A program made the position numbers and the translations under genes. Positions 1 through 64,000 of a stretch of DNA of 64,000 bases are shown here, one piece after another. The notes under the pieces were generated by a model. That model was not told the origin of the DNA, made no database searches, and saw nothing but the letters and a program-made list of their open reading frames with translations. Position 1 is the stretch's first letter. Each line of letters begins with the position of its first letter. Origin of the DNA: Craspedostauros australis (Eukaryota; Bacillariophyta; Bacillariophyceae; Mastogloiales; Achnanthaceae); contig JAMXDE010000005.1 in assembly GCA_026770025.1 (NCBI GenBank), forward strand, positions 1,302,001 through 1,366,000. The letters run 5' to 3'.

Positions 1-320
1 AAGAGTTCGACCCGCAGGATGGAGACTTTCCCATCATCGCGGTGGCGGGAATCGCCAGCATCGAGCTGTGGATGCTGGGTCCATTCCTGAAGCAAGCCAT
101 GGGGGATTACCACGCTCTGACGAAGGTGAGGAAGGACGAGGTCGTGGGAGACGATGGCGGAGACGCGCGCGGCGATTTTGAGAAGGACGCGGAGGCAGGC
201 AGCTTTGACAGTGACGATCAAGGCAGCATTGGAGGAGATGGCACCCATGATCAGCAGCCTGCAGCGCCGGCGGGTCGGTCAAGACTACGCGCGAACCGGC
301 TGCGTGTGAATCGTCGGTAG
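1..320 (+). CDS. C-terminal end of an unrecognised protein (5' truncated)
   Basis: The frame is open from base 3 to the TAG ending at 320, so the gene begins before the window. About 105 residues are visible. The start (EFDPQDGDFPIIAVAGIASI) is hydrophobic and looks like the end of a folded or membrane-associated domain. The rest (from about residue 45) is acidic and then basic (G/D/E-rich, then R-rich), typical of a disordered tail. I do not recognise the family. The ATG at 42 is in frame but lies inside what reads as continuous domain sequence, so I treat this as the 3' part of a longer gene. It could instead be the last exon of a spliced gene starting upstream. Confidence 0.5.
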   Translation, partial: EFDPQDGDFPIIAVAGIASIELWMLGPFLKQAMGDYHALTKVRKDEVVGDDGGDARGDFEKDAEAGSFDSDDQGSIGGDGTHDQQPAAPAGRSRLRANRLRVNRR

Positions 321-1461
321 AATGATCGGTCCGAGATGGTGCAGAGGGTGGACCGCAGAGGAGGCTGGTGTGCGGCGCGCTGCTGCATCTCCTCAAGTGC
401 CTCAACAGAGTCCGAGTATTGATACTCAGTGCCTCACTGCGTGGTGCTCCAACGGACAGGGCGGAAAGAGGCATTGGGAATAGTTGCGATGCCAAGAGCT
501 GAAGTCAACCGACTCCTTCTCTCTTCCTCCCATGCACGAACACAGCATCGTCAATCTGTCAAGTATGGTACGACTATCATAATATACACAAGAAGTAGAA
601 TACTCGCAGTCTTTCATCCGCCTCTCCAAACCCGCGCCTCATGTCCACGTCCACGTTAATGTTCACGTTTGCAACCCAGGCTTTGCCGACAACGACATGA
701 TCATCCTTGCTTGTTGCTTCAACTTCTCTGTGTATTTCTCTCCGCTTGTGTCTGCGCGTCTCTCTGGAGAGAGAGACAGAAAGCTATACTCGTGTTATAC
801 TTGCACTACGCATGTATTCCAATTGAATTTCCACCTGTTGTGGACGCAGAAAGGACAGGTTGAAGCAAAAGCTGCAACTTGTACTCGTAAAACTGTGTAA
901 CCAAGGTCAAACGAAGTGACTTGACGCAACTGTTCCAAAACAACATTGTTTCTCACCCAATTAACGTTGAAGAACCACGGAACACACGCAGGTTTGTCAG
1001 AACAACGAAAAAGTAGAGAGCAACGTGTCTCGCACTCCATGTTCTTCCTTTGACATCGAGTGTCACGGAATGTTCAAAAGCAGTCGAACGAATCGATTGT
1101 GGCCCTGTTTTGCGTTGAGTCATCATTCGCCTTTCCTCAGATCTGGAGGTTTTGAAATGAAACCCTCTTTTGGACGAAAATGGGGAAGGCTTTTGTCTGT
1201 CGTTGTTGCAGGGAGGCATTTGCGCGATCATTTGTGCGGGGAGAGGAACGACACGACACACTGCCCATGTGGGTATGCGCAGCATGGCGCCGCGAGAGGA
1301 GCGCGTTTGGGCGGAGGCCAAACCCACACTCGCGCAAACACACACACAAAAACAAGGACAACACAAACCCGCAACCACGACGCGACTTCACATTCAATTC
1401 CACCTTCTATTATACGAATACAGGACCGCACCCACTCACTACGCATACCTGCTGATTGACA
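321..1461. other. intergenic region, no gene seen
   Basis: About 1.1 kb between two genes on the + strand. Open frames here are short and low in complexity. The last 150 bases before the GFA gene are rich in ACAC/AACA runs, as expected of its 5' leader. No RNA gene or repeat family is recognised. Confidence 0.5.
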
Positions 1462-3462
1462 ATGACGACGCAAGGAACGGGCAACGCGCACTCTGCCAAC
1501 GGACGCGGCAACGCCTCCAGCAACCTGTTCATCCCAATGACGAACTCCATCACGGCCTCGTTGGCGCATTACCGCCGTCTCTTCTTTCCCGACGACATGG
1601 ACCCCGAGGGTCCCTTCATGGCCGCCGCGACGCTGGGTCTCAGCCTCGCCGTGCTGAGGCTCGCCGTCAGCCTGTACAAGGCCGTGAAGCAGATCAACGA
1701 ACCCACGGTGACGGTGGGCGACATGGATTCGTCGCCGATGGTGGTGGAAGACCTGTCGGTGGAAAGTCCGCAGGAGAAGAAGACGCTGCTTCAGCGCATT
1801 TTGGGCAGTCTCCTGCTGTCGCAGCAACGCACGCCGACGTTGGCGCAGAAGCTGGAGATTGAGAACGATGAAAAGACCACGACTCATTACGGGAGCTGTC
1901 ATTGCGGGTCCGTGCACTTCGAGGTACGTCTTTCCGATCAGCGTCATTCCGCATGTCTAGCGGCAAACCAGGGACGGTCTTTTTTGGTGGCACAAATTGA
2001 CAGATGCGTGATTGGGGGCGTGGGTCGCCACAAACCATGCTCTCGATGAAGGAGTGCGCGGTCTTCCACGCATAAGGGCACCTTGGGAATGCAAGAAGCA
2101 TGTGTTCATTGGGAGAAGTCATCTTCATTCATGGCGATTGACCTTGTGAACGTCGCTCACACAGCTCTTGCGACCGCCTTTGGCGCTCATTTTTGTCGTT
2201 GCTGTCGTTATGACTTTGCTTCGGTTGTTCCTTTCTTTCCTTTTGCGTTGCTTCGTGATTCACATCTCCATTGTGGCGACTGATTTCATGGTGGGGTAAA
2301 CGCAACTACTCTGCTCTACTCTACTCAACGGTTCTATAACCAATGAACGACCGAAACATGGGATCGATCTCCTGTTGGGATGGCTTGATGGCTGACTTGT
2401 GGATTGTGGATTGTGCGGAATGGCGAACACTCATGTTCCACCACAACACATGCCACGTACATCTTCTATGCATGATGCACAACTTGACGAAAACATAATA
2501 TCGCACTGATGGATGATGAATCTGAACGATGAATCTGTGACTGAATCGCATAAAACACGTGCAACACGACAATGAAATGCACACCTGAATTCATCAACTC
2601 CGGATTGCCGTACGCACGATTGTCATTCGGCATACAGCTGCTCGCTCCTCGTTGCTTGCCTGGCAAGGACGGACCAGGAAAGATCCAGTACACGCACACG
2701 CAAGTCGGTGCCGAATGCTTCAGGGTCATTCGCGGAAAGAAGTTCCTGCAAAGCTACTACGTCGCCAGCGACGGCACCAACTACCAAGAATCAAAGAGCG
2801 CGCACGCCTTCTGTGGACGATGTGGTGTCCACATCCTGTATGCGCCGAGCAAAAATGCCTCGACAGTCGAAGTCAACATCAATTGTTTGGATGATGACGT
2901 CCACAAGGTGCGCATGGTCAGCAAGACCGACACGATCGCGGAGGGACTGCCTGCTGACAGCCAGTGGGAGGAGCCGCTGATGCCGATATCGGAAGACCTC
3001 CACAGCACCTCCGGCTTCGAATTCAAAATGCAAAACCTGTACGATGACACCAGAAGCACACAGTCCATGTTCAACAAGCGTTCGCCGTACGGTGCCATGA
3101 ACCATGGCCCGCCCACGCCGTCAACTGCCGGCAGCGTCACGGATAGTTACATATCGTCAATCGGGGCGGGGACAAGACAACTGGAGCAAGAGGCCGAATC
3201 CATGTCGGTCACCTCGTCCGTCACCAACCCAGCATCCACGGTGGGGAGATCATTCCCCCAACCGTTTCAGACGCCAACACATGCCTCAACATCACCGATC
3301 CAACCACCTCACTCAGATCCGCGGAACATCACATCGCCGCAGACCAGGGAGCAGATGCTGAGGTACATGAAGAAGCACCTGGCTTCGCCGTCGGGGGGAC
3401 TGTCGGCGATGTCACCGTCGCAAATGACAACTCCGAAAGCACAGCGGACCAGCAGACGATAA
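1462..3462 (+). CDS. GFA-fold (CENP-V/DUF636-like) protein, two exons
   Basis: Spliced as 1462-1923 and 2638-3462; the 714-nt intron has a GTACGT donor and CAG acceptor and keeps frame, giving 428 residues. Exon 1 encodes a basic/Ser-rich start, a hydrophobic stretch (about residues 50-75) that could be a membrane anchor, and the opening of a GFA domain (GSCHCGSVHFE, C146 and C148). Exon 2 continues it (AFCGRCGVHILY, C213 and C216), ending with a long Ser/Thr/Pro-rich tail from about residue 265. GFA domains bind one structural zinc through CxC plus CxxC, and a second, catalytic zinc through a middle CxCxxC. Here the middle motif is absent, so glutathione-formaldehyde chemistry is unlikely. 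The first ATG of the frame is at 1462. Confidence 0.8.
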
Positions 3463-4017
3463 GCCATGCTCCGAAAGCAACCAAGGGATGGGAGAAGAAC
3501 AATTCGGGGCATGGGCCAACACCAATACCGTTGGCTGTGCCAGTGACGACCTTTGTACTATACCATATACAAACGGTCAAGGAAGTAGATGCGGCAAATA
3601 CTTAAGCCAACATTGGGACCATGCTCGTACTTCAGCGACAATCGCGCCACGCAACACCTGAGAGAAGGAGACAGAGCATCGCACATGATGGGCTGATACC
3701 AAAGTACTCCATAGTGGGAGTGTTATACTAGTACAATGCCTCATCGGCACTTTAGATTTCCATTTTGTTGGGCAGCTTGCTGATGGTTGCTATGCGCTGA
3801 TGTTGCCATCAACTGAGGCCCTCTCCCGATGAGTGTCTGGTGCAACGCGAATAGGCGTATTGTACTCGAGAGGCACCTTGGGTTGCCCAATTGATGTCAT
3901 GCGTGCCCCGAAGAACAGTCGCACGTTACGGTGAGCCTTTCGAGAGTATGTTCCCACCACCATTCGCATTGCGCTTCCGTTTCCACTTGTGCTTGAAAAG
4001 TACTGTACCACTTCACT
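3463..4017. other. convergent intergenic region, no gene seen
   Basis: About 555 bases between the 3' ends of the GFA gene and the plastid-protein gene. It contains a GTACTATACC-type stretch near 3556 and a similar one near 3727 but no supported gene. Confidence 0.5.
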
Positions 4018-4548
4018 TCACTGCTCCAGCGGACGCTCGAAGATGAGGAGGACCTCATCCGTGCGAGACTCGACGTTCGATGTCAAGGCCTCCACGACCT
4101 CCTCCCACGCGCGCGCCTTCATGACGTCGAACAGCGAGCACTGCCACGACACGCCGCCCGAGAAGGCCGCCGCCGTCGACACGAGACCATCGCCTTGCGG
4201 CAAGCCCAGCGACCACTGCGACGTGTACCGCAGCACGTCGCCCACCTTCTCGCCGCCCGCGCCATCCTTCGTGCAGACGGCCAGATTGTCCTGCGGCGCC
4301 ACGTCGAGGCCGAACGGCAGCTGGTATCGCACCTCGATCAGCTCCGACGGTCCCGGCACGATGGGGGAGAACTTGAGGTTGGCCTGCAATCCGGAGTCGC
4401 TGGGCGGCATGATGACGGAGATTTCGAAGGTGTCGTCGTCGGTTGCGAAGAGTTGGGACGATGGTTTGAGTGGTTGCCGATGTGGAGCGAACGCCGCGCT
4501 GAGACATGGTGCGACCAACACCATGAGGAGGGTCCAGGACGAATGCAT
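4018..4548 (-). CDS. plastid-targeted protein of unknown function
   Basis: Single exon of 176 residues starting at the ATG at 4548. The first 18 residues form a signal peptide (MHSSWTLLMVLVAPCLSAA) followed by FAPHRQPLK. The A/F junction with FAP is the ASAFAP-type site that directs proteins through the ER into the plastids of diatoms and related algae, with a short basic/Ser-rich transit peptide after it. The mature part (about residues 40-176) is a compact globular sequence with EISVIMPPSDSGLQANLKF near its start and ending in LLIFERPLE. I do not recognise a named family. The overall look (a short beta-rich domain after a bipartite signal) fits a stromal or thylakoid-associated accessory protein, but that is inference. 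Confidence 0.75.
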   Translation of the reverse strand: MHSSWTLLMVLVAPCLSAAFAPHRQPLKPSSQLFATDDDTFEISVIMPPSDSGLQANLKFSPIVPGPSELIEVRYQLPFGLDVAPQDNLAVCTKDGAGGEKVGDVLRYTSQWSLGLPQGDGLVSTAAAFSGGVSWQCSLFDVMKARAWEEVVEALTSNVESRTDEVLLIFERPLEQ

Positions 4549-5078
4549 GTTTGCTGTGGAGTATTATATTATATGCGATATTATATAATGGTGGGGTCTT
4601 GGGTGTTGGGGGTGTTGGTGGAGTGCTCTGGTTGTGAGAGATGGGATGTTGTGTGTGATGCGATGTGGTTGCGGACAATCGGATCTTCTTTTGTGCGTGC
4701 GTTGTGTTGAGTGTGATCGGAGTTTGATGAGTTGTTGTTGTGTGACGTTGTTGTGTGACGGAGATCGCGTTGACACCATCTGTCTGACACAGACACAAAT
4801 CTTTGGAGACTGCACAGACACGACGCAACGCGACATGACGTGACGTTCTGCTTGAAGATGTTGTTCGACCTCGAAATCGGAGGACATCAGGCACTGCAGA
4901 CTCCTCGAAGAGCACTCTCTCTCGCACCACCGTACCGCCTTGTCACCCTACAATGGTGTCGCAATTGCTTTGCTCTGAGCAAGTATTGTTATATTAAATA
5001 ATATAATAGTACATTTGCATCGATTGTACTTCAACGAACTACGGTGCTTCTAATGCGCACATGCAAGTATCATCAGAT
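4549..5078. other. intergenic region with two AT-rich near-palindromes
   Basis: About 530 bases between two minus-strand genes. 4562-4589 (TATTATATTATAT...ATATTATATAAT) sits 14-41 bases upstream of the plastid-protein start codon and could be its core promoter. A second block at 4984-5009 lies 70-95 bases past the stop of the next gene. No open frame here looks coding. Confidence 0.45.
4562..4589. promoter_or_regulatory. AT-rich near-palindrome upstream of plastid-protein gene
   Basis: TATTATATTATAT-GCG-ATATTATATAAT: two AT arms around a GCG centre, lying 14-41 bases 5' of the minus-strand start codon at 4548. It could serve as a TATA-like element or an RNA hairpin. Position and composition are seen; function is inferred. 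Confidence 0.3.
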
Positions 5079-6710
5079 CTAAAGCTTCTCCATTTCTTGT
5101 TCAGGCTGCGGCATAGCCTGCGTCGCAGGTTGCGGGACAGCTTGCGGTACAGCTCGCACGACGGCTTGCGCGACAGGCTGCGGCATGGCCTGCGCCACTA
5201 CTTGGGGAATCGCCTGCGCCACGGCCACATCCGCAACTGGAATCTCCTCAGGCGTCGTGACGACAGGAATGGTCGATGCAACGACGCCGCCGTCCATGCT
5301 GATTCCCGACAAGGGATCAAACCGCGCAGCCGCATCTAACGCGGCGGCCGTGCCCACGTCGAGGTTGTCATGATCCATGCTACCTGCCGATGATGGCACG
5401 ACGACGCTCTTGGCGTATGATTCGGCAACGGCCACGGCGGCCTGGACTGCCGCGGACTCCACCTGGAAGTCATGCGTTGGATTGCAGACGTCCACCGTTG
5501 CAGCGGCGGGTTCATGCAGCACGGCGGTGGCTTCGTGCGGATCAGCATGCAACGGTTGTCCGGTCACCAGATGCACAGCGCAAATGTTTGCGAATGCGTC
5601 CTTGTCGTGCTGCGCCATGGCAGGCTCTTGAGTTTGGTCGGAATCCATCGTGACTGCGAACATGGAAACATGGATTGAGTCGGTGCCAGGGTTGTGGTGG
5701 TGCGTGAGTGAATGATTGGATGAATTGATGAATAAGTGAATGAATGGAGAAGTATCAGCAAATCTGAAGTTCATGTTCTCCGTGCTACGCTGTACTTGCA
5801 TGTTTGTCCAAATGGCTCCAACCAACTTTAGAGTCGGTTGTTCTGTTTCGCACGTACCTGTGCCTTCCAATGATTGCTGTTGGACGTGTTGCTGTTGTTG
5901 GACATGGTGCGCTTGCTCTGGATGCAGCTCGGCCTGCTGCAATGGCTGTTCTTGTGGATGCAGCTCCAACTGTGGATGCTGCTGTTGAGGATGCGATTGT
6001 TCAAGTTGCTGCTCTTCGACTTGCACCAAGGGCTGCGATTGTCGTGGCTGTGGAAGCTGATGTTGTTGCGCCTGTACCTGCCTTCGAGCAGAGTTGCGAT
6101 ACGGAAACATACCGATCGTCTTGCGGTTGACAACAACATGATCCAGCTCCTCCTCCTTCAACTTGAGCACCATCTTCTTGTTCTCACGACGATACCGCAT
6201 GCGACGCCAAATGTTCTTGCGCAGCAACCAGTCGTGTCCTTCTTCTCCCTTCGTGTACTTTTGATTGTAAAAGAACTCCTGGCCCACTTTCAATGCCTCC
6301 CATGCCTTGTAGGAGCGCGTTCCCGTGACGGCGTTCGTATCCATCTCCTTGATTACCTGAGCATCGCTGAAGCAGGAGGCCGGACGTCGTCGCCGCACCG
6401 GTCTCAATGTTGCAGCCGCCCGTTTCCCAGGCGTCGATTTGGCGGGCGTTGCAGCGCTGGTGGGTTGCGGTGCCTGACGCATGCGCGCCTTCTTCAGCGT
6501 CCGATGATCCCTGAGATTGTTGCGCCTGGCGATCATGATGCGCCTCATGAGACGTTCCTCGTCATCGCCGCGACCTTTGATGAAATCACGGCAGGCGTAT
6601 CTCAACTTCTCGCCTTGTGCGAGGTTTTCCCATTTGGTGAACGTCGGCGCCTGCCGGATGACGTTCTCATCAAAGTCGGCAGGACGCGGTCCCATCTTTG
6701 GTCCTGGCAT
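5079..6710 (-). CDS. protein with two copies of a W-E-L-G/basic domain and Gln-rich region
   Basis: Starts at the ATG at 6710. Read straight through it gives 543 residues; a likely intron at 5654-5857 (CAG/GTACGTG donor, TTCGCAG acceptor, 204 nt, no stop) would give 475. Residues about 24-66 and 134-177 are two diverged copies of one domain: FTKWENLAQGEKLRYACRDF versus YKAWEALKVGQEFFYNQKY, each followed by KG, an acidic pair and an Arg-rich helix (LMRRIMIARRNN; LLRKNIWRRMRYRREN). The second copy is followed by a Lys-rich stretch, then a Gln/His-rich segment (about 205-285), and the C-terminus is an Ala/Val/Pro/Gln repeat (VAQAVVRAVPQAVPQ style). The basic helices and Gln tracts suggest a nuclear, perhaps DNA-binding protein, but I cannot name the family. 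Confidence 0.7.
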   Translation of the reverse strand: MPGPKMGPRPADFDENVIRQAPTFTKWENLAQGEKLRYACRDFIKGRGDDEERLMRRIMIARRNNLRDHRTLKKARMRQAPQPTSAATPAKSTPGKRAAATLRPVRRRRPASCFSDAQVIKEMDTNAVTGTRSYKAWEALKVGQEFFYNQKYTKGEEGHDWLLRKNIWRRMRYRRENKKMVLKLKEEELDHVVVNRKTIGMFPYRNSARRQVQAQQHQLPQPRQSQPLVQVEEQQLEQSHPQQQHPQLELHPQEQPLQQAELHPEQAHHVQQQQHVQQQSLEGTGTCETEQPTLKLVGAIWTNMQVQRSTENMNFRFADTSPFIHLFINSSNHSLTHHHNPGTDSIHVSMFAVTMDSDQTQEPAMAQHDKDAFANICAVHLVTGQPLHADPHEATAVLHEPAAATVDVCNPTHDFQVESAAVQAAVAVAESYAKSVVVPSSAGSMDHDNLDVGTAAALDAAARFDPLSGISMDGGVVASTIPVVTTPEEIPVADVAVAQAIPQVVAQAMPQPVAQAVVRAVPQAVPQPATQAMPQPEQEMEKL

Positions 6711-6873
6711 GGTGCAGCTGCTCTGCTCTTATGCATCTGCAGAGTGATGGATTGAGTATTGGTATGGTCTTTCGATGGTGATTGTGGCAGACGGAGCCAA
6801 GAGAAGCGATGCATGAGGATGCGGACATGCATGTCAGTATGTGAGTGAGTGCGTGTGAAGGGGAGGCTCAGTC

Positions 6874-6909
<36 letters not shown>

Positions 6910-8321
6910 GACCCATTCTGGTTGCATCGAAAGCACATCGGCGTCCATGTTGGAAGATTGGCATCGCCTCATGATTCTCGTTGGCATGTACAATCGATGA
7001 GGCTGCGCCGATTGTCCCTGAGTGTGTGCTCAGTGCCAATGAGGACTGTTCTCTCCTGCGCAATGACAATATATGCTCTTCCCTATTCGTCACACTGTTT
7101 CACTCACATGTTGCACGACTTGCGACGAAGCAACGCCGATCTTGGATGATGTTGTTGTTGATGGGCAAGATACCTTCGTGTCTCCCCAACGGGATCTTTC
7201 TCGCCTCTGTTGTTCACCTTTCCCAAAGAAGAGAGTTTCCATTTGGTAATGAGCTGGGTTATGAAGCGTTCCGCTCTTGTTCTTCTCGGTGTGGATCGCG
7301 TCGTCGTGTTGCTTCGTGTTGATCGCGAGAGGTTGGCGGTGTGGCTACTGCGGCGGTGTTTCGCGTCGCGAATCCTTGGTGGAACTCTCCTTCATGTTTT
7401 TGTCATCGTGTTGCGTTGTGCAGCGTTGTGTTCTTCGCCCGTGTTTTTCCAGCACATGGCTCGTTGTCGTTCTACGGAGCCATCGAACGTATGACAGACA
7501 GTCCCAATTCTGATCGATTCGTAGAATCTCGTGAATGGGAATCTCGGAGTTGGAGGATTCGATTGACGGAGGATTCTTGTTGGTTCATTCTGCATACGGG
7601 ACCGGTTCGTTCACGACCAGTGATAAATCTGTGCGTTATATAATTGGCTCTCCGGTCATTGAGTATGAGAGGAACAAGACCATTTCGACGGAAACACATA
7701 AGCTCGGCGTTATTTGATTGGAGCAAAACTGTCCCATGTTCACGCAACCCACGACCACGTGAGTGCGGCAAAGTGGGCCACGTCGGATTGAAGGAAAATG
7801 ACGGCGTCGCTGATGCGGGCACCAACGCGCAGTGATGTTGATGATGACGAGGGATGGGAACAGTTTCTGATGTTTGGGAATTGTTTTTGTGTCATTTCGC
7901 CGCAGAAACAACACGAACCAAAAACAAACAGAATGCGAAGACAACAGAGAGAGAAGGGGCGATGACGGTGACGGTCACCGATGCCCACACAATTCGGCCA
8001 CGGAAACCGAAACCGCGCACCACGAATCTCGCCTTCCTGCACGTTCGCAGAACTTTGCAAACCACAGTTAGCCAGTTAGCCAGCCATCCAGCAACTCACC
8101 AACCACCAACGTTGCACTTCCAGCAACAGGAACAGGAACAGGAATTGGAGAAAGGACAAGCAGCACCACACCTCACAATTCGGAAACGACCTCGATCTCA
8201 ATCGCACGCGCAACCACTTCTGTCTCCCTCCGCAACCATCGCTACTCGCACAAATAGAATCCTCATTTTCATCGTCATCATCATCCCATTAATCCATTCA
8301 ACACCCACACAATAAGCAACA
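6711..8321. other. divergent intergenic region between the two-domain protein and the pyrophosphatase
   Basis: About 1.6 kb containing both promoters. It includes an (AG)n tract at 6877-6905. The last 300 bases before 8322 are C/A-rich with CAACA and CAGGAACAGG runs, as expected for the pyrophosphatase leader. Small open frames (for example around 7472-7944) lack any recognisable domain. Confidence 0.5.
6877..6905. repeat. (AG)n microsatellite
   Basis: Uninterrupted AG dinucleotide tract of 29 bases in the divergent intergenic region, about 170 bases upstream of the minus-strand start at 6710. Confidence 0.9.
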
Positions 8322-9539
8322 ATGACTCTCGAGAACTGCGAACCACAGCCAGCGGCCAAGAAGCAAAAGGTGGAACACCCACATCATGCCGGTGCCGCTG
8401 AGGCCCTTCGTCTGTCCGATGGCAAGGACGGAAAGAAGTACTCCGAGGATGTCGTGCGTCAACGCACCGAGGTCGAGAAGCAGGTCGTCAAGAACGAGAC
8501 GGCTGCCGAGGCCATCGTCGACTCCCTTCCAGCCCTGCCGGAGATGGACCTCTTCCTCCCGGACGTGCTCAAGAACGCCGTCTTCGTCGGCCACCTGGTC
8601 ACTGATCTAGACTCCGTCGCCAGCTCCATCGGCGCCGCCGAGCTCTACGGCGGAACTCCAGCCCTGGCCTCCAAGATCAACTCCGAGACCGAGTTCGCGC
8701 TGAAAGAGTTCAACGTCGATCTCCCAGAAACCATCGAGAGCATCCTGGAGAAGGCACCGGACTCAGACATCTGCCTTGTCGACCATCAGCAGACCAGCCA
8801 GATGAACCCATCCATCAAGCAGGAGAATCTCGTCGGAATCATCGATCACCACGCTCTGCAGAACAAGACCGTCATCACCGACAAGCCAATCTACATCGAC
8901 ATCCGCCCATGGGGCAGCGCCTCCAGCATCATCGCGCACACCTTCCTCACCCACAAGAGACGGCCGTCCGTCAGCACCGCCGGGGTCCTCCTCACCGCCA
9001 TCCTCAGTGACACGCTCAATCTCCTCGGACCCACCACCACGGATTGGGACCGCCTCATCGTCGCCGTCCTGGCCGACATCGCTGGCGTTGACGACATCCA
9101 GTCCCTGGCCAGCCGTCAATTCAAGGCCAAGAGCAAGGAGCTCGCCGGCCTCAGCGCCCACGGCCTCGTCAACGGTGACCAGAAGAGCTTCTCCTTCGAG
9201 GTCAAGGACGGATTCAGCGGCGAGGTCGGTTTCGCCGTCGTCGAGACCACGGACGACGATGTCATCATGGATCGCATGGAGGAGCTGCTGCCAGAGATGC
9301 TGGCCTGCAAGAAGGAACGCGGATATCAGGTCATCTTCCTGGCCGTCGTCAACATCGTCAAGCTGCATTCCAACCTGCTGCTGTGCGGTGCCCCCGAACG
9401 GTCCCTGGCCGAGAAGGCCTTCGGTGGTGAGATCACGAAGGACGGCAGCGTCATGAATCTGGGCAAGCGCGTGTCCAGGAAGAAGGATTTCATCCCCAAA
9501 GTCACAAGCTCCATCAAGCAGGGTTGGAAGATTCAGTAA
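8322..9539 (+). CDS. manganese-dependent inorganic pyrophosphatase (family II, DHH/DHHA2)
   Basis: Single exon, 405 residues, ATG at 8322. It hydrolyses pyrophosphate to two phosphates, driving biosynthetic reactions. The family II metal-ligand motifs are all visible: H-x3-D-x-D in GHLVTDLDSVASSIGAAELY (about residues 89-108), DHQQ in LVDHQQTSQ, DHH in GIIDHHAL, and the later Asp in TAILSDTLNLLG. The DHHA2 domain ends with the substrate-binding SRKKDFIPKV near the C-terminus (about residues 384-393). An N-terminal extension of about 80 residues, mostly charged, precedes the domain; it has no clear signal peptide, so the enzyme is probably cytosolic. Third positions are strongly C/G biased, as in highly expressed genes. 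Related DHH-DHHA2 exopolyphosphatase/Prune proteins are the alternative; the SRKK motif favours pyrophosphatase. Confidence 0.88.
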   Translation: MTLENCEPQPAAKKQKVEHPHHAGAAEALRLSDGKDGKKYSEDVVRQRTEVEKQVVKNETAAEAIVDSLPALPEMDLFLPDVLKNAVFVGHLVTDLDSVASSIGAAELYGGTPALASKINSETEFALKEFNVDLPETIESILEKAPDSDICLVDHQQTSQMNPSIKQENLVGIIDHHALQNKTVITDKPIYIDIRPWGSASSIIAHTFLTHKRRPSVSTAGVLLTAILSDTLNLLGPTTTDWDRLIVAVLADIAGVDDIQSLASRQFKAKSKELAGLSAHGLVNGDQKSFSFEVKDGFSGEVGFAVVETTDDDVIMDRMEELLPEMLACKKERGYQVIFLAVVNIVKLHSNLLLCGAPERSLAEKAFGGEITKDGSVMNLGKRVSRKKDFIPKVTSSIKQGWKIQ

Positions 9540-10356
9540 AGTTCACACAGTATCCGTACGAGTATATACTCGCACTGGAGCGTCTAATACTTGCAAGCGC
9601 TTGTGTCAAATTGTACAAAAACAAACAGAAATAGAGTCCTCTACTCTACCCTAATATTTTAGAACAGTGCAAGGCATAGGAAACGCAAGACACTCAGCTT
9701 CCTATCGTATATTACCCAATACTCTTGTACAGCTTGATGCGTCGTCCGATACTCTCCTCGTTGAAGTCTTCCTCGTAGCCGCGGACGTTCCTCTGGCATC
9801 ATGTCTCGCTGGAGTTCTCTGGATCAAGCTTTCGCGCAGATTTTCTTTACATCGAAAACAAAGAGAGATAGAGAGAAGGACAACATCAACATGATTGGAA
9901 GTGCCAATAGAGACGAAGCCAAAGGTGCCAACACTGACACCAACAACATCAAGAGAGAGAGGGCGTCAACATCAATCATGATGCTTCATCCATCACTGGC
10001 CAAAGAAAGGTGCCACTCAAACACGACACAAATGCGACCATCGCGTCGCAGGTGCTCGTTGCAGGGACAGGCGAAATAATCCTCCCGAATGATGCCAGTG
10101 ACAAACTTACGTACGTCCGACTACGAAATGCCTGAATCTGCAAGATCCTTCCTGCACTCGTTGCTCGCATCTCCAAAAGAATAGCATAGAGTACTCTCTA
10201 TTACAGAAAAACATAACGTATCCTACCAGGACCATCATCAGCACTTTCTTCGTACATAACACAATACCATGTGCGTCTTTGCCTGGGTCGACATGTATCC
10301 TGCAGTTGGCACAATAGGCACCAATGCACTCCAATGGCACCCGTACTCATCGTAGC
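9540..10356. other. convergent intergenic region
   Basis: About 820 bases between the 3' ends of the pyrophosphatase and palmitoyltransferase genes. It begins with a perfect 14-base palindrome (9559-9572). Other frames are low-complexity with no recognised domain. Confidence 0.5.
9559..9572. repeat. perfect 14-base palindrome in the pyrophosphatase 3' flank
   Basis: CGAGTATATACTCG is its own reverse complement and lies 20 bases past the TAA. In RNA it could form a short hairpin and might take part in 3'-end formation; that role is inferred only from position. Confidence 0.4.
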
Positions 10357-12057
10357 TCACACAGACATGGGCAACCCCGTTTCCTGCTTCTCCCGTAATA
10401 TCTCCTCCCGTAGCAACCTCTGCGGCGTGCTGAACCCCAGCACACGATCATGATCCTCAAACAACGGATCCACCGGCAGGCACCATTGCCACACCGGCCC
10501 TACCCCAAACACGTCCGTCAGCGGTATCGGTTCCTCCTCGCTGTCGTCCATTGTATTCGTCGCCTTCTTTTTGAGCCTATCGATGGTTCCGATTCCAGTC
10601 AGCAGGCCGTACACGACGTTCATGATCATGCTGGACGTGAAGAGGAATGCGCCTATACTCAGCCACAGCATCAACCACGCCAGCGGTGTCATGTATCCCG
10701 TGAACGTGCAGACCTCGGTGGCGCAGAAGAAGTAATTCCAGCCCAGAACGCTCAAAGAGAATGCGGAGCACGTCCATGTGTATAGCAGGAAGAGGAAGAA
10801 GTGCTTCATGTTGGCGACCCCCACGCAGTTGTTCATCCATGGGCAATGGTCTAACAACATCATATTAGTTGCAGATGTGTTGTAGATATAAGTGCGTGAA
10901 TAAATGTGAGTGGGTGTTGAGTAGAGTAGATCAGTTGGCTTTGTGCAAAGCACGGCCATGGTTCCGGACCAGCACCAAACAACGGCGTTTCGATCCGTCA
11001 CAGTGCATGACCTCGTCAATCCCATCCAATTCAAGCCAAACCCCATCCAATCCAGTGAAACCCAACGCATCGCAAACGAAACGAAGATGAATGACTGACT
11101 GAACTTACGATCCATCCGGCTGATGCACCGATTGCAAATCCTGCAATGATGCGAGTATGGTGGCTTGAAGGTCTGACATTGGCTGCACATGGCGAGCCTA
11201 TCCGATCGTCTCTGAGCCTCGGTGGGCACGGCCGACGGTGGCACGCTGCCCGGATCTGTCAGAGATGTTTTAACGTGTGACGCCAGAGCCAAGGAACAAA
11301 GCACAGCATACAGCATGGACAAGGACACCGGGATGCTCTCCGCCTGCGCCAGAATGGTAATGGTGAGAGCAGAATATCCCAGCAGAATCCAGACCATCAC
11401 CGCCATGATGGTGCCCGGCGGATCGTTGCGATTGAGCCAGATACCGTGTTCATCGGTTGTTCCCACGGAACACGACCAGCTCTGATCGTTGAAGTCATCG
11501 CGGTAGAACCGTCTGCCGGGACCTTCATCACCCGCGGCATTTCCGGCCCAGAAGTTAGTACACAGCTGCGAAATACTCGGCGTGCTGGAGTACCGCGTCT
11601 TTGGTTTGTCGTCGAATGATCGTGACCCATTTGGCATGGCGCTGGTCATATCGAATGAACCAACTGTTCCGTTCTGTCATGAAAATAACAATCGGTTCAT
11701 GACGCAACGTAATAGCATGGATGGCATTCAATGGTAGCCAACGTGATGCAACGATGATGATTGAGATGTTGATTGGTGTGAGTGACTGACTGAGGGAGTG
11801 ACTGAGTGAAAGGTGATGCAACGAACAGTATCGCATCGCAACATACACAAGCACAAAGCAGTACATAGCATGACCATCATTTCCATGCATAATAACATCA
11901 TCATTCCGCACGAGTATAACATGAGCATGAACGACATCATCTGAAACAGCAGCTTGGAGCGCAAACTCACCGGGTTATCCCGATACGGCGCATTCGAGCC
12001 CAACCTTTGACGATACCTCACATCCTGCGATCGAATGTTCGGTTCGTTCATGGACAT
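10357..12057 (-). CDS. DHHC-type protein S-acyltransferase (palmitoyltransferase), three exons
   Basis: Exons 12057-11971, 11673-11109 and 10850-10357, with introns of 297 and 258 nt (GTGAGT and GTAAGT donors), give 381 residues. The enzyme moves palmitate from its own DHHC cysteine to cysteines of client proteins at endomembranes. The Cys-rich domain reads CSQCQTFKPPYSHHC-RICNRC, then DHHCPWMNNCVG; the second intron cuts between the D and the HHC and splicing restores the motif exactly. Two membrane segments precede it (GTIMAVMVWILLGYSALTIT; LSMLYAVLCSLALAS) and two follow (KHFFLFLLYTWTCSAFSLSV; PLAWLMLWLSIGAFLFTSSM), the standard four-pass layout. The small first exon supplies the cytosolic start MSMNEPNIRSQD; an ATG at 11649 is the alternative start if that exon is not used. 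Confidence 0.92.
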
Positions 12058-12980
12058 GGTGATTGATTAATGAAGTTGCTGTTGCTGCTGCCGCTACGAC
12101 TGCTGCTTCTACTGTTGAGCGAGTGTTTTCAACGAGATCGGCGCTGTTGCATTGCCTTCCATCGATGTGCAGGGCTTCTTTTCTCTTTCGTCATTGTCTG
12201 TCGTCATTTGTGGCGCAAAATTGTTTGTGTCAGTGTGTGTTCAAGCACTGGTTTTCAACGGTTGTTGTTGCTGGTGTGGATGAGACACACCATCGTTGGT
12301 GCCAAATTCGAAGAAGCGAAACACGATGAATATAGTCGATCGAGTCATCGATAACTACCTTCGGTCCATTAGACTTCGGTCTTTTCCTCGTTCATCACTT
12401 CGTTGGCGCCACGCTCACAATTTCCGTCCATTCTCGTCGTTCACGATCACATTCAATCGATGCGCCATCGTCAACATCGACAAACAGGATAGGTTGGAGG
12501 GCAGGGCACATTCCATGCTTCTTTATTTGTATAATATAATATGTGTATGGTAACTGTAATTGTACTAAATTTGTGTTGGTTCGTGGGCTCTTGGGTTGTG
12601 TTGTGTGCGTTTGTGGCTGTGTCGTCATCAGAGTCAATGGTATTCATTCGTCAGTCGGCGGAAGTATTAGTACTCGCAGAGAGATGCGATGCGGGAAGCG
12701 AATCAATTGCGGCAAGGGAAGGCAGGTAGCTGTGGATCCATCCGCCAACTTCGTCGCCGCTCACGGTCGTTCGTGACATTCCGATATTGTGGCTGCGTCG
12801 ACCAGCCACACCCTACCAATCCAGCATTCATGGGTTCATCTCGGCGCAATAGACGCCCACCGACGCATGAATGTCATTGGCTCTGATGACACATCACAAC
12901 ACAGCACGACACAGCACATTCCCTGATATCATATGAAGTAGCGATGAGGCATGGTTGCCCCCCTACTTGGTCTCCAAGTC
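12058..12980. other. intergenic region between two minus-strand genes
   Basis: About 920 bases holding the palmitoyltransferase promoter and the carboxylase 3' flank. It contains an AT-rich block (TATAATATAATAT, about 12530-12543) and a TTAGTACTCGCAG stretch near 12669. Nothing looks coding. Confidence 0.5.
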
Positions 12981-15900
12981 TTAACCCTCAAGGCCATCGA
13001 GCTCCTTCTGCAGGGCCTCGATCTTGGCCTTGACGGAAGCAGACTTGACGGTCTTGACCATGGCGGAGAGATCCTCGGTGCTCTCCTCGAAGAATCCGGC
13101 GACGGCCTGGTTGTCCTCCCAATCACCAGTGAAGCTGTCCTTCAGCAGGTCGATGGCCTGTGCTCGCGAGAGCTCTGGGTTGGCGGCGACCAGCTGATCG
13201 ACGTAGTTGTCTTCGTACATGCGGCGCTTCGCACGGTAGAAGAAGAACTCGCGAGAATCCTCCCACGGTACAGCGGCCTCGATGACACCCTTGGCCTTCA
13301 TGCGACCGGTCTTGTCGTGGAGGTCGGCGAATTCGGTGGCGGCCTGCAGGTACACCGGCTTCAGGGCCTCCTCGCGGGCAGCGATCTGCTCCTGGATGGC
13401 ATCCTTGGCGTCGTCGAACTCGGTCATCTCAAGCTCGGAGTCGAGGAGGGTGAGCTGGTTGTCCAGGCGGTGCATCAGTTTCTTCTGGTCTGGGTAGCGG
13501 AACTTGACCTCCGTGATACCAGCCGGCTCGAGGATACCTCCGCGAGAGTCCGGATCGGCGTACATCTCCATCTTCTCCTCGTTGATTGTGGGGTCCACGA
13601 CGACCCAGGATCCTCCGCGCAATTCACCGTGTGGTGGCAGGTAGATGTAAACTGGGTGCTCGTACTCGCGGAGGGCATCAACGATCATGGCTCCGAACTT
13701 CAGGATCTCGCCTGCCATATCGCGGCTACCTCCGCTGAATCCACGCCAGTTGGCGAAGATCATGACTGGAAGACCTTCCTTGGAGAAATCGCGGATGGCC
13801 TGCGCGGTCTTGTACGAGGAGTCTGGGAACAGAACCTGTCCTGCCTGTGGGAGGACGGCCTCGCGAGAGTTGGCATCGGCCGGGTCGGCTGGGATGACCT
13901 TGTCAACGAGACGGGTCTCGACGGCGATGGCACCCATTGGGATTCCACCCAGACGTCCGCGTCCGATGACAACGCTCTTGCCCCATCCCTCGAGGTACTC
14001 GGAGAAGCTGCCCTTGTCGAAGAATCCGCCCATGGTGTCGCTTCCGGCCATCATGAGGCGTGGGTCGTAGGGGGTTGGGGTTGGTCGCCACTCGACCTTG
14101 CGGTCAACTGGATCGGCGCAGTCGCGGCACGCTGGGAGGGCACCGACGGTCTCTGGCACGAAGCTGAGCCACTTGAGGATGGACTCGACTCCCTGCTGGT
14201 CGTTCTCGACGACTTCGTGGGTGACTCCGTTGGGGTACATGATCTGTGGTCCACCGAGCTGGTCCTGCGAGGAGTACACTTCGCGTCCCAAGAGCTTGTT
14301 GAGAGCGGAGAAACCGGTCAAGATGATCGGTCCCTGCTTCATCTGGATCACACGCTGTCCAAGACGGACGAGGTAGGCTCCGATTCCGACGCTGCGGCCG
14401 GTGACGTAACTGAGGGTGAAGATCTCGTCGTAGGCGGCGGAGGTTTCTCCAGCGATCTTTCCGCTGCCCTGCAAGTTCTCGACACCAATTCCGTGCTTGG
14501 TTCCGATGACGTCGGTGATGGCCCAGCCTTCGGCGACCTTGTTGGCGATGACGGTGCCGCTTGGGAGGTTCTTGTAATCATCATCGGTCAAGTAGAGGTA
14601 CTCGAATCCCTTGGATGGGTTGGAGTCGTCGACGAACTTGATGTTGATCATGGACTTGAGCTCGTCGACCAGACCGATGCGTGCTCCGGCATTGCAGGCG
14701 ATGTACAGGCGTGGGATTTGGTTGTCACGGGCGAACTTGGATGCCTTGAAGTAGAACTCATCTTCCTCAACTCCGAACGATCCGCTCTGGACGGTGACGT
14801 CGTTGGCGATGATGACAACATCACGACCGGCTGGGTACTCTGGCGTCTTCATCTTGACCAACCACGCGACCATACCGTTGGTGTTGGTGCCGATGGTGCG
14901 GGAGCCAAGGACGAGGTCGTCGCCGTTGTCGATGAACTCCTGTGCCTCGAAGACTTGCGATGGGATTGGCTCGGTGGTCTGAGTCTCCCCGATGTACTTC
15001 TGCCATTCGTTGATGATACCGACCTCCATGAGTCCAAGGAAGTCGTAAGCGTAAGTGGATCCGACGCGGCGGGCGATGGCACGCTTGGTCTGGACGATGT
15101 TGCTGGTGCTGTATGGGTCCAACAGGCAGACCTCCTCGGAAACGCCCTTGCCGTCGAGGTCGACGACGCAGAATTCCTTGGCGACGCCGGTGAGTGGATC
15201 TGGACGTTCGACGAACGCAGATGGCTTCAACCATTCTCCGTCGGTGGAGGATGCGACAAGGCGGACGGTCTGGACGACTGGCTCACCGTCGCTGCCAGTG
15301 GTGGCAACGCGGACCTTGACCTCGATCTCGTCAACACGCAGCTTCAAAAGGCGGGTGGCGACGGCGCTCTTGAGCTCACCGATGATGTTCTTGAAGTTGG
15401 CGGCGATCTCAGCGGAACTTGTGCCCTCGAGCTCCCGCAGGGAGTAGAGGTAGATGCGGGTGGAGGATTGCATGTTGACCTTCGAGTTGGCCTGGGCGCG
15501 CTCGAGCTCGTCCAATCCCTGCTGGAGGGCACGGCGAGCGCCTGGGGCGGTCTCGAGGCCTCCGCTGTGGGAGATTCCACGCACGAAGACGACCTGTGGT
15601 GGTCCTCCGCGCATTGGCTTCTGGGACTTCTCGGTTCCGAGGTAGACCTGAACGTTCTTGCTGAGGGATGGGAGTCGCTCGACGTTGAAGTTGTCTCGGA
15701 TGCGGTTCAGTTCGAGCAAGTGGTGGAAGGTCGGGCGCATGTTGCGGCGGATTGGATCCTCGACGAAGCCGTCGGCCTGTGGGAAGCTGAAGTAGGATGG
15801 TTCCTTCTTGGCGTTTGGAACGAGGATGTTGACGGTGCGGATGCCGAGCAGGTTGAGCTTGCTCTTTTCGGCGACGATGGCCTTCTCCATGTCAGCAACA

Positions 15901-18900
15901 TCGGCGGCTTCGGAGCTGAGGGTGGCGATGTGGAGCATGTTTCCTGGTCCGCCGATGACTTCGTTGACGGATTCGGAGAACTTCTCGAGGATGGTTGGGA
16001 GCTTGGCACTCAAGTCGGTGGTGGTTGGGATGACGCTGAGGTGGCCGTTGCGGTCGACGCTGTCGGAGACTTCGACCTCGGCGAACTGGAAGGTCCAGTC
16101 GCAGGCGAGGGCACCGTCGTTCTCGGTGATGGTGAGATCCACGATGCGGTGGGAGCGGTAGATACGACGAACGTAGACCTCGACGGCGGCCTTGCGGACG
16201 GCGGCATCGGAGTCGTTGAAGAGGGAGGTGAGCAGATCGACACCGGCCGAAAGGGTGGCGCTCTTGGAAAGGGTGGTGAGGTCGGCATCGGCGGCCACGA
16301 GCTGTTCGCGGAGTTCGGCGACACGGTTCTCGAAGGACGGGATCTTGGATTCGCGGAGGATGGCATCAGCGGCAAGGGCAACCTCTCCGTACACCTTGTC
16401 CTTGAGGCCAGCGAGGGTCTCGATGGAGGCAAGGAGGTCGGCTGGGAGCTCGGTGATGTCGAAGCGGTCGTAGAAGATCTCGACTTGACGCAGCATGGAG
16501 AGGACGAGCTCGATGCGGTTCTTGAGCTGCTGGTGGGCCTGGTTCTCGGCAATGACCATGTCGAGGGCGTCTTCGTTGGCCTTGGTCATCTCACGGACGG
16601 CATCATCGAGGAGCTTGCCGATGAACATGTTCTCGACGCGCATGAATTCCTCAAGAGAATTCGTGACGATGGCGGAGGCGGCTTCGACATCATCGGCAGC
16701 CTGGAGTGCGACAGAGACAGCGGCCTCAGCATCTCCGGAGAAACCGGAGAGGATGTTGCCAATGATCTCGTCAGCCTCGGTCTCGAGCTCGACACCGGCA
16801 CAGTCAAGATCTCCGGAGAAAGTCTCGATTTTCTTGACCTTGGATGGGTCCTTGAGCTCGAGGGTGGCGAGCAGATCTCCGGCGGAGATGACGGATCCTG
16901 GGGAGAGGTTGTGGGTGACTTTACCACTCTCGCTGGCCTTGATGGGCATGATCATCTTCATCGCCTCGACCTCCACGAATGGCTCGCCGGCGGAAACTTC
17001 TCCGCCGTTGTCCTGCAAATAACGCACGACCTTTCCGGTGACGTCGGTACGGAGCTCGGACGGATCAAAGATGGTTGGCATGAGGATGGTGGCACCATCG
17101 AGAACAAGACGGAGACCGAGTGGCTCGTCCATTCCAAAGATACGGTGGGTCTCACCTCCGAATGTGGCAAGGATGGCACCCTCGGCGGTCTGTGTGACGC
17201 GTGCTTCGATGACGTTTCCGGCAACAGTGAGCTTGTAAACATCGGTGGCAGTGCGCTCGACGCGGAATGGGTACTTGATGTCTTCGTAGGCAATTTCGAG
17301 GTTGAAGGAGTTGATTCCTGGGATGGCGGACGTGGAGACCTGTCCCTTGGCAAGAGCCTCGGTCACCTCAGTGGTCTTGGTCTGTGGTTGTCACATTGAC
17401 ATTGCCATTGGTATGATTGTTGCAGCACATGAGCGCCAGTTCATGAAGCAATTCGAAGAGGGACAGATTAAATTCGTGATGGATGAGGCGACGGTGATCC
17501 AACTGCATGCTGTTTGACGCAACCTGCTTTCACACCACATCACAAAATCAATTGAGCGGCCACAATCATTTCAATTTCAATTGCATGCATATGGCTGAGA
17601 ACGTACCTGGACATGCTGGAAGGCGCGGAAGATGGCGGCAGACACGACGGTCAAGTCGGCTGGCTTCTCCACCTTGACGCTCTTTTCCTTGATGATTCCA
17701 TCCAACCACGAGGTGTCGATGGTGTTGTCAATGAATTCTTTGGTCTCGAGCAGCTGAACGAGGTATTCGACGGTGGTGCGGATCTCACCGCGCACTTCGA
17801 TCTCCTTGAGCGCGAGGATGAGGGCCTTGCGTGCCTCCTCACGGTTGGCACCCTTGGCGAACAAGTGACCGAACTGGGAGTCGGCGAACTCGTGGATTCC
17901 TCCGTTGGAGCCGACGCTGAAGTATCCCCACACGTTTGAGGTGGACTGGAATTTGATGCGCTCGATGGTACCGGAGGTTGGCTTGAAGCCTTCGTCTGGG
18001 TTCTCAGCGGTGATTCTGGCGGCAATGACGTGGGAATCGATGTCTTTGTAGTCCTCGGTCATGAAGTCGATCTTGTCGGAACCGTAGACCTCCTCCTTGC
18101 CGTAAAGCTTGCGGACCTGTGGAATGTTGTAGAGCGGAATGCCCATGGCAACCTGCAGCTGGGTGGCTGGCATGTTGACGCCGGTGATGCCCTCAGTGAC
18201 TGGATGCTCGACCTGGAGACGCGGGTTGAGCTCGAGGAAGAAGTAGTCGTCGGTGTTGGCGTTGTAGAGGTACTCGACAGTTCCCGCACCGACGTAGCCG
18301 ATGGATTGGGTGAGACGCTGAGCTGCGCGCTGCATCTCCTTGAAGGTGTCAGGCTTGGCGATGGTGGGTGGACCCTCCTCGAAGATCTTTTGGAAACGAC
18401 GCTGGGTGGAGCAATCACGTCCGTTCAGGGCGACGGCGTTGCCGTGCTCATCTCCGACGATCTGGACCTCAAGATGGCGCGCGTTCTTACAGAGCTGCAT
18501 GATGAAGATTGGGGAGCCGACGACCTCGTTCTGGACCTGGATGTAGGCGTTGCGAAGATCATCTTCGTTGTCGACGAAACGGATACCCTTGCCACCACCT
18601 CCCTCGGAGGCCTTGATCATGATGCCGTTGTCGTAGCCGATCTTCTCGGCGCTGATGATGGCCTCGTCGACGTTGCGGCAGGTGGCCATTTCGAAGGTGG
18701 TGTCTGGGATGGTGCCCTCGTCGGTGAGCTCGGCGACCAGTGGGCCGTCGTTCTCTCCTCCGAAGGATCCGCTCCACGGGATGGATGGGACCTTGGCGGT
18801 CTGGGCCAAAATGTTGGCGGCGATCTTGTCACCGAGCACGCTCATGACGGGTGCTGGCGGTCCGATGAATTTGATGCCGTTGGCATTGAGGCTCTCTGGG

Positions 18901-19466
18901 AGCTCCGGCTTCTCACTGGCGTGTCCCCAACCTGGCCAGACAGCATCTACCTCGTTTTCCACAGCGAGTTTGGTGATGAGTTCCACGTTGGCGTAGTTGT
19001 TGGCGTTGGATCCGGCAGGGACCTCGACGAAGGAATCCGCGAGTCTGACGAACTCGGCGTTGGCCTTCAAATCCTCTGGCGATGCCATGGCGACGAATTC
19101 GATGGCGCGTTCGTCACCGAGCTCCATGTAGGCCCATTGGCGCACGGAGAGGATGCACTTGGTGGCAGCCATTCCGTTGTTGGCGATGAGGACCTTCTTG
19201 ATGGGAAGGTTTCCACCGCGGGCCTCGACGTACTGCTCGACGGCCTTGGTGGATTCGCTGGTGACGATCTCGTCGATGGTGGCCATCTGGAGCATGTTCT
19301 CCATCTTGTTGACCCCGGTGGCGAATGGCGAGACCGTGCCTCTACGCTGGTACAGGTTGTTGGCCACGAAAGTGGCCGGTGCTGTCATTGTAGTTGTAAT
19401 TGCGAATGCCGTTACATGAATGCATGAACGGTATTTTTGTGTTGGTGCAGAATTTGCAGTTGTCAT
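12981..19466 (-). CDS. ACC1: multidomain acetyl-CoA carboxylase, two exons
   Basis: Exons 19466-17607 and 17381-12981, with a 225-nt intron (CCAG/GTACGT, CACAG acceptor), give up to 2086 residues, the usual length of eukaryotic single-chain ACCase. It makes malonyl-CoA for fatty-acid synthesis and elongation. Biotin carboxylase occupies about residues 85-600, with the ATP-grasp loop KASEGGGGKGIRFV near 290. The biotin domain in exon 2 carries VEAMKMIMP, biotin lysine near residue 762. The central region follows, then carboxyltransferase from about 1450, with ISHSGGLETAPG in the beta half and GGSWVVVDPTINEEKMEMYA in the alpha half. The N-terminus lacks a clear signal peptide plus ASAFAP site, so this looks cytosolic. 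The true start may be the ATG at 19388 (MTAPATFVANN). Codon choice is strongly biased to C/G. Confidence 0.95.
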
Positions 19467-21381
19467 GCGCAGACGTCGTCATCGGCATTTGATGAGGATA
19501 TCGTCCGTGTGATGAGACGGTGAGTTGCAGTGATGGATCAGCGTTTCAATGTTGATCGAAGACACGGTACGTCACATTGTGGAACGGAATGCAACGGAAT
19601 ACAACGAAACGAAATGGAAGAGGGAACGAGTACAGGAAATGACATCGTCGCGCCAGTCCGGACAAGGAAAGAATGGAGATTGTGATGGTAGTGGTGGTGG
19701 TTGTGGAATGGGTGAGTTGATGCGGATTGCATGATGTTGACAAATCGCAAAGTCAAGACGCAAGTGATATCCGACCATGGAGTTGTTGCGTGACGCAAGA
19801 GGAAAACGACGATTGGCGGCGTTCGATCATTCATGTTTCATACTGAATGGTTGCTCATGCTGGCTGTCCTCATCGTGGTCGTTCGTTAAACAGTTTGAAA
19901 GCCTATCTGCCATCGTCATCGTTCACGTCCACGCCTCCATTTATACCCCGTCCGCACAGATACGATGGCCGCGACGATGGTGGGTCAAGAAAGAACCGTG
20001 CCATGGCCGCCGGATCCAAAACAAGGAAATGGCGTGCATGTTCGTGTTCATGTTTGTGGTCGGGTTTGTGTCTGTCGTTGATTGCGTGTGACATTCGGGT
20101 TCGGCATGTTTCTGGATCTCGACGTGCGTTTGTGGGACTGTGCACGTGTCAAGGGAAGAAAAGATACGGAAGCCTGATGGCAACGATCCATCATCTCCAT
20201 TCCCCGCCGTCCGTTCCAAATCGTTTCGTCGACTTTACCGTCGCTGCACCTGCTATACCATGCTATCATCGTCGCTGCTATACTCACTCTTGACATTGTT
20301 GAATGCACTGGATTGGAGTGCAATGCTCGTGGCGACCAGAGCCGCGACGGCTTTGCCGTATGCACCTCCCCACATCTTGACTGCTGGGTTTCTGTGAGAT
20401 GTGCAGATGTGTGTGTTTTATGACGTTTTGTGTTGACGTCTCTTGTGGTGTGGAGTGTGGCATGGTAGCGCGTGAAGGTGTGCTGAAGCGCGATGTGGAG
20501 TGAGATGTCACACAGTTGACTTGACACAAAGGCTTCCTGACCGCACAAGGGAGTTTGGCATTGTTCTGTGTGGGTTGGCACCGTTGAAGTTTTGGCGGAG
20601 CGATTGTGTGACGTTGGTGATGTCGATGGATCTCTCTGCCAGCAGATCCTCACGCAATTTCGAAATCCAAAGTTCGCATGTTGATGTCACATCTTCATCC
20701 GCGTACAACCACCGTGCCAACCCAAATACGTCTGTGTTCACTCTTCACTTGATGTGTCGCCTGGTGACGTCTGGTCCACATCGAACGGCTGGTGACATCA
20801 AATCTGCTTCACGCACCTGCCTGGTTCGCGTGTTGACAACTTCGCGTGATTTGATTTCCATCATCAAGATGACGACGTGTAACCAATCATCGTCGCTTTC
20901 TGCAGTCCCGGGTAGGAGGTTCGTGACGATGCCGACGTCATTGTTTATGAACGGCTCTGCTCACTTCTCTTTCTCCTCATTGTTGTGTCGTGTGGAATAA
21001 ACGCCTATCCAGGTACTTTTACACGTTTCAACCTCAGGACTGATCTCATTCTTCGAGAGTAGACGGACTCAGATGACCGCTTGGACGTTGGACACACTCG
21101 AGCACTTCGACATTCTCCATCGCGTTCGCTGTGGTTCGATGGGCGAAACCAACAAAGGGACACAGGAGAGAGTCAAGATTCCAACAAGGGTATGCGCAGA
21201 CCCAACAAGAGAGCGGCAACAGGCGGAAGATCCCACAGAAGAAGCCCAGCCGAACATCAGGCACCGCAACACGGTCACACAGCACAAACCAGAGCAACTC
21301 TGTGAGTTCAGGAAAGGAAGCATTGACAGCAATAGTATTAGTAATAGCAATAGCAATAGCAATAGCAATAGCAGGCGAAAG
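19467..21381. other. divergent intergenic region between ACCase and RPN11
   Basis: About 1.9 kb, the largest gap in the window, holding both promoters. Open frames of up to 200 codons occur on both strands (for example 20048-20653 minus, 20500-21000 plus), but they have no recognisable domain and no consistent codon bias. The last 60 bases hold a CAATAG hexamer repeat. Confidence 0.5.
21342..21373 (+). repeat. (CAATAG)n hexanucleotide repeat in RPN11 leader
   Basis: About five copies of CAATAG or close variants end 9 bases before the RPN11 start codon. The tract keeps the upstream reading frame open, encoding Ser-Asn repeats. Confidence 0.75.
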
Positions 21382-22317
21382 ATGGAGCGGTTACAGCAGC
21401 TGATGCGAACGATGCCAGGCAGCGGCGGCCTGGGTGCAGCCGGAGGGGACTCGCCAACTCCGGATTGCGCAGAGAAGGTCCACGTGAGCTCCCTGGCCTT
21501 GCTGAAGATGCTGAAGCACGGACGCGCGGGCGTGCCGATGGAGGTCATGGGCCTCATGCTGGGACAGTTCGTGGATGACTACACCATCAACTGCGTCGAC
21601 GTCTTCGCCATGCCGCAGAGCGGAACCACGGTCAGCGTCGAATCCGTGGACCCCGTCTTCCAGAAGGACATGCTCGACATGCTCAAGCAGACGGGACGTC
21701 CGGAGATGGTGGTGGGCTGGTACCACTCTCACCCGGGATTCGGCTGCTGGCTCTCCTCCACCGACATCAACACGCAGGCGTCCTTCGAGCAGCTCAACGC
21801 CAGAGCGGTGGCGCTCGTCATCGACCCCATCCAGTCCGTCAAGGGCAAGGTCGTCATCGACTGCTTCCGCCTCATCAACCCGCAGCTCATGATGCTGGGC
21901 CAGGAGCCGCGCCAGACGACCTCCAACATCGGCCATCTCCAGAAGCCCTCCATCCAGGCGCTCATCCACGGCCTCACGCGCCACTACTACTCCATCGTCA
22001 TCGACTACCGCAAGAACGAACTCGAGGAGCAGATGCTCATGAACCTGCACAAGCGGAACTGGACCACGTCGCTGCAGCTGCAAAAGTTTCAGGATCATCA
22101 GCAATCCAACGAAAAGCTCATGGCCAAGATGCTCAAGCTCACCAAGGACTACAACGAGCGCGTGCAGCAGGAGGAGGGCAAGACGTCGGAGGAGATACTG
22201 GTGGACAACGTGGGAAAGATCGACCCCAAGCGCCATCTCGAAAGCAGCGTGGCCGATCTCATGAGCTCCAACATCATCCAGTGCTTGGGGACCATGTTGG
22301 ATACTGTCATTTTTTAG
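21382..22317 (+). CDS. RPN11: 26S proteasome lid deubiquitinase RPN11/PSMD14
   Basis: Single exon, 311 residues, one longer than the human protein. It removes ubiquitin chains from substrates as they enter the proteasome. The JAMM zinc-protease motif is complete: Glu in [10 protein letters not shown] (about residue 54), then [17 protein letters not shown] with the His-x-His, Ser and Asp ligands and the Cys-Trp insertion-1 region. The C-terminal helices that contact RPN8 are present and end in [10 protein letters not shown]. Start chosen at 21382 because [13 protein letters not shown] matches the normal N-terminus of the family; an in-frame ATG at 21073 would add 103 low-complexity residues. 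It converges tail-to-tail with the Fpg gene, 244 bases away. Confidence 0.97.
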
Positions 22318-22561
22318 ATGTCGAAGCGTATGTACCATACCAACACAATAGTACAACACAGTACAACAACACAGTACAATGCTGCGTATTCCGAATAAGA
22401 AGACTGCACTGTCTGTACTACATGCTCTATCGTTGTCTACCGCCCGAGTGTGAGGAGGAAGTGAGCGATGACGATGTTGTGGATGGAACGCGCACCAGGA
22501 TTATATCATATAATATGATTTGATAACGTTTTGCGTTCAACTCCTTGAACGCATTCCTCGT

Positions 22562-23785
22562 TCAACCGCGACGGAGTCTCTTGCTCCTCCTCAGATTCGG
22601 TTGTTCCTTTTTGGCTTCCGTCGGCTTTGCTTCACGTTTTGGCTTTGCCTTGGTATCATCTTTTGGTGTTGTTTTAGGGTTGCCACAGTCGGCATCACCA
22701 TCGGCATCACCATCACCACCACCCTTGCCTTCTCTCACTGCTTCCTCCACGACGACAATGTTCTTTCCGGCCTCCTCCACCACCTTCCCTTCTTGGATGT
22801 CGCTGACTTCAGAGTCACCTCCATCGTTCTCGCTGTCTTCCTTCACGCCGTCAGGGACGGCCTGCGATGCGCCTTCCGTTTTTGGCTTTTCCTTCATCTT
22901 CGTCTTTTTGGCCTCGCCAGCACTCTTCTTTTGTGATTTCAACTTTTGCAACGATGTCACAATGGCCGACGTCCGTCCACCCGACGTCACGAAGGTGATC
23001 TTCTTGCCATCCGCTGTCTTGCTCCCCTCTTTCTTCTTCGTCCACCGGGCATGGAACATCCAATCGGAGGGAAATTCCTTGCGCGCTTTCAAACTTCCCA
23101 CCGCAGTCGTCAAGATCCATCCCAACTTCTCCACGACCAAATCTGCCTGCTCCATCGTCAAGTGCGTCTGATCCGGATGCATCCGACTTTGGTACATCAC
23201 TTCGTCCGCAATCCAATTCCCAACCCCGCTTACGACGCGCTTCTGGTCCATCAGGATGGCCTTGATGCCCCTCGACTTTTGCATCAGCGCATCGCGGATG
23301 CTCGTGCGATTCGCATCGAGATCGTCGTGCGCATCTGGTGCCAACTCGGCGAAGTCCGTGGTATCCTGCAACACGACGGAACCAAACTTGCGCGGATCGG
23401 AGAAGCAGGCGCTGGTGCTGGTTTCCAATTGCAGATACGAATGCGGCGGTGGATACTGCATGGCGGCGGTGCCCGACAACTCCATCAATCGCGGCACGTG
23501 CGTCGCGCTCGAGATGCGGCCCGTCATGCCCATGTGCAGCAGCAAGAAAGCGCGGGATGATTTTTGGTCGCGTGTCGTCAACTGCAGTGCGAGCTGCTTG
23601 CCTTTGCGCAAGACGTCTTGCACGTAGTACTTGGTGTCATGGACAGAAGCAATGTCATCATCGGATAGGAACTTGCGAGGTGGCTTCTTGTCAATCGACA
23701 AGCGCTTCAATTTCAGGGGATGCGTGTCGGAGATCAACGGCAGGAGGATCTGCCTGTAGTTCTCCACTTCGGGCAGTTCCGGCAT
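22562..23785 (-). CDS. FPG1: formamidopyrimidine-DNA glycosylase, plant-type (Fpg/MutM) with basic tail
   Basis: Single exon, 407 residues, ATG at 23785. It removes oxidised purines such as 8-oxoguanine and FapyG in base-excision repair, with AP-lyase activity from the N-terminal proline. Seen: MPELPEVE at the start (catalytic P and E after Met removal), RKGKQLALQL with the beta-elimination Lys, HMGMTGRI, DPRKFG, and the helix-two-turn-helix GNWIADEVMYQSRMHPDQ. In place of a C4 zinc finger it has the zincless finger of plant enzymes, KKITFVTSGGRTSAIV, with the key Arg after GG. After about residue 275 comes a 130-residue Lys/Glu/Ala-rich tail ending in LRRSKRLRRG, plausibly a nuclear localisation and DNA-contact region. 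No plastid or mitochondrial presequence is possible because the catalytic Pro must be residue 2. Confidence 0.95.
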   Translation of the reverse strand: MPELPEVENYRQILLPLISDTHPLKLKRLSIDKKPPRKFLSDDDIASVHDTKYYVQDVLRKGKQLALQLTTRDQKSSRAFLLLHMGMTGRISSATHVPRLMELSGTAAMQYPPPHSYLQLETSTSACFSDPRKFGSVVLQDTTDFAELAPDAHDDLDANRTSIRDALMQKSRGIKAILMDQKRVVSGVGNWIADEVMYQSRMHPDQTHLTMEQADLVVEKLGWILTTAVGSLKARKEFPSDWMFHARWTKKKEGSKTADGKKITFVTSGGRTSAIVTSLQKLKSQKKSAGEAKKTKMKEKPKTEGASQAVPDGVKEDSENDGGDSEVSDIQEGKVVEEAGKNIVVVEEAVREGKGGGDGDADGDADCGNPKTTPKDDTKAKPKREAKPTEAKKEQPNLRRSKRLRRG

Positions 23786-25064
23786 GGCGGAATGAGATAT
23801 CAGTCGAGTCAGTTGCGTTGTGTGACGAGTTGCTGATTGTGAGGGGTGCGCTCTTGCAACAATACAAAGAGTGGATGTGCTGAAGGTATGCGCAGAGATG
23901 GAACGGGGTGCCGAGTCGGTGAGAACGATGGTGATGTTTGCAGTGTTCGTGACGGCCTTCTCTCTTGCGCAAAAATGGCACGAAGTGTGGGAGGAGGTTG
24001 ATGCGGTGGCAACATTTCAAATCTGCTTTCTTCAAACGTGCACACAGGATTTAGCAAGATACCATGTTGGATTGAGCCTCTCTCTCTCTCTCTCTCCAGG
24101 GAGACAGCGAGAGAGATAACGGAGAGGCCGATTCTGAACGAGCATAGTGGACACAAGGACAAGGCATCGGAGTCCATCGATCACAATTGTCATCACTCTG
24201 CTCCATCTTTGGGATAGAGGTTCCACCCCACAACCGGGCTGTCCGTGGATTACCTCTTGAACTCCATTTGGGGAAACAAGGGAGCGTTGCCGCCGTCCCA
24301 AAGTCAGATTTCTGCGGAGGATGTGATCTATAGCACTCTACCATACCTACTCTACACGTTTGCCCACCACGTTTACTAGAGTCTATCCGCGTTCCATAGG
24401 TCGTACTCTACTCTGTTCTAGAGGTTCCAGCGGGAACAAACTCTCGCTCGCCACAGCAACGGCCTTCATGATGCTCCAGATTGTATTCTTGACGCAGCCC
24501 CACAACCAAGAGACATCTTGCAAGATGCACGGCGATCATTGGTGCAACACAATGCGACATAGTGCAGCACAGGAATTAGAAGTATAATAAATTAGAGTCT
24601 ATTATGCCCAGAGTGAGTAGAGCAGAGTGGCCATACTCCATCGGTATTCGGAAGCGACAACTTTGGATGTCCTTGTCTTGACGAATAGGGACAGTCTAGT
24701 GAAACCGATTTCGGATGGCACATCTGTGAAATGTGCATGAATCCATATTATTACACGAGCTCTCTGCGAGCTCTTTTTGGAAATGGAACGCAGATTCGTG
24801 GAGGATTGGCGGAACCAGTCCCGTTTCGTTCCTGTCCATCAATCGATCTTGTTTTCCGCCAAATGATGTGCCACCACAGACACCGCAAAGAAACTGCGAC
24901 CGCGACCATGCTGATCCCACCCTCCCGGTTCGTTCGTTGGCGTGTTGTTCCTCCGATCAAACTGATTCTGTTTCTTCCTTCTTCTTTCTCTTGTGTGTTG
25001 TGCTCATCGTCGTGGCTTTCCGAGAAGTCCTGCGTAGTCTGCATCCTTCTTCAGGTTCTATCTC
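23786..25064. other. divergent intergenic region between Fpg and phosphoserine phosphatase
   Basis: About 1.3 kb with a (CT)n tract at 24078-24096. Open frames are short and unrecognised. The bases just before 25065 lie in the leader of the phosphatase. Confidence 0.5.
24078..24096. repeat. (CT)n microsatellite
   Basis: CT dinucleotide tract of about 19 bases about 300 bases upstream of the Fpg start codon. Confidence 0.85.
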
Positions 25065-25976
25065 ATGATCCTTTCCCACAACAGAATTCCCACTCGAACT
25101 TCCACCATCACCAGCACACTTACTCTCAGCATCGCCATTATCATGTTCGCATCCACGATCCGTCTCGCTTCGTCCCGTTTTGTGAGCACCACCGCACGAT
25201 CCTCCTGCGCCGCCTTTCTGCCCACCGCACAACGCCCGGCCATGTTCAGCACCACCACTTCGCTGAGCGCCATCAACGTCGCTGATCAGGTGGGCAACGA
25301 CGTGCAGGGCGCCATCGATTCGCTGGCCACCGCCGACGCCGTCTGCTTCGATGTCGATTCCACGGTCCTCGCCGAGGAGGGCATCGATATCCTGGCCGGT
25401 CATCTGGGCAAGGGTGAGGAAGTCTCCGAGCTCACGAAGCGCGCCATGGACGGTTCCACCAAATTCCAGGACGCCCTGTCGCAACGCCTTGACTTGCTGC
25501 AGCCCGACCGCGCGCGCATCCTGGATTGCTTGGAGGATCATCCGCCAGTCCTGTCGCAGGGTATCGAGGCCTTGATGCAATCCCTGCACCGCAAGAAAGT
25601 CGACGTGTGGCTGGTCTCGGGCGGATTCCGGATCATGATCGAGCCCGTGGCGATGCGACTCAACATCCCGGTGGAGCAGATCTATGCCAACACCATCCAG
25701 TTCGATGATCATGGCATGTACACCGGCTTTGACGACACCGAGCTGACGAGCCGCGATATGGGCAAGCCCAAGGCAGTGGCGCAGATAAAGGAGAAGATGG
25801 GATACGAGACCGTCGTCATGGTGGGGGATGGTGCCACCGATGCGCAGGCCAAGCCACCGGCGGACCATTTCATCGGATTCGGTGGCATCGTGGCCCGTGA
25901 GGCCGTGAAGGCCAAGGCTGATTGGTTCGTGACGGACTTTGACGGCATGAAGGAGATCGTGGAGGCACGTCCATAG
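25065..25976 (+). CDS. phosphoserine phosphatase with N-terminal targeting region
   Basis: Single exon, 303 residues from the ATG at 25065; a second ATG at 25143 would give 277. It dephosphorylates phosphoserine in the last step of serine synthesis by the phosphorylated pathway. The HAD motifs are in order: CFDVDSTVLAEEGID (nucleophile and acid Asp, about residue 96), VSGGF (motif II Ser), KPKAVAQIKEK (motif III Lys) and VVMVGDGATDAQ (motif IV). The first 70 residues are basic and rich in Ser, Thr and Ala (MFASTIRLASSRFVSTTARS), which suits a mitochondrial presequence. CAAFLPTAQR just after it could also be read as a weak ASAFAP-like plastid site, so mitochondrial or plastid import is undecided. 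The catalytic domain is full length. Confidence 0.92.
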   Translation: MILSHNRIPTRTSTITSTLTLSIAIIMFASTIRLASSRFVSTTARSSCAAFLPTAQRPAMFSTTTSLSAINVADQVGNDVQGAIDSLATADAVCFDVDSTVLAEEGIDILAGHLGKGEEVSELTKRAMDGSTKFQDALSQRLDLLQPDRARILDCLEDHPPVLSQGIEALMQSLHRKKVDVWLVSGGFRIMIEPVAMRLNIPVEQIYANTIQFDDHGMYTGFDDTELTSRDMGKPKAVAQIKEKMGYETVVMVGDGATDAQAKPPADHFIGFGGIVAREAVKAKADWFVTDFDGMKEIVEARP

Positions 25977-26383
25977 ATTTCCCCTGACGTGATGTTGGAA
26001 TATGCCAGAGCACCCATACGGTGGAGTATCCTCCGCGCTCTCTCTGGAGTAGTACCATTAATGCTCTGCTCGGTCGCAGTACTTGATGCGCCCTTGGCCA
26101 AGTCGACAGTGCGTGAAGTCATCAACCATGGATGACACACAAAGCTCGCGGATACTGCGTGGATGGAGATTCGCAAACCTGGACGACCTCGCACAACGTG
26201 AAGATCATAACTTCTTGTGACCACACACTTTCGAACAACGGTATGAAGAATCTAGAATTTGGAGTAGGTTGATTAACTTGCTGCTCGGTTTCATGAAACG
26301 CGCATGTTGCGCAAATGCTCAATAGATACTGTAGAGTGAATGCACTCCATTGACTCAGCTGGTCTGCTTGGTGGATCATCCAA
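25977..26383. other. convergent intergenic region
   Basis: About 400 bases between two gene 3' ends; no coding or repeat feature seen. Confidence 0.5.
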
Positions 26384-28123
26384 CTATGAAAATCGTGTAG
26401 GATCGAAGGCAAAACTCAACTTGCCGTCAACAAAACCGCTGCTCGTCGAAGCGGATGGCTTGGTCGATGCATGATTGTTGCCGTTGCCGTGTGTGCCGGT
26501 TGCAGTGTTGCTGTCGTCCTCTTCGTCTTCTTCCGGTGCGCAACATGCGCAGCCACCCTTCCTGGATGCCTGCTTCAGTGTCCAATGTTCCTTGGGCAGG
26601 ACGGTATCCTGCAGGGTCTTGTCGCCAATGAGGATGGACTTGTGCTGAAAGACGCAATTCTCTATCGCGGCCATATCGTACGATCCGGCTGCAAACGATG
26701 TGGTGGTGGATGCAGATTCCTCGTGCTGCGCGTCCTGCAGCCATTCCATCACGTCTTCCACGATCTGCTTATCGAGACCGCTGGATTTCGTGCCGGTGAT
26801 GAATTGCAGCAAGCTGGCAACGCTCCAGAACAAATCTTGCTTGTCGGGAACGGAGCCTTGTTGCTGCTGCATGAGCAGTTCGTACTTGAGGACGTACGGC
26901 AAGTATCCGTTGCTATTTTCATCATGCTTCAACGCAAAGAAGGCATCCACACTGGACATCCAAGATTCGACGACCTGTGCCTGTTGGACGGGGATCTGTG
27001 ACAGGGCGATTGGAAGGTTTCGAATCTGGTTGGACAGATACGGCAGTGTCGGGATGGAATGGATGGTGGAATCCGAGCTGGGTGCGATGGTGGTGATGCC
27101 TTCGAGTGTCGTTGCGAGGCTGCTTGTGGATGGAAATGATGCCGAACTGGCATTCTGCATGGCACGTTGCACGGATGCCATGCATCCGTCGTAGGCGAAG
27201 ACGTGACGGTCATCCGGGAAGGCCTGCTGCAGCACCGGAAGCACAGCGGACGTGACAGATTGACCAGGCAACGTGATGACGATGCTCTTCGCCTGGGCTG
27301 GCTGCTGCTGTGCCTCCAATCGGCAGAGGGCAAAGAGGATGGATTTGGCATTTGCAGCGACCTTGGAGCTGGTGGACATCCAGTGCGTGAGGGAGACCAT
27401 CCAGGATGGCTGGGAGATGATGGTGGTGTCCTGAAAATGATCGTTGTGGCGCAGCATGCCCTCGATGAGTTGCGTGGCGGCACCAGAACTGGCATCAGCG
27501 ACGAAGCAGAATGCCGTGAGGATAATCCTCGCCTCGTACACCTTCGCCAAGGCGTCTGTGAATGGAATCAAGGGCAGCTGGAACACCTCGCTGTCGTACC
27601 CATCCTGGTTGTCCGATTCAGCAAGCGTCTTCCTGAGCAGGAAGATGTGCGGGAGATCGCCAATCCTGTACGAATCTTCGACGCCGAAATCGATCTTGAG
27701 GATGGTGACGGAGATGTTGGCCTTCGAGGTCTTCTTCTGCTCGGCGGAGGAGCTGACGAGGTCATCCACAAACAGCTGGATGGCAGCCTCGCCGGTAATG
27801 CGATTGACGATGCGCTCCAAGGGGTTGGTTGGAATGCCCCCTTTGGACGAAGAGGTGTTGCCGGGGGAGGAGGCATGGACCCCAAGAACTCCGCCCAGCA
27901 GGTAGTAGTCGACCTGGAGGTTGATCTTCTCCACGAACTTCTTCCACCTGTACTGGTACTCCTGTCGACGCTTGATCATCAAGCGGGTTGGGCTGAACAG
28001 AGACCTCGACACCCTGTCGCTCTGGAGGAAGCACAGGGTTACCACGGTGGCCACCGCGCCTCCGACGGCAGTGGGAAGCAGTGTGGCGCCTCCGCTAGCG
28101 ATCAAGTCGTTCATCACGGACAT
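26384..28123 (-). CDS. conserved-looking unknown protein with N-terminal membrane segment
   Basis: 579 residues from the ATG at 28123 (MSVMNDLIASGGATLLP); the frame runs further 5' but without another ATG. A hydrophobic segment (VGGAVATVVTLCFLQ, about residues 18-33) is followed by basic residues, which fits a membrane anchor. The body is a regular helical/globular sequence. One stretch, SIVITLPGQSVTSAVLPVLQQAFPDDRHVFAYDGC (about residues 280-315), resembles in pattern the region of sulfotransferase-like proteins where a strand-loop-helix is followed by HVF-Y-D, but no P-loop or PAPS motif is clear. The end holds CACCAPEEDEEDD and a Ser/Thr-rich tail. I cannot name the family with confidence. 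Confidence 0.7.
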   Translation of the reverse strand: MSVMNDLIASGGATLLPTAVGGAVATVVTLCFLQSDRVSRSLFSPTRLMIKRRQEYQYRWKKFVEKINLQVDYYLLGGVLGVHASSPGNTSSSKGGIPTNPLERIVNRITGEAAIQLFVDDLVSSSAEQKKTSKANISVTILKIDFGVEDSYRIGDLPHIFLLRKTLAESDNQDGYDSEVFQLPLIPFTDALAKVYEARIILTAFCFVADASSGAATQLIEGMLRHNDHFQDTTIISQPSWMVSLTHWMSTSSKVAANAKSILFALCRLEAQQQPAQAKSIVITLPGQSVTSAVLPVLQQAFPDDRHVFAYDGCMASVQRAMQNASSASFPSTSSLATTLEGITTIAPSSDSTIHSIPTLPYLSNQIRNLPIALSQIPVQQAQVVESWMSSVDAFFALKHDENSNGYLPYVLKYELLMQQQQGSVPDKQDLFWSVASLLQFITGTKSSGLDKQIVEDVMEWLQDAQHEESASTTTSFAAGSYDMAAIENCVFQHKSILIGDKTLQDTVLPKEHWTLKQASRKGGCACCAPEEDEEDDSNTATGTHGNGNNHASTKPSASTSSGFVDGKLSFAFDPTRFS

Positions 28124-28925
28124 CGGCTGCGTACAAGTATGCGAACTTGGTTTGGTTTGGCTTGGCTTAGCTTGGCTGGGATGGGATGTTGCCGGCAAGG
28201 TCTTGCAGGTTCAGAAGTGTGCAGTCTCTGTTGGCTTTCCTCCTTGAGCAACTATCCGTTGGTGTAATATTATGTGACCTACGAGAGTTATGTCACACGC
28301 GAGTGTCGACCCGTGTTGTGAGAAAAGGGCACCAGAAGGGAGGGGAGGAGAGGAGTCAAGGATATGATGTCGTTGTTGGTGTTGGTGCTGTTGCTGTTGC
28401 TGCTCCTGTTTCTATGTTGGGCACGGTGCCTGTCTGCACGCGTTTTCGTTGGAGGTGTCAGTCGCTCCATTCCGGCAGATCTGTTTCTGCCTTCTGCACT
28501 TTCGGCCACGTATCTGTTGGTGCGGAGATGCGAAGTGGCAACCTTCCGACAAACGTTTCCGAACACCTTCGTCGTTGTGTTCCTTTTGTTTTGTTTGGCT
28601 ACCAAGCAAGCTCCTTGAAAATTTAGATTGTCTGATAGTACTGTTGTTTCATTCATATTTTTCAGTCACAGTTGGGAGTTTTCGGAGGATCGAAACTAAG
28701 AAGGAGCTAATCGTTTCTGTCCATCCGCCAAACACAATCCAAGCCTGCACGACCTGTCGCAGATTCTGTGACAACCCTGCTGCGAGGGACACATCACCGA
28801 AGACATCACTGGCATCAGGACAACCTCCTTGCGTCCATCATCAGCGCGGTCGCCTGGATCACAGGCATTATCCCAAACAAACAAACAAAGGATCAAACAA
28901 TCCAGACGAAGCAACAACGACGACG
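28124..28925. other. divergent intergenic region
   Basis: About 800 bases shared by the two neighbouring promoters. It includes GTTTGG/GCTTGG runs near 28150-28180 and GTTGCTGTTGCTGCTCC runs near 28390. The leader of the + gene has AAACAAACAAACAAAG near 28876. No gene seen. Confidence 0.5.
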
Positions 28926-29993
28926 ATGATCCGAGCAGCCATCAGTACGAGTATGCGCGGCATGTGCAAGACTTCTGTCTGTCGCAACACTGCGTTGCCG
29001 CAACTTCGATCTCACGTTCGGCGTCACCTGACGGCGGATGCAACGGCAGCCACTGCAGAGTCGCAGCAGCAGAAACGTCTCCTGGTCGTCTCCAGGGCCA
29101 AGTTCCAGAAGCATTACAAACCCAAGCCAAAGACCGATCCAAAGGCCAACTCCGGCGATGACAAGCCGTGGCCGTTCTGGACCAAGATGGCTGCGGGCGT
29201 GGCGCTTTCCACAAGCGTCCCGTACATGTTCATTTGGTGGATTTCGTCCGAACCGAGCCTTCGGGAGAGCCAGCCATGGATCGATCGGTTCCGGTTTCAT
29301 TTCGCCACGGAGGATCCGACGATTGTTCCCTACACCGAGGCCATGAACGAGACTGGTGACGACCAGAGCATCACCACGGAAGGTGCTCAGCCGTACGAGG
29401 GATATCTGTTCCCCAAGGAGCTCACGTACGCGGAACGAATTCAGCAAGCGGAGATTGAAGATCGCGATCACAGCAACGTCAAGGTCTCAGTCCTCACGAC
29501 TGCAGGCACGATGGTGGAGCAGGAGGTACCTGCCAACATCCATGCAACGCCTGCGGATGTGTTGGAAGGCATCGGCAGGAACGACGATGACAAGACGGAC
29601 GTCTTCGTCAACTTCTCGACTGCGGAGACGGAGGATCGGCAAGCCAGCGACGAGTTCACGTTGGATGGCACTTCGATGACGTCCATGTCAAGCGCTGGCA
29701 TCGGCGCAATCCCGGCGCAGACCAACCCAACCGCCAAGCTCTCCCAAATACGATCCCCATGGCAGTACGAAGAGCAGCAGCAGCAGCAGCAGCAAGCGCA
29801 GCAAATCCAGGTGCAGCAATCATCAAAAAACAGCAGCGTCGACATTGACATTTCGAGGCTGGAATACACCATCGCGCAGCTGGAGCATGAAATGAAGAAT
29901 CCCACGCGCAGCATCGATGATGTCATGGCGGAGCTCAACTCAGCCAAGCGGGAGCTGCGCAAGTACCGATGGAGAAAGCGATTGGGAATGTAG
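28926..29993 (+). CDS. probable mitochondrial single-pass membrane protein, unknown function
   Basis: Single exon, 355 residues, ATG at 28926. The first 40 residues (MIRAAISTSMRGMCKTSVCR and on to RSHVRRHL) are basic, Ser/Thr/Ala-rich and lack acids: a good mitochondrial presequence. After a Lys/Pro linker comes one membrane segment (PFWTKMAAGVALSTSVPYMF-IWWIS, about residues 79-103), then a soluble part with conserved-looking aromatic and acidic residues (QPWIDRFRFHFATEDPT). A Gln tract (EEQQQQQQQAQQ) precedes a C-terminal coiled coil (ISRLEYTIAQLEHEMK to the end). The layout suggests an inner-membrane protein with a coiled-coil tail, perhaps a respiratory-complex or organising subunit. I do not recognise the family. 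Confidence 0.7.
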   Translation: MIRAAISTSMRGMCKTSVCRNTALPQLRSHVRRHLTADATAATAESQQQKRLLVVSRAKFQKHYKPKPKTDPKANSGDDKPWPFWTKMAAGVALSTSVPYMFIWWISSEPSLRESQPWIDRFRFHFATEDPTIVPYTEAMNETGDDQSITTEGAQPYEGYLFPKELTYAERIQQAEIEDRDHSNVKVSVLTTAGTMVEQEVPANIHATPADVLEGIGRNDDDKTDVFVNFSTAETEDRQASDEFTLDGTSMTSMSSAGIGAIPAQTNPTAKLSQIRSPWQYEEQQQQQQQAQQIQVQQSSKNSSVDIDISRLEYTIAQLEHEMKNPTRSIDDVMAELNSAKRELRKYRWRKRLGM

Positions 29994-30174
29994 GCTATCA
30001 TGCGCATGATCATGATCCATCATGGTCTCTGAACATGACAACACTCTACTCCACCTCATTCCGCAATGCATCTTCTCTGATAGCCTTCACTTCACTTCAC
30101 CCGTGCTCTATTTTACTTGCAAGATTGACCGCTGGACTCTACACCAATAACTACTTTGCTCTGAATCGTTTCGA

Positions 30175-31152
30175 TCATCGCCTCTTCATTGGACCGCCAA
30201 TTTCATCGATCTTTGATTTGTACTCCTCCGGTGTTCTGTGCGCATCCCCCAACGTCCAAGCCAGCGATTCGTTGACAACGTCGCGTCCCACCATCGTCAC
30301 GACACTGTCGTCAGCATCGTTGTCTTCATCTGCATCGCCTCCTTTCCACTTCGCCACGCGTTCCAATCGGTACGGCACGCTGCGTTGATTGCCGTAGATG
30401 TATTCATTCGTCTCCGGGTTGAAGCCACGATCGTTGATGTAAAACACATCGTCGTACAGCGACAGCTGATCCAAGATCTTGATCTTTTGACCTGGCATCA
30501 TTTGGGATTCCACGATGGCCTGGCCGTGCACCATGATGGCATGCATGCACTCCGTGTCAGCATCGTCATGATCGTCATCCAGATACGCGTGCTGCACCGC
30601 ATCGCGTGCAACGCTCCACGCAATGTCACACTTGGGCAGCTCCGTCAAGATGCTGCGATCGTTCTGCAATGCGCGATGGAAGATGCTTTTCCATCTGCCT
30701 CCCACTTCCGCTTGCAGCTTTTGAAAGATGTGTGGCGCGACGGTGTAGAGCTTCATGCAGCAGTCGGGTTGCAATTCGTAGTACCGAAATCGAAAGATGC
30801 GCTGCGGCTGACCTTCGAAGTAGAAGGCGGCCAATCGGGAAGTCTCGGTGATGGGGACCAAAGTGCAATGGATATGCTCGTGCTGTCCACCTTCGCGCGG
30901 TGTCAAGTATCCATCTTCACGATCTTGCAGCACCTGGTTGTAATTGTCAAAGTCGCCTTGAAACAGCGTCTGGAATAAGCGCTGGATCGTCGCCGTCTCG
31001 TCCGTTTGGGCGGTGGACGTGACGGAGTCGCACAGTGTGGTCGTTGTCGTGCTCCTGTGGATGTCGTTGGAAATTACAAATGACCATGTGCTCCTCAGCA
31101 TCAGGCCGAGCACGACTTGTTGCATGATCGTGCAGGTGGAAGTACGCTTCAT
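30175..31152 (-). CDS. CpcT/CpeT-family chromophore lyase homologue, plastid-targeted
   Basis: Single exon, 325 residues from the ATG at 31152; the frame also opens upstream to 31320 (T/N/H-rich, judged leader). The start MKRTSTCTIMQQVVLGLMLR-STWSFVIS has a signal-peptide core followed by S-F, an ASAFAP-like cleavage site, so plastid import is likely. The body matches the CpeT fold: FQGDFDNYNQVLQDRE near residue 63, HEHIHCTLVPI, AAFYFEGQPQRIFRFRYYEL, a Cys in CDIAWSV, and the hallmark block MMPGQKIKILDQLSLYDDVF then RGFNPETNEYIYGNQRSVPY. In cyanobacteria and red algae these lyases attach bilins to phycobiliproteins. In an alga without phycobilisomes the role is unknown. It ends 181 bases from the oppositely oriented membrane-protein gene. 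Confidence 0.85.
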   Translation of the reverse strand: MKRTSTCTIMQQVVLGLMLRSTWSFVISNDIHRSTTTTTLCDSVTSTAQTDETATIQRLFQTLFQGDFDNYNQVLQDREDGYLTPREGGQHEHIHCTLVPITETSRLAAFYFEGQPQRIFRFRYYELQPDCCMKLYTVAPHIFQKLQAEVGGRWKSIFHRALQNDRSILTELPKCDIAWSVARDAVQHAYLDDDHDDADTECMHAIMVHGQAIVESQMMPGQKIKILDQLSLYDDVFYINDRGFNPETNEYIYGNQRSVPYRLERVAKWKGGDADEDNDADDSVVTMVGRDVVNESLAWTLGDAHRTPEEYKSKIDEIGGPMKRR

Positions 31153-31705
31153 CGTCGTCAGTATCACAAGTACGTATGGCAGTGATGATCGTGTCTCTCG
31201 CAATGAATGGCCAGACTCCAGAAACATCGGCATGTGTTCGACTGCTCGCAGGACGAGTCGTCGTGTGTTCACCTTGTTGTTGTTGTTGCTGTTGTGGTGG
31301 TGGGAAGATCGCCGTGTCAACCCACGAAGAAGTTAGTCCCGCAATATGAGTCATGTTTTTGCGAATGGAGTCGCACTGGTCGGCTAATTCTGATCGTGGC
31401 GCGGAGTTGTGCACAAAAACGCGACAACCCGAACACAACGCATGGCCATTTTGGTGTGGAAAATCGCGCGAAGGAAATCGAGAGGAGAAATGGCGGAGGC
31501 AGCAGAATCAGAACAGAGAGCAGCATCTTCGCTGACACAAAAGTTCGCGACGGCACAAACAGACACATTGCCCTCCCTCGTTCGATTGTGGCTCGATGCA
31601 GAGCGCAACGGAGAACACCATCAGACCACAACAAAACAAAGCACCTCCAACCAACGATCCAGTGTCTTGCACCCTGCTCTCAGGCACCACAAGAGGACGG
31701 CAACG
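31153..31705. other. divergent intergenic region, about 550 bases
   Basis: Probably a bidirectional promoter between the CpeT-like and Myb-like genes. GTTGTTGTTGTTGCTGTTG at about 31274-31292 is a simple repeat. No gene seen. Confidence 0.45.
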
Positions 31706-33731
31706 ATGGAGTCAGACCGGGAACTCGAAGTCAAGGAGATCTTCGCCGACGAGATTAACCGGTTGATCGAACAATATGCCAGAGAAGTGCTCGGACAAAA
31801 TGGACGCAGTTGGGATGACAGGTTGACGAGTTGGGAGGTGATCAAGGTCAGTTCGTCTGCGGCATCATGCGACCATGGATGCTTGCATGTGGAGTGCGAA
31901 GCCTGTGATGCGCTGATGCAACAAAGACCAAGCACCGTTCTCGCTCAGCACTCAGCATTCTCTTTTTCATCGACGCCGCATCGTATCATACCGTGTTGGG
32001 CTGCGTCGGGCTGGCCTTTTGCTTGCTTGGTCCATTACGTACTCGCACCCTGACACTTGCAATACTCCACGCATACCACGTCCTATTATGATACCGCACA
32101 TTTCAGAGATTCCACAAAGCCATGATGGATTGCGAAGCCGTACCCAGCCACACTCACATCATCATCGAGCTTTGCAGGCTCATGATCGTGATCGAAGGTG
32201 GCCCGGACCATCCAGTCCATGAAGACTTTGACTACGCTCGGACCCGAAACGCGAAGGTGGAAGCGCTGGCACACCTAGCGACACAGGAATGGAAGACGGA
32301 GCATTGGGATCACGTCAAGCGCTGGATCGGGAAATGCCACAATGCAGTCGCTCATCAGAAAGATGAAGACGAAGGAACGGCAAGATCCCCGCCGCGCGCA
32401 GCCGATGCGAATCGTTACGCCCGGATCATTGAAATGATCCACATCCAACGTGTCATGTGCCACATCCGACCGCAACTCGAGGAGAAAACCAAAGAGAAGA
32501 ACTTTGTGGGTGATGGTGTCCGACCCACCATCAACAAGGAAGCCATGAGTGAATTCCGGTGAGTTTGCTTTTGGCTTTGGTGTGGAATGTTTCTTTCGAC
32601 CTGGTGCGCGGAAGGCTACAAACAGTATGTGGTATTTGTCCCATTCTCTGCTTCGTTGTTCCATGATTCCATTGCATTGCAGAACATGCCGCGCCTGATG
32701 GCCACCTCGTTCCACAGCACACTCACGCCGTTCACCCACAACACAACGCAACACCGAACTTTTCTATTATACGCGATTGCATTCCAAAATCACAATTCCG
32801 TTGTTCCCGCTTCAGAACTCAACTGGAGAAGGAAGACAAGCACTTGCAGCAGAAAATCTGTGATCAGCTCATGGAAGCGGACGGCACGTTCCGATCACTC
32901 GGTGCCCTTCACAAGGTTTTCGGTGATGGCTTGTTGTCCCTTGATTCGTTCGTGTCTGGTCTTTGGGTCTTGGTGCGGTCATGGTTTTGTGACATCTGCT
33001 CTGAGCCGTCCAGCGCGATGGCGTTTGGGAACGCACGACACAACACACATACCGCTTCCAACATCACAACAGACGAGGAGGGTGATCGGGGTGAGAGGGA
33101 CGAGCTTTTCCCAGCGGAAGATTCACAAGATGAAGAAACCCACGCAGAAGATGAAGAGGACAAAGGGATGGAGGAAACCTCAGAGGAAGCGCACCCGAGG
33201 CAGCCAAGCAGGACGAATGAAAGGTCGATTGTTCGCAATTCCGCCAAGAGATCTGGTGATAGGGACAACGTCAGGCAACTGCGGGTGGCAAGAGAAGAAT
33301 TGAACAACCAGGTTGAAGACCCACTGAGCGAGTCCATCAACATCGCATCGCAAGCCAAAGCGCATTCCGCCACTGTTCATATCGACGCTCATGACAATAA
33401 TGATGGCTCCAACAGTCCCTCCAAGAACAGAAACAGCACACGCAAGGAGCAATCCTCCGCAAGGTCGCCATCCAAACTCTACACAAAGAAGAGGACTGCC
33501 ACGGCCATTGCATTTGATGATGTAGAGAGTGATGACGAAGATGGTGCTGGCGTCCACGAACAACAAGAAGAGAAACATGCAGAAAGGCAAAAGCGCCGGA
33601 GATGGTCACAGGAAGAGAAGGACGCTGTGAAGGAGGGGGCAAAGATGTTCCAGAACAGCACCACGAGGTGGAGTGACACCAAGCATGAATTCTACGACAT
33701 CTTGCAGTACCGAACGAATGTGCAAATCAAG
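31706..33731 (+). CDS. Myb/SANT protein resembling telomere-repeat binding factors (3' end unresolved)
   Basis: Exons 31706-31846, 32107-32558 and 32816-33731 join in frame (introns of 260 and 257 nt with GTCAGT and GTGAGT donors, AG acceptors), giving 503 residues so far. The N-terminal 230 residues are helical (LVKEIFADEIN-type start, then HIIIELCRLMIV and IHIQRVMCHIRPQLEEKTKE). A long acidic, Ser/Asp-rich linker follows. At the end is RRRWSQEEKDAVKEGAKMFQ, then RWSDTKHEFYDILQYRTNVQ-IK: the first two helices and most of the third helix of a telobox-type Myb, expected to continue with a DKWR-like motif. A GTGAGT donor follows at 33732. The best-looking acceptor (34101) leads to VPSFKWVISQDK, not clearly DKWR, so the last exon is not settled. 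Part of exon 3 (about 32918-33074) could itself be an unspliced intron. Confidence 0.6.
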
Positions 33732-34716
33732 GTGAGTTCGTGCAGAGTGTCGTTTGCTGCCGTCGTGTTTGACTTGTGTTGCTCTCATCGCTCACCTCAT
33801 TTTGCCATGCTCAACACCATTCCATGGGACACTGCTCCATTCTATACTCGCGCCACACTTTGCATCGGTACCTTCTTGGGCGACTGCCGCGATAGGATTG
33901 CTATCGTACGATATCGCGAAGCAATAAAAACAGTCCGAAGTTCGAATAGGAGAGCGAGGTGGGTTCAACTCGACTTCGCTACTCCATCACAAAGAATACA
34001 TACGATACGACATATTACATCTTCCATTTGTACAGAATGATATTATATTATATACCACTGGGCATGACACTACCTAGAGAAATCTTGACAACTGACTGCA
34101 GGTCCCATCATTCAAGTGGGTCATATCTCAAGACAAATTGACACGTTTGATTCCGGACTCTGGGTCGACTGACTCGGCTGAGTCATATCATCAGACCACG
34201 AAGAGATGCCATTCATGCTTTTCTCCAATTGTTGTCGCTCATAATTTTGAGTCATGCATGCCAAAGGTGAATGCGTTGAGCGAAAATTTTCTCCAACGCA
34301 AGCAAATTGTCATCATTGTGGAGGTGCTCGTTGGCGACGAACGGATGCGAGCAGCACCAATGCAAAGTCAACGAATAGGACAACAATCGTGGTGGTGCGC
34401 AGTCAGATCACAACACATCGCGCTGCGCACAGAACGGTGCTATCACCGTCGTCGTTGTTGTCATCGTCGTTGTTGTCATCGTTGTTGTTGTCGTCGCCAG
34501 CATTCTCACCAGCATTCTCACCACATCAACAACACCAACAACAGTCACAGTCACAGCAGTAGGCACAGCAATAGCAAGAGAGCATCAAGAGAGCACGACC
34601 GAGAGATAGACAGAGAGTGGAACAACAAGAGCAATCACAGAGACCGTCCATCATCGTGACAAAGGACAACAACCAATCCAAGCCAAGGCATCAATCCAGA
34701 ACTCATCGAGCGCACC
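33732..34716. other. 3' part of Myb gene and leader of LRR gene
   Basis: Holds the unresolved last exon of the Myb gene, an AT-rich block (ATGATATTATATTATATACC, about 34037-34056) and then trinucleotide-rich sequence (GTCGTCGTTGTTGTC and CAACAACACC runs, 34440-34560) that reads as the LRR 5' leader. The open frame to 34659 encodes His/Arg/Ser repeats and is unlikely to be protein. Confidence 0.4.
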
Positions 34717-37340
34717 ATGGTGAACACCCTTCAAATTGCGGCGACGGTCGCCTCGTTCGGGGCGACGGCGGCAGACCTCCCGGTTCTGCAGATGCATAGC
34801 ACCGACACTAACTCCTTGGTGAAGCGAAAGCGAGTGCTGGCGAATGGACGCTTGGTAGATGCAGATGCAAATTCGGATTTGCATTTGTCGTCGCCGCTCA
34901 AGACCCTGTTCAAGAAAAAGACTGACGAGGTTGAGGATCTGTGGGAGCATGCCGCTGTCGATGTCGACGAACGCATGCTGCAGAACATGGGTGAGATGAG
35001 TTTCCCAACCGCATCGCCTGTGCAAAGCCCCACCACAGTACCGCCCGTCATGGCACCGCCGACCCTCAGCCCGGCAGCTACCTTGAATCCAGCTACGCCG
35101 ACCGATGCACCGGCAGGAACCGCCAATCCAGCAACGCCAACGGATAGTCCGGTGCAGGTCACCACGGCGCCAGATGGCAGCACAGCCAGTCCCACAGTGA
35201 CGGCGAGGCCATCCGTGACAAGAGAACCCACCCCATCGCCACAGGAAACCGTGAGCCCGACAGCAACTCCAACAGCAGGGACAGCGGAACCAACAACGAC
35301 CCCCAGTCCCACAGGAGACCCAGCACAGCAGACGGGCACACCAACCAGCATTACCACAGCCCCAACTTCGGCACCAACCATCACATCTTCCCCCACAGCC
35401 GCACCCACCAGATCGTGTTTGGACGGCAGAACGCGAGGCGAATATCTCGCGGAGATCATCCAGCCCATCACGCCAAGCTCGATATTCACCGATCTGTCCA
35501 CGCCGCAAGGCGAAGCATTCTCGTACATGCTCAACAACGATCCCTACTTGGTCAATATTTGTCGATCGACGCTGTTGCAACGATACATCTTGACGACATT
35601 GTACTTTGCCACGACTGGCCAAACATGGACCAACATGGAGGGATGGTTGGGAATGGATCAGGAATGCGAGTGGCAAGGATTGACCTGTGGCAACGTCAAC
35701 GATCCGTTGATGGTGACCGATTTCGTGCTAGGTACGTCGTTGTTGTATCCCCATGCGTGTGCATCTACGGATGTGCAGATGTGCAGGCCATTGATTGTCT
35801 GTGATGGTTGATGGATGACCTGTTGTGAAAGGACATACTCTGCTCTCGCGTGCATTCATTTGGACAACGGCTGACGCTATTCTTTGCTTTCGTTTCGTCT
35901 TCTTCCGCGTTTTAATCATCTCTCAACTCGGTTCATGCTGCTGCGCTCTTGCGAACGTGCTCCTCCACCTCGGCAACAGAGAACAACAACATCGATGGAC
36001 AGCTTCCCGATGAAATCGGCGGATTGACGACTCTGCGCACTTTCGACGTCTTCGCCAACTCCATCAGAGGTATCATTCCCGACAACCTACGCAACATGAC
36101 GAACTTGGAAATTCTCGATCTCAGCGAGAACCTCATCACAGGAGAAGCCCTTCCCGATGCCTTGTACCAACTTGAGGACCTGCAGATCTACAGAATCGGC
36201 GGCAACCAAGTCGAGGGTTCCTTGAATCCTGGCATCGGCATGCTCCGCAACCTGCGAGAACTCTCGGCACCTGGAAGCCAACTGAAGGGCATGATCCCAA
36301 CCGAGATCGGACAGCTGCTGTTCTTGGAGTTCTTGCAGCTCAGCAGAAATTCTTTGATCGGAACCATCCCCTCCGAAATCGGGAGGGTCGGTTTGCGCGA
36401 TCTTCGTCTCGATCAGAACTTTCTGCAGGATGGAATCCCGACTGAGCTGTACAACGTTGGGAGTTTGACATCGTTGCAACTTCAGACCAATTTCTTGTTT
36501 GGTGGACTTGCAACGACGCTCGGTCAGATGACCAATCTACGAACCATCCGTTTGGAGGACAACGACTTCTCCGGAGCTTTGCCAGATACCCTGTCCTCGT
36601 TGGTAAATCTTGGTATGTCTATGATAGTCTGAATCGAGTCCGTGGTTGATCTGGCATTGGAATCCCCAGTGGCTTGGGATGATTGCAGCACAGATACCGG
36701 TTGGTTCTTGCTGGCCTACTTGTAAAATGGCAGCTCACCGATTCGTTGCGCCTTCTTTTCGTTCTATTTGCACTTGTGCCTGCATTTGCACTTCGTCCCA
36801 ATCACTTACATTATTGATCCACAACAACACACAATGGCAACGACACTGACATGGTCAACGGCAGAGCAATTTGTCATCTCCGGCAACATCTTCTCCGGCG
36901 CCATCCCGGATATTTTCGCGGGATACACAAGCCTGGACACGTTCGATGTCTCCGGCAACTTCTTCAGCGGGCGCATCCCGGCATCTCTCTTCAGCGTCCC
37001 GTCCATCCGTCTTCTCTACTTGTCCAACTGCACCCTCAGCGGCCCCATTCCATCCACATACTCCAACCCGCCCAATCTTCGCGATCTGTACCTCGATGGA
37101 AACCTCATCACGGGGACAGTCCCGACTGTCCCTGCCGGTAGGTTGCTTCTCCTCAACGAGCTCCTCCTGCAACGGACCAATTTGGTGGGTAGCATGCCGC
37201 AGTCCGTTTGTGACCTGCGATTGGGTGGCATCCTCGATGATCTGTGGTCGGACTGTGGAGGCGAAACCCCAGAAATTCAATGCGACTTCCCAGATTGCTG
37301 CAATCGATGTTTTGAGGGCGGTCTGCCTGTCGAACCATAA
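34717..37340 (+). CDS. secreted leucine-rich-repeat protein with Pro/Thr-rich stalk, three exons
   Basis: Exons 34717-35731, 35980-36612 and 36865-37340; both introns (248 and 252 nt) are phase 1 and fall after matching LRR positions. Product 707 residues. A short hydrophobic start (MVNTLQIAATVASFGATAA) is a possible signal peptide. Residues about 93-225 are a mucin-like stalk of TPTDSP/PTASP units, expected to be O-glycosylated. An N-terminal cap follows (LQRYILTTLYFATTGQTWTN to DQECEWQGLTCGN), then about ten LRRs of the plant-type LxxLxLxxNxLxGxIP pattern (for example MTNLEILDLSENLITGEALP). The end, LWSDCGGETPEIQCDFPDCC-NRCF, is a Cys-rich cap of the kind seen in many diatom LRR proteins. 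No kinase or membrane anchor follows, so it is probably a cell-surface or wall protein that binds peptides or glycans. Confidence 0.88.
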
Positions 37341-37715
37341 GACAGGAACTTGTAGCCTCTGCCAACACAAATATTGTATGTCGGAACAGAGAGAGAGAGA
37401 GCGAGAATGAAAGAGCACCTAGTGCAATTCTAGAAAGCATGTAAAGTAACTATGATCACGGTACATGCATGTGTGATGACTGCGGTTGGGCTTGGTTTGT
37501 CGAGTACGTGTGGACAGCAGAGGTGATGAGATTTTCGTTTCGAGGGGGGCCTGCTGGTGGAAGTTTCCACAAATGTGGCAGGACTTCAAGTGACAGGGGG
37601 ACCAATACGCCAACTGCGAAGCACGCGTAAGACTACCAACAGCGACAGAAGGGAAAGTTATTCGCTGCAGAGGATGGTATGGGGTCACTCTGAAGCATTC
37701 ATTGCCTTCAACGAG
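37341..37715. other. convergent intergenic region, no gene seen
   Basis: About 375 bases between the LRR and RING-PHD 3' ends; contains a short GAGAGAGAGAG run at about 37388. Confidence 0.5.
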
Positions 37716-37805
37716 TTAGTCATCGTCACTATCATCTCCCAGCACCATGCGCTTTTTCTTGTTGCCGTCTCCAGATCCTGAAGCTGGCTTCATCTTGATG
37801 GGGCT

Positions 37806-37838
<33 letters not shown>

Positions 37839-40800
37839 ACTGCCATCGTCTTCATCTTCATTCTCACTGCCATCATCATCATCATCAATGTCAATGGCGG
37901 ACTCCGTCGTCTCTTTCTTGCTGTCACCAATGGCCGTCGTTGGTTTGGTATTCGTCTCCTCATCGGAGCCGTCTGCGAGGACCATGGGTTCTGTTTTGGT
38001 ACCCTCTTTTGTTTTCGGTTCCGTCAATGGACTTGGTTCCTTGTCGACGTCAATGGCGGTCTCTGCTTGATCGTCCTTTGCTGACGATTTGGTCTCAAAT
38101 TCTTCATCGGAGCTATCAGCAAATACCTTGGACTCGAGCTTTGGTTTGCTGCTACGAGCTGGCTTTGTTGGCAGACTCGGTTCCTCCATAACTATCTCAT
38201 GTCCTTCCTTACCAACGTCGTCCAATCCGGACTTCTTGGCGCAACTCTGGCACACCCAGTCGCCGTTAGGGATGGTGTCCCGTCCGATACAATGGATATG
38301 AAAGCTCCGTTCGCAGCCTTGGATTTCGTCTCCGCCATCACAAATTAGCAGCTCTCCTGCTTCGTTGCAAATGTGGCAAGCGTCATTCGAATCTTCGCCG
38401 TCAGTTTCGTTGTAATAGTCGGATCCCACAACTTCTTCTTCGTTGCCACTGAAATTCCCTTCCATCCCGCTGTCATGGTCATCGTCGACAAAGAACGCGC
38501 GATCCTTGCGCTCTTCTTCAGGATCGTAGTCATGTTCTTCTTCGCTGCCGGTTGCTTCATCGTCCATCACGTACATGTTCCGCGATTTGTTGCGCTTCTT
38601 GCGCACCGCAGTTGAGGCATTATGTTGCGATGCATGAATCTGTGATAGATCGATCTCCAACTCCGCATGCGTACCAGCATGGCAAAAATGGAGATAGGAT
38701 ACGTCGCGATTGGCATCGTTGAAATCCAGTTCGAATGGAATTGCAGTCTTGGTGCTGTTGGAGATCGCCAGTCTTGCCAACGGTGCTGCAGTGTCACCAC
38801 CACTCGGCGTCTTCATATTGACCTCGATGTAGGTTTGGAATCGTTCCTCAGCGAGGCAAATGAGGTGTTCGTCTTCGACGTTGGAAATCATGGTCGGGAA
38901 TCCACCATCCTCAGCTTCATCTTCCTCCATCATTATCAGACTCAAATTGAAGATGTATCCTTTGTCGGCATCGTACGTCGGTGTTTCGGCGAGGCATAAG
39001 GCCAGCTGCATGCGCTGATCTCGCGCATCCAGCACAATGGATCGACGCAGCTTGAGCATACGATTTGCAGAATCGTTGTTGCAATTGACAGCGATCGTCC
39101 TCCACGGCTCATCGTCCAGCCCGCTGATCACTTCGTGGCCACGAGAATGCGCGCCATTGCGTTCGCCGGATGTTGCGCGTTGTGCACTCTTGATGCGATT
39201 CACGATGTCTTTGCCGAACAGCGTAACGACGCACGCACGTAGCGACAGATTCACGCTCAGGGAGGATTGTGGACAGGCCAGAGTTTGCCGGCAAGTGGGG
39301 CACGTTCCGCGTACAGTGGCAGCCGTTGCGCTTGCCGCGTTGTCATTGTTGAGACGCCCTAGCCACCAATTGAGGCATTCCTTGCAGAATGAATGACCGC
39401 AGGGAAGCGAGACTGGCTGATAGTACGGATCGTGGCAGATGGCACAGGAAAGATCCTTCCGGAGGGATGCGCCGACTTGGTCTGTGGACAGGATTGTGGT
39501 GGTGGTAGGCGGCGGTTTTGCGGATCTTGGCGTTGTCCCCACGGACGGACTGGCTGATTTTCTGGGAATCCGCATTGATGCGTTGCTGTTAGTGTTGGTG
39601 CTGTTGGACTGGCCAAGGAGACGTTGTTTGATGTAATCGACACGCTGTTGGATCTCGTCCATATTCTCCCGCGCATCCATCCCATCTTCGTCATCGTCGT
39701 AATAATCCTCCGTTCCAAAGTCCGTAACCAATTCACGTCCCAGGATCTTCCGTTTCAAGTCTTTCAATGAAACGTCGACGTCTGAGCCTGGGTCTGCAGA
39801 TTGCATGCTGACATCGCCATGGTCAACCTGGCCATGAAGACCATCGCCGTCGTCATAATTCTGGTGATGGTCGCTGTTATGAGTATCGGCTCGAGATGAT
39901 GATGATGAAGAGGATTCGTCATCACCCACTTCGATAGATTCGCCATCCGAAAATTGTAGTCTTGTTTTGTGTTCGTCTGGTGCGGCTGGCTTGGATTTTA
40001 CGTCGCCCTTTGTTGAGTCTTTACCTGCCGAAGCCATTGCCTTTGTGGATGATTGCGGGGCTGGTGCTGTGGTCGCCTTCACATCATCGTCCTTCTTCCC
40101 CCCTATTGCCTTCTTTCGTGGGATGGCTTTTGCCAAGCCCACCTTGGTCCCAGCCACCTGCGTTGCATCCATACCGCCTTCCGGTCTACTTTGGGTTGAC
40201 TTTGCATTGCCACTATCGACATCGTTGCCCGCACATGATGGCGGCGGCTTGGTGTCAGAGGACGTTCCTTGTTTGATGACGGCTATTTCGTCGCTGTCGC
40301 CGTCATTGCTCGTACAGCTTTTGGAATTGTTTGGAGGTGTTGGATTTTCTTTTGATGTTGGATGCGCGTGCTCTGCGTCAGCTTTGGTATCGTGCTTGTC
40401 GTCGCTTTTGCTGTCGCTGTCACTACCGTTTCTGCTTGAACTGCTGCTGCTGCTGGTGGTAGTTGAACTGCTGTCACTGTCACTGTCGCTCCCGCTACTG
40501 CTTGAACTGCTGCTACTGCTCGAGTCGCCACCACCATCAATGTCACTGCTCGACCCTCTATCATCATCATCATCATCATCCTTTCGTTCTTGCTGGATTG
40601 CTGGCATGGACACTGGTTTTGACTGGGCTGAAGGTCGTTTCTTCTTGGTTACAACGGGCGGAGCCTGAGGTGATTGTGGACTCTGTTCGTGATCGTCGCT
40701 GAGCTTGCGCTTCTTGGTTCGAGTGTCGGGGGGAATTGCAACGGCGGATGAAGCATCCTCCTGTCGTGGCTGAGGCATGTCGCTGTCCTTCGCTGCCATC

Positions 40801-41132
40801 TTCTTCGATGGGTCATTGATGACAGCAGCAATGGGTGCGGCCGAGGCAACGGATGAAGAAGGCGGCCTCTTGGGACCCTTGCCCGACAAGCATGCGTCGC
40901 ACGCTGCCGCCTTGCCTCGTTTGGCCAGCATCTTCTGCATAACATTGAAGGTGCAGTCGGAGGCAGAGCCAGGGGATCGCTGGCACATGGAGCACCTGAG
41001 CGTCGACTTGATCTTGAACTTGCTCTTCGCGCCACCTCTTCCAGCAACAGCAGCAGAGGACTTCACACCGATCGTTGCGATGGGCTTCGACGGCTTCTGC
41101 TTGGCCTTCTTCTTTTTCGACTTGGGCGCCAT
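37716..41132 (-). CDS. RING-finger plus PHD-finger nuclear protein
   Basis: Single exon, 1138 residues, ATG at 41132. A Lys-rich start (MAPKSKKKKAKQKPSK) is a nuclear signal. A small Cys cluster (RCSMCQRSPG to CDACLSGKG, about residues 46-83) may bind zinc. A long Ser/Asp-rich disordered region follows (acidic runs near 190-240). The RING domain is at about 564-612 (CAICHDPYYQPVSLPCGHSF-CKECLNWW to CPTCR). A folded region of about 280 residues with no assigned family comes next. The PHD finger is at about 918-968 (CHICNEAGELLICDGGDE to CFHIHC-like residues and WVCQSCAKK). The C-terminus is acidic with an eight- to ten-Asp run coded by a TCATCG repeat. RING domains of this type act as E3 ubiquitin ligases and PHD fingers read histone H3 tails, so a chromatin-directed ubiquitin ligase is likely, but the substrate is unknown. 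Confidence 0.85.
37806..37838 (-). repeat. (GAT)n/(GATGAC)n coding microsatellite
   Basis: TCATCG hexamers repeated about five times, encoding part of an Asp run near the C-terminus of the RING-PHD protein. Confidence 0.8.
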
Positions 41133-41674
41133 CTTGGCGGTTCAAATTGGTTCTTTCGAGTCTGCTCCTGCGCTCTCAAATGTACTATATCTTCAGACCA
41201 ATAGTCGTAACATCGACAACGAATGGTCCGATGCTGCGATGCTTCGATGATGCGATGGTTGATGAATGGATGATTGGTCTTGTTTCGCTGATGTGTTGGG
41301 CAGAACAGACCAGGATCTTCGTTGCGTGCGGATGGAAATTGAGTTTTGGCGCGTTCTTCGGTGCCGAATTCAACACGACTTCTTGCCAATCGATTCGTTG
41401 GAATCTACACTAGCACACGACTTCTTTGACTAGATCTTGTTTGGTGAGTTTCGATTGGGTTATGGGCTCTTGGTGTTGCGGGCCAGGAGCTTCGCGTGGA
41501 CTTGTTTGTTGTTGGTGCTTGTTGCGTTGTTTTTCGTGTCCACCATGGCGCAAGCTGCTGTCGTTCACCAACGAGGCACCGTTCACAACGACAACATCGA
41601 GACGACATACAAACACTCTCACGGCAAACACAAACAACAGCAACGGCAAGCACGTCAAAAGAAATTGATTCACC
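41133..41674. other. divergent intergenic region, about 540 bases
   Basis: Shared upstream region of the RING-PHD and eIF3i genes. The last 130 bases are ACAACAGCAACGGCAAG-rich leader sequence of eIF3i. Nothing coding recognised. Confidence 0.45.
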
Positions 41675-43631
41675 ATGGTGAGTGCGATCTGTTGTTGTGG
41701 GGATGTAGCGGAGTGCAGCAGTGGAAACGTTGTGCTTGGGAAACACGTTTGCGTTCGCTGTGGTGGGTTGTTGCCTCCATCGCAACAAGTCCTGCCGTTT
41801 TGCGGATCGGACTGGATGGATGCTCGTTCTCCAACCAACATGGTGACCTCTCCTAACTCCCTCCACTGCTTCATACCCTCCTTCTTTCCCACGGTACGAA
41901 ACATCGGCAGAGACCGTACCTCCTTCAAGGCCACGAACGTCCCATCACGGTCGTCAAGTACAACCACGATGGTGACCTCCTGTTCTCGGCATCCAAGGAT
42001 CAGATCCCGTCGGTGTGGCGAAGCGAGAATGGTGACAGATTAGGAACATTCACTGGTCACAAGGGTACCATCTGGGACTTGGATTGCGATCGATTCAGCA
42101 AGCATCTGCTCACGGCGAGCGCCGATACGTAAGTCCATCTTGCGCACGTGTTCGGATCACTATTCGATTGTTACCGCTTCATGGTTGCTGCGGCTCTGTT
42201 GGTGGCGCGGCCAAGTTGGGATTGTGAAGGATTCGCACGCTGATGTGTGCTTGATGCGTGCTTGATGCTTGGACTCGAGAAATGAAATTACTCACGTATT
42301 GACTTCCTTTCTTCTTCCCTCTACCATCAACGGAACGAATGAATGGGCGCATGCTTCCTTTTGCTTGACGATGGACGACCAATCTCCGATCTGTGGCTTC
42401 ACGCGGTCGCTATCTTGGGATTGATGGACATGCTGTGGATGCGCAATTGGGCGGTTGTAAATGGATGCTTGAATCATTGGCGGATCATTGACCGATCAAT
42501 GAATGACTTGAATGCATTCGATGGCATTCACTTGGCGCACGTACTGGATGCGACCGTGTATCCGTTCCTGTCATTCATGAAAACACACACACGCGCACCC
42601 TTGCAATCATCATCACCATCACTGCAGAACGTGCAAACTGTGGAGCTGCGAAACTGGGGAGTGTCTCAAGACATTTACGCACCGCGGACCAGTGCGCGGC
42701 GTCACATGGGCCGAGGACAACAAGCGATTTGCCACCATCTCGGATCCGTTCGTCGAGCACAACGCCAAGATCAGCATCTTCGACATCGAATCCGACGACA
42801 CAGAACCGATCAAAGAAATTGACATCCCCAAGGAGGCCAAGCGAGTAAACGCTACCAACATCACCTGGACCTACCTCAACGAGCATTTGCTGGTCAGCAT
42901 GGATAACGGATACATCCGACTCTACGATCCGGAATCTGGAAAGATCGTCAACGAATTCATGGCTCACGAGAAGAAGATCAACCGGCTCCAATTCAACCTC
43001 GAAAAGACCCTCTTCATCACATCGTCGGCAGACTTCACGTCCAAGCTCTACGACGCCGTCAACCTCAAGCACCTCAAGACGTACAAGACGGATCGTCCAG
43101 TCAACGATGCCGTCATCAGCGAACACAAGGACCACATCCTGCTGGGCGGAGGACAGGAGGCAATGTCCGTCACAACAACATCTGGAAAGGTCGGAAAATT
43201 CGAGACCCGATTCTTCCACTTGGTCTACGAAGAGGAATTCGGTTGCGTCAAGGGACATTTCGGTCCCATCAACGCCAGTGAGTCTGCCTTCGTTCCTGCC
43301 TGTTGTATTGTTCACTTGGAAGTTCGTTTGGTCGTGTGCCCTCCACGCTCCTTGGAAGGATTTTGGATTTTGTTGAATGTCACGAACAACTCACACACCT
43401 TCTCTCATTTCGTTCAATTTGTCCGTCTATCCATGCATACATGTGCACCTTCATAACGCCTCATTCTCATCTCCAGTCGCCATCAACCCAAACGGTCTGA
43501 ACTACGCCAGCGGCGCCGAGGACGGATACGTTCGACTGCACCAATTCGACAAGAGCTACCTGGATATGAAGGATCCAGTTCCAGAGGCAGATGAACCTGT
43601 GGAGGGCGAAGAGAAGGAGGCTTCCAAATAA
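41675..43631 (+). CDS. translation initiation factor eIF3 subunit i, four coding exons
   Basis: Exons 41675-41677 (ATG only), 41911-42128, 42628-43277 and 43477-43631; introns of 233, 499 and 199 nt, all GT-AG. The product is 341 residues. It is a WD40 beta-propeller of the eIF3 complex, which holds the 40S subunit during initiation. Splicing gives [20 protein letters not shown], matching the MKPILLQGHER start of eIF3i. Repeats include [39 protein letters not shown], and the diagnostic [17 protein letters not shown] then [19 protein letters not shown] and [34 protein letters not shown] near the end. The third intron is phase 1 and the second phase 2, and both restore conserved blade sequence. 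The ATG is separated from the rest by the first intron, so the annotation depends on that junction. Confidence 0.93.
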
Positions 43632-44175
43632 ACACCAACAGCAATCGTACGAGTAGGTACACAGATAGTAGTAGGGCAGAAGCGTTACACAACTACCAGT
43701 ACGACTGGTATGAAGAATCTCAGCCAGCTACTTGTAGAGCATGATGGCATGAAGCCCAGTAGGAAACTGGAGCACCAAGCCTTGCTTTGTTGTGTAGAAG
43801 AAACCATGTGGACAAACGTCATCACGCTCTCGATACCTACACAGTGGTGTCCACTGCTGTATGGAAATCCATATTCGATTGATTGTCACTATTATCTTCC
43901 CTTTTAAGTTTATGTTTCGGTATTGCTGATGGTATTGGCATGCTATTGTATTGTACTGTGTTGTGTATTATGGCTCCTGCTCCAACATGTCTGTGCCATT
44001 GGATGCGCTGCTTCTCGCTGAATATGTTCATACATTTGATGTGTGGGATCGGGTGTGTCCTGTGTGGGCTCTATGTTGTATTGATGTTGTTCTGGAACAT
44101 CGCAGGAATGTTGATCTCTCTCTCCCTCTCCCTTGCTCTTTTGTTCCCTTTCTCTTCCGACGTTCATCCGCTTAA
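43632..44175. other. convergent intergenic region
   Basis: About 540 bases between the eIF3i and small-protein 3' ends. The TACGAGTA motif lies at 43648-43655. TCTCTCTCCCTCTCCC runs occur near 44115-44130. No gene seen. Confidence 0.5.
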
Positions 44176-44628
44176 TTACTTGGCCGGATTCAAGGCACGT
44201 CGTGGAAGGAAGTAGCGGTACCGCTCTTCTGGAATTCCGTTGTCGCCGTCCTCTTCTATTCTCTGACGGAAGACCTCCTGGTAGTTGCCATTCTGCAAAT
44301 CCAACTGAATCTCATCGATGCTTATCTGGTGCAGCAAATAGTCTTCATCCAGATCGTTGTCGAAGCTCAGTGGGTTCATGGAACTTGTACTGGCCGTGTC
44401 ATCGTCACCTTCGTCGGCTGTACTTGTAGTGCGGTTTCCCACAATGCTCTTCTTGATCATGATGGGATCATCATCGGCATGACGGCGTACGGAGAGACTC
44501 TGCTTGGATGATGTCTGTCGTTTCTGTGCGATGTCGGGCAGTTCGCACATGCAAATTCCCATGAATAACGACGTTGTCTGATGAAGCAACGTCGTGATGG
44601 CAGACCGGTGGTGTTCGAATGTATACAT
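44176..44628 (-). CDS. small acidic protein of unknown function, possible N-terminal acylation
   Basis: 150 residues if started at the ATG at 44628 (MYTFEHHRSAITTLLHQ). The frame extends upstream to an ATG at 45084, adding 152 Thr/Asn/Ser-rich residues that look like leader sequence. A third ATG at 44559 begins MGICMCELPDIAQKRQ, in which Gly2 with Cys4 and Cys6 fits dual myristoylation and palmitoylation of a membrane-bound protein. The C-terminal half (NPLSFDNDLDEDYLLHQISI-DEIQLDLQNGNYQEVFRQRI then EERYRYFLPRRALNPAK) is the best-structured part, acidic then basic. Not recognised; real gene status rests on the coherent C-terminus. Confidence 0.5.
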   Translation of the reverse strand: MYTFEHHRSAITTLLHQTTSLFMGICMCELPDIAQKRQTSSKQSLSVRRHADDDPIMIKKSIVGNRTTSTADEGDDDTASTSSMNPLSFDNDLDEDYLLHQISIDEIQLDLQNGNYQEVFRQRIEEDGDNGIPEERYRYFLPRRALNPAK

Positions 44629-46303
44629 CTTGGTGTTAGTGGTGCGCGTGGTGATAGTAGTAGTGGTGGCAGTGCTGCTGCTGTTGGTGTCTGCTCTATT
44701 GGGTTGACGTTCAATCGATGGCGTTCGATCGATGGTATTGTTGATCTTGTTGTTGATTGCTCTGTGTTGTTGTTGGCAGTAGTGCAGTGATGGTGTTCGA
44801 TGGTGTTTGATGGAGACGGGGAGACTGTTGCGTCTTGTCTCGCTCTTGGACTTGTGTGCTCCTCTGTCGACTTCTTTTGTTTCCTGTGACGTCTTCGTTG
44901 TTGTGGCTGAGGCCGAGGGTGTTGGCGCGTTCGTTGTTGATGTTTGTGGAGCGTCTGTGATGATGTGCACAAGTGGGATTGTGGGTTGGTTAGCTGGTTG
45001 GCTGATTTGTTGTCTCTTGGGGCTTGGATTTTTGGTAATGCAACAATGTACGCGAAGAGAGTGCTGCGCACTGTGCAGCACCATGGTGCTGTATTCCCCA
45101 TGTATTTTGTGAGTTGGGAGTCTGATTTTGGTGTGCGTTGAGGTTTACCTTTAACGGCCCGACCGTTACCTTGACATAATTGCGATTAGAACTTTACGTT
45201 GAATTTTTGGCACGCAACGAATGGCGTTCAATAGTACGGTCGTCTCTCGTACTGGCACCATGCCCGCGAAAAAGCGCAACTGCGATTTCGGCACAGCCGG
45301 TTGAATGGAGCAGAGCCAAACAAGAAGCACAGGGAAACATAGGAGCGGTGATACCATACGTGTCCACGTGCCACGCATTCGTCACATCTTGCACCTCGTG
45401 TTGTTGCAGAGAAGCAGGACTGCGAGAGAGGCAGAGAGGAGGGGATTGTTGAAGGCAGGCAGGGAACAAGAAGAACAACGAAGACATCACAGAACAAGAC
45501 CTCGCACATTGCTTTTGCCTCGAATTGTTAGCATGGTTGGCTGTTGAAACATCTTCATGACGCTATCCCATTCGTGCTTGATCTCTCCAGAGAGTGAAAC
45601 AGGGAACCAATTCTTGAATGATCGTCGACGATGAGATCCCTCGCGTCCTCTACCTTTCATCGATGTTCCCACGAGCAACTTCAGCCGAAGTTTGGGATTT
45701 CTTGAATCTCTCACGACAACGGGGACGGATCGATAAAACTGGACACACATCATGTGCGGAGCAGAGCAAAGTATGGTATGCTCATTCATTCGTTCGTTCG
45801 TTCATTCATTCGTGTCGGCGAAAGTTCGTATGTGGGAAGCACTGTGGCGCGTAGATTGGCTTCAACTCCATTCGCCATCTGTGTTGTGTGGTTGAACGCA
45901 TGAAGAGAATAAGCATGAAAGGGGAACACACTTGTAACAACAGCTCAGACTGCCAAGTGGATGGAAGAAATGACAAACTGACAACAAGCACGTATTTGTC
46001 GCAATAGCTACACACAGACAGACAAACGTCTGTTTGCTGTGATCGCAAATGATAACCTCGCGGAAACTTCTTCGACCATGGATAAAAGTGAAATACTTCC
46101 GAGGCAGAGTACTCGCAGAGCAGAGTAAGAGTTTATTTGCGTCGTCTTGGTGTGCTTGTAGATTAGAGAGCAGCTCGTAGCCGTAGGAAGGCTCCGATTA
46201 TGTAATCGTGGTTATTGTATGGCATCGCAGGGCATGGTAGTTGGCGTTTGGGGGCACGCATTGCCATCATCAGGATACTACAGTATCGTGGAGCACACCT
46301 CTA
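44629..46303. other. intergenic region between two minus-strand genes
   Basis: About 1.7 kb. The right 1.1 kb is featureless except for an ATTC/GTTC tetranucleotide repeat (45782-45812). The left part is GTTGTTG-rich leader of the small-protein gene and may include its upstream coding extension to 45084. Confidence 0.45.
45782..45812. repeat. (CATT/CGTT)n tetranucleotide repeat
   Basis: TCATTCATTCGTTCGTTCG then TTCATTCATTCG: an imperfect tetranucleotide tract of about 31 bases in intergenic DNA. Confidence 0.8.
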
Positions 46304-48541
46304 TTATCTTGGCACAAAATCGGACTTGGCAGACTTCGGTTTTCTCATCGAGATCTTCTTGGTGTTGCGGAATGCAGCGGGGACGTTGGAATCGCCACCC
46401 GACGATGAACTGGCCTTGGATTGGAACATGTTCATGCGCTCCTTGATGGACAGTGGGGCCTTGGACGATCGAGGTGAATGCGCTGCTTTTGAGGGCGCTG
46501 CGGTGCCCGGCATGGAAGATTGCGCGCGTCGTTTGGGTACAGCAGAACCGACCCGTCCTGACGATCCGACAGATATCCTGGACGATTTCTTCTTGCCATC
46601 GCCGCCGTCGCTGTTGCTCCGAGGTTTTGTTTTGGCGGAGGTTTTGATGGAGTCCGGCTTCTTCCATTTATTCAGCGTGACGCTGACGGGGCTGTCATCC
46701 TCCTCCTCGCTGGTGGAAATGGAGACGTTTTCGCTGGATTGCGATATCGAAGATTCGGACGAGGAGCCGTCGTCATCATCCGATGTCGATTTGGATGGTT
46801 TCAATTTAGCATCCGAAGCATGACCGCCTAATACAACGCGTTTGCCATTCTTGAACACAATTCGTCTGGTCTCCTTGGCGTCGTCGGCTGTTGACGTCGT
46901 CGCCGACGATTTGATGGATTTCGTGGAGGACGTGCTGACGCGCTTTCCATTCTTGAACACAATCTTCTTCGTCGTTGCGGGTGCCGGCAAGTCGCTTTCG
47001 CCGGACGATGTGCTGACGTAGCTCAATCCGCCAGACGATCTGTTGTTCGCGGAATTGCTATTGGCGCTGTTGGAACGGTCCTGCCGTTTGACACGCCTCG
47101 AGTCGGATGCCGACCGCGGTGTTTGCGAACCGGTCCCTGTCGTGGACGCCGCGGATTTGGATGTGGAGTCATCCGATTTCGTGTTGTTGCTGAGATCTCT
47201 GTCCTTGCGGCGCGTTTTCTTCAGATCAGTACCTGACCTTGTTTGCACCAACCCCGAACCGCGCGCAGGAACTCCTCGTGACGGTGACGACGCTGATGGT
47301 TGTGTCGATGCGGCGTCCGTCGCACTCCCCGTTGACTCCTTCTCCTTTTTCCGCACCTTCTTGAGATTCGTGCCGGACCTTGTTTGCACCAACCCGGAAC
47401 CACGTCGAGGCGTTGATCTGGGTGACACAAGAGGCGCAGTTGATGTTGTTGACGATGCTGTAGCGTCGGCAGCAGCGGCGGTGTCGTCGTCATCGTCCGA
47501 CGACGACGGCGTGACACCATTCCTCGTCCCTCTTCTTGATTTCATGGCACCGGCAGAGCACGAGAAGGTCCTTGTTGCTCGGATGGCTGCGTTTGGACGC
47601 GCCCGCGGTTTGGACGATGGAGCAGCCAGCGCAGTGGTGCCCTCGCCGTTGGCATCCTGTTCTGCACGTAGCTGCTCCGCCACCATCGCCATCATGTCGA
47701 CCTTGCCGGAATTGCTCCTGCCCGGCACGATGTCCGATTTTCTGGCGCGCCTCATGCCGTGCAGCGTTCCTGACTTTGTCGCAACTAAACTGGTCCTTGG
47801 CGGCTGGACCTTGTCATCATCACCATCGCCAGTGCCGGACGCCGTTTTGTTATCATCCTCCTTGGCTTTCTTCGCGGCTGCCCGCATACCGTGGAGGGTT
47901 CCCGATTTGGTGGCGACCAACCTCGAACGTCGTGGTGACATGTCCGCGGCGGAAGAGCTGGAGCCACGTTTGATCGGCGATGTGGGTGAGTCGGTCTCAT
48001 CATCCGGCAGCACTATTTCAATATCATCTGCAGAACATGTTCTGCTGACCATCTTTTTGGCATTCTTCGACGACCCCGTCCGTGGCTTCGCTTCGGTCTT
48101 CTCGGTTGAGGGATTGGCTGGGGTGCTGATGGCCCTGCGATCCGTGCGTTGCTTGGGGAGGCTGCCCGACTTGGTGGCCACGAGGCGTTTTCTGCGGTTT
48201 GGGCTCCTGGGAGATTTGAGGTTGTCCACCGACGTCGTGCGTTCCAGCCCTTTCCTCGTTGGGGAGGCGGGGTCCTTGTTGGGTTTGGGTGCCTGCTTGG
48301 TCGATGGTGACTTGCCCTTCTGCTGCTTCTTCTGCTGCTGCAGCAACTGCTCCTTCGTCCATGGCACGGGGTCAACGTCGGGACCGTCCGGAGGGTCCTC
48401 CTCCAAGCCGCATTCGATCATGAAGGCCGTGTGTCGCATCTCGCCGATCTCATCCTCCTGGTAAAAGAGGTCATCGATCAGTTCATCATCCAGCCGCGGG
48501 ACCTCGAACACCAGCGGCGGGTCTTCATTCCACCGAATCAT
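46304..48541 (-). CDS. disordered protein with repeated LVATKSGTLHGMR motif
   Basis: Single exon, 745 residues, ATG at 48541. A short folded-looking N-terminus (WNEDPPLVFEVPRLDDELID then FYQEDEIGEMRHTAFMIECGL, residues 4-46) precedes a long basic Ser/Thr/Lys-rich disordered body. Five copies of one motif are visible: RLVATKSGSLP (about 119), RLVATKSGTLHGMR (207), SLVATKSGTLHGMR (251), GLVQTRSGTNLKKVR (383) and GLVQTRSGTDLKKTR (430). Two copies of a second motif, KKIVFKNGKRV and RRIVFKNGKRV, follow at about 555-595. The end (PLSIKERMNMFQSK then KSAKSDFVPR) is basic. Repeated short basic motifs separated by phospho-acceptor-rich spacers are typical of scaffolds that bind a partner several times. 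The family is unknown to me; the N-terminal segment looks like a conserved algal docking motif, by memory only. Confidence 0.75.
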   Translation of the reverse strand: MIRWNEDPPLVFEVPRLDDELIDDLFYQEDEIGEMRHTAFMIECGLEEDPPDGPDVDPVPWTKEQLLQQQKKQQKGKSPSTKQAPKPNKDPASPTRKGLERTTSVDNLKSPRSPNRRKRLVATKSGSLPKQRTDRRAISTPANPSTEKTEAKPRTGSSKNAKKMVSRTCSADDIEIVLPDDETDSPTSPIKRGSSSSAADMSPRRSRLVATKSGTLHGMRAAAKKAKEDDNKTASGTGDGDDDKVQPPRTSLVATKSGTLHGMRRARKSDIVPGRSNSGKVDMMAMVAEQLRAEQDANGEGTTALAAPSSKPRARPNAAIRATRTFSCSAGAMKSRRGTRNGVTPSSSDDDDDTAAAADATASSTTSTAPLVSPRSTPRRGSGLVQTRSGTNLKKVRKKEKESTGSATDAASTQPSASSPSRGVPARGSGLVQTRSGTDLKKTRRKDRDLSNNTKSDDSTSKSAASTTGTGSQTPRSASDSRRVKRQDRSNSANSNSANNRSSGGLSYVSTSSGESDLPAPATTKKIVFKNGKRVSTSSTKSIKSSATTSTADDAKETRRIVFKNGKRVVLGGHASDAKLKPSKSTSDDDDGSSSESSISQSSENVSISTSEEEDDSPVSVTLNKWKKPDSIKTSAKTKPRSNSDGGDGKKKSSRISVGSSGRVGSAVPKRRAQSSMPGTAAPSKAAHSPRSSKAPLSIKERMNMFQSKASSSSGGDSNVPAAFRNTKKISMRKPKSAKSDFVPR

Positions 48542-50196
48542 GGTCTGCCCTTTCTCTCGATTGGTAAGTTGTTGTCTGCTGTCTGTTGTCTGGTAGTTGT
48601 CACCTGCGAAAAGCGCCTTGCCGACTGCGAATTCGAAAGTGTGGACTGCGAAATGTGGATTGCAAAGTGTCGCTGTTTACCTCGAGCAGCCGTGAATGGA
48701 GACCGGGAGCCTTGTATGCACTGTAATCTTGTGCTCTGATGGGCCTGATGGGCCTGGCGTGTCAAGCCTGAAGCCACGGTGTCGATGGAATTGCGGTCTC
48801 GCTGTGTGACCTTGGCTGGTCTTGGATCAGACAGAGATGATGGACTCTTCAGCAGGGGGACTTTCGAGTCTCCGCCCAACTCGCGATGTCGTGGTCTTTT
48901 TCGCTTCGTTTCGAAGATGGGTTTCCAACCAGACAGCTCCTTTCCTCCCTTGTTGCCTTGTTGCCTTGTCGCCTTGTGTCCGTCTCTATCCGCTCTATCT
49001 CTCCACCTCTCTATTGGTATCCGTCTGTTTGTCTATGGTCTCTATCTATCTCGTTCGCCGTCGTCGCTTTCCCCTCGTCTTGGTAACCAATGCGCAGGCG
49101 GAATGGGTGCTCTGTGGGGATTGGCACGGACTTCACTTCACTTCACCTGCTTTGCTTCGCTATCCTCTGCACTCTGTCCTCTGCACTTCAATCTACTTCG
49201 ACGAGAGACAGGACACAACACCGCTTGGACCTTCCCTTTCCACTCTCTGATGATCCGCAAGCGAACAGATACAAATTCCGTCAGATGCTTGTTTCGCACG
49301 TCCCGCTTCGACCAAGAGGCGATGTTCTTTCTTGCCTTGCTCCGATTTTGGTGATGTTGGCGGCTGGTGATCTGTTTGTTTTTTGCCCGCACGTGCGCTT
49401 TCTTGGTGTGTTGGTGGTTGTTCCGCTCTGCTCGCGGTCCTGTGTGGTATCTCTATGTCTGCCTCTTGTCCCTTTGTGTGTGGGAGCGATCCGCAGCTTT
49501 TCCCGACGACCAAAAAGAACAACACAAAAAGGGACATCGCGCTGCACTTCACTACGCATCGTGTTGCTACACGATCTTTTGCGTCTTCCGACAAGCACAA
49601 GCTAACGACGAAAAAGACCAGCAAAGACTCAGACTTGTTCGTTTTGACATTCGAACATGTCGCAGGGCAATTTACTGGAAATGACCAACTGTACGATTCA
49701 GACGCGATTGGATTTCAGACACACACACGCACGCACACGATGCGAGGCAGAGAAGATTGATTCGTTCGATTAGATTGAGAAAGAAACAACGCGCTTCGCC
49801 AAGCAGACTCGAGCCTTCTCCTCTTTCGATCACGATCAGAAGATGTTGAGCGGCCCTCCTCGCTTGCTGCGGTTTGGTCTTGGTTTGTGTCACTTCAACC
49901 ACACCTGTGACCGTCGATGATGTCGCCGCCCGCGGTGTTGGCGTTGCTGGTGTCGATGCTTGCGCGGCTTCGTCGTTGATGGTATCTTTCGCATTGCTCG
50001 CATCCACCATCATACGAGCTGCGAGTGCTCATACTTCTGCCTCTGCGAGTATCCGTGCACGCACGACCTATGATGTGATCAATCCGCAATCGCATGGGTG
50101 CAAGCAGGAACAAACAAGGCAGAGAGAAGATCCGCGAAGCGAGATGACCAGAGACGCAGCACCCGCACATCTACGCTCACGTCTGCGAACGCCATC
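48542..50196. other. divergent intergenic region, pyrimidine-rich
   Basis: About 1.65 kb between the repeat-protein and glycosyltransferase starts. 48900-49230 is TC-rich (CTCTATCTCTCCACCTCTC). Several open frames of 100-190 codons overlap on both strands but have no recognisable domain. Confidence 0.5.
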
Positions 50197-51867
50197 ATGA
50201 CAGCTCGCCCAGCAGCGATCTCCGAAGAGCAAGGATCGAGGCGGAAGGATGGCGTTGCTGGATCCCAATCACAGAGCCGACCATGGTACCGATTTCGATC
50301 GTTGATCATGCTACTTTGCATCGTACTATTTGCCGTCGTCCAGCTCGTCTACTCCATGCACATCGTCCATTCCATGTTGGATGTCACCGAGCCAACAGCA
50401 ACATCGGCAATAAGGACAATGGCATCACGAGCGACGCTGGCAACAGCGGCAACAACATCAGGATCGGCGCCCACTTCTGCATCTACTTCTGCGTTCACTT
50501 CGTCGACCAACTCTTCGACCACGAGAAAGTACGCATACGCCTTCCTTGTTGCAGGTTGCGATCCTGACAAACCATGGTCCTACAGGAACTACATCTACAA
50601 CATCCTCGTCTCCAAGTTCATCCTTCAGACGCACAGCAGCAACGCCGATGTCATCGTCATGCTCCAGATCTCTAAATACTCCAACCACACCACCCTCACA
50701 GCCAGAGACGAGACATGGCTCCATCGCATGGGCGTCAAGTACATCTACCTCCCCAAGCCTGTCCGTGACAACTTCTACGCTGCGCAAATGGAAAAGTTCC
50801 GCATCCTGCAGCTGCATCACTACTCCCGCGTTCTCTACCTCGATTCCGATGCCATGCCGTTGTGCAACCTCGATTACCTGCTGGAAGCCTCCATCGACGG
50901 CAAGCTGCAGCCCAACGTCATCTTTGCATGGTTCAACGAACCAGCCCATGGTGGCATCTTCCTCTTGGAGCCCGCCGTGTCCCACTATCCCCAAATACAG
51001 GAGATCATTCACAGACGTGAAGAAGAGGCATTGCGATTGCCGTATCCGCATTGGGATCCGGTCGTTGGTTGGGGCACTCCCATACCCAACGATGATCCAT
51101 GGCGTGTCATCCAATCCAAGGACGGATCATGGACAGGGTTGCCAGGATATCCACCATCCGAGCTGTACGACGGCATCAACTGGACATTCCACGGAGACTT
51201 TGCAGATCAAGGTTTGCTTTACTATTGGACCAAGTTCCACAAGCAACAGGTCACCATCATCAACCTCGATGACATGGAGCATTGGGGATCCACTGCTGAT
51301 TCCCACCCTGACTCTCACCTTGGTCATGACACTGGTTTTGGGTTTGGTTTGGGCGCCACCATCTCCAATGCAACAATCACGACAGTCGTTGCAGACAATG
51401 TCGACAGTGGCGGTGGCAAGCACAATGGTCACAAGGAAAGGAAACCCAAGCTGCTGCGAAAAGAAGCGATCGACAAGTCGTCGTGGCTGTGGTCGCAGCA
51501 CAAGACATGCCTCCCAATCGGCATGGAGCACCCCAACCACTATGGTAGCACCCGCCACCCCATGTTCTTGGATCATGCCCCGCATCGGGATTTCATCCAT
51601 TTCAGTGGCGATTCCAAACCGTGGGAATCACCGGCGCCGGTGCCGTTACCAGAATCCATCCAGGATCTCGATTCGTCCAAGGCGTATTGGTATTGGTGTC
51701 TGAGACAAGTCACGCGGCAGCTCAATGTCACCATCCGCAGCTTCGACAAACTGCCGCACAGCCGACGACCTGCGTTGGGACGTTATCCGACCTTCAAATC
51801 GATGAAGAACACGATCGAATCTAAACGGAAACAGCAGCAGCAACAACATCAGCAGCAGGAGAAGTAG
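50197..51867 (+). CDS. type II membrane glycosyltransferase, GT8-like
   Basis: Single exon, 556 residues from the only in-frame ATG (50197). A short cytosolic basic tail is followed by one membrane anchor (FRSLIMLLCIVLFAVVQLVY, about residues 34-53), then a Ser/Thr-rich stem and a catalytic domain facing the Golgi lumen. The start of the domain, KYAYAFLVAGCDPDKPWSYR, then MEKFRILQLHHYSRVLYLDS-DAMPLCNLDYLL, carries the DxD metal/UDP-sugar motif (DSD) in the setting usual for glycogenin-like GT8 enzymes. NEPAHGGIFLLEP and DFADQGLLYYW further match the acceptor and C-terminal Asp/Gln regions of that clan. A 180-residue C-terminal part ends in a Gln/Lys tract. Donor and acceptor sugars cannot be told; a role in glycoprotein or polysaccharide synthesis is inferred. 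Confidence 0.82.
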   Translation: MTARPAAISEEQGSRRKDGVAGSQSQSRPWYRFRSLIMLLCIVLFAVVQLVYSMHIVHSMLDVTEPTATSAIRTMASRATLATAATTSGSAPTSASTSAFTSSTNSSTTRKYAYAFLVAGCDPDKPWSYRNYIYNILVSKFILQTHSSNADVIVMLQISKYSNHTTLTARDETWLHRMGVKYIYLPKPVRDNFYAAQMEKFRILQLHHYSRVLYLDSDAMPLCNLDYLLEASIDGKLQPNVIFAWFNEPAHGGIFLLEPAVSHYPQIQEIIHRREEEALRLPYPHWDPVVGWGTPIPNDDPWRVIQSKDGSWTGLPGYPPSELYDGINWTFHGDFADQGLLYYWTKFHKQQVTIINLDDMEHWGSTADSHPDSHLGHDTGFGFGLGATISNATITTVVADNVDSGGGKHNGHKERKPKLLRKEAIDKSSWLWSQHKTCLPIGMEHPNHYGSTRHPMFLDHAPHRDFIHFSGDSKPWESPAPVPLPESIQDLDSSKAYWYWCLRQVTRQLNVTIRSFDKLPHSRRPALGRYPTFKSMKNTIESKRKQQQQQHQQQEK

Positions 51868-52792
51868 GAACAGGCAAGTGCAGCCATGGAGCAGAGCGCG
51901 CACCGTATTATAGAATAGAACAGAAGGCCAAGAGTAAATGCATTTGTGGATCTGAAGAGTTCTGTGATTCTCCCTACTCGTATTGTGGCGAGTTCACGAC
52001 TGACGGTGACGGGCTTGTTCTTGATACTGCTCGTGGTGTGACTGCTGACACCCGTCCTATTTTGCCCAATGCGGCCACACGCGCGGTGGAACCCCATACA
52101 GCTTGTCAAAGTGTGTGGTAGCGTTAGGGTCCGGCGGGAATGCACACGGCGGACCATCAGGACGGCCCTGCTGGTCGCGATCATTGCCAGAAGTGCCGCC
52201 CATGCTTCTTTGGCTTGCTTGGCGCCGTCACGCGCTTGGACAAATCCACGGTGGTCACCTTCGCCGCGGATTGCAGCTCTAACAACACCTGCCGCTGCGC
52301 AAGCGTGCTGTGATCCTCTTCTCTGGTGTGAGGCAGATGCAGTGGAGAAAGGCGCGTTTTGGCCGAAGAGATACGATCTATAATATAATACGTCATTCAG
52401 CCTCAACCAGGTCTAGATGTGAATCGATAGAGTATCTAGACAGTGCATGTAGACTATTTTCGTTCGTTGAATTTGCCAAGATTCTCGAACGAGAATCACC
52501 AACCACACACGTTCAGCTTCCTCGTTTTGTTCCACCCATCAGTCAATTCCCGTCATTGTTCTTCTGGCGACTGGTGTCAAGGGGAGAGAAAGGGAGGGCA
52601 TCGTCGCAAATGCCTGCATAGTAATAGGTACGTGTCTACTCTGTCCATTTCCATCATCGTTGGTGTCAACAACACATTCTACGAATACTACACTGACAGC
52701 ACAACCATCTCCAGCCACGAGTACGACTACAGCCAGAGTCTCAGCTTCAGCCCCAACTGGAGCCATTGTCAGCAATCACCATCGCAACCAGG
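51868..52792. other. intergenic region between two plus-strand genes
   Basis: About 925 bases. An AT-rich block (TCTATAATATAATACG) lies at about 52377-52391. A possible 5'-UTR intron of the HAD gene runs from a GTACGTG donor near 52628 to a CTCCAG acceptor near 52714. Confidence 0.4.
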
Positions 52793-53665
52793 ATGGAGGC
52801 AAAGCCAACGGCAACCATGGGATCCGGCAACGACAAGACCAACGGTGGCAAAGGCAGCAGCAACCACCGGCCAAGACATGGTAGGTCCGATGGGAAGAAG
52901 CACAGGGGCCACAATCGCAAGGAAAATCGCAAGGACAATCACAAGAAACATCACAACATCAACCACAAAGATAACAACAAGCAGCTTGACGAGCCTGCCT
53001 TCCACATCTTCTGCGACATGGATGGCGTGCTGTGCGACTTCGACCGCGGTGTTCAGGCACTGTGCGGCCAAACACCGGATGAGCTCGACAACCTCAAGGA
53101 GATGTGGAAGGTCGTCGCGCGCAAACGCAACTTCTTCCAGACCTTGGACTGGATGTCGGATGGACAGGAACTGTGGGATGCGCTGCGTGCGATTCGCAAG
53201 GTGGACATCCTAACTGGAGTTCCCAGCAACCAACCCAACCGACATGGCTACTACAAGTCCTTGTGGTGCATTCGGGAGCTTGACCGCGGGTACATCAACC
53301 ATGTGGACATGGCAGCACAACATCCGCAGCGCCACGACATCGTGACGGGACGGAAGCAGGGCCGCAATGTCAACGTCATCTCGTGCTGGTCCAAGTTCAA
53401 GTGGAAGGAATGCAGGCGGCCGACGGACATCCTAATCGATGACCGGCTGTCCGCTCGCGAGCCGTGGGAGCAGGCAGGCGGCATCTTCGTCCATCACACC
53501 TCGACGGCAACGACCTTGGTGGAATTGCGACGGCTGGGCGTTCTCCAACCGCTCCCGGCATCATCGGAACCGGGCCCACAAGCAAATCTTGGTGAACAAC
53601 AAGGCCAAACGCAAGCAGCGCAACAAGTACCAGGTTTGCCGACCGAAACTACACAGCAAGCATAA
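52793..53665 (+). CDS. HAD-superfamily phosphatase with His/Lys/Asn-rich N-terminus
   Basis: Single exon, 290 residues from the ATG at 52793. The first 65 residues are basic and His/Asn-rich (HGRSDGKKHRGHNRKENRK and NHKKHHNINHKDNN) with no targeting signal. The catalytic domain starts at HIFCDMDGVLCDFDRGV (nucleophile and acid Asp of the HAD DxDG motif, about residues 74-78), then KVDILTGVPSNQP (motif II Thr region) and RPTDILIDDRLSAREPWEQA, where the DD pair is the metal-binding motif IV, followed by GGIFVHHTS. The spacing and cap-poor core resemble small HAD nucleotidases or RNA/protein phosphatases. The C-terminus is Gln/Pro-rich. Substrate unknown. It converges with the EP400-like gene 175 bases away. 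Confidence 0.8.
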   Translation: MEAKPTATMGSGNDKTNGGKGSSNHRPRHGRSDGKKHRGHNRKENRKDNHKKHHNINHKDNNKQLDEPAFHIFCDMDGVLCDFDRGVQALCGQTPDELDNLKEMWKVVARKRNFFQTLDWMSDGQELWDALRAIRKVDILTGVPSNQPNRHGYYKSLWCIRELDRGYINHVDMAAQHPQRHDIVTGRKQGRNVNVISCWSKFKWKECRRPTDILIDDRLSAREPWEQAGGIFVHHTSTATTLVELRRLGVLQPLPASSEPGPQANLGEQQGQTQAAQQVPGLPTETTQQA

Positions 53666-53840
53666 GGAAATGTGGGAGAAGCACATGAGGACAACAACAA
53701 CAACAACAACAACGAACAGGGCTTCGTGAGTTCGTCAGGATCAAAAATTGAGAGCTGAGATGTTACTCGTACGTCCTTGTACGCATGGCATCAGATCGGC
53801 TTACGGAGCCGACCATTACCCTGACTTCGGCGAAGCGCCT

Positions 53841-56800
53841 TCACTTCGTGGTGGGAGGAGCCGGCGGAATAGGTTTCGCCACCTTCATCTGGGGTCGCAC
53901 TGCGGCATGCGGTGATGCGGCCTGGATGGGGGCAACTGCCGTGGCCTGCGGACGTACGTACGTCTGGACAGGAACCTGCGTGGCGACCTTGGCTCCAATG
54001 GGAGCGGGAGCCGCAGCAGGAATGGGGGCTCGAACGGGTGCCGGCGCCGCCACAGGAACACGCGCTTGTGGACGCATCTGGACAGGTATAGGCGCAGGTG
54101 CAGGGGCTCGCACGGGTGCACGCACAGTCGCCCGTACTGGTGCTGCGATTGGCACTGGTACAGGCACTGGCGCTGGGACAGGCGCAGGGGCTCTCACTGG
54201 GGCTGGGATTGGCACCGGCACTTGAGCAGGCGATGGTGCGGGCACCTGCGCTCTCACTGTTGGTATCGTTCGACGCTGCGCGGGTCTCGTGCCATTCTGC
54301 TGAGCAGTTACGTAACGGACCGCGGTTTGCTGCTGCTGCTGCTGCTGCTGAGATCTCTGCTTGGCTTGCGCAGCCCGTTGACTGGCCTTCGCGGCAGCTG
54401 CCTTCTGGCGGCGGATCGTTGCTGCGGAAGGCTTTGCTGCAGTGTGTCTCCGATTCGAACTTTGTGCTCCCCTTGCGCTGGCGCTCGACGCACCGTTCAA
54501 CTTTGACGCTGCTCGTTTACTGGGAGGTCCAGCCTTTGTCACGGCCTTGACTTTGGCGTTCATTGCGGCTGTGGCGTTGCTGGAAGCAGCAGCGGCGGCA
54601 GAGGCGCTTCGTTGCTTGTCGGCCATATCAAGAATTTGGAGTGGCCACATCTCTGCCCGACCTCCAGGCCAACTGGTAGCGATGGTCGCCTGGACAGACT
54701 GCGTATGCGAGGCATGGATTCCTACAAAGGTTGCAGGACTGCCAGGAGGAACACCAGGAATTGAAATAGGTATCGTCTGTTTGCGTGATTTCGCTCTTCT
54801 GATTGCCCCAAATGAACGTCGTGGCTTGCCTCTTCGCGTCGTTGTCTCTGTCGCCAGAGATGCCGATGGCGGTACGCAAGCGGCAGCTTGTACGCCTTCA
54901 TTCAGTCCAGTCGGTGTCGTATCCATTGGCTCAGTTTGGGTGCTGCTATCAGCTGGCGGAATGTTTGCCGGAATACTCGTAAGTAGACTAGTCTTTGCAT
55001 CGTTGCAACTAATCCGTAACGCAGCCTGCGAAGTTGACTTGTCAGCTGTTGCTGTTGCTGCAGGTGCTCCTGTGGCAGGTAGATATGTATCTGAAGGTGT
55101 TTGTGTCCTGTCAGGTTGGGATACATCCGACGCTTTCTTATTGGATAGAGCTTCCCATCGATTCTGGCACTGCTGCGCTGAACGGAATTGCAAATGTTGC
55201 ACTTGGTTAAGAGAGTGAGCTGAGTCCGAGGCGTTCGTGGATCCCAAGCTCGCCATCGTCGTCATCGTTGGAAGGCTGGAAACAATTCTGGCGATCATGA
55301 TCCAATTCTTGCTGTACTTGTTGACGCAGCCGGTGAGCATGTCGTCCTGTTCCTTCGTCCACATGATAGGTGTTCCACCGGAGGCTTCTTGGGGTATCTT
55401 CACCCCCATCGGCAGCGAAATCCCAACCCAAGTCCTCCTGTGCACGATCTGCGTCATCCCCAACGTGGATGCGAAGAAACCGCCGCGGAATGGACCAAAA
55501 TCGACGCGACGTGGTGCCGTCATCGACTGCTCCAACGTCGCAAGTTGCTCATCCGCCAGCGCCAACACAGGATCTGTTCCTTCACTTGTAGTTGCAGGTG
55601 CAGATGCGGCCAGCCGTGTTCCAATCGGCCTCCACTGATGCATACTGTTTTGCGTCTGATGGCTGTTCATCACCTTCAGTGACGCACCGGGGCCTTCTTC
55701 GAACAGTCGACCTGGCTTCCAGCAACGACTTGCTGCACGTCCAGCTACGCGACCAACGATGCGACCGGCGGCTAGTTGGTACGATCTCGACTCAAACAGC
55801 GATAGACCTGTAGTGTACTGCCGAGATGCAAAGGAGCTGAGCAACCTTTGTTGGTGAAAGTCTGTGATCTTGATGAATGGGACATTCACGTTCGCATTCA
55901 TGGTGCTGTTGGTTGTGGCTGTGGTTGTGGCTGTGATAGTGGCGGTGGTTGTGCTGCCCTTTGTAATGAACACACCATTGGACACGACCGAATGCGGAGT
56001 CGGAGCAGACATCGACGTGGTTGTTGCTGGCGCAGCCGGGGCGGCCTGGACTTTCTTCTTCGTCTTCTTTGCTCCAACCGGGACGAGAGGCTCATTCGAA
56101 ACGATCCTCCCCAATGCCGTTGCAGATGCAAAGTATGCCGCCTTGGATTGCATGGTTGCCCACATAGTATCGGTCATCCCACCAACGGGTTGCTTGAACG
56201 TTGGCAAGTTGGACTCGACGTACAGCTGCTGGCCAGTCCTTTTACGCTTGGTGAAAAGAAGGACAGAATCCAACCTCTTATCATTCTCATCCGCATCCAG
56301 TTCTTCTGCGCTGCACGGCGCGAATGGCGACAAGACGTCGTCATCACGAAAGTACAGCGATCGGGATGGGAATTCGCCGAGAGTTGTCTGCGATGCAATC
56401 ATCGTTGATTCTTCATCCCCCGGAAGCACACCAGAGGCAAGAAGGCCAAAGTCTTCATCGAATAAGTCGAATGTGGGGTCATCGGCTTCAGGAGCTGGTG
56501 GGTTGGCACATTCTGGCTGCGGCTGCATCAGTGGTTGCTGCTGCATGGTTGTGATGGGGATTGGATTGATCTCTGGCAACGATGGCGACGTGGATGGTGT
56601 TGGCGTGATTGTCGTGAGATCGGTGTTGGTCGGCGGGGGCAATGCTGTTGATAGGGTTAACGACGGGGCAATGTCGATGGCCTCTGTTCCTGGCATTGGA
56701 TCATCAAGCAGCGTTGTCAGATCGGACAAGTCCATATCTGCCAATGTCGGATCTTCGATCTTTGGCCTCTTCGACTGGGGAGATGCATCAATCATCATGC

Positions 56801-59800
56801 CGTCCGATTCCTTCCGTTTCATCATGACCGGGGTGGGTTCGATCTGTGTCAGGAGATTGATGGACGTCTCCTCGTTGAACTGCTTGTCCTGCTTGGCTCT
56901 TTCGTAAGACTCTCGAAGGCCTGGGAACAACGGTGGGAAGTAAATCACAGCCTCGCAACCTTGGTTTCCATCCCCGGTGTCCAACGTGGCCGTGGTATCC
57001 ACGAACTGCTTCACGAAGGCATTCAGCCGTTTCTTGTACGGTGCTGTGTCGCTCCTTTGCTGCTGCTGCTGATCATCGGATTTAGTGTCCACAGGAAGAT
57101 CATAGAAGATCACTGTTGGGTCGGAATCGTCCAAGGAATCCGAGTCCAGCGATGTTGCCGCATTCGGAAGAGAACCGTTGACCGCGTCATAGTTTGCATC
57201 TTGCAAAGCATCGCCGGCAACACCTGCAGCGGTAGCGGCTTCCGACTCCGAATTGGGATCAATCGATGCTGTTGTGCACACGAGCGTGGTGCGTGCAATG
57301 GCATTGGAGCCGAAGCACAGGTCGTAAATGAACATGCGCAAGCACATTGACGGCATATCCATTCTAGAGATGATTTCGGGAGGGAGATAACCTTGGAGTG
57401 CAGCTTGTGTGTTGGGATGGATGACCATGGTCTTGGAGGTAGTACTGTGGGTGCTGCGGAGAGCGATTGAATCCTCATCATCTCTTTCGTGACTAATGAG
57501 GGTCGTGACGAAGTGCATCTCCTGGCTCATCTCCGAATCGTGCATCCTGGCCATCGCAGGAGGTGCGGAGACGTCGTCAAATGGAAAGAAGATCGCTGAC
57601 GAATCATCGCGCGGGGAGAACAGCCGATTGAGTGGAACCTCCGTTCCGAGGATGGTCGATAGTGGCTCACCTCGGAGTTGCAGAATGTTCAATGCCGGAA
57701 ATTCAAAGAAACTGGAGGAGGTGGTCTTCGCGCTCTGCCTCCAGAGGTTGACGGCGTCTGCCGACGCCCCCGGCAGCTGCAGACGACTTCGTTCATCCAC
57801 GGGCCAACGCAGCATGGTCCCATTCCCCAGCAGGTTGGTCGGCGTGCCGCTCCCCAGCAACGTGTCTTCGATTGTGTCGCTGCAGACCAAGCGAAGGAGG
57901 CGCACTCTCTCGCTCGCGGATGCAGATTTGTTCCGTGCCAAGCTTCGTGCCGCAATGTACTTCATGCTAATTTCCCCGCTCCCGCTCCAGTCATCGTCAA
58001 GGCAAATCACTAGATCTGCCAATTCAACGCCCAGTCCTCCTGCACCACCACCAAGCATATCAGGTGACGCGATGACGATGTTGGACGAGGGGTGGCTGTC
58101 ACCCGTGTTGCCAATCGCATTGAAGTTGGACAGCGTGCGTTGGACTTCGGCCCATGCCATGGCTGCTTTTTGAGATGCCGCTTGACCACCATGCGCCAAA
58201 TTGGGCGATGCCGAATCAAGAAGTATCTCTTTCGTGCTCATGGCATTGCTTGACAAATCGCGATGGGCGATCCCGACTGAATGAAGCAGAAGCGATGAGA
58301 GGATCCGCGCTTCTAACATAGTTGCCAGAATCGCGATACGCTTCGGCCGTGACTGCTTCTTCTTTGACTTTGACTTGGATTTGCTCGGCTTCCACCGATT
58401 GTCCGCGGACAGCAAGTCTTCCAGCTCCTCTTCTCCTTGCATCGCATAGCCGCAATCGTAGCGGATTATAGAAAGCAGCTCTCTGTACTTGGCGGATCGT
58501 TCCAGAATCAGCTTGGCTGCTTCGACATCTGGCTGCGAGGCGCTGATTGCGGGTTTGCTGGAGGGGCTGTCCAATCCATGCAATGTGACGCTGTCGAACC
58601 GATCCGCCAGGTGCTTCTGCTTCAGCTTGGATGTGATGACGGTGCTGCCGAAGACTTCATCCAACTTAGAATGCACGCAGAGCTTTCGCAGCGCCATCAA
58701 TGCCACAGTACTGGTTTGCCCGCCCAGAAATTCGGCATCGTTGGGAGACCGATTGAGCTTGCCGGACAGCGCGCCACGCACGACAGCGCAGAATGCGTCG
58801 TAATCTTCTCTTTGTTCGTCCGGAGTTGTGCAGGAACGCGTTTCCCATCGCAAACCGCCACGCGATCGGGACGTGACTTGCTCCGCCGTGACGATGCCTT
58901 CGATTTCGATGAAGAATGGGCTCGAAATGTCCTCGAGCACATGCCGCACGCGCTTCACCTTGTCGGCTGTGGACTTTTTACCTCTCTTTCGAGCCCAAGT
59001 GAGGACACGGCGGCTGATGGACTGTTCCGACCATCTGAATAGCCTTGGTCCAAGGATGAAGGCCGCTCGAAGTGCCAGCAACACGACTCGTTGCTTCTCG
59101 GTGATGCCCAGCGCGCTGAAGACAGCATCGTCCGATCCAGTGTACTCGACAATGAGACGATTCGCATTCCCTTCCAGCGCGAAATGGACGACTTCGTCCC
59201 ACCATGACACTGTCATGAGTTCGCACGAAATTGCCTTGCTTTGCTCACCACTGTCCTTGTCCGACATGCCGCGACGATGCAACTGACCGCCCAGACCAAA
59301 CTGTAGCGACTTTTGGAATGCGATTGGATGCCTGCAATCGATCGCGACAGCATGGAATTGAGATATCGACTTCCCAAGAACTGTTCTCATGCGTGGCAAG
59401 GCTGCGAGTTCGCACACGATAACATCACCCGCCTCAAGCTTCATGGAATGCACTTTGATGTCGTTGGAATTGCTGATACCACCCGACAGCCCAAACGACA
59501 GCACATCCATGTCTTTGAAACGACTCAGTTCGTGCTTCCATCGAATCTGCGAGATTTGGCATGGTACGAGTTGGAGAACAGAAGAGTGCGCGAAACAGAT
59601 GAGTGCACGCACATGCGAGATAAGTCCAATCGCGAATTAGGGACGAGAGAGTGATGGAATGAGTGAAGAGTGGTGAGAAAATTGACGACACTTTGTGTGT
59701 GTTGTGATGGCAAGACATACAACGTACATCGGTTCACGTCGCCGCGGTGTCGTCATCTTCGTCGCTGTTCCCATACTAGTACGTATTCATAACTTACCAC

Positions 59801-62695
59801 GCTGGATGCGGGACACACAAGCACTTGTGGACCATGGGCGCGTTGCTTCCAAAGCAAGGTACACGTCGCTATTGTCTTTCCGGAGGACGCCGGTCCTGCC
59901 AGAACACCGCCAGGTGTATGCTCCGTCCGCCCCCACAGCTCCTCCAGTATTTGGATGGCCTCCTTTTGACCTGCGTAGAGGCTGAAGCTATCCGTATCGA
60001 ATACTTTCAGCTTCTCACCCTTGGAGGATGATCGTGATCGGCTGTCAACTGGACCTTCGATGACCTTCTCGATGTTGTCTGATATTTCCTCCAGTGAAAG
60101 CTCCTTTTGTTCAACGGCGGCATCGCCATCTGCGTTGTCGTCTTCGCTCTCCAACGAGGAGTTGTCAATGTCCATGTCATCGGATTCCTTGCTTTTGTTG
60201 TCGTCACTTTGGTCATCGTCGTTGGCGTTGCCATTTCGACTGCCATGTTCGCTATCCTCTGAATCGGCATTGACGTCGACATCCGGGAGCGGTTTTCCAA
60301 TGCGGCTGTGGTATTCACGGAAGGCTTGTCTGTACGCTTCATCGCTTCTCGGCGCAAAACCAGCGTTCTTCATGGCTCCAACGAATTCATCCATCATCGC
60401 GGCTATGTTCTTGGCAACTGTCTGAGCTTCCGTCCTATCGCTGTCGGTGGGCGGGGGATATACTTCTGATGCAGATGCTGTGCGAGCCAGATCTTCGCGA
60501 TCCTGCATTTTGGTTGGAGTTGCTGTGGCGGCGCGCGTCGTGCTCCCGTTGGCGTCGTTGCGTATCGATGGTTGTGGCGATTCGAGTGTGCTTGGCATGG
60601 GTGTTGAAGGTGCCGATGGTTTGGTGGTGAAGTGAGGATGCTTCGAGAGATGCTTCCCCAATGATCTCGCTGCCACGTGTTTCCATTTGCGCTCTTCGAT
60701 GAAGTCAGTCGCCATCCATCTCATTTCCTGCAGCAGGGTATCCCAATGCGTCTTTCGTCGTGCCGGTAACCGTGCTGGCTCTGTAGCTGTGCCCAGATGC
60801 GCCAAATTTCTTGCCGATGCGGATGACATGTGATGCGATCGTGCTGCTGTCGTCGCAGATGTGGCTGACGATGCTGTCGCCGTCGATTTCCGATTCCCCT
60901 GTGCAGTTGCTGCCGTTGATGTAGCTGTTGGTGGCCCTGGGTGTGGTATTGGATTGCCATTGCGATCAACATAAAGCAGTCCATCTACGTCTCTCTGCTG
61001 CTGCTGCTTGACCATGAGACGACCGAGCTTGGCGAGAATTTGTTCCCGCTTTTCGCGCAATGCGATGGCCTCCGGAAAGATGACTGGCGGCTCCGCGAGC
61101 AAATTCTGAGGCAATGTTGATGGTGCTGCTGTGGCGTGCTGCGGCATGATTTGCAAATCCTTCTGAGACGATGTCGTGGATAGCTTTGTGTTCGATGCTG
61201 ACTTTGTGACCCGTGCTCCCTGCTGTTTGTCCTGCTTTGTGGATCCACCCGCTGCTTTGTTGCCTGACGCTTTGCTGCTGAGGATGGTAGTTGAAGCTGC
61301 TTTCCGCATCGCCTTCGGAGTCACCGCTTGCGGGATGATGCTGCTGCTGCTGCTGCCAACCTTGAGCGCTTGCATGGAGGTGGACGTCTTCAAGGTCGTC
61401 TTGGATGATGCTGAAGGTTGATGCCTCTGCGCTGTCCCGGTCAGTTTGGATACCGCACTTGTCGCTGGTTGTGACGAGCTGGTGCCAGTCGTGATACTGG
61501 TCGAAGACGTCCCTGGAGCAAGCGAGGAGAGAGCAGCATTCATGCGTTTGCCAACACTCGCACCCCTTCTCAATGACAACGACGTCCGCTTTTCTGCAAG
61601 ACCGTCCTCCGACCGACCCCTCTTGAGACTGGTGGAAGCCTTTTTCGTGAGATCTTTCCACATAGCGATATCTTCCGTCACAGAGGTTGTCGTGACATTG
61701 GATGGGGCGACCCCTTTCGCATTCTCATCCAATCGTCTCTGCGAGACCTCTCGGCATAGCATCATTCGGTTTAGTAGCATCCGTCTGTGTGCAACAATCG
61801 CGCGAATTCTGGCCTCTCTGCTATTCGACATTTGTACCTGCTGCGTCGCCTGCTGCGTCGCCTGCTGTGTTGTACTTGCAACAATTCCTCCTGTCGATGG
61901 AGCAGGGACAGACACTGCGGCTATTTGTGGCTGCGCGCTCTTCACCACTGAATCATTCTGATCTGTTTCACTCGTTGCGGCTGCTTTCGTTTGATTGCGT
62001 CCTTTGGTTGCCACTGGCTGAAGGTTGGTGGAATTTGCTGCCTCCGTCGACGCTGTTGCTGGCTTTGTTTCTGTCTTTGGCAACGCTTTGACTTCCTGTT
62101 CGGATGATCTTGCAACTGCTGCTGCTGCTGGGGCAGTGACTGCCTTCATGGCTGAAGCTGGCGTTGACTTCGCAGTCACATTGAGACTGGCAGATTGGGC
62201 TGGCTGCTGTTGGTGTTGGTGTTGCGATTGCACAGCTGCTGTCCGAGCTGGTGCGGATACTGGCGCCGCCGCTGAAGTCGGTGTTCGTGACTGCAGTTGC
62301 GCGGCTGCCGCTGATGTTGCTGCCGCTGATGATGCTCCCGATTGCACATCGCCGGAAGGCTTGGAGTCTGCCGCTGCGCTCGCTCCGTTCGTATTGCCTG
62401 CTGTGTGTATGGTTGCATGTGCAGTCGCAGCCGTCGACGAAGAGGATGGTGGTGATGTAGATGTAGGCGCAGGCGTAGACATGGATGTAAATGTAGATGC
62501 TGACACAGGAGCTGATGTCTGCGGCATTTGTGCTTGCGCTTGTGTTTGGGGTTGCGCGGCGGCGTTTTTGTCGGAGGTGTCGGCTGAATTGGCCGCGCGA
62601 TCTGCGCGCGTTCGACTTCGGCGGGACACGCTATTGTTTGACGGCCCAGCACCATCGTTTTCAGGCCGTTTGCGCTTGTTTCTCGTGGAAGACAT
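53841..62695 (-). CDS. EP400/Eaf1-like HSA-SNF2-SANT protein with degenerate ATPase, two exons
   Basis: Exons 62695-59798 and 59546-53841, with a 251-nt intron (GTG/GTAAGT, CGCAG acceptor). Product about 2867 residues. The N-terminal 640 residues are Gln/Ala/Ser/Thr-rich. An HSA domain, the actin-related-protein dock of such remodellers, is at about 645-690 ([29 protein letters not shown]). The SNF2 domain starts near 915 ([14 protein letters not shown]), Walker A is GPASSGKT (about 933-940), and the splice joins LVCPASSV to [12 protein letters not shown]. Motif II should be DEAH/DEGH but reads IDCRHPI (about 1035). The C-terminal helicase lobe ends [20 protein letters not shown] to [15 protein letters not shown], without the GQ of motif VI. 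A SANT domain is at about 2345-2430 ([20 protein letters not shown] to QQCQNRW). The tail is a Pro/Ala/Val repeat. NuA4/TIP60-type scaffold is the best reading; catalytic activity is doubtful. Confidence 0.82.
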
Positions 62696-63730
62696 CCCTC
62701 AGATGCTGCTCCGATACGGTGCCTCAATCATGTGCGGTGGCTTGTGTTGGGGGGAGCTGTTGATGGCTCGTCTTGGGATGTATTATGTTATATTTGGTTA
62801 TGCTCTATTGTATTTGGTTGCACCTGGGTGTATCTGGGATCCTTGCTGCTGTGCTGGGGTTGCTTGCTTCTTGATCGCAGGGATACGAATCGAGACAAGA
62901 CAAAAAGAGAGGCAACAAGGAGGAGGAGGAAGGCAAAAGGGAAGAGGAGAGAGCTGCCCTCTTGTTCTATTGATTACTGCCGTTGCTGCTGTTGCTGTTG
63001 TTGTCGTGGGCTGATTTCTTGTTTCTCTTCGTGGCTCCTTCGTCTTCGTGTTGTTGTTGCTGCCCCTTGTTTGTTGCAAGTTTTGCTTCACTCTCCTTTG
63101 TTTCTTGGCGTCCCGCTCTCTGTTTGCTGCTCTTCGCCTACGTGTCGTCTCCTTGTCGCAGCTCCAGACGGACAAAGCCGATGGTTCTGGCGTGGCGCCA
63201 AAATTGTGGCTGTGTGAGCAGGAACGCAGTCTGTCCGGTTGTGCGTGTTTTTTGGGACCATAAGTGGCATGATTTCAGTGCTTTTGATTGGTCAACACTG
63301 ATTGGATGATAATCACTTGTAAACCGTGTCATTTAGCGCATGCGAACGCTACGCTGTCGCTGCGGACACTCGTGCGATCTATCCAGTCCAACCCATGATC
63401 CGGACATCGCCAGCCTCACAAATTCAAAATCCAAACCCAGATCCAAAATCAGAACCAGAACCAAAGCGAAAAAGCAGATGATTGGAGTCAGCACGCAAAG
63501 AGAACCAGGTAACGGCTACGAGGTATCATATGTGCGAGTATGGTTGAGAGATGAAGAGATGATCACTGATTGCACCACACAGTAGATCGATACCATAATA
63601 GCAGGTTTGCATTGCAGGTCCTGCTCACAGTCCTATCAACCAATACGTGTGAGAAACCCGGCACGTTTGCCTTCCCCCTCAGCAAAGGCATACTCCCCGG
63701 TCGTCGTCATCATATCTCTTTTGAATATCC
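62696..63730. other. intergenic region between two minus-strand genes
   Basis: About 1 kb. GTTGCTGTTGCTGTTG runs near 62985 and purine-rich stretches near 62905-62955; no gene recognised. Confidence 0.5.
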
Positions 63731-64000
63731 TCACTGTGGAGCGAGTGCGAGGATCGCAAGGAGACCTGCCACGGGCTTCCCGCCGTTCTTGCGGATTGTG
63801 GATCGCTTCATCGCCAGCACCGTGAATCCATGCCTGGATGCCAACGTTTCCAGATAGCTCCGCTTGTGCGCGAATCGCGCGTTCGCGTGCAACTTGAACG
63901 GCCGCTCGTCCACAGCCGACTCCTGCATCAGTTCAGTGGAAAAGCAGAAGACTGCGTGCGGTGGGGTCAGCGATCGCGCGGCGCCTTCGAATGTTGCGTC
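63731..64000 (-). CDS. C-terminal end of a SAM-dependent methyltransferase (5' truncated)
   Basis: The frame is open from the right edge of the window to the stop at 63731, about 89 residues, so the start lies beyond 64000. It reads HAVFCFSTELMQESAVDERP, then KLHANARFAHKRSYLETLAS, RHGFTVLAMKRSTIRKNGG and KPVAGLLAILAL. Strand-helix-strand order with NARFAHKRSYLETLA-x-HGF and IRKNGGKPVAG is typical of the end of class I methyltransferases related to the TPR-linked and 3-demethylubiquinone-like groups, where this last part packs over the SAM-binding core. The SAM-binding GxGxG motif is not in the window, so the substrate cannot be judged. The ATG at 63928 is internal. Confidence 0.7.
   Translation of the reverse strand, partial: DATFEGAARSLTPPHAVFCFSTELMQESAVDERPFKLHANARFAHKRSYLETLASRHGFTVLAMKRSTIRKNGGKPVAGLLAILALAPQ

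What the first reader, a model, noticed from the sequence alone, without database searches (positions are those of the whole stretch)
53841..62695. EP400/Eaf1-like chromatin scaffold whose SNF2 ATPase looks dead
The protein has the full HSA, SNF2 and SANT order of EP400/Domino, and a good Walker A (GPASSGKT), yet motif II reads DCRH where active SNF2 enzymes have DE[AG]H. The helicase C lobe is recognisable ([13 protein letters not shown]) but motif VI lacks its GQ and nearby conserved residues. This could be an intermediate between EP400 (active ATPase) and yeast Eaf1 (HSA and SANT only): a pseudo-ATPase kept as a scaffold. Loss of the Walker B Glu is seen; the evolutionary reading is inferred.
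Basis: partly seen in the sequence, partly recalled or inferred. Interest (0 to 1): 0.75.

Follow-up and report, generated by a model that had tools for sequence, protein, structure and literature searches.

The report
EP400/EAF1-like scaffold with dead motor
A eukaryotic gene encodes what looks like a chromatin-complex scaffold that still carries the remains of a DNA-translocating motor between its two docking domains, but the parts needed to burn ATP have eroded, which may show how one such motor is lost in evolution.

Summary
Pfam finds HSA, SNF2 and Myb/SANT in that order. Both SNF2 lobes are real homologues (0 of 2000 shuffles reach either profile score) but severely eroded. Structural elements (motif I with flanks, Ia, CNHP-like, Va, post-VI) beat nearly all shuffles; the cores of I, II, III and VI score no better than shuffled sequence. 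The motif II position reads DCRH; no minus frame encodes DExH/DExQ, RxxRxGQ, R[AS]GG or GxGKT, so a missed intron is very unlikely to rescue it. Human EP400 also deviates at III, V and VI, yet native TIP60 exchanges H2A.Z. Best reading: an HSA-SANT platform of a NuA4-type acetyltransferase complex with a pseudo-ATPase relic. Not shown: relatives, expression, a second active SWR1, species. Motor subfamily is unresolved: human EP400's motor is not among the 60 of 65 matches shown.

The parts
59798..62695 (-). Exon 1: residues 1-966 (low-complexity N-terminal region, HSA, first part of the N lobe)
   Evidence: open reading frame and splice model
59547..59797 (-). 251-nt intron, GTAAGT...GCAG; splicing restores motif Ia ([16 protein letters not shown])
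   Evidence: motif Ia better than 1000 of 1000 shuffles
53841..59546 (-). Exon 2: residues 967-2867 and stop (rest of the SNF2 region, SANT, A/P/Q-rich tail)
   Evidence: own frame scores best of the three sense frames in 14 of 14 windows from residue 801 to 2200 (19 of 28 over the whole protein)
60638..60760 (-). HSA domain, residues 646-686 ([23 protein letters not shown])
   Evidence: Pfam HSA 2.7e-10; best PDB match EP400, 34.4 bits; 23 of 42 identical to EP400
59852..59911 (-). Motif I region, residues 929-948 ([20 protein letters not shown]): lysine and threonine kept, SNF2 core changed
59328..59339 (-). Motif II position, residues 1036-1039, DCRH where references have DEAQ/DEAH/DEMQ/DEGH
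   Evidence: weak pairwise alignments with Snf2 and ISW1; core at chance, 8048 of 10000 shuffles as good
59130..59162 (-). Motif III-like stretch, residues 1095-1105 ([11 protein letters not shown]), TGTP lost, about 36 residues further from motif II than in the references
   Evidence: at chance, 5452 of 10000, so its position is tentative
58647..58712 (-). CNHP-like element, residues 1245-1266 ([22 protein letters not shown])
   Evidence: 0 of 1000 shuffles as good
58497..58649 (-). 51-residue linker where INO80/SWR1-family proteins carry the RUVBL-binding insertion
58254..58340 (-). Motif IV-like stretch, residues 1369-1397
   Evidence: borderline, 767 of 10000 shuffles as good
57981..58082 (-). 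Motif V and Va, residues 1455-1488 (...[24 protein letters not shown]); STR of motif V reads GGG, Va kept
   Evidence: Va 1 of 10000 shuffles; V+Va 0 of 1000
57918..57971 (-). Motif VI position, residues 1492-1509, DRxxRxGQ absent
   Evidence: at chance; absent from the three minus frames
57855..57908 (-). Post-VI element, residues 1513-1530 ([18 protein letters not shown]), kept
   Evidence: 0 of 1000 shuffles
55143..55361 (-). SANT/Myb domain, residues 2362-2434
   Evidence: Pfam Myb_DNA-bind_6 2.5e-5, above cut-off; Myb_DNA-binding below its cut-off
53841..54647 (-). A/P/Q/R/V-rich C-terminal tail, residues about 2600-2867
   Evidence: composition

Best explanation
The protein is an HSA-SANT platform subunit of a NuA4/TIP60-type histone acetyltransferase complex whose central SNF2 motor is a pseudo-ATPase. 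The HSA helix would hold the actin/ARP4 module and SANT would dock on the TRRAP/Tra1 pseudokinase, as in Eaf1 and EP400. The two-lobed remnant in between keeps part of its fold but cannot hydrolyse ATP, because the Walker B glutamate, motif III and the arginines of motifs V and VI are gone. It also cannot organise a RUVBL1/2 hexamer in the SWR1 way, because the insertion is missing. So it would act as a spacer or passive binding surface while H2A.Z exchange, if it happens in this organism, is done by another remodeller. Shown: gene structure, domains, motif erosion, missing insertion. Inferred: loss of hydrolysis, complex membership, division of labour.
For: Domain order HSA-SNF2-SANT. HSA closest in the PDB to EP400, then SRCAP and EAF1. 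Both lobes are homologous to SNF2 motors (0 of 2000 shuffles each), with structural elements kept and the cores of II, III and VI at chance. No canonical motif in the three minus frames. Insertion absent. Reading frame open over 2867 codons, own frame preferred in 14 of 14 windows through the motor region, so the gene appears maintained although the motor decays. Precedents, passages read: the DOM-A ATPase is dispensable for H4K12 acetylation, and inserting the DOM ATPase between HSA and SANT of Eaf1 does not affect its function (PMC7239659, the latter citing Auger 2008); EP400 SANT and HD tether TRRAP (PMC11995519); Eaf1 HSA and SANT roles (PMC9643008); degenerate and dispensable SNF2 in MOM1 (PMC2507757).
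Against: Human EP400 deviates at motifs III, V and VI and native TIP60 still incorporates H2A.Z with ATP (PMC11995519), so motif drift alone does not prove death. The P-loop lysine and threonine and the first Asp of motif II are kept, so ATP binding is possible. The SANT match is Myb-general: best PDB hits are Myb proteins, EAF1 only E 0.23. The motor scores best with Snf2, then ISWI, CHD1 and INO80 chains; SWR1 and SRCAP are weaker and EP400 is not among the 60 of 65 rows shown; the EP400 motor aligned with only 1.2-1.3 bits. The codon test does not favour the gene's frame in 9 of 28 windows, the HSA window among them. No relatives, no transcripts, no genome.
Confidence: 0.66

Rival explanations
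1. A fast-diverging but still working EP400-type motor: hydrolysis survives with non-canonical residues, as human EP400 tolerates changes in III, V and VI.
For: Human EP400 motifs are IDSP, STHSRTTG and EWCDRIGR and native TIP60 is active in H2A.Z exchange (PMC11995519). The P-loop lysine is kept. A DE dipeptide occurs at residue 1083.
Against: Human EP400 keeps DEAGLGKT, DEMQ and the second arginine of VI; this protein loses the first two and, in the ungapped alignment, the third. Scores against active references (mean active / EP400 / this protein): I 42/36/11, II 31/21.3/7, III 56.2/32.7/10, VI 76.1/42.7/-2.3; at V it nearly equals EP400 (33 and 31.3). No RUVBL insertion.
Confidence: 0.1
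2. A decaying gene or recent pseudogene: the motor erodes because the whole gene is no longer needed.
For: No transcript or selection data; no relatives found.
Against: 2867 codons open with one canonical intron; HSA 23 of 42 identical to human EP400 and a SANT domain recognised by Pfam while the motor erodes, which points to domain-specific relaxation.
Confidence: 0.07
3. The motor is not a degenerate EP400/SWR1 motor but another SNF2-type domain (Snf2/ISWI/CHD-like, without insertion) that came to lie in an EAF1-like HSA-SANT protein and then decayed.
For: Linker of 51 residues, nearer to 18-28 of Snf2/ISWI/CHD chains than to 243-1132 of the INO80/SWR1 family; best motor matches are Snf2, 29 bits, with SWR1 at 18.9 and EP400 not among the 60 of 65 rows shown.
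Against: Scores are too low to resolve subfamilies, and loss of an insertion is easy; HSA-SNF2-SANT order is known in animals and plants (PIE1; PMC4358907).
Confidence: 0.15
4. A gene-model error hides the true motor (missed intron or alternative exon).
For: One in-frame GT-AG candidate, 59248-58967, 282 nt, was found between motif II and the post-III region (which scanned 58650-59430 only, with a short list of donor sequences).
Against: No DExH/DExQ, RxxRxGQ, R[AS]GG or GxGKT in the three minus frames of 53700-63000, and the only xGTP are SGTP beyond the C lobe and GGTP beside SANT. The candidate stretch keeps the gene's frame preference; splicing it out would leave DCRH unchanged.
Confidence: 0.02

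Closest known systems
EP400 / Domino (DOM-A) and plant PIE1
   Same: HSA, SNF2 motor, SANT in one protein (PMC11995519, PMC7239659 and PMC4358907, passages); HSA 23 of 42 identical to EP400; EP400 too has deviant motifs III, V and VI
   Different: Motif II glutamate, motif I core and motif VI lost; RUVBL insertion absent (51 against 520 residues in EP400). Domino and PIE1 sequences were not compared here
Yeast and plant EAF1 (NuA4 platform)
   Same: HSA and SANT without a usable motor; presumed scaffold role
   Different: A two-lobed SNF2 relic of about 640 residues still lies between HSA and SANT; EAF1 lacks the ATPase domain (PMC4358907, passages)
SWR1 / SRCAP
   Same: HSA followed by a SNF2 motor
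   Different: Canonical motifs and a 243- or 1132-residue insertion there, both missing here; a SANT domain here
MOM1 (CHD3-derived plant silencing factor)
   Same: Chromatin protein with a degenerate SNF2 region derived from a remodeller (PMC2507757, passages)
   Different: CHD3 ancestry, unrelated function; no HSA or SANT as far as I recall

Membership tests
EP400/Domino/PIE1 | HSA domain | tested here: met
   Pfam 2.7e-10, above cut-off; EP400 best PDB match
EP400/Domino/PIE1 | Two-lobed SNF2 region between HSA and SANT | tested here: met
   Both lobes above 2000 shuffles, order; strongly eroded
EP400/Domino/PIE1 | Motor assignable to the SWR1/EP400 subfamily | tested here: inconclusive
   Best matches Snf2, ISWI, CHD1, INO80; SWR1 18.9 bits, SRCAP 13.4, EP400 not among the 60 of 65 rows shown
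EP400/Domino/PIE1 | RUVBL-binding insertion in the C lobe | tested here: not met
   51 residues against 243 SWR1, 277 INO80, 520 EP400, 1132 SRCAP
EP400/Domino/PIE1 | Catalytic motifs I and II (DExGLGKT, DE) | tested here: not met
   GPASSGKT and DCRH; cores at chance
EP400/Domino/PIE1 | C-terminal SANT that binds TRRAP | tested here: inconclusive
   Myb/SANT domain present but best matches are general Myb; TRRAP binding not testable
EAF1 | HSA plus SANT in one protein | tested here: met
EAF1 | No SNF2 domain between them | tested here: not met
   SNF2 relic present
Active SNF2 ATPase | Motifs II, III and VI intact | tested here: not met
   At chance; canonical forms absent from the three minus frames
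NuA4/TIP60 complex subunit | Physical association with Tra1/TRRAP, EPL1 and a MYST acetyltransferase | not testable with these tools
   needs purification; whole genome not held

The most novel reading that the evidence does not exclude
A living intermediate between the motor-bearing EP400/PIE1 platform and the motor-less EAF1 platform: a whole lineage keeps an HSA-dead SNF2-SANT NuA4 scaffold, showing that EAF1-type proteins can arise by decay of the motor in place rather than only by fusion or clean deletion, and that the NuA4 role needs neither ATP hydrolysis nor the RUVBL ring.
Probability: 0.35. Interest if true: 0.68.

Novelty: new variant of a known kind. Interest (0 to 1): 0.5.

Why it matters
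The passages I read propose that EP400-type proteins arose by placing a SWR1 motor between HSA and SANT of an EAF1-like protein (PMC4358907). The reverse route, EAF1 by loss of the motor, is my inference. A natural HSA-dead-motor-SANT protein without the RUVBL insertion is the state expected if a motor decays in place, and it parallels the finding that the DOM-A ATPase is dispensable for acetylation (PMC7239659). It makes the direction of change testable in protist genomes, and it draws attention to the eroded motifs of human EP400 itself.

Tried and rejected
AlphaFold2 on residues 905-1547 (643 aa) without relatives gave pLDDT 33.5 and pTM 0.20, so no fold search was run; the second prediction job was not spent. 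Relatives were sought with one 501-residue query (HSA plus N lobe) in viral contigs (2 stretches matched a pattern, none confirmed) and in genome contigs (20 matched, none confirmed); these are viral and prokaryote collections and could hardly hold them. The window's own genome is not held. Assigning the motor to a subfamily by PDB matches was inconclusive. A query covering SANT and the region after it found only Myb chains (9 rows). Literature: nine searches. In the rows listed (8-25 a search, out of up to 510 papers) I saw no report of a pseudo-ATPase EP400/PIE1 protein or of a diatom/stramenopile NuA4 platform; subscription papers could not be read, and Auger 2008 (not held) is known here only as cited by others. 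Missed-intron rescue was tested and judged very unlikely.

Limits of the motif tests. The windows were chosen after looking at the sequence. Motif VI was scored in two ranges, both at chance. RPFLLRR was also at chance (318 of 1000), motif IV borderline (767 of 10000). Motif II with flanks was unremarkable too (2166 of 10000), so its position rests on weak pairwise alignments, not on its own score. The reference set was small: 4 N-lobe and 5 C-lobe sequences for the profiles, 4 per element. Of the 2000 shuffles per lobe only 1029 and 913 obtained a reported score; the others counted as lower. One search skipped fragments under 15 residues; one search repeated the motif search without that limit. 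The rival motif II candidate WWDEVVHF was set aside by eye, not by a score.

Full report
Gene. On the minus strand one reading frame runs from ATG 62695 to 59798, a 251-nt intron (59797-59547, GTAAGT...GCAG) follows, and the second exon runs from 59546 to the stop at 53841: 2867 residues. The splice restores a motif Ia, [22 protein letters not shown], that beats 1000 of 1000 shuffles. With a codon table taken from the neighbouring acetyl-CoA carboxylase ORFs, the gene's own frame scores best of the three sense frames in 19 of 28 windows of 100 codons, and in 14 of 14 from residue 801 to 2200, the motor region. It does not in 9 windows, among them those at 601-700 (HSA), 2201-2300 and 2401-2500. 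Most scores are below zero even in the best frame, and one antisense frame often scores about as well. The test therefore speaks only for an unbroken frame through the motor region.

Domains. Pfam finds HSA at 645-686 (2.7e-10), SNF2-related domain at 918-1046 (1.2e-6, ending just after the motif II position) and Myb_DNA-bind_6 at 2362-2434 (2.5e-5); these three pass their cut-offs, a second Myb model does not. The HSA helix is closest among solved chains to EP400 (34.4 bits), then SRCAP (24.2) and EAF1 (20), with 23 of 42 residues identical to EP400. The SANT region matches Myb chains best (25 bits), with EAF1 far down at E 0.23, so its EP400/EAF1 character rests on position and on recalled signatures, not on a score.

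The motor is homologous but eroded. Profiles from SRCAP, SWR1, EP400 and Snf2 (plus INO80 for the C lobe) score 24.9 bits on the N-lobe region and 21.0 on the C-lobe region; the best of 2000 shuffles reach 9.3 and 5.2. Element by element, the shuffles that match as well are: motif I with flanks 0 of 10000, Ia 0 of 1000, CNHP-like 0 of 1000, V with Va 0 of 1000, Va 1 of 10000, post-VI 0 of 1000. Against this stand motif I core 3309, motif II core 8048, motif II with flanks 2166, motif III 5452 and motif VI 6365 of 10000; motif IV is borderline at 767 of 10000, and RPFLLRR is at chance with 318 of 1000. So parts of the fold framework survive and catalytic cores do not. Weak alignments with Snf2 (15.5 bits) and ISW1 (12.9 bits) put DCRH on DEGH/DEAH.

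Rescue by splicing is very unlikely. None of DExH, DExQ, RxxRxGQ, R[AS]GG or GxGKT occurs in any of the three minus frames of 53700-63000; the only xGTP are SGTP at 57851, beyond the C lobe, and GGTP at 55379, next to SANT (with narrower patterns agrees). A motif split by an unknown junction would escape. A DE dipeptide at residue 1083 (WWDEVVHF, window 59198) could be offered as a displaced motif II. By eye it fits the helix before motif III (RWQSLLNF in SRCAP, HWEAVFTL in EP400), and it lacks the H/Q.

No RUVBL insertion. Between the CNHP-like element and the GKL-like helix there are 51 residues. The corresponding distance in solved chains is 1132 in SRCAP, 243 in SWR1, 520 in EP400 and 277 in two INO80 chains, but 20 in Snf2, 19 in ISW1, 28 in CHD1 and 18 in chain 8v4y_W (SMARCA5 by recall). 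In EP400 this insertion, with the motor and the AAA-ATPase ring, forms most of the BASE module (PMC11995519, passages). A protein without it is not expected to build a SWR1-type remodeller.

A caution from human EP400. Its chain reads DEAGLGKT and DEMQ at I and II but IDSP at III, STHSRTTG at V and EWCDRIGR at VI. Native TIP60 nonetheless incorporates H2A.Z in an ATP-containing assay (PMC11995519, passages). Deviant III, V and VI are therefore not proof of inactivity. The present protein goes further: against active references the scores (mean active, EP400, this protein) are I 42, 36, 11; II 31, 21.3, 7; III 56.2, 32.7, 10; V 56.1, 33, 31.3; VI 76.1, 42.7, -2.3. At motif V it is hardly worse than EP400. 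The P-loop lysine and threonine stay, so nucleotide binding without hydrolysis is possible.

How it most likely works. In yeast NuA4, Eaf1 is the main scaffold, its HSA helix lying on Arp4/actin and its SANT binding the FAT domain of Tra1 (PMC9643008, passages). In TIP60, EP400 SANT and HD tether TRRAP. In flies DOM-A serves an acetyltransferase complex without needing its ATPase, and the fly ATPase domain inserted between HSA and SANT of Eaf1 does not affect its function (PMC7239659, passages, the latter citing Auger 2008). I infer that the present protein is such a platform with a pseudo-ATPase spacer. The complex and the division of labour are not shown.

What remains against it. The motor's best matches are Snf2 chains (29 bits), followed by ISW1, CHD1 and INO80; SWR1 gets 18.9, SRCAP 13.4, and EP400 is not among the 60 rows shown of 65; the EP400 motor aligned with only 1.2-1.3 bits. 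With the missing insertion this leaves open that the motor is not of EP400 ancestry. No relatives were found in the two collections searched, the genome is not held, and the structure prediction failed. The species was not determined; a diatom-like origin is an impression from recalled gene features only.

Novelty. [quoted passage not shown] A degenerate, dispensable SNF2 region is known in MOM1 (PMC2507757, passages). A review of epigenetics in marine stramenopiles (PMC3145265, passages) and a study of a trypanosome SWR1-like complex (PMC9236257, passages) showed nothing comparable in the passages returned. In the listings of nine searches I saw no dead-motor EP400/PIE1 protein. I call it a new variant of a known kind.

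Noticed in passing
PDB chains 8qr1_A / 9cae_A (human EP400): The human EP400 motor itself has non-canonical motifs III (IDSP), V (STHSRTTG) and VI (EWCDRIGR), a milder version of the erosion seen here.
   Followed up: partly
59163-59327: About 36 extra residues between the motif II position and the motif III-like stretch compared with SRCAP, SWR1, EP400 and Snf2; includes WWDEVVHF.
   Followed up: partly
58967-59248: In-frame 282-nt GT-AG candidate intron inside exon 2 that would remove the II-III region if spliced; it keeps the gene's frame preference, so probably not an intron.
   Followed up: partly
12981-19478 (-): Multidomain acetyl-CoA carboxylase in two long ORFs; the equally long opposite-strand ORF 12948-17399 looks like a shadow of the coding strand.
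   Followed up: no
30178-31332 (-): CpeT/CpcT family protein (7.6e-15); recalled as a phycobiliprotein-lyase family, which would suggest a lineage with a red-type plastid.
   Followed up: no
37719-41141 (-): 1141-aa acidic protein with a RING finger and a PHD finger.
   Followed up: no
34660-35808 (+): P/T-rich protein whose end resembles leucine-rich-repeat proteins of diatoms (recalled); no Pfam family at E 0.001.
   Followed up: no
8316-9536 (+): DHH-DHHA2 domain protein, a phosphoesterase type by recall.
   Followed up: no
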